Shown: one piece after another, positions 1 through 64,000 of the stretch
Layout of the letters: each line of letters begins with the position of its first letter
How positions within the stretch are numbered: the stretch's first letter is position 1
Assembly (NCBI GenBank): GCA_914767715.1
Contig: OU612067.1
Span: forward strand, 10,106,001 to 10,170,000
Reading direction: 5' to 3'
From: Membranipora membranacea
Lineage: Eukaryota > Bryozoa > Gymnolaemata > Cheilostomatida > Membraniporidae
DNA length: 64,000 nucleotides
The notes under the pieces: model-generated
What the model was told of the DNA's origin: nothing
Databases searched by the model: none
What the model saw: only the letters and a program-made list of their open reading frames with translations
Made by a program: the position numbers and the translations under genes

Positions 1-712
1 ATCGTTTCCATCCAGGTTTTTTCAACAATATATTTTTAGCATGGATGCTGTTGGCATTTTTATTGCCAGCTCATATTTAACTGCAATGATTTTACTTCCA
101 GTTTATCATTTTTTAATTCAGTTTAAACATTTTACTTCCAGTTTATCTATTGTCACCTTATATATGGTATCCATATCATTGGCAACTTGTCCTGCAATAA
201 TGCCCTCAATAGATTATTTTTGTTGCAAAAACGGGCTTTACGCATTATCGCCAATGTGCATTACATCCCGTATTATCTCATTTCAACCGAATCCATTACA
301 CAATCATTACAACTCCTACCTCTTCCTAAGCTTGTTTGTTATTTCACTTCACCTTTTGCGCATAAGATAAACAATTTTTTAACACCTCCATTTATATATA
401 GAGGATTTAAAAACACTACCAAGTTCAATTTTCGTGATAAACATTTACTTTTATATCATACAGACAATCTAAGATACAAAGTTTCTGCTACATACAATTC
501 TTTACCGTTACATTTGAGATCTAAAGAGAAGTTCAGTTCATTCAAAACTTTACTTTTCAACCATATATTATCGACTTGACCAACATCATTGATGATATTA
601 TTTCCCTTCTGTTTCTCTTTTTTTGTTATAAAAAAAAATTGTTTTCTGGCACTGAGTGCAAAACATTTCGAATGAGATGACTTTTGATGCCAATAAAAAG
701 TATATATATATA
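1..712 (+). pseudogene. 3' end of a non-LTR retrotransposon (decayed reverse transcriptase C-terminus)
   Basis: Two overlapping plus-strand frames (41-370 and 187-579) together resemble the C-terminal tail of jockey/CR1/L2-type LINE polymerases. The second frame has the typical tail start LQKRALRII and, near its end, YNSLPLHLRS followed by FK and a short hydrophobic end. The YADD catalytic region is absent, so this is a 5'-truncated copy cut by the window edge or by decay, with at least one frame break between the two frames. A polyadenylation-like AATAAA at 692-697 followed by a TATA/GATAATAA simple repeat looks like a LINE 3' terminus. Family assignment rests on remembered motifs, not a search. 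Confidence 0.7.
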
Positions 713-1184
713 TGATAATAATGAAGGAATTTGATTTCAGTGTTTACTTTTATTCACAACTCTCTTTTTTTTTCCCCCAACTACAGTCATCTACTTGTGT
801 GATAACAGATATTATTGTTGAGATAAAAAAAGGAGTCTTTGTAATCTAGACAATCAAAAACGAATTTGAATGAAAGGGTCTTTCAATCTGTTTCCTCTAA
901 TGCACTTAACACGACCATGCTATTTATCCACAAACAGGTCGGCATTGAACTGTACAGCCACTGACTATATGTGAATTTTTACCCAAAAGATCCTGCAAAT
1001 AAAAAAATTGGTTTGTTAGGTTGCACACTTTAATATATCAGGGAATTAGAATCGCACCAGAATCAGTGGTTGGGTTCCACACGAGCCTCTAATAGAGGAG
1101 AGTTAGCCTTGTCATGCGGCCACGGGCTTTAATTTTTGGATTTTTTGGTGGCCTTGTATATCTCTGTATAGTATCAGTAGTTGT

Positions 1185-1684
1185 TAGTGATGGCAACGAG
1201 ACGGGACAATTCCCGGTCTCGCGAGACTTGTCTCCTCGGGACAGTATCTCGTCTCGTCGAGACAGACAACTCTTACTACAGGTCGAGACCACTTGCATTG
1301 TAAATGGTAGTAGCTGGTCAAAACATTGCCTTCACCCAGACTCGAACCAGTGACCTAGTGATCAGCAGTCAATGCTCTTACCCACTACACCACGGTTAAT
1401 GTAATTCTGACTATGATATAATGGAATGATAGTTATTAGTCATGCTTTTGCTGCAAATATCCTTATTGCTATAGATCATAAGTTACAACTTGAATCAAAT
1501 GTACTATAAGCTGATTGCACTAGTGATAATGAATGAATATCCACCATTCTTTTAAATTGTGATATCTGAAGAATGTTTTATCGGCATCGTTATATGTCTC
1601 GGTCTCGTCCCGGTCTCGTCCCGAATTTTCTTGCTGTCTCGGTCTCGTCCCGTCTCGCCAAAATCTGACAATTTGCCATCACTA
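1185..1684. mobile_element. Non-autonomous hAT-like element (500 bp) with 8-bp target duplication
   Basis: Both ends carry the same terminal inverted repeat, TAGTGATGGCAA, and the element is flanked by perfect 8-bp direct repeats GTAGTTGT at 1177-1184 and 1685-1692. Target duplications of 8 bp and a TIR of this form fit the hAT superfamily. The subterminal regions are rich in GGTCTCGTCCCG-type motifs in opposite orientations (about 1197-1270 and 1591-1660), which would fold on each other. There is no transposase reading frame, so it is a MITE-like derivative. It contains a tRNA-like sequence on the minus strand (1328-1395). Confidence 0.8.
1328..1395 (-). other. tRNA-like sequence inside the hAT-like element
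   Basis: Read on the minus strand, a D-arm/A-box-like stretch (TGGTGTAGTGGGTAAGAGC, 1374-1392) is followed at the right spacing by a B-box-like GGTTCGAGT (1340-1348). The T-arm pairs only partly and the anticodon stem is irregular, so a functional tRNA is unlikely. It is either a tRNA pseudogene or the head of a tRNA-derived SINE captured by the element. Confidence 0.5.
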
Positions 1685-1699
1685 GTAGTTGTGTTATGC

Positions 1700-3860
1700 T
1701 TGTTTAGCTCTATTTTAGACCACTCTGAGCAAGGAGTTTGAAAAAGAAGTGGAAACGGCCTCTCATTTCAAATTGTTGTTTGTCTCGACTGGTAATTTTC
1801 CATGACCACAGCCAATCAGAGCAGAGACTGCAGAGAGTGCCTTCCTGCCAAAAAGAAATACAACTTGAATTGCAGTAATAATTTTGATGAACTGTCCAAT
1901 CAGCAAGAGCATAGTTGTTGAATCCCATTTATCAAGATGGGCTCTACCACAAATTTCCTAAAGTGTTTGAACCTCTTGAAAAGAAACTAAACTAAGTAGC
2001 AGAGAGATATAGACAGCACTCATGTATATTCCACGTTTCAAACTATAGTCTAATTTTACCTGGGACTCCAAAGCCCTCTGCTACTCATTTGAGAAGGGAA
2101 AGTTCGACTGCAGACATGGCCATAAATTTGCCTCATAATTTGGTAATCAATGGCGGTTTTCATCAGTCAAACGTGGTATGTTATGCCTCCCTTTGTCACT
2201 TAGGTGTTAGAAAGGGCTTATTTAAAGTGGAATACAGCCCTGGCACCACTAGTTATGAATCCACTTGCAATTTACTTTCACAGATAGGCAGCATACTCAA
2301 CAATGAAAATCCTAGGTATAAGCTCCGGTTCTGCACCGCAGGGCAGTCAGCAGCCCCTAAACCCCTATGGCTTCAAAAAAACTGAATTAAATTGGGAAGC
2401 TATGTTTTGTTTATAATCTCATAGAAAATCGTAATTTCTTTTTATTGCAGGCAAAAACATTGTTTTTGTAGATGATTTTTCAATTGCCATGCCTGTTTAT
2501 GTATTAGATTAAAACAAAACGAAAGATAGCTGCTTTAATTCCAGAAACAAATAATTTTCTACATCAAAATTTTCCAGCAATACATTTATCTTGAGAGTAT
2601 TAACACTTGGCCAATCATATTGGATATGCCTGATACTGAAACAAAATGGTGGAAGAGAGTTTGCTATTAAAATAATTTAAATTTTCTAACTTAATATTTG
2701 TTTCTAACAAGCAAGTTTAGAAAGAGTTAATCATTACGCATCAAATATCAAAATATAACTTTTATGGTTGTCTGGTACTTTATCTATACTTATCTGGTCT
2801 AAGTTCCTCACATGGTTTTTAAATGGTGAATGAATGATTTATTTTCAGTCTCTCTATCCCCCATCGATCATTTGCATTGGAATTATAATTCTTTACCCTG
2901 TGGTTACTATATTACTAGCTATGTCTCATCTACACTTGTGGTGATTTATATCATGATATATTGTCTCTGGGTGTCTGAATATACCATTGAGTAAACATTT
3001 CAAATATTTTAATAATTTTCAACTGGAGACAGACATATAAAAAGACTGAGGACTTAAATTAATTTTAATGGAGGGACCATATTAGTACAACCCTTGGAAA
3101 CAGCCTTGTTAAGTCACAGGCTAAATTTTGTCTCTGCTCCCTCTCTTTACCTCCCTGCTTCGAGCATTCACTTTTTCCCTGTTCCATAGGCAAATAAATT
3201 AACTTTGTAATTTATCATATTCAAAATAAATAAGTTGATTGCACAATTTTGCAGTAATAATGTGAATTCATGGCTAGGTTATAAATTTTTAAATAGCCTG
3301 ACAGCACATGTATAGTCTAAGGTTACTGAGGCTATTTCACAAAATAACAATGGGGAAATGTATTGGCATAAGTTCGAGTGCTTGATGATTTACTCAGACT
3401 ACAAATGTGATGCAAGGGTATTTAAAAATGTGTAACATCTTTTCACGTTATTGCTGCCAAAATTTGTGCAATCAACTTTTTGATATTTATTTTGAATGTG
3501 ATAAATGTCAAACATGTTTAGGATTAGAGCTAACAAAGCAGAAGACAACGCCTGATACTATATGGATAAATAAAAACCCACCAAACAAGCAAAAGAACCG
3601 AAACCCGTGGCCCAGTGACAAGACTAGAGGAGAGTCTCTCTTCAAAGACATGATTGCTTTTTAATTTTCATGAGAGTTGCATATTTTTTGAATAGTATTT
3701 ATATGTCAGAATAGAAACACACCATGTTTCAACCTGATTGTTTATGATCTGTTATACAACCAATTAATTAGCACATACGCGATCCATTACTCCTCTCATT
3801 TATCAAAAGAAGCAAAGACGTGGTGGCGGAAGGCAACTGCTAACAAACTTACACATAGAG
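1700..3860. other. Intergenic stretch without a supported gene
   Basis: A 98-codon frame at 2089-2385 and an 85-codon frame at 3407-3664 are open, but neither shows a recognisable domain, signal peptide or convincing splice context. If the minus-strand gene whose exon ends at 3872 has 3' exons, they should lie here, but none could be identified by homology to the 33 kb and 49 kb paralogues. Confidence 0.4.
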
Positions 3861-3871
3861 GTTCACTTTAC

Positions 3872-4008
3872 CTGTTTGAGCTGACTGAGCTGACTCAGTT
3901 GCCTGGGTTGAGTAAGCTTTTTGAGCTGACTCAGATGATCGGATTGAATTAGTTGTTTTAGCTGACTGAGCTGATCGGGTTGAATAAGCTGATTAATATC
4001 TACCAAAC
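3872..4008 (-). repeat. 36-bp coding tandem repeat (12-residue heptad-like unit)
   Basis: Within exon 3 of the type II membrane protein, a 36-bp unit occurs about three times plus a partial copy. Each unit encodes 12 residues ending LSQLK or LSQLS. The paralogues at 33.3 kb and 49.1 kb have only a 13-residue exon here, so the stalk has been lengthened by repeat expansion in this gene. Confidence 0.7.
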
Positions 4009-5922
4009 ACTTCATAATCAAATCATTCTACAAAGAAACATACACGACAAATAGGTTACAGAGTAGAGAAAGGCTTAATGTTTGGTTGCCCTTGAATATT
4101 GAATTCATTGACCATTGTTCAACATTGCCTAATACAGGAAATGTTTTGAAATATTGACACTGTTATCTCACAATCATGGCCAAATGAATATCAATCAAAC
4201 ACATAAGAAATGTCTGATCATTGTTGCAACCGGTATGGTGAAGTCTTAGCCATCGATCAAAAACTTGTTTCTGGGCATTTGAATCAGACATTTTTCTCTG
4301 TTCACAGATATCCACACAATATGTACATTGCTATTGGTCATAATCTCTTTGGTATGGCAAGATATCCTACAATGATGACTTACCTTAGATTCTGAAGGTA
4401 AGTGATCTGGTTTGTATAAATCTACTCTGCCGGTGGACAGGAGCCAGATGTTAACACAAACAAGAGCTAACAGTAAGCATCCAAGAATTAATGCTGCATA
4501 AAATGATATCGGTCGCCTCTTGTGCTTCATGTTGTTCTTCTAATAGTACATAGAAGATTGAAGAATAAATACTTAGAACACCTAGAATCTATTCATGATT
4601 TAATGTACTCTCGTATTGCCCGAGTAACCTGTGATGCAAAACTAGTGATTGAGTAGACAATAACCACTTAGTTTAAATGATTTAACTTGGTAATTTCATT
4701 CCATGTATACATACAAATAACTGACCATGAAGCGTCAACCAGGTTCAATTATTTCAATATTGAATAATTGAACGATAAAACAGCTTAAGGTTATGATACC
4801 AGCGTTGACCATACCAGTTTGGACATTTTATATACCGTTGGAAAGCTGCTGAGCTACTGATCGCTAATTGCTCATCAAAAAGGTGACGTTGCGTCATTTT
4901 ATCGGAGAAATGAGGCCGAAAAGGCTGTTTTTAGCAAAGTGGATGGCTGCGCTACATTGATTACTAGAAAGTTCAAAACAGGTTACATTTATTCTTAGAG
5001 ACATAGTTCATCCTAATTTTAGGTTGAAAATAATATTTGATGAGCCTAAAGTGACTTTTTACGTCAAGTCATAATGCGTGTGGTTTTTAACTTTGATGAT
5101 ATAATGCGAAATTTAAGCAACGATTTGAGACAGTTCGAATAAAACAGGGCCAAATTTTTAGCTTTTTTCCACTATATTGCTGTTTAAATGACACACACCA
5201 CAAATTTCAGCCGTATATCAAATGTATCAATATCAGCATAGACCATCAAAGGTACGTTTTGCGCCAATAACGTCAAACATGCTGTCAAAAGGTCCAGTAC
5301 TTAGTACTCCAGACAAATTTATTTTGAAAATTCTCACATACGAAGCCGCTTTGATTACGCATAGTAAAAACAGGAAATGCCAACAGAATATGGCACTATG
5401 TTTTAGTCTTCCTCGAATTATACCACACAGAATGCCGAAAAACACCTTGAAAAGCCCCTTAAATTGGCTGTTTTGGGCATTCTGTGTGGTATAATTCGAG
5501 TAAGACCACTTTGGGCTCATCAAAATATATTATTTTCAACCTAAAATTAGGATGCGCTATGTCTCTAAGAATGAATGTAACTTGTTTTGAACTTTCTAGC
5601 AATCGATGTAGCGCAGCCATCCACTTTGCTAAAAACATCCTTTTCAGCCTCATTTCTCCGATAAAATGAGGCAACGTCATCCAATCACGTTTTTGATGAG
5701 CTATTAGCGATCAGTAGCTCAGCAGCTTTCCAACGGTATATAAAATGTCCAAATCGGTCAACGCTGGTATCATAACCTTAATCTGGCGCTCCTGCATATG
5801 ATGAACCTTCACTTGAGCCAGTGCACATTCCATCTAGATGACAAACAACACCTTATGTATGAATTATATCTAATTATTCTTAATTTCATCGTTTTTGGTA
5901 TTCTTACCTCCTTATTATCCAT
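3872..5922 (-). CDS. Type II single-pass membrane protein with repeat-built coiled-coil stalk (partial model)
   Basis: Three minus-strand exons are supported by splice sites and phase. Exon 1 is 5908-5922 (MDNKE, donor gtaaga). Exon 2 is 4384-4539: a basic KHKRRP stretch, about 22 hydrophobic residues (SFYAALILGCLLLALVCVNI), then a polar stem, donor gtaagt. Exon 3 is 3872-4027: starts NDLIMK, then three 12-residue Gln/Leu-rich repeats of the form xLxQxxxLSQLK, donor gtaaag. A basic N-terminus followed by one hydrophobic segment with no cleavable signal predicts an N-in, C-out protein. The repeats have leucine spacing that suits a coiled-coil stalk. Exon 2 and the start of exon 3 match the genes at 33-34.6 kb and 49-50.5 kb, confirming a small gene family. 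Any C-terminal exons were not found. The function is unknown. Confidence 0.65.
4789..5777. mobile_element. Foldback element, 989 bp, with ~264-bp inverted-repeat arms, flanked by TTAA
   Basis: The left arm (4789-5052) and right arm (5514-5777) are near-complementary inverted repeats beginning GGTTATGATACCAGCG and ending with its complement. TTAA lies at both outer edges (4785-4788 and 5778-5781). This is compatible with a piggyBac-type TTAA target duplication, although TTAA could instead belong to the inverted repeat, and the termini do not start with the usual CCY. A second inverted repeat (about 5408-5432 versus 5477-5502) is nested in the centre. No transposase frame is present. It sits in an intron of the minus-strand type II membrane protein gene. 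Confidence 0.75.
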
Positions 5923-7990
5923 GTCTCCAGGTATTGAGATACTTCTTCTTCTTTCAATAGCGAAGCCAAGTGACTAAGTAAGATGTCTTTCAACCTCGAT
6001 AAACAGGTTATACATTTCATGAAACAGCTGTTTATTCCCTTTGAATGTGATAATATTATTAACCAATAGACATGCAATGTCATGACAGTTGCAACATTAC
6101 TTGAAAGATATGAATCTTGTGCAAACAGTTGCCAAAGAAAGTATGACTAATCAGACCTACCCATAGAGCTATTTTCAGTCAATGACACATATCTGGTATT
6201 TTAGGCGACAACAACAAAAGGCTCAATATGTTTTTGACTTGTTTACCGGTATGTTGCAATGTTATGTATCCTCACACCTAAGCAAATTTATCTATAATCT
6301 CAATTTAAACATTATTTATACATGGATATATGGATACATGGACCCTGCAATATGTTAATCAGTAATTTTCCAGATATTAAAAAAATTGTGTGCTCCATCA
6401 TTCTTACCAGTACCACTACCAGTGGCTAACACAAGTTGTAAGAATCAGACTGCTTAGTAAATTTGTCTCAATAGCAATGTTGAATAGCATACCCAATTAC
6501 AAAAAAATTGGTCTCGTGATTTTCTGCAGCTGACAGGATTCAACCATCTTTTTAATTAACGGTGAGAATTGGCTCACAACAAACTATATAGATTACAAAT
6601 CCAGTATAGCATTTAAAGTTAGTATTTCCTGAGTTATTTAGTATGAATCATATTGAGTAAAGTTGCAGACTGAGAAGGGTTCTTTTCTCAAAGCCTTATT
6701 AATAGGAAGCCTTACATAATCCTCAAAAATAGTAGTACCTACTTACCTTGGCCTCTGAATCCAGTCATTATGTTATCAGAGGTTTCAATAGAAATAATGC
6801 TGCTCTAGCTATTGTGGAACTGTATTATCATACTCTTTTCTCCAACTTTTGGGTAGTTATAATGTGGTTTATCCTCCTCTTTATCTTCCTAAACAATTAT
6901 AGATAGAATCAATAATGGACAATCTTGATTGAATTATCCAGAATGGGATCACAAAAAGAGGTACAATGACTTCTGAAGCTGAAGCTGGCAGATGAGTTGT
7001 CCAAATATCAGGTTTTATCAATTAAGACTGAAGCTCATTGATCGACTCTTTTCCTATTTAAGGATTTGAGAAAAGTTTCAATCATCAAATTACTATTTTA
7101 GAGGCTGCATGCAGACCAATACATGTTATAGTCAGGCAGCTACTCATGATGTAGTAAAACATATGTAGGAATATATAAATCCAAAGCTCATCTGGGCAGA
7201 AATCTTCATCGAAAATTAAGATTTGGGGATACAACATACAGTGGTGCGCGTACCACTGCACAACACACAGGTCTTCAGCTAAAAACCATGAGTCAAACGT
7301 TGTTTCGAGGCCTTCTCTAGTAGAACCTCCTCATGGCCGGCCCCAGCAGCATGAAGCCACCCCTGTGTGTTGCTGAGCATCTCAATCAATCTCATCGATC
7401 CCTCAGTGCATTTTGTAAGTTTCGGTGGTTTGACATAATTGGTGTGTTTACGCTGTTGCGCAACCAGGGAGGCTGCCAACTCTTCACTGTTTCAGTGCAA
7501 CAATGTTCGCCCCATCACTTTCATGCTTATACTCTCAGCCAAACCAGTGCAGGGAGGTTTGCTTTCCATCAACTCATCGGCGCAAAGTCGCTATCGTCAA
7601 GGCACCCGCCCCTCGTGCCACTCGTTCACCACTCAAATTCACCACATTGAGCATAGTACAACTCATTCACAAGTCAGAGAGATGACTTGTTTGCGCTACA
7701 GCCTGTGGGCTGACTGTGATTTCCTGTCTCCCTCTGCCTGCCTTTTATGCGAAGGACAAGCTTTTAATCCTATGTTTGTAATACCTTAGATCTAACTCAG
7801 ACTCACTTTGATTTTTCACCCTGCAGAGATTAAACTACTTTAATTTGAGTATTAAAGGCATAATCTTGCTTAGCCTTCTACCCCAAGCAGTTTGCTTATC
7901 ATCACTTAATCCCCTCATTCTAATCCTCACAAGGATTATGACAAAAGGAATTAAATGCTGGCCAACTCCACAAAACAAAATGAGTGTGTT
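5923..7990. other. Intergenic stretch; possible 3' tail of the LINE relic at 8 kb
   Basis: 5923-7270 holds nothing recognised. 7279-7800 has several overlapping open frames on both strands and higher GC than its surroundings. It lies directly downstream (minus strand) of the restriction-endonuclease LINE relic and could be its 3' untranslated region, but I cannot show this. Confidence 0.3.
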
Positions 7991-8019
7991 AAACCCCAGC
8001 TTACAAGTAATAGGATTAC

Positions 8020-8940
8020 TTAGCTTTTGTCTTCACACAGTGCTGTTGCAGATGCGCTTTCTGCCTCATGTACTATGCTTTTTGTGGCTTGTTTGAGTGC
8101 TCTTCCTGAAAGCCCAACTCTAGTAAGAAATTTGGTAGCTGATCTAGCTATGAATCCATGGCAGCCAACTTCAACTGCAAATAATTCGCAATTCCAACCT
8201 TTGTCTTGGCATTGTGTGACCAGATCTTCGTATCTTGTCAGTTTTCCCTAATGTGCGTATGAGAGATTTTCTTCCCAAGGCACTGTCAATTCCATCAGTA
8301 GTAGTGCTTTTTCTTTGTCAGACCAAACAGTTAAGTCTGGTCTTCGGTTCGTGATCACAATATGCTGTGGCATGATGAGCTGCTCTGTGAGGTCGCATTT
8401 CACCTGCCATTCTCCGCTGTTCATCAATCCCTTTTTGCGCAAAATCTTTTCACGCGCTTCACCACCAGCATTAGCATATTCACACTTCGCCGTGACATAT
8501 TTACACAACACTTTCAGGACTTGATTATGCCTATACGTGTATCTTCCCAGGCTCTGTTGGCAATTCGACAGTATATGTCGAAGTGTGCCCTTAGCCGAGC
8601 ACTCGGCGCATTTCGAGTTCTCGGTCAAATTCCAGCGTTCCAGGTTTGCCGGGGTCGGTAGTTGATCATAAGCTGCACCAACCAGAAAGCTGATCCTTTG
8701 TGGCTCCATCGACAACAATTCTGTCCATTTAAGCTGACGCTGCTCAACAGATTCCCAACAAGTCCACCTGCCTTGTTGGGCTTGGTCTACAGCTTGTGTC
8801 TGGCGGCGCTCCTCTTCCATCTTGAGCACTTCATCAACTACCATCTCCCGTCTAACCTTTGGGCTTTCCTTTGAGAACCACCGGTTTGCTTCCCAGCCGA
8901 TGCCATGACGTGCAGTTGTCACAGCACCCACAATCTCACT
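8020..8940 (-). pseudogene. Non-LTR retrotransposon C-terminus with CCHC knuckle and restriction-like endonuclease
   Basis: The minus-strand frame 8248-8931 (227 codons) contains a zinc-knuckle-like CAEC-x7-H-x4-C segment followed about 70 residues later by RPDLTVWS and MELTVPWEE. This is the PD-(D/E)xK spacing of the endonuclease that follows reverse transcriptase in R2/NeSL-like elements. After a stop/frame break near 8248 the same protein continues in another frame (8020-8247), including KLTRYEDLV and a Cys/Gly-rich stretch AVEVGCHGF, and ends at a stop at 8020-8022. The reverse transcriptase itself is missing upstream. The copy is therefore broken and 5'-truncated. Assignment to the restriction-like-endonuclease clade is from motif knowledge. 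Confidence 0.8.
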
Positions 8941-9060
8941 TATCTCCAGTCGAGAAGATTGTTAGTCCTTTATTCTGCGATGGTGTCACTTGACCATCTT
9001 TGTGTTTGACTGAGATTCATACAGGCTGCCAACGACTGGTTTATTGATATCTTAATTGGT

Positions 9061-9520
9061 TTATTGATTTTCTGAAATATATCTAAACAGTGCGGGAGGA
9101 ATTATGCTGTATTTGAGTCGAAGATCCAGGGGGATGTTCCTATCTTTCAGGTTTCTTTTGAAAATGTCCTTGTATCTCAGCTTTGGGTGTCCAATTCCAT
9201 GTTTACCCTCAGTGGGTTGTGAGTACAATATAAGCTTTGGTATTCCGGTGTTATCTAGTCTGTTGACATGACCAGTCCATCTGAGGCATCTGCTGATGAG
9301 AATGTCGTACATGCTAGGCAAAGAAATCGCTTTCAGGATCCTTTCATTTGATAAGAACTGTCACCACTTGATGTTAGTATCCCTCTCAGCTGTCTCGTCA
9401 TGAATGCACTAAGTTTATAAGCAGTAACCTTGTACAGAACCAGGATTCAACACCATAGATAAGAGCTGATAGAACAATGGCTCTGTACACAGCACTTTTT
9501 CCAAAAAGAAAAATTAAGAT
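9061..9520 (-). pseudogene. Second LINE relic: reverse transcriptase C-terminal tail (RTE/jockey-like)
   Basis: The minus-strand frame 9061-9321 has the hallmark tail motif CLRWTGHVNRLD, then IPKLILYSQ, GKHGIGHPKLRYKDIFKR and DRNIPL, which recurs at the end of many LINE polymerases after the fingers/thumb region. Upstream on the same strand (9322-9520) short pieces in other frames fit the preceding ALIYGVESW-type segment, with several stops and shifts. The copy is decayed. It lies in the same orientation as the relic at 8.0-8.9 kb but belongs to a different LINE type. Confidence 0.7.
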
Positions 9521-10116
9521 CACAAGTTGTTCGAACCTTTTTATCCTGGGCGATGTCCTGCCAGTATATTATATACTTCTTTTCTTGTGAGACTTCATGA
9601 TCTGTATTTGAATATAAGCTTGCAAATGATTTGTAAGGCTACTCTGAGTTTTGCAGGTTATCAGAGCAGCCCTCTCCACAGGCTGAGGAAATTCTGTACT
9701 GGCAAGGTTTGACTGAGACATGTGCAGATCCTCAGCTGTCGCAGTTACTGGCCAGATGTGCTGTAGATTTACAAACACATTGCCCTTACAGGTTGTCACG
9801 TTCCTGGCTTATTTTCATGGTTTTGTCTCCCATAGATCCCCATATGATTAACCTGGTATCCAGTTTCCAGTGGTGCCCGCGAGGAGGGATGCATCGAGTC
9901 TTGGTATGCAGAGTCCGTAGTTTACATCCTCGTCACACCCTTGGTTGCAGCTCCTGGTTCCTTCCATTGCCATGCTCCCCACCACCACTAATAATTGATT
10001 AAGTGCATTTTGTATTTGGGGTCTCAGATAGGAGAACAAGCAGCACTATGATATAAAAAGCTTATTGCAGCTACTTTGAAAGGTAACCATCTGCCATTCA
10101 AACACTAGTCTTCTAC

Positions 10117-10175
10117 CTGCCTAATGGTTAAGCGGTCTAGCGCTCGCATAGTTGAGGTATTGGGTGTTTCATAAC
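10117..10175 (+). other. Weak tRNA-derived SINE-like trace
   Basis: TAATGGTTAAGCGG followed by GCGCTCGCATA and a T-rich decayed B-box position resembles a degraded tRNA-derived SINE head. The T-arm is not recoverable, so confidence is low. Confidence 0.25.
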
Positions 10176-10299
10176 TTTAGTTCAGCTTCTTTTCTCGATC
10201 TGTGGGTTATTCATTCACCGATGCAGTCATAAATTTTGCATGAAACTAGTTGACCGTGACTACAATAACTACCTAAACCATCATGATTTGTGATTGACT

Positions 10300-11170
10300 G
10301 GACACTAAATAACAATATACATTCATTTCTAATGAGAAGGATGCATCCAATAACATCACACAGCTGGACGGTTGTAGTTCGAACTCAGTTGATATTGTTG
10401 AATGTTTTGCTGATGCCTGTGTTTCAGTTTTCTCTACAGATAATGGCATTGCTGTCACATCCATCCAGAGCCTTTCAATTGGATTGCATCATGGCTCAAT
10501 AATTGAAACCTTGTTGTTACAGTTAATGGAGCTCGGTCATCCCCAGTGAAGTAACATCTAGTGTACCCCAAGTTAGCTGCCTTTTCCTACTATTATTCTT
10601 ACTATAATATGTTAATGATATACCTGATAATGTCAAATATTGTGCTACCAAACTGTATGCTGACGATTCACTCCTCTACAAACCGATCAATAAACCATTG
10701 GAAGAGGACTACAAACTGATCTAGGTTCTTTAATATCATGGGCTGATTCCTACCAAATGAGTTTTAACATTAAATAATGGGAACATTCTAGAATAACAAG
10801 AGGTCAAGAGAGAACCCTTCTTCGCCGTATAAAATTAATGATACCGAATTAAAATATGTAAATACTTTTAATTATCTTGGTGTAAATATTGACTCAAAAC
10901 TTGAATTTGGAATTCATATTATTGATATTTGTCAGAGAGCATCCAACACACTTTACATACTTAGCCTGTCAACGAACCTGAGCAACAGCATTTAAAACTC
11001 GCCCTGCCGGCCTATTATTGAATATGTATCATATAATATGGTCATCCCATCTAATTAAATATGAGATAATACTCAAAAATAGAAAAGCTTTCCGCTGGTG
11101 TACTAATGAAAAGAAATTTTTAATTCATCAATAATCAATCCTGTCGTGAAGTTATATATTTAACATTTGT
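10300..11170 (+). pseudogene. Decayed LINE reverse transcriptase with YADD motif
   Basis: Fragments in changing plus-strand frames follow the order of a jockey/CR1-like reverse transcriptase: a piece like WIASWLN with VVTVNGARSSPVK (about 10480-10545), a VPQ-containing remnant, YVNDIPDNVKYC, and LYADDSLLY (about 10610-10680), then a later fragment with ISWADSYQMSFN. Several stops and shifts interrupt it. This is the catalytic core absent from the fragment at the window start, but nothing proves they are the same family. Confidence 0.7.
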
Positions 11171-11249
11171 TTATTTAATTAAATATCACCAAAGCACACC
11201 AATGACTGACTCAAAGTCATTACTTTTCGTTTTGCTATAAAATAGCTTT

Positions 11250-11850
11250 CTTGAGAATACATTTGGTTTCACAATAAAATGAGGCGTTAACAATCCGTGC
11301 TAGAATACACCTCAAACAAAATAACATAGGTACACAGAATATCATTTTGAGATAGTACAAGTATAAAAACAGTAATTAGGTATCAATAACTTTTGCAAAT
11401 AATAGCAATATTTACAATCCTATTTTGAGACTACATAATTTACCAATTAGCAATGGTAATTTATCAAACTTCATTTTGATTAGGTATTAACAATACTCCA
11501 TATGAGAATTACACCATTTCATAATCAGGATAAGGTATTAACAATTCCCTACAATGATAATTGGATCATTTTCACTATCTTGGCCTCTCCGCAAGATCTT
11601 CTTTTCAAGCCATACAAGGCATAAACAATCTACCATCTGAAAACGGTAAAATTATTGTGCTCTTTGCGAGATCTTTTTTTCAAGCCATGCAAGGCATTAA
11701 TAATCTTCTGGACAATAACGGTGAATTGAGTGATCTCTTTTCCAGATCTTGTTTTCAAGCTATACAAGGCATTAACAATCTACCGTCTGAAAATGGTAAA
11801 TTTATTGACTTCTTTTCGAGATCATCTTTTCAAGCCAAAAATCTGAGGTC
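11250..11850 (+). repeat. 75-bp minisatellite keeping one frame open
   Basis: Four AGATCTT-type anchors lie at 11594, 11669, 11744 and 11819, exactly 75 bp apart; degenerate copies extend upstream to about 11340. Because 75 is 25 codons, the frame at 11561-11854 repeats a 25-residue unit (FQAIQGINNLPSENGK and variants). No start context, signal peptide or splice signals support a gene, so the open frame may be a by-product of the period. Confidence 0.75.
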
Positions 11851-11854
11851 GTAA

Positions 11855-13019
11855 CACAATTTTTCCTTCTGATTTTCATTACAATTAAGATATACAACAG
11901 GAACCCAGGGAGCAACTAATTTCACCAAATAAGACTGCCTACAGGCCCTAGGAGTTGTCGAATATTTAGGTGATAACCGATAATAATCACTTTTCCTAAT
12001 ACTTTTTTTCACATGTCTTCACATCTCACATGTCTTCACGGTTCACATGTCAAGAGTGAACCAAATTGAAATAATACAACGTATTCTTACTTTGCATTAT
12101 AGCAACTTAAGATTTAACAATGTTATTGTGACGAGGCGCCTTGAAGCGAGCATAATCAAATCTTACACTTACAACCCATCGTCTCAAAGAAGACTGCCTT
12201 TGCTTCTATATGTATGTTGTTCTCAGATTCAGGGCAATCAAACAAAGGTCTGGTGATTTTAGAATTCCCACAAATCAATAGACAGTGGTCACATGATTAT
12301 TACTTGTGGCAACAAACTTGGTCAACTATGTCGGAGTTGTCATGTCTTTCTAGAAGGCTAGACAACCCTGAAATCTGGAAATGCAATAGGATACTAGATA
12401 CTGTGTTTTGGATTGATTGCAGTCTGAAAAACAACTTAAGGAAAGTTTGATTATCTGACCTCATGTTTATAAATGATTGGCCTGACTTGGAAACAAGAAG
12501 AATTGGATTTCGTGTTGGAATAACAGTTTTGAAACATTTTTCACAGCTGCAAACCTAGAATGAACTAAATCAAACAATTGGAATCATTGACCCCATTAAA
12601 ACAGTTGAATTGTGTATTTTAACAGAGCTGTAAAATTGAACACAAAAATTAAAGAAGAATATGATATATTTTAATGTAGTGAAAAACATATTTTGTGCGG
12701 GGTAAATGAAAAAACTACAAATTGATTAAACAATATCAAAACTTTGTACAGCTCAGTGCATCCATCATTCAATATAATTTAGATTATCAATGAAGTTTCT
12801 AACAATTTATTGCTGTGGTTCTACACAAAGTTTATTAGGGATCCATTAATTGGCCTTAATATAAAAAATAGCATGTGAATGGGACTCTATGATGGGAAGT
12901 GCTATGAATAGCCTATTGTAGGCTACAAACAACATTACTTTTTAATATAGCCATCTGGTTTCATACAAAGGCATTACCATTACCATTACCAATGGCGTAT
13001 GTGATATAGCATTGACTTG
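11855..13019. other. Intergenic stretch, nothing recognised
   Basis: Short frames at 12047-12256 and 12214-12450 lack recognisable domains. A short ATTACC microsatellite lies at 12972-12991. Confidence 0.4.
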
Positions 13020-13427
13020 ATGGCTCAATTAAAGTTGACAATAATAACTTTCCTCATTAATGTTCTAGATGACACCATCTTCATAGAAGAGCGTTCCACT
13101 TCACTGATTTCATCGGGTAGACAAATTAAACATGTCAGAAAAGAAGGATATTGTAAAACTCACTGTGCAGCAAACTCATCATGTGATGTGTACAGCTACA
13201 ACACAGATACATCTTCCTGCTATCTGTCATCTGAGGCAAAGGCAGTAATGAGTGACTGGACTGAAAAACCAGTTTCAGTGAAAATGTCCTTTAAGAAAAA
13301 ACTAGGAATTGAGTACGACAATGGATGTCAGACTATCTCTTGGTCAGATTGTTTGCTTGAAATATTGATAATCATAAGGATCAGTGAGGGTATCATGGAG
13401 GTATTACCTGAGTATTTATTATCTTGA
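13020..13427 (+). CDS. PAN/apple-domain secreted or surface protein, first exon (partial model)
   Basis: The likely start is the ATG at 13020. Residues 1-20 (AQLKLTIITFLINVL) form a signal peptide. Then a compact cysteine pattern, YCKTHCAANSSCDVYSYN followed by SSCYLS, matches the core of PAN/apple modules (two close cysteines, a third before an aromatic-rich strand, and C-x-L after it). The frame remains open to 13427, but the stretch after about 13310 looks less like domain sequence, so a splice donor (for example a gta near 13314) may end the exon earlier. An acceptor-like site at 13428-13433 opens a short downstream frame with CPGVPDDRGNC. PAN domains bind proteins or carbohydrates; no partner can be inferred here. 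Confidence 0.55.
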   Translation: MAQLKLTIITFLINVLDDTIFIEERSTSLISSGRQIKHVRKEGYCKTHCAANSSCDVYSYNTDTSSCYLSSEAKAVMSDWTEKPVSVKMSFKKKLGIEYDNGCQTISWSDCLLEILIIIRISEGIMEVLPEYLLS

Positions 13428-13810
13428 CAGCTTGCCCAGGAGTACCTGATGATAGAGGAAATTGCTAATTCTTCATTAGATCAATGAACAATTGGTTGGA
13501 ATCCAGAAATTTGTGTAAAGAGCAGAATTCAGATGCTGATCTGGCAGTGTTGCCAAATGGTGAGGAGGTCGAGCCCTAGAGACTATCTTTCTACAGAAAG
13601 GTAACAATCTAACAATATCAATTGAAATAAGGTCATTAGGTTACAACTATCTTACATAATCTAAAACTGTAGCTACCCACGCAGTATTTTCCATAGGATT
13701 GGGTCACTTTTAGTCAGGCCAGTGGCATAGGATAGCAAGGTAAGATCGGCCAGATCCCCAAGATCATCATATATGGGTCGGTGGTAATCAAACAGAAACG
13801 GCAACTCGAA

Positions 13811-14430
13811 GCTACATCCCAGCAAACGCAAAATGTTTTTAAAATGTTTTGTACCTCGTGATAATGTTGTGATCGGGCAATTGCATTCAAGAGCATACTC
13901 CCTGATATTGTTGTATGATATTGGGTTGACTGGCTGAAACGCAGCTCATTGGAGATATCATATTATTGTGTTTAAAACATCGCCTCAAAATGTTATTCCC
14001 ATCACCTCACAAAATTATTTTTTGTAACATTATCAGCAAGTTTTGACATAACGCTCTAACGACAAGCTATCCAAAATTTTCCCATAACTCCAATATAATA
14101 TCTAGCAATATTGATATCCAATGTCTTTGTTTTAACAATTTTGTGTAACATTATCCACCTGTTGTGACATAACGTTCTAACGAGAAGTTTTCCAAAATGC
14201 TATGATAACTCCGATATAATATCCAGCATGATTGATATGCCATGTCCTTGTTGTAACAAGGTGCACCGACTGTTACTGTAACATCTAGTGGAATTGACTA
14301 TAATATGGCAATTTGACAAAAATGCTTTCATGACACTCTGTTAATGTTCTGAATGACTTCGTGGAATGACATCACTACAACTTCTTGAAGCTTATCCAGC
14401 AATAACATCATGGCAAAACAGGTGTAAAAT
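13811..14430. mobile_element. MITE-like element, one end visible, with internal 120-bp direct repeat
   Basis: The left end CCCAGCAAACGCAAAATG (from 13812) matches, in inverted orientation, the end at 28425-28441. Inside, a 120-bp unit starting GTAACATTATC occurs twice (14024 and 14144) with the recurring phrase CATAACGYTCTAACG. No right terminus was found, so the borders are approximate. Confidence 0.5.
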
Positions 14431-15812
14431 TGTTCTCTCAAAATCATTTTGTAACCTGATCAAAACAATATCAATGAATAATCATCAGTAATTATATGAT
14501 TACTGTGTCTCAGAGCTTTGCAAAATTTTATCAATAGATATTACAGATAGTATATTTTATTATCTTTCATTTTATCTGTTTAGAAACATTTATTCTGACT
14601 GCAACTTGTGAGTGAATAAGTGGTTTCCTCCATTTGAACAGCATATTTTTAGTTGTGGGAGGATTTTAGGCTAATGAGGCTTGGGTCAACGTCCGGTTGA
14701 GTGTGGTTTACAGGATTGAACAACTTTTTGTGAAAGGTTGATAGTCATGCTGCATCCCATCATGCTGGGCTTTGACGATTGGCTGTATTTTGCTGCAAGG
14801 CACGCAGCTGAGTTTAACGAGGTTTTATGTTTGTGTTGCGAGTTCATATCATGTTCACCGTCTACCATATGTCCACAAGCAGTGCGAATAATAACCACCA
14901 TACCAGTTCTAATTTGTTCTGAAAAATTGACATTTCTAACTCTCATTTTATGCGTATGTCACATGGGCTTATGCAAAATTAACATACGGTGATGAATTGG
15001 GAGTTGTTCTCTCATGAACCATAATGTCATTGGGACTGCATTACGTTTATCATCTAAGCATAACCCAGGAATTAAACACAGATGCTACAATTCCGTACGC
15101 AAACTGGTTGGACCACATGCCATCGGAATTTTAACTTCATGAAGGAAGATCATGTACAATAATATTAGCTGCTTTGAATTGGAAGATAGGAACCATACAA
15201 TATGACTTTTTGTTGACTATGCAGGAATGTGCACAGCAGCGTATCAAGTTTGAGAACTACCGCTATTTCTGTTTCAAGGTTTAAAATCTGATGTCACAAA
15301 GACAATCAGCCATACATTTAATAACACAAAATTACACCCGTACACGTGGGCACCGCAACTGCCCTATATTTAATAAATTGCCTTGCTTGCTTCAACATAA
15401 ATCACTGTAGAATACAAATCCTTGAATTTGGAGAAAAACTATTGTAAACAATTTTATGCACACGCTTAACAAAGATTTGCTCCCACTTGCATAAAAAATC
15501 ACATTTATACATTGTTCGAATAAATTCCTAAGGTTCAAGGATTCCACACCATGCAATAATTGTTCATCACCTGAGGGATTGCCCATTGGGCACTATTGAA
15601 TTACTTTTAGGGCCTGGTGTTGTCTGAATAAGTGGAAATTATATATAAAAAAAAGCGATGCTCGAAGCTTTTCTTGATCTATTGTGAGGAGAAAACTCTG
15701 AGAAGGGCACAATCGGATCGTTAATCCTGATTGACCACTATGGCTAGATTTGACCTGAAGGCAGTCAGGGTAGAAATAGTTTGCAGGCAAACCAACAATA
15801 AACAATAGTGAT
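14431..15812. other. Intergenic stretch, nothing recognised
   Basis: Only short frames without domain content (for example 14738-14992 and 15392-15586). Confidence 0.4.
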
Positions 15813-15820
15813 CACTACAT

Positions 15821-17229
15821 CATAGGTGCCCAAACTTGTCCTACCATGGGTCATATTCGCAGTTTAGAAAATGTCCGTGGGCCAAGAGTAGTTATGCTTG
15901 GTGATTATTGATAGTTGCTAGGAGGCCCATAACAAATATTTTGCTTCATAATTTTGAACATTGCATGAGGAAATAATTTTTGGGGCTAGTGAACTGACTA
16001 ATCCAAATGATCACATGTCCTGGTTGTTGGTTTTACCTCATGGTGGTACTAAGGTGACCGTCCATGACGACTACTTTTGTAGACGCTACCAGAGCAGCCC
16101 CTTTTAGAGATAAGGGATAGATATCAATATCAATTACTCACTGTCTGTTTTATATCATAATTACCACTAACTCAATAGATATCCAAATTTACCATTAACT
16201 CAACCTGCACAATTAATAAGTCTAGATATTGAAAACTCTCTAAGATACTTCATTTTATGTCTATTAAAAGTCAAAGTTAAAAAATTGTATAAGTCAAAAC
16301 TCAACTATAAGTTTAAAACTCAACTAACCGACTCTCTATGAATATCAAAGTTCTCATTTATATAGGCAGCGGTCACAACACCAGGTCTACGTGGACACAC
16401 AATCAAAAGGTACAAGTCATATATAATAGTCCGATAAAATCAGAATGGTTTGATAACAACATAATTCTACGGCGGGAAACCGGCTTAGATCAAAAGGATG
16501 AAGCTATTTTTTGAACTATAAAATCAAAGTTTTATGCAATATTTTCTTGTGGAGGGTGAAAGAAGAGGTAATAATGTTACGGCATACGAGATTTTGTCTA
16601 TCTGGCACCCAAGGATCAAACGATTTGTTGAACTATAAAATTACAGTTTTATGTAACATTTTCTTGCGTAGGGTGAACAATCAGGTAGATTACGGCATAA
16701 AGGACTTTGTCTGTCTGGCGGCTGACTTATTATTTAATATTGTTACGTCAGGATCTATCCAGCGGCTGACTCTAACTAGGTTATGTGCAAAGAGAATACA
16801 AAAACTGCTTTGTTCAATCCACAACACTGGTTGAGGATTTTTCAAAACTGATTCCATTCGGAAAATTAGCAAATGAGCGAATAAGAGGGCGGCTTATAAA
16901 AACGGGAGAATCACAACCATTCAGGGGCGTATTGTAATTATTTTTGATGTAGAGAACTAATTCAACAAGCGGGAATTTTTTTGGTGTCCTTTTCTTGCAG
17001 ACTGATGTTCTCTAGTTCTGTTCTCTATTCAGTTGTAGGCCAATCCATGTAAGTTTTTTCAGAAAACAGACCATGTTGCATGGTATGAGTTATCAGGTAT
17101 GAGTTATCAGGACATTTGCGCCCGCATGAATTATCGCCGTTTGTAGAGTGTCACGATGGCAATTGAGCCACTTAAATTTGCTAGTTGTGGGCCACATTTG
17201 GCCCATGGGCCCCAATTTGGACACCCTTG
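15821..17229. mobile_element. hAT-like non-autonomous element (1409 bp) with 8-bp target duplication CACTACAT
   Basis: Perfect 8-bp direct repeats CACTACAT flank it (15813-15820 and 17230-17237). The left end CATAGGTGCCCAAACT and the complement of the right end, CAAGGGTGTCCAAATT, form an imperfect TIR of the CAnnGGTGnCCAAA type typical of hAT elements, followed on both sides by GGGCC-containing subterminal sequence. Inside, a segment starting TTGAACTATAAAAT is repeated at about 16512 and 16628 and underlies the 107-codon frame at 16511-16834, which does not resemble a transposase. Confidence 0.75.
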
Positions 17230-17239
17230 CACTACATAG

Positions 17240-20200
17240 TCATGGTTTGAAGTTAAAATCTGGTTTTCAGTCTTCCTAAAATTTAAACGAATTATAAAGT
17301 ACATTTAGTACAAAAATGATCACATTTACATGTTCACTTTTGAAATCTCAGCAAACGACAATTCAACTTTGAGACATGCATAATGATTGATAGGGTTTGC
17401 TCCTCACACTTACATAGAAATAAATTAATCAAGGGTAAGTCCAACAAAAGAACTTTGCTTGCGAAGTGTTTGAGGATAAATACCATCAATCAATCAAGCA
17501 ATTTATCAGTTCACAATGTATTACAAGTGTATCCCTAAAACTTCCGCCTCCATTACACATCGGCAATCTAGACAACAAATTAGTTATTTTGGTATCACAT
17601 TTATACGCGGCTGTCTGCGCTGAAGGTAAAAAGCTCACATTTAAAAATCAGAAATTGAAATTCTAGCGATACATACTATAGAAATGATTCCTAAGAGAAT
17701 GATTTACAGGGTCGATTTCTCCCTTTTGATTGTGACCCTGCCATCTTTTACCAAAGCGCCTAAGTAAACCCAGCTGAGGGGTTAGGGGGCGCTGGAAGCC
17801 TACCCAACGGGGTTCGGCACAGAGCCCCGGCCCCAAAGCCTAGAGAGCAATTTTGGGCCTTTGCATTGCATTGACTGGGTTTTGTAGGAGTGTCTCAGGT
17901 GAAAATTCACAAGCAGATTACTAAAAGAATAAAGCAGTCAACCTAAATAGTATGGAACCTACAGCCACGATCGCCATCCCGAACGCCATTAAGGGCTGCC
18001 TGTGGGTTGTTTTTTGTTGTAATCTATCTTATCATACAATCAAGGTGCTTGTCAATTAGATCAGGAATAATTCTGCCTGGTATCATACCTAATAACCTAA
18101 AGCAAGACATGAGTATTCCAAATGACAGCGCCTTAATCGGCCGCCTGTATATCAACGATGTGTTTTTTCCGAGGAAGATCAATTAAATTAGCTTGAGCAG
18201 ACACAGCTGAATTTTATTGTGAAAAAACTACTGAGCTTAGCTGACATTGAACAAGAGAAAATCACAGATGAGTATGGGCTAATAAATTCTGTGTTAATTT
18301 GGCCTCAGTTCAATCTGTGCTAAATAAGGGACAGTTTGTTGACACCCTCTGATTATTATGATTATAACACTGGGCTAATACAACTCACTGCTAAGCTTCT
18401 GATCCCACTGTTGAATAGAGTTGATGATTGACTGTCCATTCATACAGTTATAAAATTGTCAATGTAAATAAACATACATCATCTTGTATTGTCATTTACA
18501 TGAAATAGGCCTATATTATGTAACTTTGGGGTGTGGTGGTATACTATAGAACATTCCTGTTGCTCTCTTCCACTGGTCAAGCCTGCGGCGTAACCAGTTG
18601 ATCAGGAGCGACTCGGAATGCAGGCAAATGGACCAAACTTGGTCTAGTATACTAGGACATGGCCCTTATATTTTAATTAAGAGGTAACATGAGTGAATAT
18701 AATTAGGCTGAGTATTATGTAACCTCAAGGTCAGATTATCAAACCATTACTGGCTAGGTTTCATCTGGCTGAAAAGTGGGATGGCAGTCATAAGATCAAA
18801 GTGATAAACATCATGAAATTCCTTTGCCTTGATAATGATCGATCAATCACATGCAGGTATGGTGTAAGACTACCTGTCATACATGACAAGTTGGCAGACC
18901 CAGAAATCAGGAGGTCTCCAAGGACGAACTATAAACCCGGACTACCACTCTGCGTCCAAGAGTGTGGATGCAATTTAGGCCTAGTGTATAATATTTCCAA
19001 GCCAAAACTTGACTGTAAATTTTGTTAATTGCATAATTTTACCTCAATAGGTGGATGAAATTGTCTTGATTTAACCAACTTGGGAGGAGCAGCCTTAACA
19101 ACACTGGTAGGTAAGGCTCGAATATTGAATAGCCACTTACAATACGTAATGTTAATAAGCAAATACATAGGTATGTGTACTGTGATGGTAGGAGAACACA
19201 GTAACTCTTGCAAAGGGTAGCTTCAAAAACTTTCTGAGTAAAGGTAGCTGAAAAAGGGAGGAGAAAGGGAGATAGGGAGGGGATGGGAATTACCCCTAAA
19301 AACTGGGAGCCTCCCTACCAAAAAGGGAGACTTGTCAGGTATGCTACCTGCATGTGATCACAGAGTAAGGATATATATATATATATATCCTTACTCTGTG
19401 ATCATAATGCTGTTGACTGTAGTAATTATTTTTTCTAAGTTTGCATTTGACATGATCTGGCAACTGTCAGTGCGGGAATCTTCGACTATGTTGTCCTTTT
19501 TATGAACTCAGGGACTGTGGAAATAGTGTGCAAATCCTCTGTCTGTTTAGACAGAATAGTTACGGAATGCACTTTCTATTGAATAAGTCAGAGTCATACA
19601 CTTAGGTGCAAGATTTACTAGCTTACAGACTATGGATGATAATATCTCGCATTATTCAATTTCCATAGGCTAAGTAATTGGCTCATCCAACATTCCCTAA
19701 AACCACAAACTGATTGATTCAGCAGACACACGTTTCAAAATGATTATGATGTAAACAATTTCAACAGTTCAATAAAAGGACAGATAATAGTGACTGCAAA
19801 ATAAGCAGTAAGCCCAAAATTGACCAGGGGTCTATGAACAAGGTTTTTAGGCCACATAAATCTGTACGTACAGGGGGGGGGAGTTTTCCTAGTTTTCGGC
19901 ACATTCTACTGCTCAATAATTTATTTTTAACTGTTACCAGTTCCTAGTCTAATTTAAGCTCGACAAATCTTCATCCATGCTTTTTATATTGACCCAGGAC
20001 GATTAAATGAGGCTAGGGTGTCAACTAAAATTTTTAATAATTTTTATACCCTTGTATACTGCTGCATTCCTATTCTGCTGTGATAGAATTAACAGAGTAT
20101 GGAGTTTTGCAAAAAAACGATAAAGAAAATCGGAATCAATATAACACATCACATGTAATAATCTGTGGAGTGCCAAAGAAAACTATTTCTTTGTTTGTAA

Positions 20201-21536
20201 AGAAACAGGGAAAGGTCGAGACTTGATATAATTTATTACTTATTGGTTATTTCTGAGCGATGAATGAAATAAAAAAAACGACATGAAATTAAAAAGTCTA
20301 CTTAAATGAAAAGCAAATTATATCGGCGAGTGAAAAAACTGTCAAATTGCTATACAGCAGCATTTTGTTCAATGTTGATGTGTGTTTCGTGACACTAGTA
20401 TAGACCTTATAACATGAATTAGCACTGCAGCGCACTGATGATTAATTATGCTTACTGCAACTGCTAACTGCAATTATGCTAACTGCATAATACAGAGGCA
20501 CTACACAAATGATCATTGTGTAGACCACAACAAATACCTTATGCTATCAGGACCTATGATATTATCTATAATAATAGCAAAATTTATAAATAGCACATAT
20601 GGATTACATTGACCTAGCTCAGTGTCAATCCTCTGGCATCCTGTGACATCATGCATCTAACCCTAGCATAAAACATCTTGCTAAAATTTTACAGTATTTT
20701 CCGACTGTTCAGATGTTTTACCCAATCGCGGGCACTTGGTGTCATGGTGTCAGGTAATCAAGACACAGTCTTTTTCTGTGATTTGGTTCCGCTTTTTCGA
20801 TGTTTGCCAGATTATAGGCAGTACCTAACTACTTGCATGTCCAAGCATGTCAAAGCATGATTTCCAAGCAATAGCATAATACTAATTAAATAGTACATCT
20901 CCAAACAAGCTTTGATCTTTTGAGTGAATAATTTGGCCATTAATTTGACACTTGTTACCTGGTTATTTCGGAAAGTTTTATATTCGACTTTTAAACGTTT
21001 GCAGGGAAATGAGTATACGAGTCATCATTCTGTCTAATTTACCCAGTCTCCCTATCGTATTTAAATTTTGTGCGAAATACATATTTTAATCAATTAAATA
21101 TTTATGATCTATGTCTGACACAGTTAGCCTATTGATAATCTCATGCAGTTATAGCAATTCTACCCCATATCATTCCTATGCACACATGGTTGGAGCCAAC
21201 AAAACTCGTTCGGGCTTCTTGTTGTACTAAGGTACACAAAGAGACAACATCTTCATGTGTCGACTTTCTATTCATGATGAACACAGACAACAGTTTCATA
21301 CACCCACATGAAAAAATCACAGGGTTATGTGAAATAGAGCTTATTTCAAGAATTGTGTTGTTGCAATATGCGGTCAAAACATTTTATAATTGACCACTAT
21401 TGATAAGCACCCTTGTGACTTGTAAAGCACAGCCAGCCAAATAATTGTAGCTGGCATCAACCACCATCATAGGATACCTCATTCAATTGAAATCTAATCT
21501 GAAAACAACATCAGTCACTCAAACTAGTACAGCAAA
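17240..21536. other. Long intergenic stretch without a supported gene
   Basis: 17740-17860 is locally GC-rich with no identifiable content. A purine-rich tract lies at about 19245-19330. No exon set with consistent phase was found; frames at 17466, 18801 and 20678 have no recognised domain. Confidence 0.4.
19355..19404. repeat. Perfect 50-bp palindrome with alternating TA core
   Basis: TGATCACAGAGTAAGGAT is followed by an (AT)n core and then its exact complement ending TGATCA. It would extrude as a hairpin. It may be a short foldback insertion or an expanded AT microsatellite inside an inverted repeat. Confidence 0.85.
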
Positions 21537-24500
21537 ATGGCTCCAAAAGCACCATTGTATTACATCGTCAGCTCCATTTGAAGAGAGGAAGTAAGCATTG
21601 TTAGCAGTAATTGGATCAAAAAGTCAACTTTATTAAAGGAAAAGGACAAGCTAAAACACTCAGTTGTGGTGAGTCATAAATTTTCTTAGCAAAACATTTT
21701 TTTTTAAATTTCCAATATTCAAATATGCAGTTTTATTTTAATGATTTCAAATCTATTTTTTAAGATTTATCAAGTTGGTTTATTTGAAAAGAGTGCCATA
21801 TGGTTGAAATGCCCCAAATACTAATTTTTGGTATACATTGGTGTTTAGCAGCGCCAACATGGATTGACAAGACAAAGCCTCGCAAGTGCATATGCCTTAC
21901 TGGTCTGTGGATATTCCAAATGTTATCTTGGAGTCCTTTCTTATTGACTAGTGTAACAGCTGCTCTGATTATTTTTTCCAGAAATGCTATTGGCCACCAC
22001 CCACCACAAACGGAAAAAGCCTCAGGGAGGAGCATGCATTTCCAGATATTGGCAATTGGACGTTGTATGACGCGAAGATATTGCAGCTTACAGGTAATGA
22101 GACAAAGCTAACATTGTCTACGGCATTGGTTTCAATAATTTATCATGATTGCATCACACTATAGGAAAGTACTATATTACGCCGATAAATTCTTGTGGGA
22201 TATCCCATTCACTTGGTATTATCGGCTGTGGAATCTTTTAATCTTCGAGGGTGGTTATAGCGGAGATTATAGCTCAAAAAATAATTTCTAAAATGAGAGA
22301 TTTTCAAAAAAAAGCACAGCTGATACATATATCCTCAGTAACAGGATGGAACTCGGAGTTGCAACCTCAGTCAATTCATATGTATTTGAGCGCTGCACAC
22401 ATAACATGACCACCGCATGCACAATAGAGCCAAACTTAAGTTCAATCTACAAAAGTTTGCAGTATTAAGCAAGATCGTGTTGCAAACATATGCCAGCATC
22501 CCTCTCACTAAAATGTTACGCATTTTCTTTCCAGAGGACCACGAAAAGGCCAAGGTGTATGAGTCGCAAGCAAGAAAGAAGGATGATATCACTACTGGTT
22601 AGTTAAACTTTACACAAAAATATAAATAAATATAACTGATGTCCCCAGCAATGTGGTTGCTGTTAGGTTGGAGGTAATGGTTCGGTTTAAAGGCTGTCCT
22701 TTCCTATGTCTGAATTAATTACTATCACTAAGCATCAATATTTACACTAAGGATTAAGGTAAAATCTCATCCAAAATTCTTCAACTGCTTCTTCTGTGTT
22801 GCTGAGACATCAAAATTTTCTATCCTCAACAACCAGGAATCAGAATGGGGTAATTCTAAAAAAATTTGTCAATCATTCAAAGAAATATTCACATGGCCTG
22901 ACATTCAAATCAAGTGTCTGCGCTTTCGACCATTGAAAACTCAGGGAACAGCACTGCATATGTATATATTTAGTCCTGTTTGATCTCGATGCTTCACAGG
23001 TCGCTGTACTGCTACATAAAAATTGGTGCTGCTTAAGATTTCCCTTGTAAAAAGAGTCAAGGATATTTATTTTAGGAATTCTTACAAGTATTTGGGTTGT
23101 TGGATGTTGTCAATATAAACTATTGGCGAGGCAATTTATTTCTGGTAAACAAGCGCAGACTGAACTAATGATTTCATACCACAAACAGGTTAACATTGAT
23201 GTTTTGGTTTGAAAATGCTGTGTTTATGTAGATACAGAGGCTGGTGAACAAAGCTTGAGGAAACAAACTCTGTCATCTCCCCAGCGAATTCAGAAGGACC
23301 CTAGTAAGTGTATGCAACATTCTTTTATTTTCACATTTAATTTAGGGCATGCAGTTGCGGTTGGTTGGTTTATGTAGCAAAAAGGACAACTAAATCTTTG
23401 GTTGGGAACTGATAGCAGTAAGGAGTGGTCACTGTCATGATGTGTATGTATGATTTGCAGTACCGGTATCGGTGTTTTGATATTTGGTGTGAGTTGATCA
23501 TTACTATACACGTTATGGCCGGTCTAGGTCTTGCTGCTAGTCAGCGTTTCCTTTATACTGTGATATATATTAAAATGTATCCCACATTGAGCACCATTAT
23601 CGATTTGTTGCACTCAAACCCCTTGCCGGCAATACGGCAATACGTTAAATATGATCTGTGGTTTGTTATGGTCCATATAATAAACAATTTTGTGCCCGGT
23701 GCAATCATTTGACTAAGAAAATAATTCAGTTGTAATTTTTTAAAGATGATGGTGATGGAGAAGAGAGGAATGGTGCAAATGATGACAATAGTACACATGA
23801 TGGCAGTAGTATGGCTATACCACTACCGTCATTTGATCTAAAGACCTCTCATGGTGAGTTATAACTCAAGATTGATTCATGAGATAAAATGCATTACCAA
23901 CTTAAAGACCGATTATAGAAGAATCATGATAGCGGGCCCCACCAGATGCACTTGACTCAGAATTGATTTAATAACCTATAATGTTATTCGAGGCAGCCTC
24001 TTCCCAATATATATGTTCAATGATTCGATATCTCTGATTTTTGCAACACAATAAACTAGCCCAATCATCCGGGCGTTGTTGTAGTCGCAGGAAGGGATCA
24101 TTATTATCAGCCAAGTCTATTTTTGACATTGCCTTGGAGTTGCGATGTCACGGGAAAGGGGTTGACAACTCCGACCATCTGTGAACAATAATTGAAATAC
24201 ACCAGAAGTGCTAAACATCTATTTCTCTCTTGGTATCTTCAATATCAACTAACATCCGTTGACAGTTAACGTCCACGATGGGTTCAATATTTAGATGGTT
24301 TCTGCCAAAGATGAATATCATGGATCCATTTCGGTTCGTTGATAACCCATATTTACATTAAAAGCAGCCACTTTGTTTTGTTGTTAAGTTTAGAGAGAGT
24401 GAAAATACGACTTCAGAATAAGTACCTAACAATTTATCGATTGCTAGCAAAAAAATTCTTTGTTTTTAGATGAAGATCTCATTTCAACTCCGAAAGAAAA

Positions 24501-27438
24501 AAGCCCAGAATTATGAGTCCAGAACCATCGGCTAGTACGCGTAAGTATCCCTTTCTCCTTTTAGTCTCTGTACAAAAATCAGGCTCATTGCAACAAAGAT
24601 ACAGTATCCAGTTTTTTCTGAGACTTGAACTGTGTTGTTCAAATGAGAGAATAATATTGGAACAGATAATAGCCAGACAACTTTGGACCGGAACTGAGAT
24701 CTGCTTCCGCTTCTAACACTTAATTGGAATGCCTCAGAAACATGCATAGGCGGTTCAATATATCAGTACACTCTTTAAAACATGTTCATTGCAGTAAGAT
24801 GAAGTTGGATTGAACCTATAGCAGGACAATTTCAAAAAGATTACAGATAAGCTTAAGATTTTTGAAAACTTATCATCTGAAATCCTTTTCACATAATTTG
24901 GTCAAATATTTGAATAAATTCCAACCAATAGATTGGCCGAGATCACTGCAGAGTAATCAATTTTGTTGCTGATGATAAATGTGACCAACTTGATCCGAAT
25001 CGATACGGTAATTTCCGGACTACAATAGCTCTGTCAAGTTTGCTAGACGGATATTCATCATCTGTTCCTATCAAAACTGTGGACCACCTCGCTACCTTTG
25101 TTATGTAACTAGATTTAAGCGCATTGGTCACTTTTTCAGCTCAACAATGGTATACTATAACAACACAACCCTATTAGTAACGAAATACATAAATATCTTA
25201 TGAGTTGTCCCCCTCTGTGAAAAATGGTGGACAACTCCTGATTGAACTGTTGAACCTTGATAAGGAACTTTTAGCATTGCATGGAATACTATGATATTTT
25301 AATTCCAAGTTTTTATTGTAGATGGATATTCACAATCGTGTGTGGAGTTGGGGGAAACTTCAAATCAGAAAATTGAAAGTGAGTTATTTGAATGTTGATA
25401 AATAGATTAATACTCCCTGGATGGCAGCGACCATTTCGATCTAAATGTTACACTTTTTTATCTGTTTGTCAATTATTAGGATGTCACTTACTGCCAACAC
25501 CAACACAATCAGGCAAAGTAATTCATCCACAGTCTTCCCTCAAATACAGGACAAAGTACCCCAATATATTCTTTGCGAAACAAAAGACTTTGCCTTTGGT
25601 TGTATCGCTGGAAAAAACTTTGTGAATAATTGGTTGAATGGATTTTCATATTTCTTCTATAGGGTTGCTGACAAACCTTGATATGAAGGTCAGCAAGATA
25701 ATCAGACACCTTGAGAGAGGAGAGAGTGGCAGTTTCTCTGCAGTCGAGAAAAACATACTCGACATGTTTGAGAGCCCTCTGGAATCTCCAGAGGAGCTCA
25801 TGCTTTTTAACGAGCAACTCAAAGAGGATGATACCAAGTATCAGCAGTTTGTAAGTAGACCAGTGGTTAATCAGTATTTTAATTTGCAATATCAAAAATT
25901 TTGGGTAGCAAATATGCTGCAAAAATAGGTGAAGGGAAAAATCATTTCTGCAGCACATGATCTACATCTGATGAATCATGACTGTGCTCGAATTAGTTTG
26001 CTCTTATTAAACATAACGGCAAAGAGAAGGCGAATTACAGAATGTCAACCATATCGCCAGATCGGCTACATGGGGGCCTGGACGGAAAACAACAGACTTT
26101 TTAACTTTCATGACACATATACAGATACGCCATTATAAAAATGTTGTGTTTTTTTTCAGTTTTCATAAAATTTATTCTTGCAGCAAAAATTCTGTGAGAC
26201 AATCGGAGGAAGGAGCCTCATTGAGGCTGTTTTCACCACAATGAGGAGAGTGGCTTCAAACCATGTTTGGCAGCATTTCACGCTGCAGGGCACAAAAACA
26301 AAACAGTGCCTTGCAGGCACAAGTGTCTTCAAGACGATAGGAAGTAGGTAAAGGCTTTGATGACAAAATGCTGCCTCAAGCGTAATTTACACACCTTTGT
26401 TGATTCAATGAGTGCTTTCAGAGTTATTAGCGGAAGTTACCTGCCCATGAGGTTTTGGAAGACAACTACTTGTGTAAGGCATTTAGTATGAACCCTCATG
26501 TGATGGGCAACATGGACAATTGTTATTCATTATTTACTCTGTGAGTTTTTAAGGGTAGAAGCACATGATATTTATGAGCAGGCAGGGGTAGTGGTTCTCA
26601 CTGTACTTCAAAAATTTTATGATAAATCTAGACAGGACATTAAATGGAGTATTAGCAGTGATGCATTTATTCTAGGGTGCCATTACACCATTGGGATGTG
26701 TAGTAGCAACGGTGTTATCATCAATCATATTTTGAGTTTGAGCTTTTCGAGATCAACTGATATTAATTTTAATCTACCCTATAGGAGTTTAGTTTTCGCG
26801 GCATTTAGGATTCGCATTTCGGTTGATTCCTAGATTGCGAAATTTAGTGTATCTTAAATTAAACTCACTCACCATAGTTGCATAAACAATGTACAATTAT
26901 ACAGGAATACACCTTCCCAAGCATGCAAGCTAGCGTGGTGTTGTGGTCTAAGTGTCTGCCTTGCAATCAGATGGAGAATTATGCCCTGGGTTTGAATCCC
27001 AGCTTGGACATTTTTTTAAAATTTTCACTAGTAAGCCTACTAGCGAAATTTAACTCTAGCTAAATTAAACTCCTATAGGGTAAATGATTTCTTTAACAAA
27101 TAACAACTCGAACGTGATTGTGAAACGCTGCTCAATCTCATGAAATTTTCAAACTCAAAACCCAATTAAAGTTGATCAAGTAGTAAATAAAACCTGGACT
27201 GCAGACCAAATGAGAACAACATTGCCAATAAACATTTCAATGGTCAAACCTCAAGTGCCTTATCTGTATATTGGGCTTTGTTTAAGTTTCTTATGTTCAC
27301 AATGTTTTACCCCAGTTTTGTTTGACTGCCTGCACTGCCTGCGCTACCTTCTAGTAATTGATATGTTTATCTTTCAAAGGAGCTGTGAGGGCACTGGGAT
27401 ACAATGACACTGCGGTGATAGAGAAGATAGAAAAGTAG
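21537..27438 (+). CDS. DUF4806-type protein gene, 11-exon model with possible disablements
   Basis: Exons with GT-AG borders: 21537-21668, 21982-22093, 22535-22597, 23232-23303, 23746-23853, 24470-24540, 25322-25378, about 25480-25517, 25663-25850, 26184-26343, 27380-27438 (stop TAG). The N-terminal module reads VSSNWIKK, then KCYWPPP and NWTLYDAKIL, the usual start of such proteins. A long acidic, Ser/Thr-rich linker follows. The C-terminal domain has LESPEELMLFNEQL, then ETIGGRSLIEAVFTTMRR and FKTIGRAVRALG, matching my memory of DUF4806. Most linker exons are phase 1-1 and multiples of three. Problems: an in-frame TGA at 21579-21581 (unless translation begins in an unseen upstream exon), exon 24470-24540 one base short at an A-run so it hits a stop, and exon 8 off by one. 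These could be a young pseudogene or sequence errors. An alternative last exon (27717-27777) overlaps an AATAAA. Confidence 0.65.
21982..22093 (+). CDS. Exon 2 of the DUF4806-type gene (KCYWPP module)
   Basis: Acceptor cag at 21979-21981, donor gtaatg at 22094. It encodes KCYWPPPTTNGK through DIGNWTLYDAKILQLT, joined in phase 0 to VSSNWI...KHSVV of exon 1. This SNWI-then-CYWPP pattern is the recognisable N-terminal signature of the family and fixes the frame of the gene. Confidence 0.7.
25663..26343 (+). CDS. DUF4806 domain exons 9-10
   Basis: Exon 25663-25850 ends phase 0 at gtaagt; exon 26184-26343 begins after cag. Together with the first codons of 27380-27438 they encode the conserved C-terminal domain: an acidic PLESPEELMLFNEQL helix, a GG-containing turn (TIGGRSLIEAV), a basic helix RRVASNHVWQHF with the conserved Trp, and a Lys-rich end. 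Function of the domain is unknown. Confidence 0.75.
26777..27080. mobile_element. 304-bp MITE with TA target duplication carrying a tRNA-Ala-like sequence
   Basis: Perfect 15-bp terminal inverted repeats CCCTATAGGAGTTTA are flanked by TA on both sides (26775-26776 and 27081-27082), as expected for Tc1/mariner-related MITEs. It lies in the intron between DUF4806 exons 10 and 11. The centre contains a tRNA-like segment. Confidence 0.8.
26925..27009 (+). other. tRNA-Ala(TGC)-like sequence within the MITE
   Basis: A perfect T-arm CTGGGTTTGAATCCCAG (26986-27002) follows an anticodon-type loop CTTGCAA (anticodon TGC) on a TCTG/CAGA stem and a D-arm-like TGGTGTTGTGGTCTAAG. The acceptor stem pairs only partly (CAAG with CTTG), and the variable region is unusually long, so a working tRNA is doubtful. 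A tRNA-derived SINE head or a captured tRNA pseudogene is more likely. Confidence 0.6.
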
Positions 27439-27779
27439 CGAGCAAATAACAAAGGTCATTGCTAAGCCGATGCTCAATGAATGATAAATTTTTATTTTAG
27501 GAGCCCTACTTTGAGTTTACTATCTGACTCTGTTACCATTCAATCCAACGAATCATATAACTATTTTGAGCTTTGAGCTCAGACCTCTGTACAAGAGCGG
27601 ACAACTCCTTAAAATACAAAGGAGTCTTGAAAGAAGCATTGTATCGGTGGAGTTGAACTAAATGCATTGTAGGAAAACAACTGTAATAAGAATGTGTTGT
27701 TATTCTCTTCTTTTAGAAAATCACAGAGCTTACTCTGAATGGGGACAGCGATGACTGCAGCATAGATAGCCAATAAAGT

Positions 27780-30700
27780 AAAAAAATAGATATCTAACCA
27801 ATTTTATTTTTCTCCACCATTAATGCTCATTTTCTACTTTTGATAAACAAAATTGTTGATTACACGTATATAATCATCATTGAACATTATTTTGCAATGA
27901 ATAAAACAACTTGGAACATCACTACACTCTTTGCTAATCAAATGACGAATATGAGGATTTGATAGACTTGTAAGGTAAACAGAGCTTTGAAAGTTGTAGT
28001 GCTGAAGCAATGGCTGTTGTCTTACTGTCATTGCTGTGCCGTGCAAGTCGTCAAGTCAGTTCAGTATTGACGAATTGGATTGTCATGATGACGTTATATA
28101 AATGGTTTCTCCAAATATCGGGCAAAAACGTGTTTTTAGTAGAGTTCGACGATGACGGATTGGATTGTTATAAAGACATTATGTAGATGGTTTCTTCAAA
28201 TATCGGGCAAAATGCGCTCAGGGAATCGCCACGATACTGGGTTTCAATGATAAAAAATTTTATCGTGAAACTGTTATGAAAACATTTGGTAAAACATCGT
28301 TCGAAACTATTATCACGGCAATAAAATTGTGTCTACACATTTTGCTATTTTGATGTCGTGGCACGACGTTATCACGAGGACCACTACTGTTATCATAATG
28401 TTATCAGAAGGTTTTCATAACATTTTGTGTTTGCTGGGATGTGGCTAGATGGAACAACTGTTACGATGGACGATGCTGACCTTTGGAGGGATAATAAACC
28501 TCATGGCATCATATCAAGTTTTAATCAGTGTATAGGGATGTTGGCTTGAGGTCAAGCTCCGATCCAAGCCTATGATTTTAGATGCTCATCCCCTTCGTGT
28601 GCATTATGTGAACTTTGAGAAGGGATATAACAAAGATTACCTTGTTCAATTACCTGAAAATGTGTGATCATTTGAGCCCTGTATATTAATTGATGCGTGA
28701 TGCTGGCAAAATACGGATCCAACTCTCCCTGCTGTCCTATTATTTCAGTTTATCAAACATTAAGGTTTTTTTGCCTCATTGTTGGTTGCTTGACAGGATA
28801 TAACGACTATTTGATTTGCGCAGCAGCAAAACCTAAGTCGAGAGAATGGAGCTCATGGAAACATCATTGAAAAAACTCAGTAACTTCATATTGTAAGCTT
28901 AATCACCTTTGTAAGAAAAGGATCATCATTTAGCGAGAGTCTGCTATTGACCAGTACAATATCTGTATATGGTATTTGGGTGAATTGGAAGCAGGATCTA
29001 AATTATAGCCGTATGCGCCAACTGATTTTTACTCACGACATGTAACAGTTGACAGTTGACAACTGTAAATGAATGTCAATGTGATGAAAAAAAGTCACCT
29101 TAAACCGTTCTCAATTGCATCACAATAGTTCATCTAATATATTATATCTTGTGATAATATTTTAATTTCATACCAACATACAAAAGGGATATAAAATGTA
29201 AAATATATATAGTCTTGAAGAACTGGTGTATAGATGCCAGATCTATTTGTTAGGAATTCCAATAAATATTTAACTTATTAATTCAAAGCATTTTGACGAA
29301 GCATTTGTCTGCAGCATTGTGGTTTAAACTACTATTGTTCAACTTTAATCAGTCTAATGAGACTGATTAAAAATGAACAATAATTATTACAGGTGTAATG
29401 TCGCCTGAGACTAGGGAAGCAGGGAGTACCCATGACCCTCTGGCATATCAGGGGTTGACTTTTTAACTCCAGATTTTCAGGGGTTGAATAAATCTGGGGT
29501 TGGGAGAGAGAATCTGGGGTTGAGAAGTGTAACATGATAAAAATAAGCTCAAACTCATCACTCACTTACAACATTGACTGGGCCTATGGGCGCGGCCATC
29601 TTGTTATCACTAGGTTACAAGACTAAAATCATACTTCGTTGGCTATTATAGCACTCTTAACTTTTTTGATTTGGGGAATGTACTATAATTTAGAGGTCAC
29701 ATAAGTTCATGAAGCATGAGGATCTGAATGAAGCTGTTACAGCTACTACACGATACAGCTAACAGAACTGAGCTAATTCCTGCAGTGAGTGGCCTCGGCA
29801 TGCAATTCCTTCATTCTAAGTATTTATTAACTCATTGATTCTAGTCTAAATCACATCCCAGACCCAGTGAGTTATGTTTGCAAGCCAAATCAAAATAGAA
29901 TCATCATGTTAAGGTGCAATCAGGGAGAATGGTGATCGGTCCAAATTACATAATTGAAACTGCTGAGAGTGAGTACATGCAAGGATTTACTCCTTGGTAC
30001 ATGTCACTACACATTATTAGTTGGCCCTTGACTGGCTTAGGGGCACAGGCCTCCTTATTATACTGGTTGTGGGGGTCTGTGGGGTGGGAAGAAGAGGGAG
30101 ATCTCTTCTTTTTACACAAAGTTGAAACCCCAGATCAATGAGCTCAACACCAGATCCTTTCTACCCTAGATTTTACTTGAACCCCAGACCCTTTTCGCGC
30201 GGATCTTGGGTTCAAAAATAAACTCCATACGCCCCGCCTAAGATGCCTAGTAAAACAGTAATAATTTTATCATTTGTATCAAAATGTTTTCTATTGAAGA
30301 ATGTGCGGTAAGTCCTCAATAATTGATTTGCAATAGTAAAATACTAGTTTGATGAGCAACTGCTCACTGTTTGGATTCCCTGAACCACTAAATAATTCAA
30401 TATTATGCTATGATGCCAAAGGCTGTCAGTTTCCCGGCTTCACACAATGACTTGTTGGTTACTGATCAATACAAGGTGCATTCAGCAAGTAGGAAAGTAT
30501 TCTAATTATGTTAGATGATCTGCATTTGGTCACATTCCATGGGATCTTGAATGATGTTAGATTCCCCAGATGCAGAGTCCAGCTGAACCCAAGCTAATCT
30601 TCAATGCATAATGTCCCATCTTTGCAAATAGTTCATGTAACATAATGAATTGTTGCTGATAATAAAAGTATATATATATATATCTAAGAAAGTCTGAGTT

Positions 30701-31616
30701 ATGACAAAGTTCATATAGTAGTCTTAATATTTTTGGGCTGACCACATAATGCATAAAAAGGGCTGCTAAACATCGACAGAAAATAGTTTTGTGCACCGTA
30801 AAAACAGGCTAAACTCCGCTTTCACAGCTTTCTTTGGATCTGTTTGGCATGCTGAGGTGTCTCACTTTACATGTGTTGATTGACCTTCTATAACAGATTG
30901 TGACATAATGGTTACTTTTCTTGCCTTCACTTCGCGGTGATGGTGGAAATTTGAGAAAGAACATGTTGGAGCTTCATGCCTTTGTTTCAACATGCACCAA
31001 TCAGTGCAATGACAACGGCTTCAGGCTTGTAGCAAATTGATATACAAATGGCAAGCTCAGTCGTGCAATGTCTGACATTATAGATTTTTTTAACACGATT
31101 TATGTTACGACAACGATTCTCAACCAGGGGATTAAAATTGAGTTATTTTTAATCTCAAATAGATACAACATGACACAGATTAAGTACGATATTTAAAAAT
31201 CCAAGAATTATTGGTGCTCTTGATATGTTGAGCTGAGCTGGACTGCTACAGGAAGCAAAAAGAAACTGGTCGATGGCATGCCTCAGCGCCTCTTTTTTGA
31301 GCAGAGGATTTTTCAGTTTGGTGCCAGCATAATAATGTGGCATGCTCAGCGCAAAATATAGAAACTCAAATTAGGTTGTGGTTTGACTAGATAGCTTGCA
31401 GGTCTTCAGGTTGAGTTAGATATGATTATTGGAAGATGAGGACTTAAGATAATCAATGACGCAAATAAAATGAGAAAAATACATAGAGACAAGCAGGAAA
31501 CCCCTAGGTACAGAGTAGTGGAAATAATACTTAAACTACTGCTGTCACTCATGCAAATTTGTGCTCATTGAATTCTGCATAGCACCAAGATAATTAATTG
31601 AGACATAAAACTCATG
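27780..31616. other. Intergenic stretch with a two-copy 83-bp repeat and hairpins
   Basis: 28066-28130 and 28149-28212 are two diverged copies of an 83-bp unit. A long hairpin with stem ATCAGTCT/AGACTGAT lies at 29335-29382. 29440-29525 and 30120-30190 both contain scattered short AATCTGGGG/CCCCAGA-type words in opposite orientation, but no clean element could be delimited. No supported exons. Confidence 0.4.
28240..28441. mobile_element. MITE end of the CCCAGCAAAC family
   Basis: The right end ATTTTGTGTTTGCTGGG (ending 28438-28441) is the complement of the left end at 13812. The interior is rich in GTTATCA/TGATAAC words typical of such elements. The left border was not found. Confidence 0.45.
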
Positions 31617-31812
31617 ATTGTCACCTAATGGACAAATAATTTGCACAAACTGATCTTCAAAATCAGGGCATGAAATCAAGGCACCAGCTAATGATGTGTA
31701 CAGTGTGCACTAGTTAGAAGGTAACTACGTCACCTGATGCGGTAGATAATTAATTTCATACCCTAATTTTGACGGTCAGTTTCTGCAAATTATTTGCTCA
31801 TTAGGTGACAAT
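31617..31812. mobile_element. 196-bp MITE with ~45-bp terminal inverted repeats
   Basis: The two ends are near-perfect complements over about 45 bp, starting ATTGTCACCTAATG and continuing CAAATAATTTGCA. A clear target duplication could not be assigned (AT at most). No coding capacity. Confidence 0.7.
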
Positions 31813-31959
31813 GCTGAGATTGCAGCCTCATCTCATTAGTTTTGAGCTACACAGAATTCTGTAAGCACTCATTTGGCTGTGTAGCAGCAGTGGTTTAACA
31901 AGTAATGCTATGTGCCACACTCTGCCTAGGAAAATTCAGCAATTCTTTATCCTGTATGG

Positions 31960-32058
31960 GGCCAAGTTTGGCTTGTGCTAAGTTTGGCTCGAGCTAAGTT
32001 TGGCTCGGGCTAAGTTTGGCACGGGCTAAATTTGGCTCAGGCTGAATTCGGCTCGGGC
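31960..32058 (+). repeat. 16-bp minisatellite, about six copies
   Basis: Unit ctaagtttggctcggg repeated with few changes. A minus-strand open frame (31994-32239) crosses part of it, but the period of 16 shifts frame at every unit, so this is not a protein repeat. Confidence 0.85.
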
Positions 32059-32743
32059 AAAGTTGTCGCGATTCTCTCTGGGGCTCTATAAAATAATTTT
32101 TACTTCTCTCTTCTCTTCTTGTGGTTGCGTTGGTATTGTCATTGTCATCGACATTCAATTTAGAGTAGAGAGGCCAAGACATAGTCTTTCTTGAAAGTGA
32201 GAAAACCATTATCATGCCAACCCCTGCTTTATTATGCATAGATATGTATTTTGTGGTTTATGTTGACAACATAGCTGTTGATTGGTGCTGTAGTTTCTTA
32301 TCAATATAAAGGTAGTGTATAATTTGAATAATTAACATTATTATGGTAGATCTGCACATATATATTCACCCAGAGCAGTTATTTTATTTCTGGTACAGGA
32401 TACAATACAATAAAAGATATATGGTTAGGACTGCTATATTGTTACATGAAATAGTGCATCATACAGGATAGGATGTTGTATGGGGCCTATGAGTACAATA
32501 AACTGCAAACATCTATGATGATAAGATATTTTGAGTGTGATATGGTGTGGTGTGGTATAAATATCCTCTTTTAATCATGGTAAAAGTTTCTGACATATAA
32601 CCCTTTAGGTTTGACATTATCAGTCGGTGCAGAGTTACAAATAAACTAAGTATTTAAAAAAAACAAGGGTGAACTCACTTATAACAAACAAAACTATTGA
32701 TAAGCAATACAATTACAATACTATTAATTAGCAAACAAAACTA
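32059..32743. other. Intergenic stretch left of the segmental duplication
   Basis: No recognisable gene. It contains the region downstream of the stop codon of the minus-strand gene that ends at 32744. Confidence 0.4.
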
Positions 32744-34628
32744 TTAGTTGAAACCTTGATGCGTCCTATCTTCTACCCAGTCCTTATATAGCCAACAAAG
32801 ATCCCTGTCCACAAACTGGTCTGCATACAGTTCGACAACCACGTCCGACATAGAAAGTCCCATCATCAGGCCTCTGGTAACAAAATAAAAGGTACAATTT
32901 ATAGTTTAGCACCATTGTCAGTTGGATACACCAGCTGCTTTGAGTAAAAGATTTCCTGTTAGCACTCTATTTTCAATTTACCCATCAAAGACCATATTGT
33001 GTTGTTTGCGGATAGAATCTGGCTTAAAGCCTGGAGAGATTGAATCTTTCTTCTAAGGACAAGAGAAGTGGGCTACTGCCAAACATGTGGAAGCAGCTGA
33101 ATTATTTACTTCGTAAAATACTATGTAGCTTTAATGAAGTGATATTAATCTTTAGTCAGACTACTAGCTATGTGTCAGTGCAGGAATTTTTGAGATGTAA
33201 CATGTAGTTCCTGAGAACTTGAAAAGGCGATATATCAAGTTAATAAATCTTGGTGTGAGGTACATTGAATGAATTCGTTCATTGATAATAAAGGGGATCA
33301 TAGTACTGACCTGATTTATTTTTACAGCACGCTTCACAATCAGATCATTCTACAAATATATACAAAAAAATTGCAGTAAGTTTAAACCAAATCTGAGTAA
33401 CAGCAACAGGTAGGTATAAATGGTTTCGAGAGCCCTTGATTCATCATTGAATATTGTGTATTGGATATGATATGAAAGACATGCAACATAGAGGAAACAT
33501 ATCACAATTGCAACTGAAGCTCTTTAATCATGGTAACACAGCACTTTCCGATATCAACTATATTGATATATCGATAACACAATGCAACCATAAAAATTGA
33601 ATATCAAGTACAGAGTAAGGCAATCTGCGAGCCTTACAAGAGGTTGTTGCACAAACAAGATTTAAATAGCAGCTTGAGACTGTGCTGAAATTTCGAAACC
33701 CTTTGCATTCCATTATCAGATGATGGAATATCCACATCTTTCACAATATTAACTCTGAAATAACACAGTCATGGCCAATTGTAGCCTGTCTAGATAAGCT
33801 TCGTTGAACTCCAAGAAGAGAGTGCTTCCCATTTAAAGTAGGTCAATCTTGGGTAAAATTTGATTGCCAAACAGAATTCCCAAGTTTTTGTATAAGAATT
33901 CTCTCCCTTATTTCAAGAGAAGACAATTGCCTTCGAAACAGGCTTGACAAGAGTCGCTCTGCTCCCCCCCCCCCCCACCCCACAGCAACCGAGAAACTCA
34001 TTGGTACGATTGTGTTACATGTTTCTTCATTGACATTGTTCGCATTGCTTTTTCCATCGCTCTTGCATAATTTATGGTGAGATTTTAGCTACTAGGTCAG
34101 GGTATCAGGGTCAGGTCACCGGTATTGGAATATGAGGACAGATTGCGATATTATCCCAACTGATAGCTTACCTTAGTTACTGTAGACAAGTTTTCTGTTC
34201 CGCGTAAATTAACTCTGTCTGTTGTTAAGAGCCAGGCGAAGACACCAACAAGAGCGAGCAGTAAGCATCCCAGAATCAAGGCCACATAAAAGGAGATTGG
34301 CCGTTTGTCGGTCTTCATGCTTTTCATCTAAAGAGTAGAAAGACAAGGTATGAGTTGCTTCAAGAAACATGTTATGCCTTCTATGTATTACGTACATTTA
34401 TTATGAAAACAATCATTTGTTGAAGGTCACTCAAATATGAGCAAGATTGCTAAGATATAACACCAAACATTGAAATATTGGAATGCACTTCTGAGTCCAT
34501 ACTTTTGCACCCCTACAGGCAGATTTGCTCAACATTGATACAATTTTGAGTTCCAGTTCAAACCTCCGACTTATAAACCAGTTCGTTCAACCTAATAATA
34601 CACTTACCTTAACTGTGTCGATCTTCAT
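32744..34628 (-). CDS. Type II single-pass membrane protein, copy A
   Basis: Minus-strand exons: 34608-34628 (MKIDTVK, donor gtaagt), 34172-34327 (KSMKTDKRP, then hydrophobic SFYVALILGCLLLALVGVFAW and a polar stem, donor gtaagc), 33311-33349 (NDLIVKRAVKINQ, donor gtcagt), and 32744-32873 or less (starts RPDDGTFYVGRGCRTVCRPVC; in phase 0 it stops at a TAA about 29 codons in, although another frame stays open to 32744). All internal junctions are phase 0. The basic N-terminus and single hydrophobic segment predict N-in, C-out topology with a short extracellular tail holding clustered cysteines. Paralogues lie at 3.9-5.9 kb and in copy B. No known family recognised. Confidence 0.6.
33964..33981. 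repeat. Poly-C tract and related homopolymer runs
   Basis: Long C or G runs occur here and at about 35792-35807, 49626-49637, 49840-49852 and 51724-51743. Run lengths differ between copies A and B, so they are unstable or error-prone. Confidence 0.7.
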
Positions 34629-35961
34629 GTTGATAGCTGACTGCACTGATGCTGTGACTTAACTGACACACTTGACACAAATATTTGTTATGAGATCAAG
34701 ATAATAATAACAACATTGACCTTTTCATCTAGGGCTGGGCCGCATAACCACTTTAATTGCTCCCACAGCAAATGAGTCAAGCCTTTGCTGCCTCACTGAC
34801 AGTCATAAAGAAAAATAAAGCCATTTTTATTTCGCCGATTGAGTTAAGAGTGCTCCATAAGATTACAAATCTATGAAGTTTTTTGAACAGAGCACCCAAC
34901 TAGACACCAATTCGAAGAAAGTACAACAGCGCAGAGGAGACGTTTCCTCTGAATTAACCAAAGAAAATCAGGCTGGTTACGGTAACCTAGTGTGATCGAT
35001 TGGCTATCATCCACCACATTTATGGATAAGGTATGTGCTAGTCACAGGTGCTCTTCTAATAACAGTATCAGCCCAATGTGTTTCATTTTTTTTGCATTGC
35101 CCATCCCTAGTTTTGCCTGACCATCATATTGATGTGACATTTTAATTACTTGAACAATCATTTGTTTTGTCATATCAAGTTTACTGAAAACAAAAATGTA
35201 GCTGCCAAAAACAACCACTGTATATATAATAAGTATGTATGATATCATAGTCAACAACAACTTCCTCTCAAACTATTTTTTGACCTGATTCATACGATTG
35301 TTTTTATTGTTATTTATTATGTTGCATCATAATTGCTATCCTAGGTAAACAGCCGCCGTTTTTGTATTTATTCATGTCCTCCAGCAATAGAATTGATCTG
35401 CATGTATCAATGAACTGAGAAATACAGCGCATAGTTGGTATATAAAGTCTATGATTTTAATTATTATGGACCAACAATATTGTAGGAGTTATGTCCTTTG
35501 TTAACATGAGAAGACAACCCGCTGATCAGCTGTAATATTCAGTTTAAGACTATACTCTGTCTCATATAGATATACTGGTAATGACAGTGATTTTATGTTG
35601 TCCGAATTGATTTTATTCCATTTGCCATCATCCATGATAATGTGCAGAGGTAGTTTTTTTATTAGTCTTACGATCCTTGCACCAGTTGCTATTTCCATTC
35701 TGATCTATGACAGAGATCAAACACGTTTTTTTCCAGCTTACTCTTGTGATTATCATGAACATCTTCAACTTCCCAACTAGTACCATATGCAGCCCCCCCC
35801 CCCCCCACTTCCTACACGGATTGTAGGTTCATGCTTTAGAGGCTTCCGATCACTTTTAAGATTGCACACAATGGTAATAACTTGGCTTTTCAAGGGGCTG
35901 CATGCTTGTCATTATGACTTTAGTCAACAGTATAGTCAGTTAGGAAGGTGACAGGCTCTAG
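34629..35961. other. Stretch with an unusually conserved ~300-bp block
   Basis: 35490-35792 shows no difference from 51422-51724, whereas neighbouring sequence differs by scattered substitutions. Both strands are open: a minus frame 35501-35698 and a plus frame 35595-35780 with a hydrophobic segment (FFISLTILAPVAISILIY). Neither has decisive splice support, so I do not call an exon. Confidence 0.4.
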
Positions 35962-37482
35962 GTGAATAAAAAGGTTATGGGAATGAATATCAGTTGGCTG
36001 ACTCCACAGCTGAGGATTACACCAACCTGGAAACTATCCAAAGGTAAGACGTCCTAACAGCTGACATTACAGTTACAGAGCGACATATTGTGGTTTTTTA
36101 TCTTCTTGGCTTACTCCTTCAGCTGACCTTGCAATCTGTCATCACAGGCTATCAATAAATCAACATTACTAAACATATCAACAAGTTTTTTAGTTGGATG
36201 ACTCAGGAGTTAAATAAAAAATAGATCGGTTATTATTGTACAGCTGTAGTTTTAAGGCTAAGCTATAAGTTTTTTTTAAGAGCCTTAATCATGGATACTC
36301 ACTTGGATTGATATTATTTCTGCTCTCATGGTTTATTTTCATTTGACATTCACTGCCCATGCTAAGTTTTATACTGTGATTGACGAACACAAGTATTGCA
36401 ATTCATATCACTTCCATAAATCTGACCAGCTGGCGCTGGTTTCATCTTTGCAATATACGTTGAATAAGCGTCACAAAAAAGGATCTTATAAATTTTTGTT
36501 TCCTGTGTTTAGTTACTCAAACATTTTGAAAAAATCGCATCAAATATCAAAACTATTTAGCAACAAAGCAGCGTGAAGTTATTCCTACAAATAAGATTTC
36601 TATATCTGAAGACCTACTTTCTGTACGCACTCAGCAATTCTGCAAATTCTATGAGCTAGTAGAAGTTTATTTCACCAAATTCTGCCGTGTAAAGAGAATA
36701 AAAGTTCCAGTGGAAGACCTTTGCTAGCCACCCTACTGATCTTCAAACTGGGTCAGAAAAAAACTAAGATCATTCGGTGATACAAATTTTTCTATTGTAG
36801 ACGTTTCAAAACTGCTAACACGAAAAGTCAATTACAGTACATGGTAGTGAGGCGGGATGGAGATGACCTCACACGAGTCACCACAAGCAATTTTTTTCAT
36901 TAACGGATACGAGACGCACAAAACTTGAGTAATTGCAATGGTCACTTACCTCAGCAGTACAATCATATTGCTTTGGCCAGCATTAATCCTGACAGCAAAT
37001 AAACACAACCAAAATGATACGGTTATCGCTTGCTGTTACATTGGGTGCACAGTGTTTATTCACATATCAAATCTATGCATTGCGAGAAATCCGAGTTTCT
37101 CGGCTAGGAAACCTGGTATGGTGATGTTGGTCTTGGTTTTGGGCTTATTATAATTCTCTATCAGACTAGGTTCGATAGCGTCGACATTTCGATTTTTTCT
37201 CAGCATCACTGTTTCCATTGCTCAAAAATGTCATATTACTATCACTCACTGAAATGAGCTTTTCGGGCATTTCTGGGTACAGTAATTTCAACCAACTTGT
37301 ATAAGTTGACAGTACATTAAGCTCTTAAATTTACTACTTTGGATGAGTATCTGTTCCATACAAGAGTCAGATTCTCTTCCAGTAACCCTCAGTCTGATGA
37401 ATCTGGATATACACTTTGGCCACAGCTGTTGCTGGTTGCAACGCCAACATTTACATATCTACACCTCCAGTGGCTCCTCTGA
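35962..37482 (+). pseudogene. Remnant exons of a tyrosine-motif-tail paralogue, copy A
   Basis: Exon 35962-36043 has the same phases (1 in, 2 out) and a similar C-terminal pattern (DYTNL...IQR) to the ITAM-bearing exon of the CUB receptor, but its second codon triplet after the junction is TAA (35967-35969). Exon 37383-37482 begins SNPQSDESGYT, like the receptor's last exon (NTQPDESEYTS), then shifts out of the homologous frame before a stop. Copy B has the intact first exon. It is a decaying duplicate of the receptor's cytoplasmic end. Confidence 0.6.
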
Positions 37483-37489
37483 AGAGGGA

Positions 37490-38777
37490 AAATGAATCTG
37501 AGTATACAAATTAAATCTTACAAGTCATTAAAAACAGCAATCCGATAACATTCAAACTGTTTTACTGACCTGACTGAAGGTGCAGTACAATTATGATCAT
37601 CAATGCTTTGTTGGTAGCTGCAATACTGTCGGTTTCTTTGATGCTAGGATTTATCCTCTCAATCACCAAGAGGGGATGACTCTTAATCCTTATTATTGGC
37701 AGAACAGGGATGTCACCATTGATTTATAGGTGGAGAATTTGGACAGAGTCAATTATAGATTTGTATTAGACAGACACCTAGCCTAGGATTCAGGCCAAAA
37801 ATGAGGCCTTGTCTGTATTATTGGTGATGTTGGAGAAAATTATTACTACTTTTCCATCTTATCTTGGTGATTACAATAAGAAGGCTAGGGTATAAATGTG
37901 ATCTAACAATGTTACAGAAGTTAGCCAGGGGATATAAGCTAATAAAGGACACAAGATGCCAGCTTTATTTGCTGATCATTCACAGATGAACTATTCAGTT
38001 CCTAGTTTCAATAAAAGGAATTGCTTTTATAATGAAGGTCATAACCCTAAACTCACTTATTGGTTGCCAGAAAAAGTTGCAGGCAAACCCAGGTCACACT
38101 GAAGTACTTTAAAGACTTCATTTGCCAAGCTGATGTAGGTAAAGAATATCCTCTAACTTGAGGCGAATTCATTCACACTCCTGTGCCATAACCATAACCA
38201 TATTATGATCACAGATTTTCAAGCTCAAGATAAATTTGTCATGGCCACGGGCATAGATAGGGTCTCATATAATTCTGACCACATACTTTGTATAGGTAAA
38301 AAATTAGTTTATTTTATTCTGCTCTCAAATGTAATGGCATTGCTGACTTATTTTACAACCCGTGCTCTGACCACAAAATGAATCAATCAGTGTATAAAAT
38401 AATGCAGCTCTCTCCCTGGTATGAATTAATGACATTTCAACACAACTATTAAATCACAATGCAAAAAATATCCTGTCAATGTAATCAGTCAAGCAGCACT
38501 TTAAAATCCACATGACTATAATACTTGTATTCAGCTGGTTTGATCGCTATAAATTTTTGTCAACATGAACGAGGAAGTAGCCTAAGCAGGCATATGATAT
38601 TGATAAAGCCTGGTGATTGTTCTTAGCTGCTCACCATCAAGATAACATTCTTGCCTTATGTAGGACGTAGGTGATCACTTGAGCAGCAGTCAACTACTAT
38701 GACGCATTGCAAATAGAAGAGTAAAGTTCAGTCCATAATTCATAGGTATACATTTTGAAGAATATACAAGAGAAGAG
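37490..38777. other. Region upstream of the receptor gene, copy A
   Basis: Conserved with 53650-55329 but without coding signals. It presumably contains promoter and 5' UTR of the receptor gene; no TATA box or initiator was distinguished. Confidence 0.35.
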
Positions 38778-41700
38778 ATGAAGGGTGCGTTAGTATTGGT
38801 CTATGGACTAGTAAGCTGTCAGATGGTGGTCACAGGTGAGTCTACCGAAGTTAGCCTGTCAGTCAATCTAAGACTATGCTTAAAGTGTACTCCCTGTCTT
38901 ATTGCCAACCACACCATAACAAGGTAAGCCCTGGGATTTTTGGGTAATTATTTAAATGCCACTACTAATTTACAAGAAGATAATGCAAATCTGTAAGACC
39001 GCTCTATGAAGAACTTGAAATAATGCAAATCTGTAAGACCGCTCTATGAAGAACTTGAAATAATGCAAATCTGTATGACCGCTCTATGAAGAACTTGAAA
39101 TAATGCAAATCTGTAAGACCGCTCTATGAAGAACTTGAAATAATGCAAATCTGTAAGACCGCTCTATGAAGAACTTGAAATAATGCAAATGTGTAAGACC
39201 GCTCTATGAAGAACTTGAAATAATGCAAATCTGTAAGACCGCTCCATGTAGAACTTGAAACATGAGATAATCATCTGCAGCAGTTCAAGATTAACGATAA
39301 CAGGGACACTCTGCAGTTGTGAACATCTCAGCTGCTGTCAAAGGGGAAGGACTAGGGTTAGATGTTGGGGTATTTTAGGTAAGCTTATTCCGACCTTCCC
39401 ATTAAGGCACTTGTATTGTGCATATTGGATGAATTCATACATTCAATATTCGGAATCGCCACAAGTCATAGTAGGTTTGGCTAAAGAGGTTTTCTTGTTG
39501 AGTGGGAGGGAGGTGTTGAATTAACTTGTGTACTGCTAGATGTATGTTCCAAACCTGATTCTTTGATTGCAGGTCGTCTGTCAGTGCACTACCTTTGTTT
39601 ACAATTATTGTTAGTTAACGTTTTTATTTTCCTGGTTTAGATAGGCATTATTACTGATGTCGGAACAAAGTTGCAATACTGGCCGCAGGGAGTATGGGAT
39701 ACTTGTTCCAAACTCCCTAGTAGCATAACTAGCTATGCCCCTAGGAGGATTCGCCTCTCATGCTCACAGATGGCATAACTCCTCCGACTTTTGTATACCC
39801 AAATAACACAAGGCTTATAGAAAAGAAACGATATTCCAGCTTGGTATATCTATTGTCGAAACATATATTGCAGACAAGCCTACTAAGGGTTACAGAGAAA
39901 TACTTGGTCACCAAGACATACATCAGAGGTCATCCTTTCATTCGAGTCATTTGTCAACATCAATATATTTCACTGTGACTTCATGTTCACTCCGGCCCTT
40001 TTTGGTCTATTAAGAAGAGCTAGTAATATAATCTGTCTCAAATAACTTCCGCTGCACGCCAATTTTCAGTTAGCAAAGACAATACTTTCTAATGAACAGT
40101 ACACCCCAATTTATAAAAGTGTGTCTATCTAGCTTTTCTTACTACAAACAATTCAAACACCATGATTTCATGACTACATAGTGTCTCTAATCAACAAATC
40201 AAGCACTCCTGTTTTTTCACCCTAAAAATAAAAACTACCAGCTAAAAAATATTCTTTAAAAATATTCAGCCAAATTCAAAGCGCTGTAAAAATCACATGA
40301 CTATAATGCTTCTATTCAGTTGCAATAATCAAATAAATAATTAAACTAGTCTATTGTCTACTCTATGAAGAAGTACCATTTACTTACGCCTAACAGTGTT
40401 AAGACTTGGTTTGCGTTCTTAGCCAGATCCCTTTACTTAAGCGATTATAGGTTGTGGGCATTTCACTGCCAAGTGATAAACTTGGCAGTAATGAGAGAAA
40501 TAATATCAGGCTCTCTCCTACAAAGTAAGTCCCTACAGTCAATATCAGGGCCCGACTGTCCGGTTGTATATGGAAATGCTTTTTGGTTTATTATCTTCTT
40601 CTCTTGCATACGCTTCTCAATAAGTCTGTTGACATGAATGCCTTCAGAATGCCTATTTCATATTAAAACAGCGGATACTGATGAGGAGCTATGTGTCCTC
40701 CCGTTTGTATATGATGGAGTTGAATATTACACATGCACAACAGTAGAAAATGATGGAGACTACTGGTGTGCTTTTACCTCTACATATCAGTCTGATAGAT
40801 GGAAAAAATGTACAGGTGAGGAGGCAAATACCTAACGTCAGCTTCCATGTTTAGCTGCTCTAGTCATTCATTATCAACTATATCGTCATCTTAACTTCAG
40901 TTTGAAATTCAACTAAATGAAGTCAACATTGGCTCTTAGGATGGCATCAGGCAATGTTCAATTTGCATGCTAGTGATTAATCATTCTCATCAACTGCCAG
41001 TGTATGCTAGACGCATTTGCCTGCAGCTCGTTAATAGAGTGAGAGAAATGCCAAAACAGGCAAAATTAAACGAACTTGATCTAGATTTCTCTGGTAACAC
41101 CAGTCCTTGCGGGTTTTTAGACCTGTTGGATGACTCTACCGCTGCTTCAATTTTACAATCTCATATTTTGGAAGACATGTTATTTACTTTCTTCTTTCTC
41201 TCAATGTACAGGTGACACTGAAGCCCAGAGCTCTGTTTATGTTATGTTAGGTGTGGGAAATAGGCTTATCAAACATCAAACAGGAACTATTATCAGTCAC
41301 AGAGGATATTCCCAGCAGAATTATTCTAGCGGTGTGAACAGTACACTTATGATACAAGTAGATGGAGTCTTATCAGTCACCTTAAAAATTTTGGAATTTG
41401 AACTTGAGGATGCCCGACTGAATGGCAGCTGTTATGACTATCTCCAATTGAACAATGGTCCACAATACTGTCAAAAAGATCTCAGCCCAGGGCAGTACAA
41501 AACTTTCATCGATGCTAACGGAAGATTTAATCTCAGGTTTTACACGGATTCAACAAAGATGAACCGAGGATTCAGGATCCAATACAGCTATTACAGTGAG
41601 TTGTGATTTAATTTAATTTACGTTTGTCTTTAGCGTTGGTGGATGTGAAATAATGGTACTACATAGTTGAGATTAGTATTGCATAGAATTTGACAGTATT

Positions 41701-44700
41701 CGGAGGTGAACAAATTTTTTATCTAGAAGAGTTTTGGGTACAAATAGTTTAACAATTTTTTGACATAGCCCTGTTTCATTGGGTTTTGTTTACTGAATTA
41801 AGTGTATAGCGTTGAGAGATTGAACCATATGGTGGCACAATTGTCCTCAATTGCAATTTTATATTGGGGGATTTGCTTGTTCTCAAAACACAGTTTTGGT
41901 TCTCAAACAGATTTTGAATGTATGCCACTTCTCACTTACAAAGTTGGTTGCCCATCTTGTCGATAGAATTATTCCTGGATGAGCTAATTTACCTGTAGTG
42001 GAGATTGATCCTAAAATCCTGACGCATTTACTGTACAAGCTCAAGTGCTGAAGGTCATCATCATCATGTCATGAATAATTTGTAGAATTAGAGCCTCTCA
42101 TTTGTGACACTGAGAGACTTCAGAGAGGTTATCACTACATTCAGCCAGCCAACAATACAGATGATAATGTGTATGCTGTATCAGCAGAGTGCAGAATCAG
42201 ATCTCCCTCAATCAATGACACACTCTACTGTAACAGCATGAGTGGCAATTGGAGTTTGTTGGATGATGCCAATAAACTATCTGCATGTTTTCATATACAC
42301 GGTTTGAACAATTATATATTCATTTTATCGTCCTCTCCTGCGCGTTTTTTTCAGCCGATTGGTCTTTGGTGAAATTAAATAAATAATTGTTGAAACTTTC
42401 CACTCTATGGTACTAGCTAGCAGAGCATAATTATTGAACTTCGATCATATTTTGCTTTCAAACTTTAGCATTCGAAGGTTTAATGATTACTGTATTCACT
42501 GTATTCACTGTATTCACTGTATTCACTGTATTCCAGATGCTCTCGCAATCCTAAACTCTCGACCAAACTCACCAGAAGAAACAAGTAACAAAGAAGGCTA
42601 CATCATCAGTCACCCAACCTTCCCTGAGGCCTACACAGCTAGCATAGACTCATCTCTGACTATCACAGGATTACAACCTCAGCAGACAGTATATATTAAA
42701 TTCTTGGTGTTCGATCTGTATTATGACCCTAAATACCGTGGTTGTTATTATGACTACCTACAAATAGAGTGGTTTGGGACTACCTGTAGTGATCCTGACA
42801 CACGTCCTGCTCTAGATCGATGGTATCCCATCTCAGCTTGGCTATCCAGGATAACCTTCAGATTCATGACTAATACGAACCACACTACAGTTAAATCTGG
42901 ATTCTACTTTCAGTATAGAGGTCAGTGAGTTTGTGCATGTGACTAATTAAAATCAATATTAACCTCTTTTCAATAATCTTACGTTTTATATTAACTGATT
43001 CAGCATAAAGTTTTGACAATGCATTAGTGCAAAGAAAGGCGAAAGCTGCAAGAGTCAGAAAGCTAACAAACCTTAGAATAGATTCATAATAGAAGTAGTT
43101 GTAAAGAAGTGAGAATTGTGAAGGTCAAGGTTCTTTGTTACAGGTCTCACAAAAACTCAAAATGTTGAATCATGCTGAAAATTCATCCATATTTCCTTTT
43201 ATGGACAGTTTTAGAGCATGCACCAGTAACAACCACCACACATATATCATCCACTACTGTCGGAACTGAAACTTCAACTTTTACACCAACAACAGTAACG
43301 ACGATCACGCAAACCGCAGCTGGAATCAGCAGCACACAAAACCCGGTACCTGAAATCACTACTGGTATATCATCTACAGATGCAAACTCAACTCTTATTG
43401 GGTCAACCAAAACAAAAGCTACACAATCGAATATCCCAGGTACGTAACAAGAATTAATATGAGTTGTCAGCACACTAATGTATACGTATACTAGTATTTA
43501 TAGTATATATAGTATTGATGGTTGTCTTGGCAGATTCTGGCGGTCTTTGGCCTATGCGAGTCGGGCAAACAGATATGATTTCGTGATTACAATTCATATT
43601 TATTTTGCTGATTTTATTCAATTCAGCTGAAAATCCAACAGACAGTGACATTCAAATGCAAGGACAAGATAACTCTGTGGCTTTAGGAGCTGGTATCGGT
43701 GTATCAGCACTCATCATTCTGATTGTTATTGTCATAGCAGTACTAATGATTATGAGGCGGTGTCGAGAACAGGCTGAGTAAGTCACAATGCTGAGAGAAC
43801 AAATCATCGGTGCTATGAAACTTGAGGTCCATTGTGTGATTTTAAAGGTGAACTGCGAGGTGCAGGGTCACCATATGTCATTTTAAAGAGCTCAAAAAGT
43901 TGTATAAGCAAGTAGGTTCCCATGAGGCTAGCGAATCTTCTGGAGTTTTGAGAATGTTTTGACAAATTGGTCTTTTTTGGGTGATGTTTTTTCTTTATTT
44001 TGGAGTTGCCCTTCCATCATAGGCTCCAAGGTAGCAGTGGACGCAGTGAGCTTAGAAATCATACCCAATATCTCAGGTGATCTTGTTTTATAAGGCATGT
44101 ATGGCTGATTGCCCATGCCCCATGCTGATTATCTCCACAATGGATGACCACTGATCAAAACAATAATATTTCAACTGGGTAATAAAGCAAGATGAATATA
44201 CGCTGTCCCTACTCCCTAATCCCTATTGATAGCAAGCTACAGCCATGTAAAAATAGCATCCGTGATTGACATCTTCAAAACCAATATTTACATTACACGA
44301 TAGTGTGTGAAATTTTTACGGCTAAAACTTCATAAATAGAAATGATCAGAATTATTTCACCTGTTGACGGCAAGACCATCACATACTTTCAAGGAATAAC
44401 ACATGTCATTACTATGCTGAGAAAAAAAAACAGCATCTAATTTGCAAAGGGAAGAAATCTTTGTATCCTTCTCCAAAGGAGACGAGGTTTAGAATTTGAT
44501 GGATACAGCATGTGGAAACCTATTTCCCAAATGTGAAAATCTGTAAAACATCTAGGCTGTGCTATCTACATTTCAGAGAGGAGGATTTTATTTTATTTTC
44601 TGCGACCAACAGTCATTGTAAGCTGAGAAAAGTGAGGTGTCAGACATATGAATTTTGTAATTCACAAGCTGAAAACTATATAGAAACATCCCAAAAACAG

Positions 44701-46544
44701 CCTTCTCCCCCCCCTCCCTGACAAAATCTTCTTGTGAACCCACTAAAGTTTCCATGAAAAAAAAGCATTATCAGCAATCACCTCAATAAAGATATTTACT
44801 TGAGAACTTTGATCCCATGTAAGAAATAAAGGTGGTTATAGAGACAGCCCATTAAGTGTCTAGTTCTTCATAGCGACATTTGGATATGTCTCACCTGTAC
44901 AGATGATATGCGAATGTTACACCACCAACTGCATGAATGATGGGGCATTTATTTTAGGTTGAGCTTAGCTTTTTAACATGAAAAATCAGGTCCATACCCT
45001 TCCCTCTAGTACTACATCAGTAAACCTCCACCCATGATTGGAGTGTCAACATCGGTTGTCATCACAGTGATTCTCACAGCAATGTTTAATTGTTTTAAAC
45101 GCCGCCGAGAACATGCAAAGTAAGTGATATCATGTAGAGTGAAATACAGTTGATATCAGTAGTAGCCTTACTTATCATTACAATTTTCATCTCTAGCATG
45201 GAATACATTGTAAATATAGTAGACTCATGGTCATTGGAACAGATTTCAGTTTTTGTTCAAATTGTAAATCTTCTGTTATCTGACAATGTAAAACTCCATG
45301 TTTCAACCTTATAGAATGCTAACTGAATTATTGCACAAACTGTGCTGATCCCATCGTTAAATAATTTAAACTTATATTATGACGAAAATAATCATAGCTG
45401 ACACGATGTAGCACTTGTGTTTCTTGTAAGCTCATCAAAATCAACTTCTTCAAGAGTTTGGTTATTTCAAGATCAGCTCAGACAAATTTCAAGGATTATT
45501 TTGTGTCATCTGAACAATGAGGTGTGAGAAAATCGCTTCATGGAAGCAAATTATGGTTTTCAGTTTTGTTATCCCGAGAGAAAACTTTTATTATTTTTTC
45601 ATCTATAGACAGAACGGAGAAGTTGAGAATGAATACACATCAGCTTATAGTGCCTCTGGTGATGTACACATATACATGTCTGCTCAAACAGGTTAGACCA
45701 AAATGTAACTCATAACATCACTAGCCATAAATGGAGTCATACTAAATTGCATTGCTGCACTGGACATAAAAAAGCTTTTGACTGTTTGAATCATAAAGTA
45801 TTAGTACCTAACCAAATTTACAAAAAAGAGTTATAATAATGAACTGCCCCAACCATTAATCAATGATCTCAAATCATTCAAGTCATCCATCAAGAGCCAG
45901 ATATTTAGTGCATAACCCTTTCCTTTACTTAATTCTTTCATTTTTCTACAATAGGTACTAAATCTTTAATTGCAACAATCTCATGACCTATAAGTATAGT
46001 CTTATTATTTTTATACCCTTGTGTAATAGTGAACCCACACTTTTATGATAACATTCAATCTGCATTTATTCTAAAAGTAAGCATTTGTAAATTTTTTTCT
46101 GGGTAGAATTCAATTTTTTTACAGAGAGACATAACTCCGCTTTCACATGTCCCTATGATGATGTTGACATACCTGTAGACAATGTTGATCAAGGAGAAGA
46201 ATATGAGCAGATTCGGGATAATACCAGTCATGAATATCAAGATTTATCCGACGCACAAAGGTAAAATACAATTTTCATAGTGTATGCATATGTTATTGAT
46301 GTTAGATATTTTTATTTTGAACCTTACTTTCTAACTAATAAATCACCACCAGCATTATGATATTACTTTATTTGAGATTCGAATTATGAATTGTTTTATT
46401 TCTCATCAGCCACTGAGGTTTTGTTTCTTTTCTTGCAGAAACACTCAACCTGATGAATCTGAGTACACCTCTGCAACAGCTTTTACTAACTGTGATCTCC
46501 ATATTTATACATCCGCAGACGCTGGTCAATCTGGCCACAAGTAA
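38778..46544 (+). CDS. FN2-CUB-sushi-like-CUB type I receptor with ITAM tail, copy A
   Basis: Exons: 38778-38835 (signal peptide KGALVLVYGLVSCQMVV), 40648-40815 (FN2), 41212-41595 (CUB1), 42086-42301 (sushi-like), 42537-42920 (CUB2), 43209-43439 (Ser/Thr stalk), 43627-43777 (transmembrane), 45021-45119 (optional second hydrophobic segment), 45609-45691, 46125-46260 and 46439-46544 (tail, stop TAA). Extracellular junctions are all phase 1, the classic shuffling phase. Predicted length is about 640 residues, or 670 with the cassette. The tail carries YDDV, YEQI and YQDL plus repeated EYTSA and HIYxSA motifs. YEQI-x7-YQDL fits the ITAM consensus, so Syk/Src-type kinase signalling is a reasonable inference. 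ATTAAA at 46585-46590 may be the poly(A) signal. It is related in exon design to the gene in copy B. Confidence 0.85.
38980..39259 (+). repeat. 40-bp tandem repeat, 7 copies (intron 1, copy A)
   Basis: The unit (taatgcaaatctgtaagacc plus 20 more bases) repeats seven times with near identity. Copy B has three units at 55532-55651, so the array changed length after duplication. Confidence 0.95.
40648..40815 (+). CDS. Fibronectin type II domain exon, copy A
   Basis: Acceptor cag at 40645-40647, donor gtgagg. It encodes ELCVLPFVYDG, YYTCTT, YWCAFTSTYQ and WKKCTG: four cysteines and the aromatic WC and FVY positions of FN2 modules. A further cysteine lies in the leading ECLFHIKT. FN2 modules commonly bind collagen-like or other extended ligands; the ligand here is unknown. 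Confidence 0.85.
41212..41595 (+). CDS. CUB domain 1 exon, copy A
   Basis: 128 codons, phase 1-1. CUB features: GTIISHRGYSQQNYSSG start, hydrophobic strand LSVTLKILEFELED, SCYDYLQLNNG and YCQKD, then RFNLRFYTDSTKMNRGFRIQY at the end. It retains the second cysteine pair; the first pair is absent, as in a subset of CUB domains. Confidence 0.85.
42086..42301 (+). CDS. Sushi/CCP-like exon, copy A
   Basis: 72 codons, phase 1-1, with a weak donor gtttga. Cysteines and pattern ICDTERLQRGYHYIQP, SAECRIRSP, LYCNSMSGNWS and LSACFHIH resemble a sushi module (four Cys, GY, and G-x-W before the last Cys), but spacing is not fully canonical. Confidence 0.6.
42491..42536 (+). repeat. 9-bp repeat forming the acceptor tract of CUB2, copy A (5 units)
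   Basis: tgtattcac is repeated and the last unit, tgtattccag, is itself the splice acceptor of the CUB2 exon. Copy B has eight units. Repeat length therefore directly alters the polypyrimidine/branch region. Confidence 0.85.
42537..42920 (+). CDS. CUB domain 2 exon, copy A
   Basis: 128 codons, phase 1-1. It reads GYIISHPTFPEAYTASIDSS, a hydrophobic strand IKFLVFDLYYDP, CYYDYLQIEW, CSDPD and a GFYFQYRG end. It differs from copy B at 17 bases, all amino-acid-changing by my count. Confidence 0.85.
43209..43439 (+). CDS. Ser/Thr-rich stalk exon, copy A
   Basis: 77 codons, phase 1-1, dominated by Thr/Ser (TTTTHISSTTVGTETST and similar). It is likely an O-glycosylated mucin-like stem raising the CUB domains above the membrane. 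Confidence 0.8.
43627..43777 (+). CDS. Transmembrane exon, copy A
   Basis: Phase 1 in, 2 out. Acidic/polar lead, then a 21-residue hydrophobic span (GVSALIILIVIVIAVLMIM) followed by the stop-transfer RRCREQA. Type I orientation follows from the signal peptide. Confidence 0.85.
45021..45119 (+). CDS. Symmetric 99-bp cassette exon with a second hydrophobic segment, copy A
   Basis: Acceptor catcag at 45015-45020, donor gtaagt at 45120; phase 2-2, so it can be included or skipped without changing frame. It encodes KPPPMIGVSTSVVITVILTA, MFNCF and KRRREHA, similar to the main transmembrane exon including IGVS and the RRxREHA/RREQA end. Probably an exon duplication. If included, the protein would have two membrane spans and tail topology could change. 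Confidence 0.65.
45609..45691 (+). CDS. First cytoplasmic tail exon, copy A
   Basis: Phase 2 in, 1 out. It encodes NGEVENEYTSAYSASGD and VHIYMSAQT. Identical in copy B over all 83 bases. Its EYTSA and HIYxSA motifs recur in the last exon, suggesting internal duplication. Confidence 0.75.
46125..46260 (+). CDS. ITAM-bearing tail exon, copy A
   Basis: Phase 1 in, 2 out. Contains PYDDVDI, EEYEQI and HEYQDL. YEQI and YQDL are separated by seven residues, which fits YxxI/L-x6-8-YxxI/L. Acidic context surrounds the tyrosines. Confidence 0.8.
46439..46544 (+). CDS. Last tail exon and stop, copy A
   Basis: Acceptor cttgcag, phase 2. Encodes NTQPDESEYTSATAFTNC and HIYTSADAGQSGHK, ending at TAA 46542-46544. 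Confidence 0.75.
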
Positions 46545-46990
46545 ACCCGAGTGTGAATATTGCTCATACAGATATTTACACTCAATTAAACATACTGATT
46601 TGAACTGATGTATATACCTGATCACTGCAGGCTCTAATAGACTACTGATTTTTAATGCTAAAGATGTCGAACTTTCCATCCTCTCTTGTAGAATTTATCT
46701 TCTCACATATGTAGAGAGTGTAACTCCCCACAATTATAACAGGATAGTAAATCAAGCTTTTTCCTTTTGCCTAGTGGCAGAGTGGCATTACTTTGTCTCA
46801 AAAGGCACCTTCATACCTGCCTTTCTGCATCGTCCCTGCATCAGTGCCCAGAGTAAACAAACAACAAAGTAATTGCTTTGTAGTATTTTAATTTTCACAA
46901 AATATTAGTCAGATCACTTGACCTTTATTGTATCCATTTATGGTCACCTGTAGCCCAAAATTTTAATTACACTGCAGCTATACATAACTC
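46545..46990. other. Spacer between the receptor gene and the gypsy fragment
   Basis: Probable 3' UTR/downstream sequence of the receptor. No features beyond the ATTAAA at 46585. Confidence 0.4.
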
Positions 46991-48631
46991 AAGGAGGGAT
47001 TATTGTTTTTGGACACTGAACATTACATAAACATGGAAAAGGTAGAAAAAGTTCAGAATTTGCCAGTGCCAGAATGTAAGACAGCCTTGAAATCATTTCA
47101 TGGCTTGATAAATTACTACAGAAAGTATGTAGAGGATTATGCTAAAGTATGTAGACCATTGAACAGGCTAATGAGTGGAAAAATCCCATTTGTATGGGAT
47201 ACTGAATGCCAGGCGACTAGTGCCACAGGAGTTGTGGGTTCGAGTCCAACTGGGGGAGCTTTCATTGTTGATTGTTCCAGCCCCCAGCACCCTCGGGTGT
47301 ATACCTCTCCTGTGTACTTGTCTACTGACTGACTCATGGAAAGACATGTGACAGCATGGAAAGACATGCTGACAAGCTGGAAAGACAGCTAAACCTACTA
47401 AAAGGGGTCCCAGCAATGGGCCATGTAAGGCCAATAACCCTAACACGTACGCTGTGTTTCATAGGGTGGCAATGGTGGATTGGAATGTGCTGTGGGATGA
47501 GAGAACACAACTCCGAGTAGTGAATAGCGGGCTATCTAATTAGCGCCGTCGACCCATTCTTTTTTGGGGATGGTGAGATGGCGCAATCGGTTAGCGCGCT
47601 TGCTATTCACTGCCAGGCGATTAGTGCCGCAGGAGTTGTGGGTTCGAGTCCAACTGTGGGAGCTTTCATTGTTGATTGTTCCAGCCCCCAGCACCCTCGG
47701 GTGTATACCTCTCCTGGATACTGAATGTCAGGAGGCATTTGAGCTACTCAAACTGTTGCTCATCACAGCACCAATACTAGGTTATCCAATACCAGGTCTT
47801 GAGTACATTTTAGACACAGATGCTAGCAACACAGCTACTGGCGCAGTACTCTCACAAATGCAGGATGGGCATGAGAGAGTTATAGCCTATTATTCTAAAA
47901 GCCTGTCACCACAAGAGGTCAATTACTGTGCGACAAGAAAAGAGCTTCTTGCTGTTATCAAAGCTATTAAGCATTTTCGGCCCTATTTGATAGGTACCAA
48001 GTTTCGACTAAGGACAGATCATGCATCATTGATTTGGTTGTACAAAAGAAATGAACCATCCGACCAGGTCGCGAGATGGTTAGAGAGCATGGCTGAGTTT
48101 GATTTTGAGTTAGAACATAGGCCTGGTACGAAGCATGGAAATGCTGATGGGCTGAGCAGAATCAAATGTGAAAACTGTAAACAATGTAACCGAATAGAGA
48201 AAAGAGATGGCGGCCCGTCCCATAGTGACATAGCTGCTACCACACAAGACAGATTGATGACAGAAATCAATCGACCATTATCAAGTGATATCACTGAAAG
48301 ACCAATAGTATGTGTGGCTCAGACTACTGATCTAGCATGTTTACAACAAAAAAAACCAAGTGACCTAGAAAAGGTCTATCAATGTGTAAAATGTCAAGTA
48401 ATACTAAATGAAGACGAGCTCCGCATGGGGAACGATTTGATACCATGTATGAGATTGAGAAATGATGGTATCCTTGAAGTAAGGTTTACCTTCAACGACA
48501 AAGAGATATGGGTGGTAGCTTGTCCTCAATCGGCAAGAGAAGCCGTCATATGGGAAACCCACTCAATGATACATTCAGGTGTACGTAAAACCACAGCCCG
48601 ACTTAGATTGTCATGGTACTGGCCAGGTATG
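46991..48631 (+). mobile_element. Ty3/gypsy pol fragment at the duplication junction, interrupted by a SINE
   Basis: The frame 47003-47213 matches the end of a gypsy reverse transcriptase (NLPVPECKTALKSFHGLINY, then PLNRLM). After an inserted SINE, pol resumes at about 47717 with RNase H (LDTDASNTATGAVLSQ, RKELLAVIKAIKHF, LRTDHASLIWL, HRPGTKHGNADGLSR). It ends in the first half of the integrase zinc-binding motif (HSMIHSGVRKT, WYWPGM). The sequence then passes directly into copy B. No LTRs, gag or integrase core are present, so it is a dead fragment. Confidence 0.85.
47214..47716 (+). mobile_element. Dimeric tRNA-derived SINE inserted in the gypsy fragment
   Basis: The insert is bounded by a 16-bp direct repeat with one mismatch (GATACTGAATGCCAGG at 47198-47213; GATACTGAATGTCAGG at 47717-47732), and removing it restores the pol order. 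It contains two related units. The first is 5'-truncated, with only a B box GGTTCGAGTCC at about 47237; the second has a complete head with A box TGGCGCAATCGGT (47579-47591) and B box (47641-47651). Both continue through a shared segment ending cctctcctg. Confidence 0.75.
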
Positions 48632-50525
48632 ACAAACTGGTCTGCATACAGTTCGAAAACCACGTCCAACATGGAAAGTCCCATCATCAGGCCTCTGGTA
48701 ACAAAATAAAAGGTACAATTAGTTCAGCACCATTGTCATTTTGATACACCAGCTGCTTCGTGTAAAAGATTTCCTGTTAGCACTCTATTTTCAATTTCTC
48801 CGACAAAGACCATATTGTGTTGTTTGCGGTTACAATCTGGCTTAAAGCCTGGAGAGATTGAATCTTTCTTCTAAGAACAAGAGAAGTGGGCTACTGCCAA
48901 ACATGTGGAAGCAGCTGAATTATTTACTTCGTAAAATACTATGTAGCTTAAGGATGTGATATTAATCTTTAGTCAGACTACTAGCTACGTGTCAGTGCAG
49001 GAAGTTTTGAGATGTAACATGTAGTTCCTGAGAACTTGATAAGGCGATATATCAAGTTAATAAATCTTGGTGTGAGGTACAGTGAATGAATTCGTTTATT
49101 GATAATATAGGGGATCATAGTACTGACCTGATTTATTTTTACAGCACGCTTCACAATCAGATCATTCTACAAATATATACAACAAAATTGCAGTAGGTTT
49201 ATACCAAATCTGAGTAACAGCAACAGGTAGGTATAAATGGTTTCGAGAGCCCTTGATTCATCATTGAATATTGAGTATGGATATGATATGAAAGACATGC
49301 AACATAGAGGAAACATATCACAATTGCAACTGAAGCTGTTTAATCATGGTAAAACAGCACTTTCCGATATCAACTAAATTGATATATCGATAACACAATG
49401 CAACCATAAAAAATAAATATTAAGTACAGAGTAAGGCAATCTGCGAGCCTTACAATAGGTTGTTGCACCAACAAGATTTAAATAGCAGCTTGAGACTGAG
49501 CTGAATTTTCGAAACCCTTTGCATTGCATTTTCAGATGATAGAATATCCACATCTTTCACAATATTACCTCTGAAATAACACAGTCATGGCCAATTGTAG
49601 CCTGTCTAGACAAGCTTCGTTGAGAGGGGGGGGGGGGAGGGGAGGGGACAGAGCTTGTCAACTCTTTCCTTAAACTCCAAGAAGAGAATGCTTCCCATTT
49701 GAAGTAGGTCAATTTTGGGTTAAATTTGAATGGCAAACAGAATTCCCAAGTTTGAGTTTAAGAATTTTCTCCGTTATTTCAAGAGAAGACAATGGCCTTT
49801 GAAACGATTTAAACAAGGGTTGACAAAAGTCGCTCTACTCCCCCCCCCCCCCAACCCCACAGCAACCGAGAAACTCATCGGTACGATTGTGTTACATGTT
49901 TCTTTATTGACATTGCTCGCATCGTTCTTACCATTGGTCTTGCATAATTTATGGTGAGATTTTAGCTACTAGGTCAAGGTCTAATGGCATTAAACCAAAA
50001 TGTGTTGTCCATTCACCGGTATTGGAATATGAGGAGAGATTGCGATATTATCCCAACTGATAGCTTACCTTAGTTACTGTAGACAAGTTTTCTGTTCCAT
50101 GTAAATTAACTCTGTCCGTTGTTAAGAGCCAGGCGAAGACACCAACAAGAGCGAGCAGTAAGCATCCCAGAATCAAGGCCACATAAAAGGAGATTGGCCG
50201 TTTGTCGGTCTTCATGCTTTTCATCTAAAGAGTAGAAAGACAAGGTATGAGTTGCTTCAAGAAACATGTTATGGATTCTATGTGTTATGCACATTTATTA
50301 TGAAAACAATCATCTGTTGAAAGTCACTCAAATATGAGCAATATTGCTAAGATATAAGACCAAACATTGAAATATTGGAATGCACTTCAGAGTCCATTCT
50401 TTTGCACCCCTACGAGCAGAGTTGCTCAACATTGATACAATTTTTAGTTCCAGTTCAAACCTCCAACTTATAAACCAGTTCATTCAACTTAATAATACAC
50501 TTACCTTAACTGTGTCGATCTTCAT
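48611..50525 (-). pseudogene. Type II membrane protein, copy B, with 3' end lost at the junction
   Basis: Exons equivalent to copy A: 50505-50525, 50069-50224, 49128-49166, and a last exon from 48694 downwards. The last exon matches copy A until about 48632, then runs into antisense gypsy sequence, giving a new short C-terminus that stops at 48611-48613. The cysteine of GCRT is Phe in copy B (GFRT). The transmembrane exon is essentially unchanged, so a shortened protein could still be made, but the native end is gone. Confidence 0.6.
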
Positions 50526-51900
50526 GTTGCAAGCTGACTGCACTGATGCTGTGACTTAACTGACACATTTGACACAAATATTTGTTATGAGATCAAGATA
50601 TTAATTACAACATTGATCTTTTCATCTAGGGCTGGGCAGCATAACCACTTTAATTGCTCCCACAGCAAAGTAGTCAAGCCTTTGCTGCCTCACTGACAGT
50701 CATAAAGAAAGATAGAGCCATTTTTTTTTGCCGATTGAGTCAAGAGTGCTCCATAAGATTATTCAAATTTATGAAGTTTTTTGAACAGAGCACCCAACTA
50801 GACACCAATTCAAAGAAAGCAAGTATAACAACGCAGAGGAAACATTTCCTCTGAATTAACCAAAGAAAATCAGGCTGGTTATGGTAACCTAGTGTGATCG
50901 ATTGGCTATCATCCATCATATTTATGGATAAGGTATGTGCTATTCACAGGAGCTCTTCTAATAACAGTATCAGCCAAATGTGTTTCATTATTTTTGCATT
51001 GCCCATCCCTAGTTTTGCCTGACCGGAAGATATCACTAGATGTATATCATCATATTGATGTGACATTTTTTAATTACTTTAGCAATCATTTGTTTTGTCA
51101 TATCAAGTTAACATAAATAAAACATAAATGTAGCTGCCGAAAACATCCACTGTATATATAATAAGTATGTATGATATCAGAGTCAACAACAACTTCCTCT
51201 CAAACTATTTTTTGACCTGATTCATATGATTGTTTTTATTTTTATTTATTATGTTGCATCATAATTTCTATCCTAGGTAAACAGCCGCCATTTTTGTATT
51301 TATTCATGTCCTTCAACAATAGACTGGATCTGCTTGTATCAATGAACTGAGAAATACAGCGCATAGTTGGTATATAAAGTCTATGATTTTATTTATAATG
51401 GACCAACAATATTGTAGGAGTTATGTACTTTGTTAACATGAGAAGACAACCCGCTGATCAGCTGTAATATTCAGTTTAAGACTATACTCTGTCTCATATA
51501 GATATACTGGTAATGACAGTGATTTTATGTTGTCCGAATTGATTTTATTCCATTTGCCATCATCCATGATAATGTGCAGAGGTAGTTTTTTTATTAGTCT
51601 TACGATCCTTGCACCAGTTGCTATTTCCATTCTGATCTATGACAGAGATCAAACACGTTTTTTTCCAGCTTACTCTTGTGATTATCATGAACATCTTCAA
51701 CTTCCCAACTAGTACCATATGCAGCCCCCCCCCCCCCCCCCCCACTTCCTACACAGATTGTAGGTTCATGCTTTAAAGGCTTCCGATCACTTTTAAGATT
51801 GCACACAATGGTAATAACTTGGCTTTTCAAGGGGCTGCATGCTTGTCATTATGACTTTAGTCAACACTATATAGTCAGTTAGGAAGGTGACAGGCTCTAG

Positions 51901-51982
51901 GTGAAGAAAAAGGTTATGAGAATGAATATCAGTTGGCTGACTCCACAGCTGAGGATTACACCAACCTGGAAACTATCCAAAG
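51901..51982 (+). pseudogene. ITAM-exon-like remnant of the upstream paralogue, copy B
   Basis: Open in phase 1-2, encoding EEKGYENEYQLAD and EDYTNLETIQR, thus homologous in position and phase to the receptor's ITAM exon. The matching last exon is largely deleted in copy B (only a NANIYKSTP-like piece near 53630), so no complete gene remains. Confidence 0.55.
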
Positions 51983-52130
51983 GTAAGACGTCCTAACAGA
52001 TGACATAACAGTTACAGAGAAATATTGTGGTTTTTTTATCTTCTTGGCTTACTCCTTCAGCTGACCTTGCAATCTGTCATCACAGGCTATCAATAAATCA
52101 ACATTTCTAAACATATCAACAAGTTTTTTT

Positions 52131-52470
52131 AGTTGGATGACTCAGGAGTTAAATAAAAAGTAGATCGGTGATTATTGTCCAGCTGTAGTTTTAAGGCTAA
52201 GCAATAAGTTTTTTTAGTTGGATGACTCAGGAGTTAAATAAAAAGTAGATCGGTGATTATTGTCCAGTTGTAGTTTAAAGGCTAAGCAATAAGTTTTTTT
52301 AGTTGGATGACTCAGGAGTTAAATAAAAAGTAGATCGGTTATTATTGTCCAGCTGTAGTTTAAAGGCTAAGCAATAAGTTTTTTTAGTTGGATGACTCAG
52401 GAGTTAAATAAAAAGTAGATCGGTTATTATTGTCCAGCTGTAGTTTTAAGGCTAAGCAGCAATAAGTTTT
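52131..52470 (+). repeat. 85-bp tandem repeat, 4 copies (copy B)
   Basis: Anchors agttggatga at 52131, 52216, 52301 and 52386 are exactly 85 bp apart. Copy A has a single unit at about 36190-36275. Confidence 0.95.
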
Positions 52471-53289
52471 TTTTAGAGCCTTAACCATGGATACTCACTT
52501 GGAGTGATATTATTTCTGCTCTCATGGTTTATTTTCATTTGACATGGAAGCATTTGACATTCACTGCCCATGCTAAGTTTTATACTGTGATTGACAAACA
52601 CAGTTTTGCAATTCATATCACTTCCATAAATCTGACCAGCTGGCGCTGGTTTCATCTTTGCAATATACCTTTAAAAAGCGTCACAAAAAAGGATCTTATC
52701 AATTTTTGTTTCCTGTGTTTAGTTACTCAAACACCTTGAAAAAGTCGCATCAATTATCAAAACTATTTAGCAACAAAGCAGCGTGAAGTTATTCCTACAA
52801 ATAAGATTTCTTTATCTGAAGACCTACTTTCTGTACGCACTCAGCAATTCAGCAAATTCTATGAGCTAGTAGAAGTTTATTTTGCCAAATTCTGTCGTGT
52901 AAAGAGAATAAAAGTTCCAGTGGAAGACCTTTGCTAGCCACCCTACTGATCTTCAAGCTGCGTCAGAAAAAAAACAAAGATCATTCGGTGATACAAATTT
53001 TTCTATTGTAGACGTTTCGAAACTGCTAACACAAAAAGTTAATAATACAGTACATGGTAGTGAGGCGTGTTGGAGATGACCTCACACGAGTCACCACAAG
53101 CAATTTTTTCATTAACAGATACGACACGCACATTATTTGTGTATTTGCATTGGTCACTTTCCTCAGCAGTACATTCATAGTTCTTTGGCCAGCATGGATC
53201 CTGACATCAAATAAACACATCACAAAATTGATACGGTTATAGCTTTGCTGTTCTATTGGGCGCATAGTATAGCTGCCATAATGCAAGGT

Positions 53290-55329
53290 TTATTCACAAT
53301 TCACATCTAACCTTAGGGGCAGCATTGCTAATACATCTGAGTTTCTCGGCTAGGAAACCTGGTATGGTTATTGGTCTCGGTTGTGGTTTTAAGTATATTT
53401 CTCTATCATACTAGGTTTGATAGCATCAATATTTTAGTTTTGTAGACAGTATCAAAGTTACCATAGCTAAAAAATCTCATATTACTATCACTCACTGAAA
53501 AAAGCTTTTCAAGCATTTCTGGGTGCAGTGATTCCAACCAACTTGTATAAGTTGACAGTTTATTATGCTCTTAAATTCATTACTTGAGGTGAGGATCTGT
53601 TTCAGTTTTGTCGCCAGTTGTAACGCCAACATCTACAAATCTACACCTACAGTTGTCCCTCTGAAAAGGTACGATGAATCTGGGTATACCAATTAACTCT
53701 TACAAGTCATTAAATACAACGATCCGGCAAAATTCAAACTGTTTTATTGACCTGACTGAAGTTGCAGCAAAATTATGATCATCAATGCTGTGTTGGTAGC
53801 TGCAATACCTTCAGTTACATTGTTGCTAGGATTTATCCTCTCAATCATCAAGAGAGGACAACTGCTCATCCTTAATAACCAAACAGGGTTGTCCCCCTTG
53901 ATCAATAGGTGGAGAGTTTAGACAGAGTCAAATATTGATTTGCCTTAGACAGACACCACAATACCTTACTTTCTGCACACTCAATGACCAGTCAGAGGAA
54001 GTAAATAAAAAAGGTAATAGCAATGTAAGTATCGGCAATACAGTCGTAAAAGTACATCTCACATAACCATCCACTTATATATTTGCATCCACCTCTATGC
54101 CAAAACATTGTATTACTGCGGCTATTCATCACTGAGGGAGGTATATTTGCTTTCGGACATTGATCACTTTCTTGTCATGTGAACACATACCTTCCGACAA
54201 GGAAGTAATATACATAGCGAAGAAAATTATTATTCAACTACTGTTTGCTTTTGTTCCATTGTATCTTGTTTGTTACGATGAGACGGCAAGGGATGAATGT
54301 GATGTAACAATTTTACAGAAGTTGATGTCAGTGGATATAAGATAATAAACAACACGAGATGCCGCTTTATTTGTTGGTCATTCACAGATTAACTATCTAG
54401 TTCCTGGTTCCAATAAAAGGATGTGCTTTCATAATGAAGGTCATCACCCTAAACAACCCACTTATTGATTGTCAGAAAAACTAGCAGGCATACACAGGTC
54501 ACACAGAGTTGGTCAAGCTGATGCAGGTGAGGCACAAAGTAACTGAAGCCTGTGTTTAAATTACACTCAATTTTTTTGAGAATTAAAACATGCTCACTTG
54601 CATACAAACTAGCTAGGTCACTTGATCGAAGGAACAGGAGTGACTTTCCAAATGTAGAATATCCTTTAGCTTGGGGCGATTTCATTCGTACTCCTGGGCC
54701 ATAGCCATAACCGTATTATGTTCACAGTTTTTCAAGCTCAAAATAAATTTTTCATGGCCACAAGTCTAAAATAATTTTGACCACATACTTTGTACAGGTA
54801 AAATTTTTTTTTTTATTTCACTCTGCTCTCAAATGTAAAGACATCACTGACTTATTTCACAACCTGTCCTCTGACCACAAAATGAATCAATGAGTGTATG
54901 AAATAATACAGCTATGGGAATATGACCAAATAATACTCACAACTTTCTCCCTGGTATGAATTAATTGAATTTCAACACTATTAATTAATCACAATGCAAA
55001 AAATATTTTGTCAATACAATCAGTCAAGCAGCACTGAGCACAATAAAATCCACATGACTATAACTTTTGTATTCAGCTTATTTGATCACTATAAGTTTTT
55101 GTCAACATGAACGAGGAAGTAGCCTAAGCAGGCACATGATAGTGATAGAGCATTGTAAGCGGCCTTAGCTGCTCACCATCAAGATAACATTCTTGCCTTA
55201 TCAGTCTTTATGTAGGACGTAGGTGATCACTTGAGCAGCAGTCAAATACTATGACGCATTGCAAATAGAAGAGTAAAGTTCAGTCCATAATTCATAGGTA
55301 TACATTTTGAAGAATATACAAGAGAAGAG
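53290..55329. other. Region upstream of the receptor gene, copy B
   Basis: Similar to 37080-38777 with extra inserted stretches; no exon supported. Confidence 0.35.
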
Positions 55330-58300
55330 ATGAAGGGTGCGTTAGTATTGTTCTATGGATTAGTAAGCTGTCAGATGGTGGTCACTGGTGAGTCTACCGA
55401 AGTTAGCCTGTCAATCAATCTAAGACTATGCTTAAAGTGTACTCCCTGTCTTATTGCCAACCACAACACAACAAGGTAAGCCCTGGGATTTTTGGGTAAT
55501 TATTTAAATGCCACTACTAATTTACAAGAAGATAATGCAAATCTGTAAGACCGCTCTATGAAGAACTTGAAATAATGCAAATCTGTAAGACCGCTCTATG
55601 AAGAACTTAAAATAATGCAAATCTGTAAGACCGCTCCATGTAGAACTTGAAACATGAGATAATCATCTGCAGCACTTCAAGATTAGCGATAACAGGGACA
55701 CTCTGCAGTTGTGAACGTTTCAGCTGCTGTCAAAGGGGAAGGACTAGGGTTAGATGCAGACCTGGGTCCAAGTCATCGCAAGTCAAGTCAAGTCAAGTCA
55801 TTGTCGATGCTAAGTCAAGTCAAGTCAAGTCACATTTACATTTACAAGTCAAGTCAATTGGTGTCTATTTTTTTCGCTATCAAGTCAAGTCAAGTCAAGT
55901 CATGATATTTGTAAGTCAAGTCAAGTCAAAGATGGGTGACTTACAAGTCATGGCAAAGACACGCTCATTAACCGTGAAAATCAACTCCAAATCGTGGAGG
56001 AGTTAGTTAGGTCCTCAGGAGTTGCTCTACTAATCGGGATTTGCTCCCCTCCCCACAAACGAAAGAAGGTATGGGTGTGTACGCAATTCAGCAATGTAAC
56101 TTCATTGTATATATGTACCTTTATTGTGTCAATGATGACAAATTAAATGTTTCATTCTGTAAAAAGATGAGCTGGTGGAGGATAAATAAATAAACACAGA
56201 CTAAGATTGATCACTATTTGTTAACGACGGATAAAACGTTCTCTCTGAAAAGGTTTTTGCATCTGCCTGTTTGTAATGTCTCTAAGGTCATGAGAGGTTT
56301 GTCGATGGCAGTGGCTACTAGCCTCCATGACTCATTATGCATGTGACTCGAATAATATCGTTCGGTTTAGTGAATTCAAGCTTTGACAACTTACCACCAG
56401 TTTTTTTGGACTCGTATGAGTTATTGGCGATCTTCCACGGTCATAGGAGTTGTACACTACTATCATATGAAAAATTACCACCATGGTGATGAGGAAGATT
56501 ACAGTGCTAGATCTAAAGGAGACAAGGTAACGAGCGTCCATTTTTATTAACTAGGACAATTTCTCAACAAATTATGGTGTCAGTCGGAAAGAGGATAGGA
56601 GCATACCCTAATCCCTTCATCGGTAATTCCTGATCATCACTCAACCTGGTCTGCAGCTTAGGCAGTGGGGGGTTGTATCAATCTATATCATTGGTTGTAT
56701 TTAGTTACAGCTTGTGTAAAGCCTGCACTATATGATCATATGACTATATTAATATTGCATCATGGGATACATTTTCATTTTACTGATTACAAGACAACAA
56801 GAGAAGACAACTAATATGTAAGGCAGGAACTCTGACTACTTACCTATAGCTGAGAAGTTGGGTTTTCTGTTTCGGAGTTGGGGTTTCAGAGTTGGGGTTT
56901 CAGAGTTGGGGTTTCAGAGTTGGGGTTTCAGAGTTGGGGTTTCAGAGTTGGTCTCTTCCTACATTATGTTATAAAATTTCACACATTGACTTATGTTGAC
57001 TTGACCAAAGTCAGGACAACTCCCAAGTCAAGTCAAGTCAAAGTCATTTTTTCATTAAGTCAAGTCAAGTGTTGTCTATTTGTTTTCGACATCAAGTCAA
57101 GTCAAGTCATAATTTTGTTAGCTCAAGTCAAGTCATGACTTTGACTTGACTTGACTTGAAGATGACTTGACTTACCATCACTTGGACCCAGGTCTGGTTA
57201 GATGTTGGGGTATTTTAGGTAAGCTTATACCGACCTACCCATTTAGGCACTTGTATTGTGCATATTGGATGAATTCATACATTCAATATTCGGAATCGCC
57301 ACAAGTCATAGTAGGTTTGGCTAAAGAAGTTCTCTTGTTGAGTGGGAGGGAGGTGTTGAATTAACTTGTGTACTGCTAGAAGTATGTTCCAAACCTGATT
57401 CTTTGATTGCAGTTCGTCTGTCAGTGTACTACCTTTTTTTACAATTATTGTTAGTTAACGTTTTTATTATCCTGGTTTAGATAGGCATTATTACTGCTGT
57501 CGAAAAAAGTTGCAATACTGGCAGCAAGGAGTATGGGATACTTGTTCCAAACTCCCTAGTAGCATAACTAGCTATGCCCATAGGAGGATTTGTCCTCTCA
57601 TGCTCACAGATGGCATAACTCCTCCGACTTTTGTATACCCAATTAACACAAAGCTGATAGAAAAGAAACGATATTCCAGCTTGGTATATCTATTGCCGAA
57701 ACATATAATGCAGACAAGCCTACTAAGGGTTACAGAAAAATACTTGGTCACCTAAGCCATACATCAGAGGTCATCCTTTCATTCAAGTCATTTGTCAACA
57801 TCAATATATTTCACTGTGACTTCATGTTCACTCCGGCCCTTCTTGGTCTATTAAGAAAAGCTAGTAATATAATCTGTCTCAAATAACGTCCGCTGCACGC
57901 CAATTTTCAGTTAGCAAAGACAATACTTTTTAATGTACAGTACATCCCAATTTATAAAAGTGTGTCTATCTAGCTTTTCTTACTACAAACAATTCAAACA
58001 CCATAATTTCATCATGACATAGTGTTTCTAATCAACAAATCCAGCATTCCTGTTATTTCACCCTAGAAATGAAAACTAACAGCTGAAAACTATTCTTTAA
58101 AAATATTCAGCCAAATTCAAAACGCTTTAAAAATCACATGACTATAATGTTTCTATTCAGTTGCAATAGTCAAATAAATACTTAAACAAGTTTATTGTCT
58201 ACTCTATGAGGAATTACTATTTACTTACGCCTAACAGTGTTAAGACTTGGTTTGCGTTCTTAGCCAGATCCCTTTAATTAAGCGATTATAGGTTGTGGGC

Positions 58301-61300
58301 ATTTCACTGCCGGTTGTACATGGAAATGCTTTTTGGTTTATTATCTTCTTCTTTGCATACGCTTCTGAATAAGTCTGTTGACATGAATGCCTTCAAAATG
58401 CCTATTTCATATTAAAACAGCGGATACTGATGAGGAGCTATGTGTCTTCCCGTTTGTATATGATGAAGTTGAATATTACACATGCACAGCAGTAGAAAAT
58501 GATGGAGACTACTGGTGTGCTTTAACCTCTACATATCAGTCTGATGGATGGAAAAGTTGTACAGGTGAGGAAGCAAATACCTACCGTCAGCTACCATGTT
58601 TAGCTGCTCTAGTCATTCATTATCAACTATATCGTTATCTTAACTTCAGTTTGAAATTCAACTAAATAAAGTCAACATTGGCTCTTAGGATGGCATCAGG
58701 CAATGTTCAATTAACATGCTAGTGATTAATCATTCTCATCCACTGCCAGTGTATGCTAGACGCATTTGCCTGCAGCTCGTTAATAGAGTGAGAGAAATGC
58801 CATAGCAGGCAAAATTAAACAAACTTGATCTAGATTTCTCTGGTAACACCAGTCATTGCAGGTTTTTAGACTTGTTGGATGACTCTGCCGCTGCTTCAAT
58901 TTTACAATCTCATATTTTGGAAGACTGTTATTTACTTTCTTCTTTCTCTCAATGTGCAGGTGACACTGAAGCCCAGAGCTCTGTTTATGTTATGCTAGGT
59001 GTGGGAAATAGGCTTATCAAACATCAAACAGGAACTATTATCAGTCACAGAGGATATTCCCAGCAGAATTATTCTAGCGGTGTGAACAGTACACTTATGA
59101 TACAAGTAGATGGAGTCTTATCAGTAACCTTAAAAATTTTGGAATTTGAACTTGAGGATGCCCGACCAAATGGCAGCTGCTATGACTATCTCCAATTGAA
59201 CAATGGTCCACAATACTGTCAAAAAGATCTCAGCCCAGGGCAGTACAAAACTTTCATCGATGCTAACGGAAGATTTAATCTCAAGTTTTATACGGATTTA
59301 ACAAAGATGAACCGAGGATTCAGGATCCAATACAGCTATTACAGTGAGTTGTGATTGAATTTAATTTACGTTTGTCTTTAGCGTTGGTGGATGTGAAATA
59401 ATGGTACTACATAGTTGAGATTAGTATTGCATAGAATTTGACAGTATTCGGAGGTGAACAAATTTTTTATCTAGAAGAGTTTTGGGTACAAAAAGCTTAA
59501 CAATTTTTTGACATAGCCCTGTTTCATTGGGTTTTGTTTACTGAATTAAGTGTATAGCGTTGAGAGATTGAACCATATGGTGGCACAATTGTCCTCAATT
59601 GCAATTTTATATTGGGGGATTTGCTTGTTCTCAAAACACAGTTTTGGTTCTCAAACAGATTTTGAAAGTATGCCACTTCTCACTTACAAAGTTGGTTGCC
59701 CATATTTCTTGTCGATAGAATTATTCCTGGATGAGCTACTTTACCTGTAGTGGAGATTGATCCTAAAATCCTGACGCATTTACTGTACAAGCTCAAGTGC
59801 TGAAGGTCATCATCATCATGTCATGAATAATTTGTAGAATTAGAGCCTCTCATTTGTGACACTGAGAGACTTCAGAGAGGTTATCACTACATTCAGCCAG
59901 CCAACAATACAGACGATAATGTGTATGCTGTATCAGCAGAGTGCAGAATCAGATCTCCCTCAATCAATGACACACTCTACTGTAACAGCATGAGTGGCAA
60001 ATGGAATTTGTTGGATGATGCCAATAAACTATCTGCATGTTTTCATATACACGGTTTGAACAATTATATATTCATTTTATCGTCCTCTCCTGCGCGTTTT
60101 TTCAGCCGATTGGTCTTTGGTGAAATTAAATAAATAATTGTTGAAACTTTCCACTCTATGGTACTAGCTAGCAGAGCATAATTATTGAACTTCGATCATA
60201 TTTTGCTTTCAAACTTTAGCATTCGAAGGTTTAATGATTACTGTATTCACTGTATTCACTGTATTCACTGTATTCACTGTATCCACTGTATTCACTGTAT
60301 TCACTGTATTTCAGATGCTCTCGCAATCCTAAACTCTCGACCAAACTCACCAGAAGAAACAAGTAACAAAGAAGGCTACATCATCAGTCACCCAAACTTC
60401 CCTGAGGCCTACACAGCTAGCATAGACTCATCTCTGACTATCACAGGATTACAACCTCAGCAGACAGTACAGATTAAATTCTTGGTGTTCGATCTGTATT
60501 ATGACCCTGAATACCGTGGTTGTAATTATGACTACCTACAAATAAATGGGTTTAGGACTACCTGTAGTGATCCTGACACACTTCCTGCTCTAGATCGATG
60601 GTATCCCATCTCAGTTTTCCTATCCAGGATAAACTTCAGATTCAGGACTGATAGGAACCACACTACAGTTAAATCTGGATTCTACTTTCAGTATAGAGGT
60701 CAGTGAGTTTGTGCATGTGACTAATTAAAATCAATATTAACCTCTTTTCAATAATCTTACGTTTTATATTAACTGATCAGCATAAAGTTTTGACAATGCA
60801 TTAGTGCAAAGAAAGGCAAAAGCTGCAAGAGTCAGAAAGCTAACAAACCCTAGAATAGATTCATAATAGAAGTAGCTGTAAAGAAGTGAGAATAGTGAAG
60901 GTCAAGGTTCTTTGTTACAGGTCTCACAAAAACTCAAAATGTTGAATCATGCTGAAAATTCATCCATATTTCCTTTTATGGACAGTTTTAGAGCATGCAC
61001 CAGTAACAACCACCACACATATATCATCCACTACTGTCGGAACTGAAACTTCAATTTTTACACCAACAACAGTAACGACGATCACGCAAACAGCAGCTGG
61101 AATCAGCAGCACACAAAACCCGGTACCTGAAATCACTACTGGTATATCATCTACAGATGCAAACTCAACTCTTATTGGGTCAACCAAAACAAAAGCTACA
61201 CAATCGAATATCCCAGGTACGTAACAAGAATTAATGTGAGTTGTCAGCACACTAATGTATACGTATACTAGTATTTATAGTATATATAGTATTGATGGTT

Positions 61301-64000
61301 GTCTTGGCAGATTCTGGCGGTCTTTGGCCTATGCGAGTTGGGCAAACAGATATGATTTCGTGATTACAATTCTTATTTATTTTGCTGATTTTCTTCATTA
61401 CAGCTGAAAATCCAACAGACAGTGACATTCAAATGCAAGGACAAGATAACTCTGTGGCTTTAGGAGCTGGTATCGGTGTATCAGCACTCATCATTCTGAT
61501 TGTTATTGTCATAGCAGTACTAATGCTTATGAGGCGGTGTCGAGAACAGGCTGAGTAAGTCACAATGCTGAGAGAACAAATCATTGGTGCTAAGAAACTT
61601 GAGGTCCATTGTGTGATTTTAAAGGTGAACTGCGAGGTGCAGGGTCACCATTTTATGTCATTTTAAAGAGCTCAAAAGGTTGTACAAGCAAGTAGGTTCC
61701 CATGAGGCTAGCGAATCTTCTGGAGTTTTGAGAATGTTTTGAAAAATTGGTCTTTTTTGGGCGATGTTTTTTCTTTATTTTGGAGTTGCCCTTCCATCAT
61801 AGGCTCCAAGGTAGCAGTGGACGCAGTGAGCTTAGAAATTATACCCAATATCTCAGGTGATCTTGTTTTATAAGGCATGTATGACTGATTGCTCATGCCC
61901 CATGCTGACCATCTCCACAATGGACAAGATGAATATACGATGTCCCTACTCCCTAATCCCTATTGATAGCAAGCTACAGCCATGTAAAAATAGCATCCGT
62001 GATTTACATCTTCAAAACCAATATTTACATTACACGATAGTGTGTGAAATTTTTACGGCTAAAACTTCATAAATAGAAATGATCAGAATTATTTCACCCG
62101 TTGACGGCAAGACCATCACATACTTTCAAGGAATAACACATGTCATTACTATGCTGAGAAAAAAAAACAGGATCTAATTTGCAAAGGGAAGAAATCGTTG
62201 AATCCTTCTCCAAAGGAGACGAGGTTTAGAATTTGATGGATACAGCATGTGGAAACTTATTTCCCAAAAGTGAAAATCTGTAAAACATCTAGGCTGTGCT
62301 ATCTACATTTCAGAGAGGAGGATTTTATTTTATTTTCTGCGACCAACAGTCATTGTAAGCTGAGAAAAGTGAGGTGTCAGACATATGAATTCTGTAATTC
62401 ACAAGCTGAAAACTATATAGAAACAACCCAAAAACAGCCTTCTCCCCCCCCCCTCCCCGACAAAATCTTCTTGTGAACCCACTAAAGTTTCCATGAAAAA
62501 TAAGCGTTATCAGCAATCACCTCAATAAAGATATTTACTTGAGAACTTTTGATCCTATGTAAGAAATAAAGGTGGTTATAGAGACAGCCCATTAAGTGTC
62601 TAGTTCTTCATAGCGACATTTGGATATGTCTCACCTGTACAGATGATATGCGAATGTTACACCACCAACTGCATGAATGATGGGGCATTTATTTTAGGTT
62701 GAGCTTAGCTTTTTAACATGAAAAATCAGGTCCATACCCTTCCCTCTAGTACTACATCAGTAAACCTCCACCCATGATTGGAGTGTCAACATCGGTTGTA
62801 ATCACAGTGATTCTCACAGCAATGTTTAATTGTTTTAAACGCCGCCGAGAACATGCAAAGTAAGTGATATCATGTAGAGTGAAATACAGTTGATATCAGT
62901 AGTAGCCTTACTTATCATTACAATTTTCATCTCTAGCATGGAATACATTGTAAATATAGTAGACTCATGGTCATTGGAACAGATTTCAGCTTGTGTTCAA
63001 ATTGTAATTCTTCTGTTATCTGACAATGTAAAACTCTATAACATCTCCATGTTTCAACCTTATAGAATGCTAACTGAATTATTGCACAAACTGTGCTGAT
63101 CCCATTGTTAAATAATTTAAACCTATATTATGACGAAAATAATCATAAATTGAACGATGTAGCACTTGCGTTTCTTGTAAGCTCATCAAAATCAACTTCT
63201 TCAAGAGTTTGGTCAGTTCAAGATCAGCTGAGACAAATTTCAAGGATTATTTTGTGTCATCTGAACAATGAGGTGTGAGAAAATCGCTTCATGGAAGCAA
63301 ATTATGGTTTTCAGTTTGTTATCCCGAGAGAAAACTTTTATTATTTTTTCATCTATAGACAGAACGGAGAAGTTGAGAATGAATACACATCAGCTTATAG
63401 TGCCTCTGGTGATGTACACATATACATGTCTGCTCAAACAGGTCAGAACAAAATGTAACTCATGACATCATCAGCCATAAATGGAGTCATACTAAATTGC
63501 ATTGCTGCACCGGACATAAAAAAGCTTTTGACTGTATGAATCATAAAGTATTAGTACCTAACCAAATTTACAAAAAAGAGTTATAATAATTACCTGCCCC
63601 AACCATTAATCAATGATCTCAAATCATTCAAGTTATCCATCAAGAGCCAGATATTTGGTGCATAAACCTTTCCGCTGAATTCTTTCATTTTTCTACAATA
63701 GGCGCTAAATCTTTAATTGCAGCAATCTCATGACCTATAAGTATAGTCTTATTATTTTTATACCCTTGTGTAATAGTTAACATATACTTTTATGACATAT
63801 TCATCTGCATTTATTCTAAAAGTAAGCATTTGTAATTTTTTTCTGGGTAACATTCAATTTTATTACAGAGAGACATAACCCCGCTTTCACATGTCCCTAT
63901 GATGATGTTGAGATACCTATAGACAATGTTAATCAAGGAGAAGAATATGAGCAGATTAGGGATTATACCAGTCATGAAAATAAAAATTCATCCAACGCAC
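55330..64000 (+). CDS. FN2-CUB-sushi-like-CUB type I receptor, copy B (3' end outside window)
   Basis: Exons: 55330-55387 (signal peptide), 58421-58564 or from 58397 (FN2), 58960-59343 (CUB1), 59838-60053 (sushi-like), 60315-60698 (CUB2), 60986-61216 (stalk), 61404-61554 (transmembrane), 62761-62859 (cassette), 63359-63441 and 63869-64000 (tail; exon cut 4 bases before its expected end). Phases match copy A. The acceptor used by the FN2 exon in copy A is AA here (58395-58396), but an in-frame AG 24 bases downstream could replace it. The tail keeps YDDV and YEQI, while the second ITAM tyrosine and leucine are changed to Asn and Ser. The remaining last exon should lie just beyond the window. 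Confidence 0.8.
55532..55651 (+). repeat. 40-bp tandem repeat, 3 copies (intron 1, copy B)
   Basis: Same unit as the seven-copy array at 38980-39259. Confidence 0.95.
55757..57196. mobile_element. hAT-like element (1440 bp) inserted in copy B intron 1; empty site in copy A
   Basis: Terminal inverted repeats CAGACCTGGGTCCAAGT are perfect, and 8-bp duplications GTTAGATG flank the element (55749-55756 and 57197-57204). Copy A has a single GTTAGATG at 39357-39364 and no insert. Both subterminal regions are built from AAGTC pentamers in opposite orientation (about 55772-55930 and 57026-57170). The interior holds a 14-bp minisatellite and no transposase frame. Confidence 0.95.
56874..56951 (+). 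repeat. 14-bp minisatellite inside the hAT-like element
   Basis: Unit gggtttcagagttg repeated about 5.5 times; it underlies a repetitive open frame (GFQSWGFRVGVSEL) that is not a gene. Confidence 0.9.
58421..58564 (+). CDS. FN2 exon, copy B, shortened by acceptor loss
   Basis: If the cag at 58418-58420 is used, the exon is 144 bp, phase 1-1, and loses the leading eight codons (including one extra Cys) but keeps all four FN2 cysteines (ELCVFPFVYDE, YYTCTA, YWCALTS, WKSCT). All seven base differences from copy A in this exon downstream of the acceptor change amino acids. Confidence 0.65.
58960..59343 (+). CDS. CUB domain 1 exon, copy B
   Basis: Differs from copy A at about eight bases, four silent and four changing three residues (Leu to Pro, Arg to Lys, Ser to Leu). 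Confidence 0.8.
59838..60053 (+). CDS. Sushi/CCP-like exon, copy B
   Basis: Three differences from copy A: one silent, plus Asn to Lys and Ser to Asn near the conserved Trp. Confidence 0.6.
60242..60314 (+). repeat. 9-bp repeat in CUB2 acceptor tract, copy B (8 units)
   Basis: Same unit as in copy A (tgtattcac), expanded to eight, with the last unit tgtatttcag serving as acceptor. Confidence 0.85.
60315..60698 (+). CDS. CUB domain 2 exon, copy B
   Basis: Same length and phase as copy A, but with 14 replaced residues and no silent change seen. Changes cluster around the CNYDYLQ strand (EWFG to NGFR), the AW to VF pair, and MTNTN to RTDRN. Confidence 0.8.
60986..61216 (+). CDS. Ser/Thr-rich stalk exon, copy B
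   Basis: Two base differences from copy A (one Thr to Ile, one silent). Confidence 0.8.
61404..61554 (+). CDS. Transmembrane exon, copy B
   Basis: One conservative difference from copy A (Ile to Leu in the membrane span). Confidence 0.8.
62761..62859 (+). CDS. Cassette exon with second hydrophobic segment, copy B
   Basis: Identical to copy A except one silent change (GTC to GTA); splice sites preserved. Confidence 0.6.
63359..63441 (+). CDS. First cytoplasmic tail exon, copy B
   Basis: All 83 bases equal copy A. Confidence 0.75.
63869..64000 (+). CDS. Tail exon with broken ITAM, copy B (truncated by window)
   Basis: Compared with copy A, 11 of 132 bases differ and 10 change residues. YEQI is kept, but HEYQDLSD becomes HENKNSSN, removing the second YxxL. 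A new tyrosine appears in RDYTS. Confidence 0.75.

Follow-up and report, generated by a model that had tools for sequence, protein, structure and literature searches.

An FN2/CUB receptor gene with a putative ITAM in a large tandem cluster of genes with recombining tails

A stretch of 64,000 nucleotides from Membranipora membranacea (C3:10106001-10170000, hereafter the window; the genome comprises 339 Mb in 18 contigs) contains a gene, termed gene A, that is predicted to encode a single-pass FN2/CUB receptor with a full ITAM in its tail. The gene and its ITAM appear sound, and among the tails read from a large family that seems to swap its tails, this ITAM is the exception. We lean towards an overall reading of the locus as a cluster of recognition receptors with phosphotyrosine tails that recombine, in which gene A would be a full ITAM receptor. 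As gene A alone among the genes examined has a complete ITAM, the family outweighs the single motif in importance.

Exon chain and ectodomain of gene A

Gene A consists of ten exons on the plus strand (38778-46544). All introns are of the GT-AG type and their phases, phase 1 in most cases, agree; the reading frame after splicing runs uninterrupted to the stop codon at 46542-46544, giving a product of 636 amino acids. The exons, and a second transmembrane (TM)-like exon in intron 7, are:

38778..38835, plus strand: exon 1, start codon and signal peptide (exon model, hydropathy)
40648..40815, plus strand: exon 2, fibronectin type II (FN2) domain (Pfam fn2, E 3.6e-11)
41212..41595, plus strand: exon 3, CUB1 (exon model, Pfam CUB)
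42086..42301, plus strand: exon 4, four-Cys sushi-like module (Cys/Trp pattern; without profile support)
42537..42920, plus strand: exon 5, CUB2 (exon model; CUB domains best in PDB)
43215..43439, plus strand: exon 6, Ser/Thr-rich stalk (exon model, composition)
43627..43777, plus strand: exon 7, transmembrane span (exon model, hydropathy)
45021..45119, plus strand: exon 7b, second TM-like exon, in intron 7 (sequence inspection for splice sites and phase)
45609..45691, plus strand: exon 8, tail, EYTSA...HIYMSA (exon model, class I homologs)
46125..46260, plus strand: exon 9, tail with YDDV, YEQI and YQDL (exon model, motif scan)
46439..46544, plus strand: exon 10, end of tail and stop codon (exon model)

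The domains thus follow each other as signal peptide, FN2, CUB, sushi-like module, CUB, Ser/Thr stalk, TM span and tail. Pfam recognized fn2 (E 3.6e-11) and, over two stretches, CUB (E 2.5e-13), both above cut-off. Hydropathy revealed a hydrophobic N terminus of the signal type and a single strong TM span (best window at residues 502-520), and 34 of the 75 stalk residues are Ser or Thr. The best PDB matches of the FN2 domain were gelatinases and fibronectin. A CUB2 model calculated from four window sequences reached moderate confidence (pLDDT 62) and was matched best by the CUB domains of PCPE-1, C1r/C1s and MASP-1, with low TM-scores (0.3-0.5). The sushi-like module owes its name solely to the spacing of its four Cys and to a pattern of these Cys and one Trp, all of them unchanged across the four paralogs aligned. 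It had no Pfam match on a first scan, none to the sushi family in a four-paralog scan and no PDB match, the single-sequence model being poor (pLDDT 46).

The gene model had been proposed in a sequence-only reading of the same stretch, and it held in its ten GT-AG exons, fitting phases, open frame, Pfam domains and single TM span. Of the domain order given there, FN2, the CUB domains, stalk and TM span stand, and the sushi-like part is reduced to a Cys/Trp pattern without profile match. As far as sequence can show, gene A is a real gene. The order of its FN2 and CUB domains recurs in paralogs P1 and C, its exon 2 acceptor CTTCAG is common to P1, and the whole exon chain recurs in a tandem copy, B, except for the exon 2 acceptor, which B has lost. 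Furthermore, seven additional genes have homologs of exons 8, 9 and 10, arranged as in A.

Exon 7b would be in frame if spliced between exons 7 and 8 (phase 2 to 2). Copy B has a counterpart near 62.76 kb that is 99-100% alike; the remaining genes in the 264 kb of sequence read gave no match to 7b beyond ordinary TM exons. It may be a leftover of the tail donor's TM exon. Intron 1 harbors a 40-bp tandem repeat (38980-39260), of which copy B has fewer units. An Rfam scan of the window gave no match. Searches of the protein collection returned no homolog of the full gene A model (7,993 candidates scored) or of residues 20-403 (2,186 candidates); since this collection is probably poor in animal proteins, the missing homologs are not evidence of novelty.

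Tail classes, tandem copy B and tail exchange

The tail of gene A comprises 115 residues with eight tyrosines and one canonical ITAM (YxxL/I-x6-8-YxxL/I), an activation signal familiar from vertebrate immune receptors, which is predicted to lie behind the only TM span of the model:

46202..46246, plus strand: ITAM YEQI-x7-YQDL (motif scan; coordinates read from the sequence)

The motifs begin at residues 567 (YDDV), 583 (YEQI) and 594 (YQDL), which puts YDDV 16 residues ahead of YEQI and leaves seven residues between YEQI and YQDL. This arrangement, claimed beforehand, was confirmed in the spliced frame. Shuffling of the tail yielded a canonical ITAM in 0.32% of cases (0.26% with the tyrosines fixed in place), so that composition alone does not explain the motif, the tail tested being one chosen out of a whole window. 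Nine canonical matches, gene A's included, occur in the 55,432 amino acids of the window's six-frame ORFs.

Tails were read from 21 genes, namely A, B, seven genes that lie within 264 kb surrounding the window or a little further out (P1, P2, C, D, E, F and P-1) and 12 from CUB pairs; the reading covered 18 of the 26 CUB pairs of the cluster described below plus P2, D and E. The tails fall into two classes. Class I has nine members (A, B, L037, L038, L040, L042, L045, L046 and L047) with three exons like exons 8-10 of A. Class II has 12 members (P1, P2, C, D, E, F, P-1, L039, L041, L043, L044 and L048), whose tail exons differ from those of A and have the same phases where checked (gene C). 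They share a very conserved module, EYxLADSTAEDYANI, with tandem tyrosines at ITAM spacing; YxxA-x6-Y, with Ala at +3 of the first site, is present in eight of the 12, and L044 is frame-broken. The strict ITAM pattern was found in one of nine class I tails, that of gene A, and in none of the 12 class II tails (1/21 overall). Among the tails read it is therefore not conserved between close paralogs. With V allowed and 6-12 residues between the sites, A, B, P1, P2 and E matched among eight tails tested. In both classes, most tails keep their paired tyrosines 10-11 residues apart.

Leaving A and B aside, the second site of the class I genes reads YENT (six) or YEST (one), and all seven have the codons TAT GAG (A/AG)C AC(A/C). 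The first site is YEQI, YTQI or YEQV in five of them and lost in two. Gene A has TAT CAA GAT TTA at the second site and B has AAT AAA AAT TCA: copy B keeps YEQI and carries NKNS in place of YQDL, the second tyrosine being lost. Exon 9 is 78% identical between A and B. Exons 8 and 10 are the better conserved parts of the tail, with tyrosines at four positions there in all nine class I genes. In the simplest reading, the class I ancestor would have had a half ITAM followed by a YxN site, which A changed to YQDL and B lost. Homology of exon 9 of A with class II tail exons is at most suggestive: its alignment score was reached by 0/1000 shuffles for a fragment upstream of A (see below), 0.1% for D, 0.8% for E and F, 7.1% for P1 and 72% for P-1. 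Exons 8 and 10 had no significant similarity to class II tails by shuffling.

Copy B lies in the second unit of a tandem duplication:

32811..46256, plus strand: tandem duplication, first unit (units 82-97% identical)
48632-64000, plus strand: tandem duplication, second unit, cut by the window end
55330..64000, plus strand: tandem copy B, running beyond the window end (last exon at C3:10170181)
55330-55387, 58397-58564 (acceptor AA, not AG) and 58960-59343, plus strand: copy B exons 1-3
59838-60053, 60315-60698 and 60992-61216, plus strand: copy B exons 4-6
61404-61554, 63359-63441 and 63869 onward past the window end, plus strand: copy B exons 7-9

At 58389-58396, copy B reads CTTCAA where A and P1 read CTTCAG. 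With this acceptor lost, FN2 is possibly skipped, which would keep the frame because exon 1, like exon 2, ends in phase 1. Copy B may thus encode a receptor that lacks FN2, or be in decay. Across nine exons, dN (0.030) and dS (0.026) between A and B are about equal. The ratios of nonsynonymous to synonymous differences are 1:2 in exon 1, 7:0 in FN2, 3:5 in CUB1, 2:1 in the CCP-like exon, 17:0 in CUB2, 1:1 in the stalk, 1:0 in the TM exon, 0:0 in exon 8 and 10:1 in exon 9, exons being singled out post hoc from this one sequence pair. CUB2 stands out because introns 3-5 are far less diverged (10 of 1,017 sites against 17 of 384 in CUB2; Fisher p 1e-4) and none of its 17 differences is synonymous (probability 0.014 by site counts); introns 4 and 5 beside it differ by 0.4 and 1.4%. 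With P1 as outgroup, three CUB2 changes fell on A and three on B with eight left unassigned, so that neither lineage is singled out. Positive selection as the cause of the 7:0 ratio in FN2 was rejected. Copy B carries four of the six amino acid differences and A one, with one left unassigned, and changes that lie mostly on B, whose FN2 acceptor is lost, fit decay.

Ty3/gypsy-like polyprotein ORFs, recognized by eye, lie between the duplicated units (46988-48706), and related fragments occur near 32.8 kb, at the start of the first unit. A TM-type exon (MKSMKTDKRPISFYVALILGCLLLALV...) is present in three copies on the minus strand (34154-34327, 50051-50224 and 4363-4539) and perhaps belongs to a type II membrane protein that was copied along with the units. 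Upstream, 13005-13424 is a Cys-containing ORF of 140 amino acids.

The ectodomain of A resembles genes with the other class of tail. Its CUB1/CUB2 identities are 70/61% to P1 and 66/63% to P-1, both class II-tailed; B apart, the seven genes with class I tails reach only 44-59%. Two minus-strand genes outside the tails read (C3:10.31 and 10.39 Mb; CUB2 60%) also belong in this ranking. Moreover, DNA homology of A stops 48 bp (P1) and 68 bp (P-1) into intron 7. An ectodomain nearest class II-tailed genes and a homology that ends just behind the TM exon argue for an exchange of tails; the ancestor of A and B appears to have joined the ectodomain and TM exon of one subfamily to the other class of tail. 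The features concerned are:

43825..43845, plus strand: end of DNA homology with P1 (43825) and P-1 (43845), putative tail-exchange breakpoint (alignment)
35955..36044, plus strand: class II-like tail exon fragment (NEYQLADSTAEDYTNLETIQR) upstream of A, preceded by a stop codon
51894-51983: open copy of this fragment (NEYQLADSTAEDYTNLETIQR)
37384..37489, plus strand: relic resembling exon 10, frame-shifted against it, upstream of A

The two fragments upstream of A, one like class II and the other like exon 10, indicate that tail exons are scattered through the locus.

The receptor cluster and a candidate reader kinase

A search of the genome with the gene A model returned at least 82 exon matches (71 of 625 candidates scored). 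The region C3:9.97-10.80 Mb contains at least 68 CUB exons, 35 of the CUB1 and 33 of the CUB2 type, which form 26 CUB1-CUB2 pairs closer than 6 kb and leave nine and seven unpaired. The pairs and unpaired exons add up to an estimated 35-42 copies of the gene within 0.82 Mb, some of which may be broken. Outside the cluster, the model has three other matches, at C3:15.36 Mb and on C6. A second dense array of CUB exons, with a period of about 80 kb and many nearly identical copies, occupies C3:22.76-23.60 Mb. The cluster shows the allorecognition trait of a clustered, diversified family, diversification being read from one pairwise comparison. A recognition receptor had been proposed before; the tandem arrangement and the CUB2 substitution pattern lend support to this proposal, with the single A/B pair speaking for diversification.

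Searching the genome for SH2 domains yielded 44 matches, with each of the 57 candidates scored. Two close SH2 pairs, on C11 and C4, were looked at out of several groups, another of which lies at C9:12.13 Mb. At C11:17.33-17.34 Mb, SH2, ankyrin repeats, SH2 and a tyrosine kinase stand in one row (Pfam SH2 7.4e-9, Ank_2 3.3e-13, SH2 6.5e-7), an order that we take to be that of Shark, which makes this a gene of the Shark type. VAVK, HRDLAARN and DFG are intact in the kinase domain; the exons of this gene were taken from ORFs, and in Pfam only the first piece of the kinase domain scored, below the cut-off (0.046). The joined kinase pieces matched, in order of PDB score, an EGFR entry, a Src-Abl ancestor and then Syk, so that this domain by itself does not settle the kinase type. 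The pair at C4:29.67 Mb is SH2-SH3-SH2 with a PH-like piece, RasGAP-like by eye. A gene for a tandem-SH2 kinase, the putative reader of an ITAM, is present in the same genome, and a Syk without ankyrin repeats may exist elsewhere in it. According to excerpts of PMC4503800, Src42A phosphorylates the ITAM of Draper in Drosophila and Shark is recruited; Draper-Src42A-Shark is described there as homologous to SFK-ITAM-Syk, the ITAM tyrosine being required for the response. Syk-family kinases are reported from sponges to primates in an excerpt of PMC9601881.

The full ITAM and the fitting kinase gene support the activating receptor postulated earlier, but the ITAM is not a family trait (one of nine class I and none of 12 class II tails). 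We infer an activating ITAM receptor for one recently changed gene.

Interpretation and comparison with known systems

Gene A could be mis-modelled, with exon 7b replacing or joining exon 7 or with the FN2 exon skipped, the ITAM then being mostly not cytoplasmic. We consider this improbable: 7b fits the frame after exon 7 and is kept in A and B, crude splice-matrix scores are low for the exon 2 acceptor and the exon 4 donor, and that acceptor is lost in B, but exons 7 to 10 are in phase without 7b, 7b is unmatched beyond ordinary TM exons among the remaining genes of these 264 kb, and the exon 2 acceptor is common to P1. It is more improbable still that A and B are two haplotypes laid in tandem by the assembler. 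The duplicated unit is indeed long and 82-97% identical; however, divergence is 8.6 and 10.6% in the flanks immediately ahead of the genes but only 0.4-1.4% in introns 3-5, a retroelement separates the units, and the cluster holds many more divergent copies.

With the gene model accepted, the ITAM itself might be incidental. The tail would then be a set of single SH2 or endocytic sites (YTSA, YMSA, YDDV and YEQI), YQDL would have arisen by drift in a fast exon, and no tandem-SH2 kinase would be used. This is possible, though not probable. The strict motif is absent from 20 of the 21 tails read, copy B among them, YENT or YEST stands in all seven class I genes outside A/B, exon 9 is less well conserved than exons 8 and 10, and its ten nonsynonymous differences to one synonymous between A and B leave room for drift. 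Yet to get from the YENT codons to YQDL, several nonsynonymous substitutions are needed, and they bring back precisely the hydrophobic residue at +3; the seven-residue spacing is accompanied by acidic residues ahead of the first tyrosine, and the tyrosine distance of 10-11 residues persists in the majority of tails of either class. As to the cluster, a role in adhesion, matrix sensing, gamete recognition or feeding, with FN2 binding collagen-like or gelatin-like ligands, seems rather unlikely to us. It would suit the gelatinases and fibronectin that match FN2 best in PDB and the occurrence of CUB domains also in neuropilin, PCPE and spermadhesins. Against it stand the number of copies, their tandem turnover, the exchange of tails and the CUB2 substitutions, all of them commoner at recognition loci, though not decisive. 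An immune or allorecognition role of the cluster is plausible, and we put it forward tentatively.

Gene A is probably a phosphotyrosine-signalling recognition receptor. For its product we infer phosphorylation, kinase binding and activation in such a recognition role. A ligand, bound mainly via the CUB domains, would cluster the receptor, a Src-family kinase would then phosphorylate the tail, and SH2 proteins would dock on it. In gene A, YEQI-x7-YQDL would hold both SH2 domains of the Shark-type kinase; signalling through a kinase of the Shark/Syk type is quite possible, although we stop short of favoring it. Related tails, with YENT/YEST as second site or with YxxA-x6-YANI, would bind single SH2 proteins, or the kinase weakly; YxN sites are preferred by adaptors of the Grb2 type. 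Recombination immediately after the TM exon would let paralogs swap tails, a process that the shared intron phases would allow. Through this exchange, binding specificity and signal output would become recombinable.

A more far-reaching scenario, which we regard as speculative and on the unlikely side, is that the 0.82-Mb cluster is a self/non-self complex that reshuffles ectodomains and tails, and that the ITAM was newly built from a half ITAM (YxxI-x7-YENT) and plugged into a Shark-type kinase. If true, this would be an ITAM receptor in the making, independent of Ig-type receptors. The class I tails offer, on a common backbone, natural ITAM variants that are full, halved or without the first tyrosine; with these and a candidate reader kinase in the genome, the step from half ITAM to ITAM is directly testable. 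Tail exchange would also offer a simple way for pairs of activating and other receptors to arise.

A full-text literature search (titles and abstracts; open-access journal papers) found no description of an FN2-CUB-CCP-CUB receptor family with an ITAM. The NK receptor clusters of vertebrates (LRC, NKC) consist, as here, of paralogs in tandem whose ectodomains are related but whose signalling tails differ; unlike here, the ectodomains are of the Ig or lectin type, and activating members usually borrow the ITAM of an adaptor.

Among invertebrates, Draper/CED-1/MEGF10, seen in Drosophila in the excerpts of PMC4503800, is like gene A a single-pass receptor with an ITAM, and a Shark-type kinase exists here too. 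It differs in having another kind of ectodomain and being one conserved gene, in contrast to FN2/CUB ectodomains in a large tandem family with one full motif among the tails read. CgIgIT2 of the oyster (an excerpt of PMC11999971) also carries its own ITAM, behind five Ig domains instead of FN2 and CUB. The Hydractinia Alr complex, with 41 Alr genes according to the same excerpt, resembles the cluster in its clustered, diverse, single-pass receptors with tyrosine-based tail motifs; Alr proteins are immunoglobulin-like, whereas the ectodomains here are of the FN2 and CUB type. Membership of gene A in the Alr family was rejected, Pfam giving fn2 and CUB and no Ig domain. An excerpt of PMC12065747 places ITAM and ITIM on candidate allorecognition genes of Hydractinia, and ITIM and hemITAM on fester and FcoR of Botryllus. 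The latter are likewise recognition-locus receptors with tyrosine motifs, including single YxxI/L, and with sushi-type domains in the locus; they differ in belonging to a chordate, in their Ig/sushi ectodomains and in the polymorphism of the locus. If the cluster is a recognition complex, it would represent a further lineage in which a non-Ig ectodomain has reached tyrosine-motif tails, like those of Hydractinia Alr and Botryllus FcoR.
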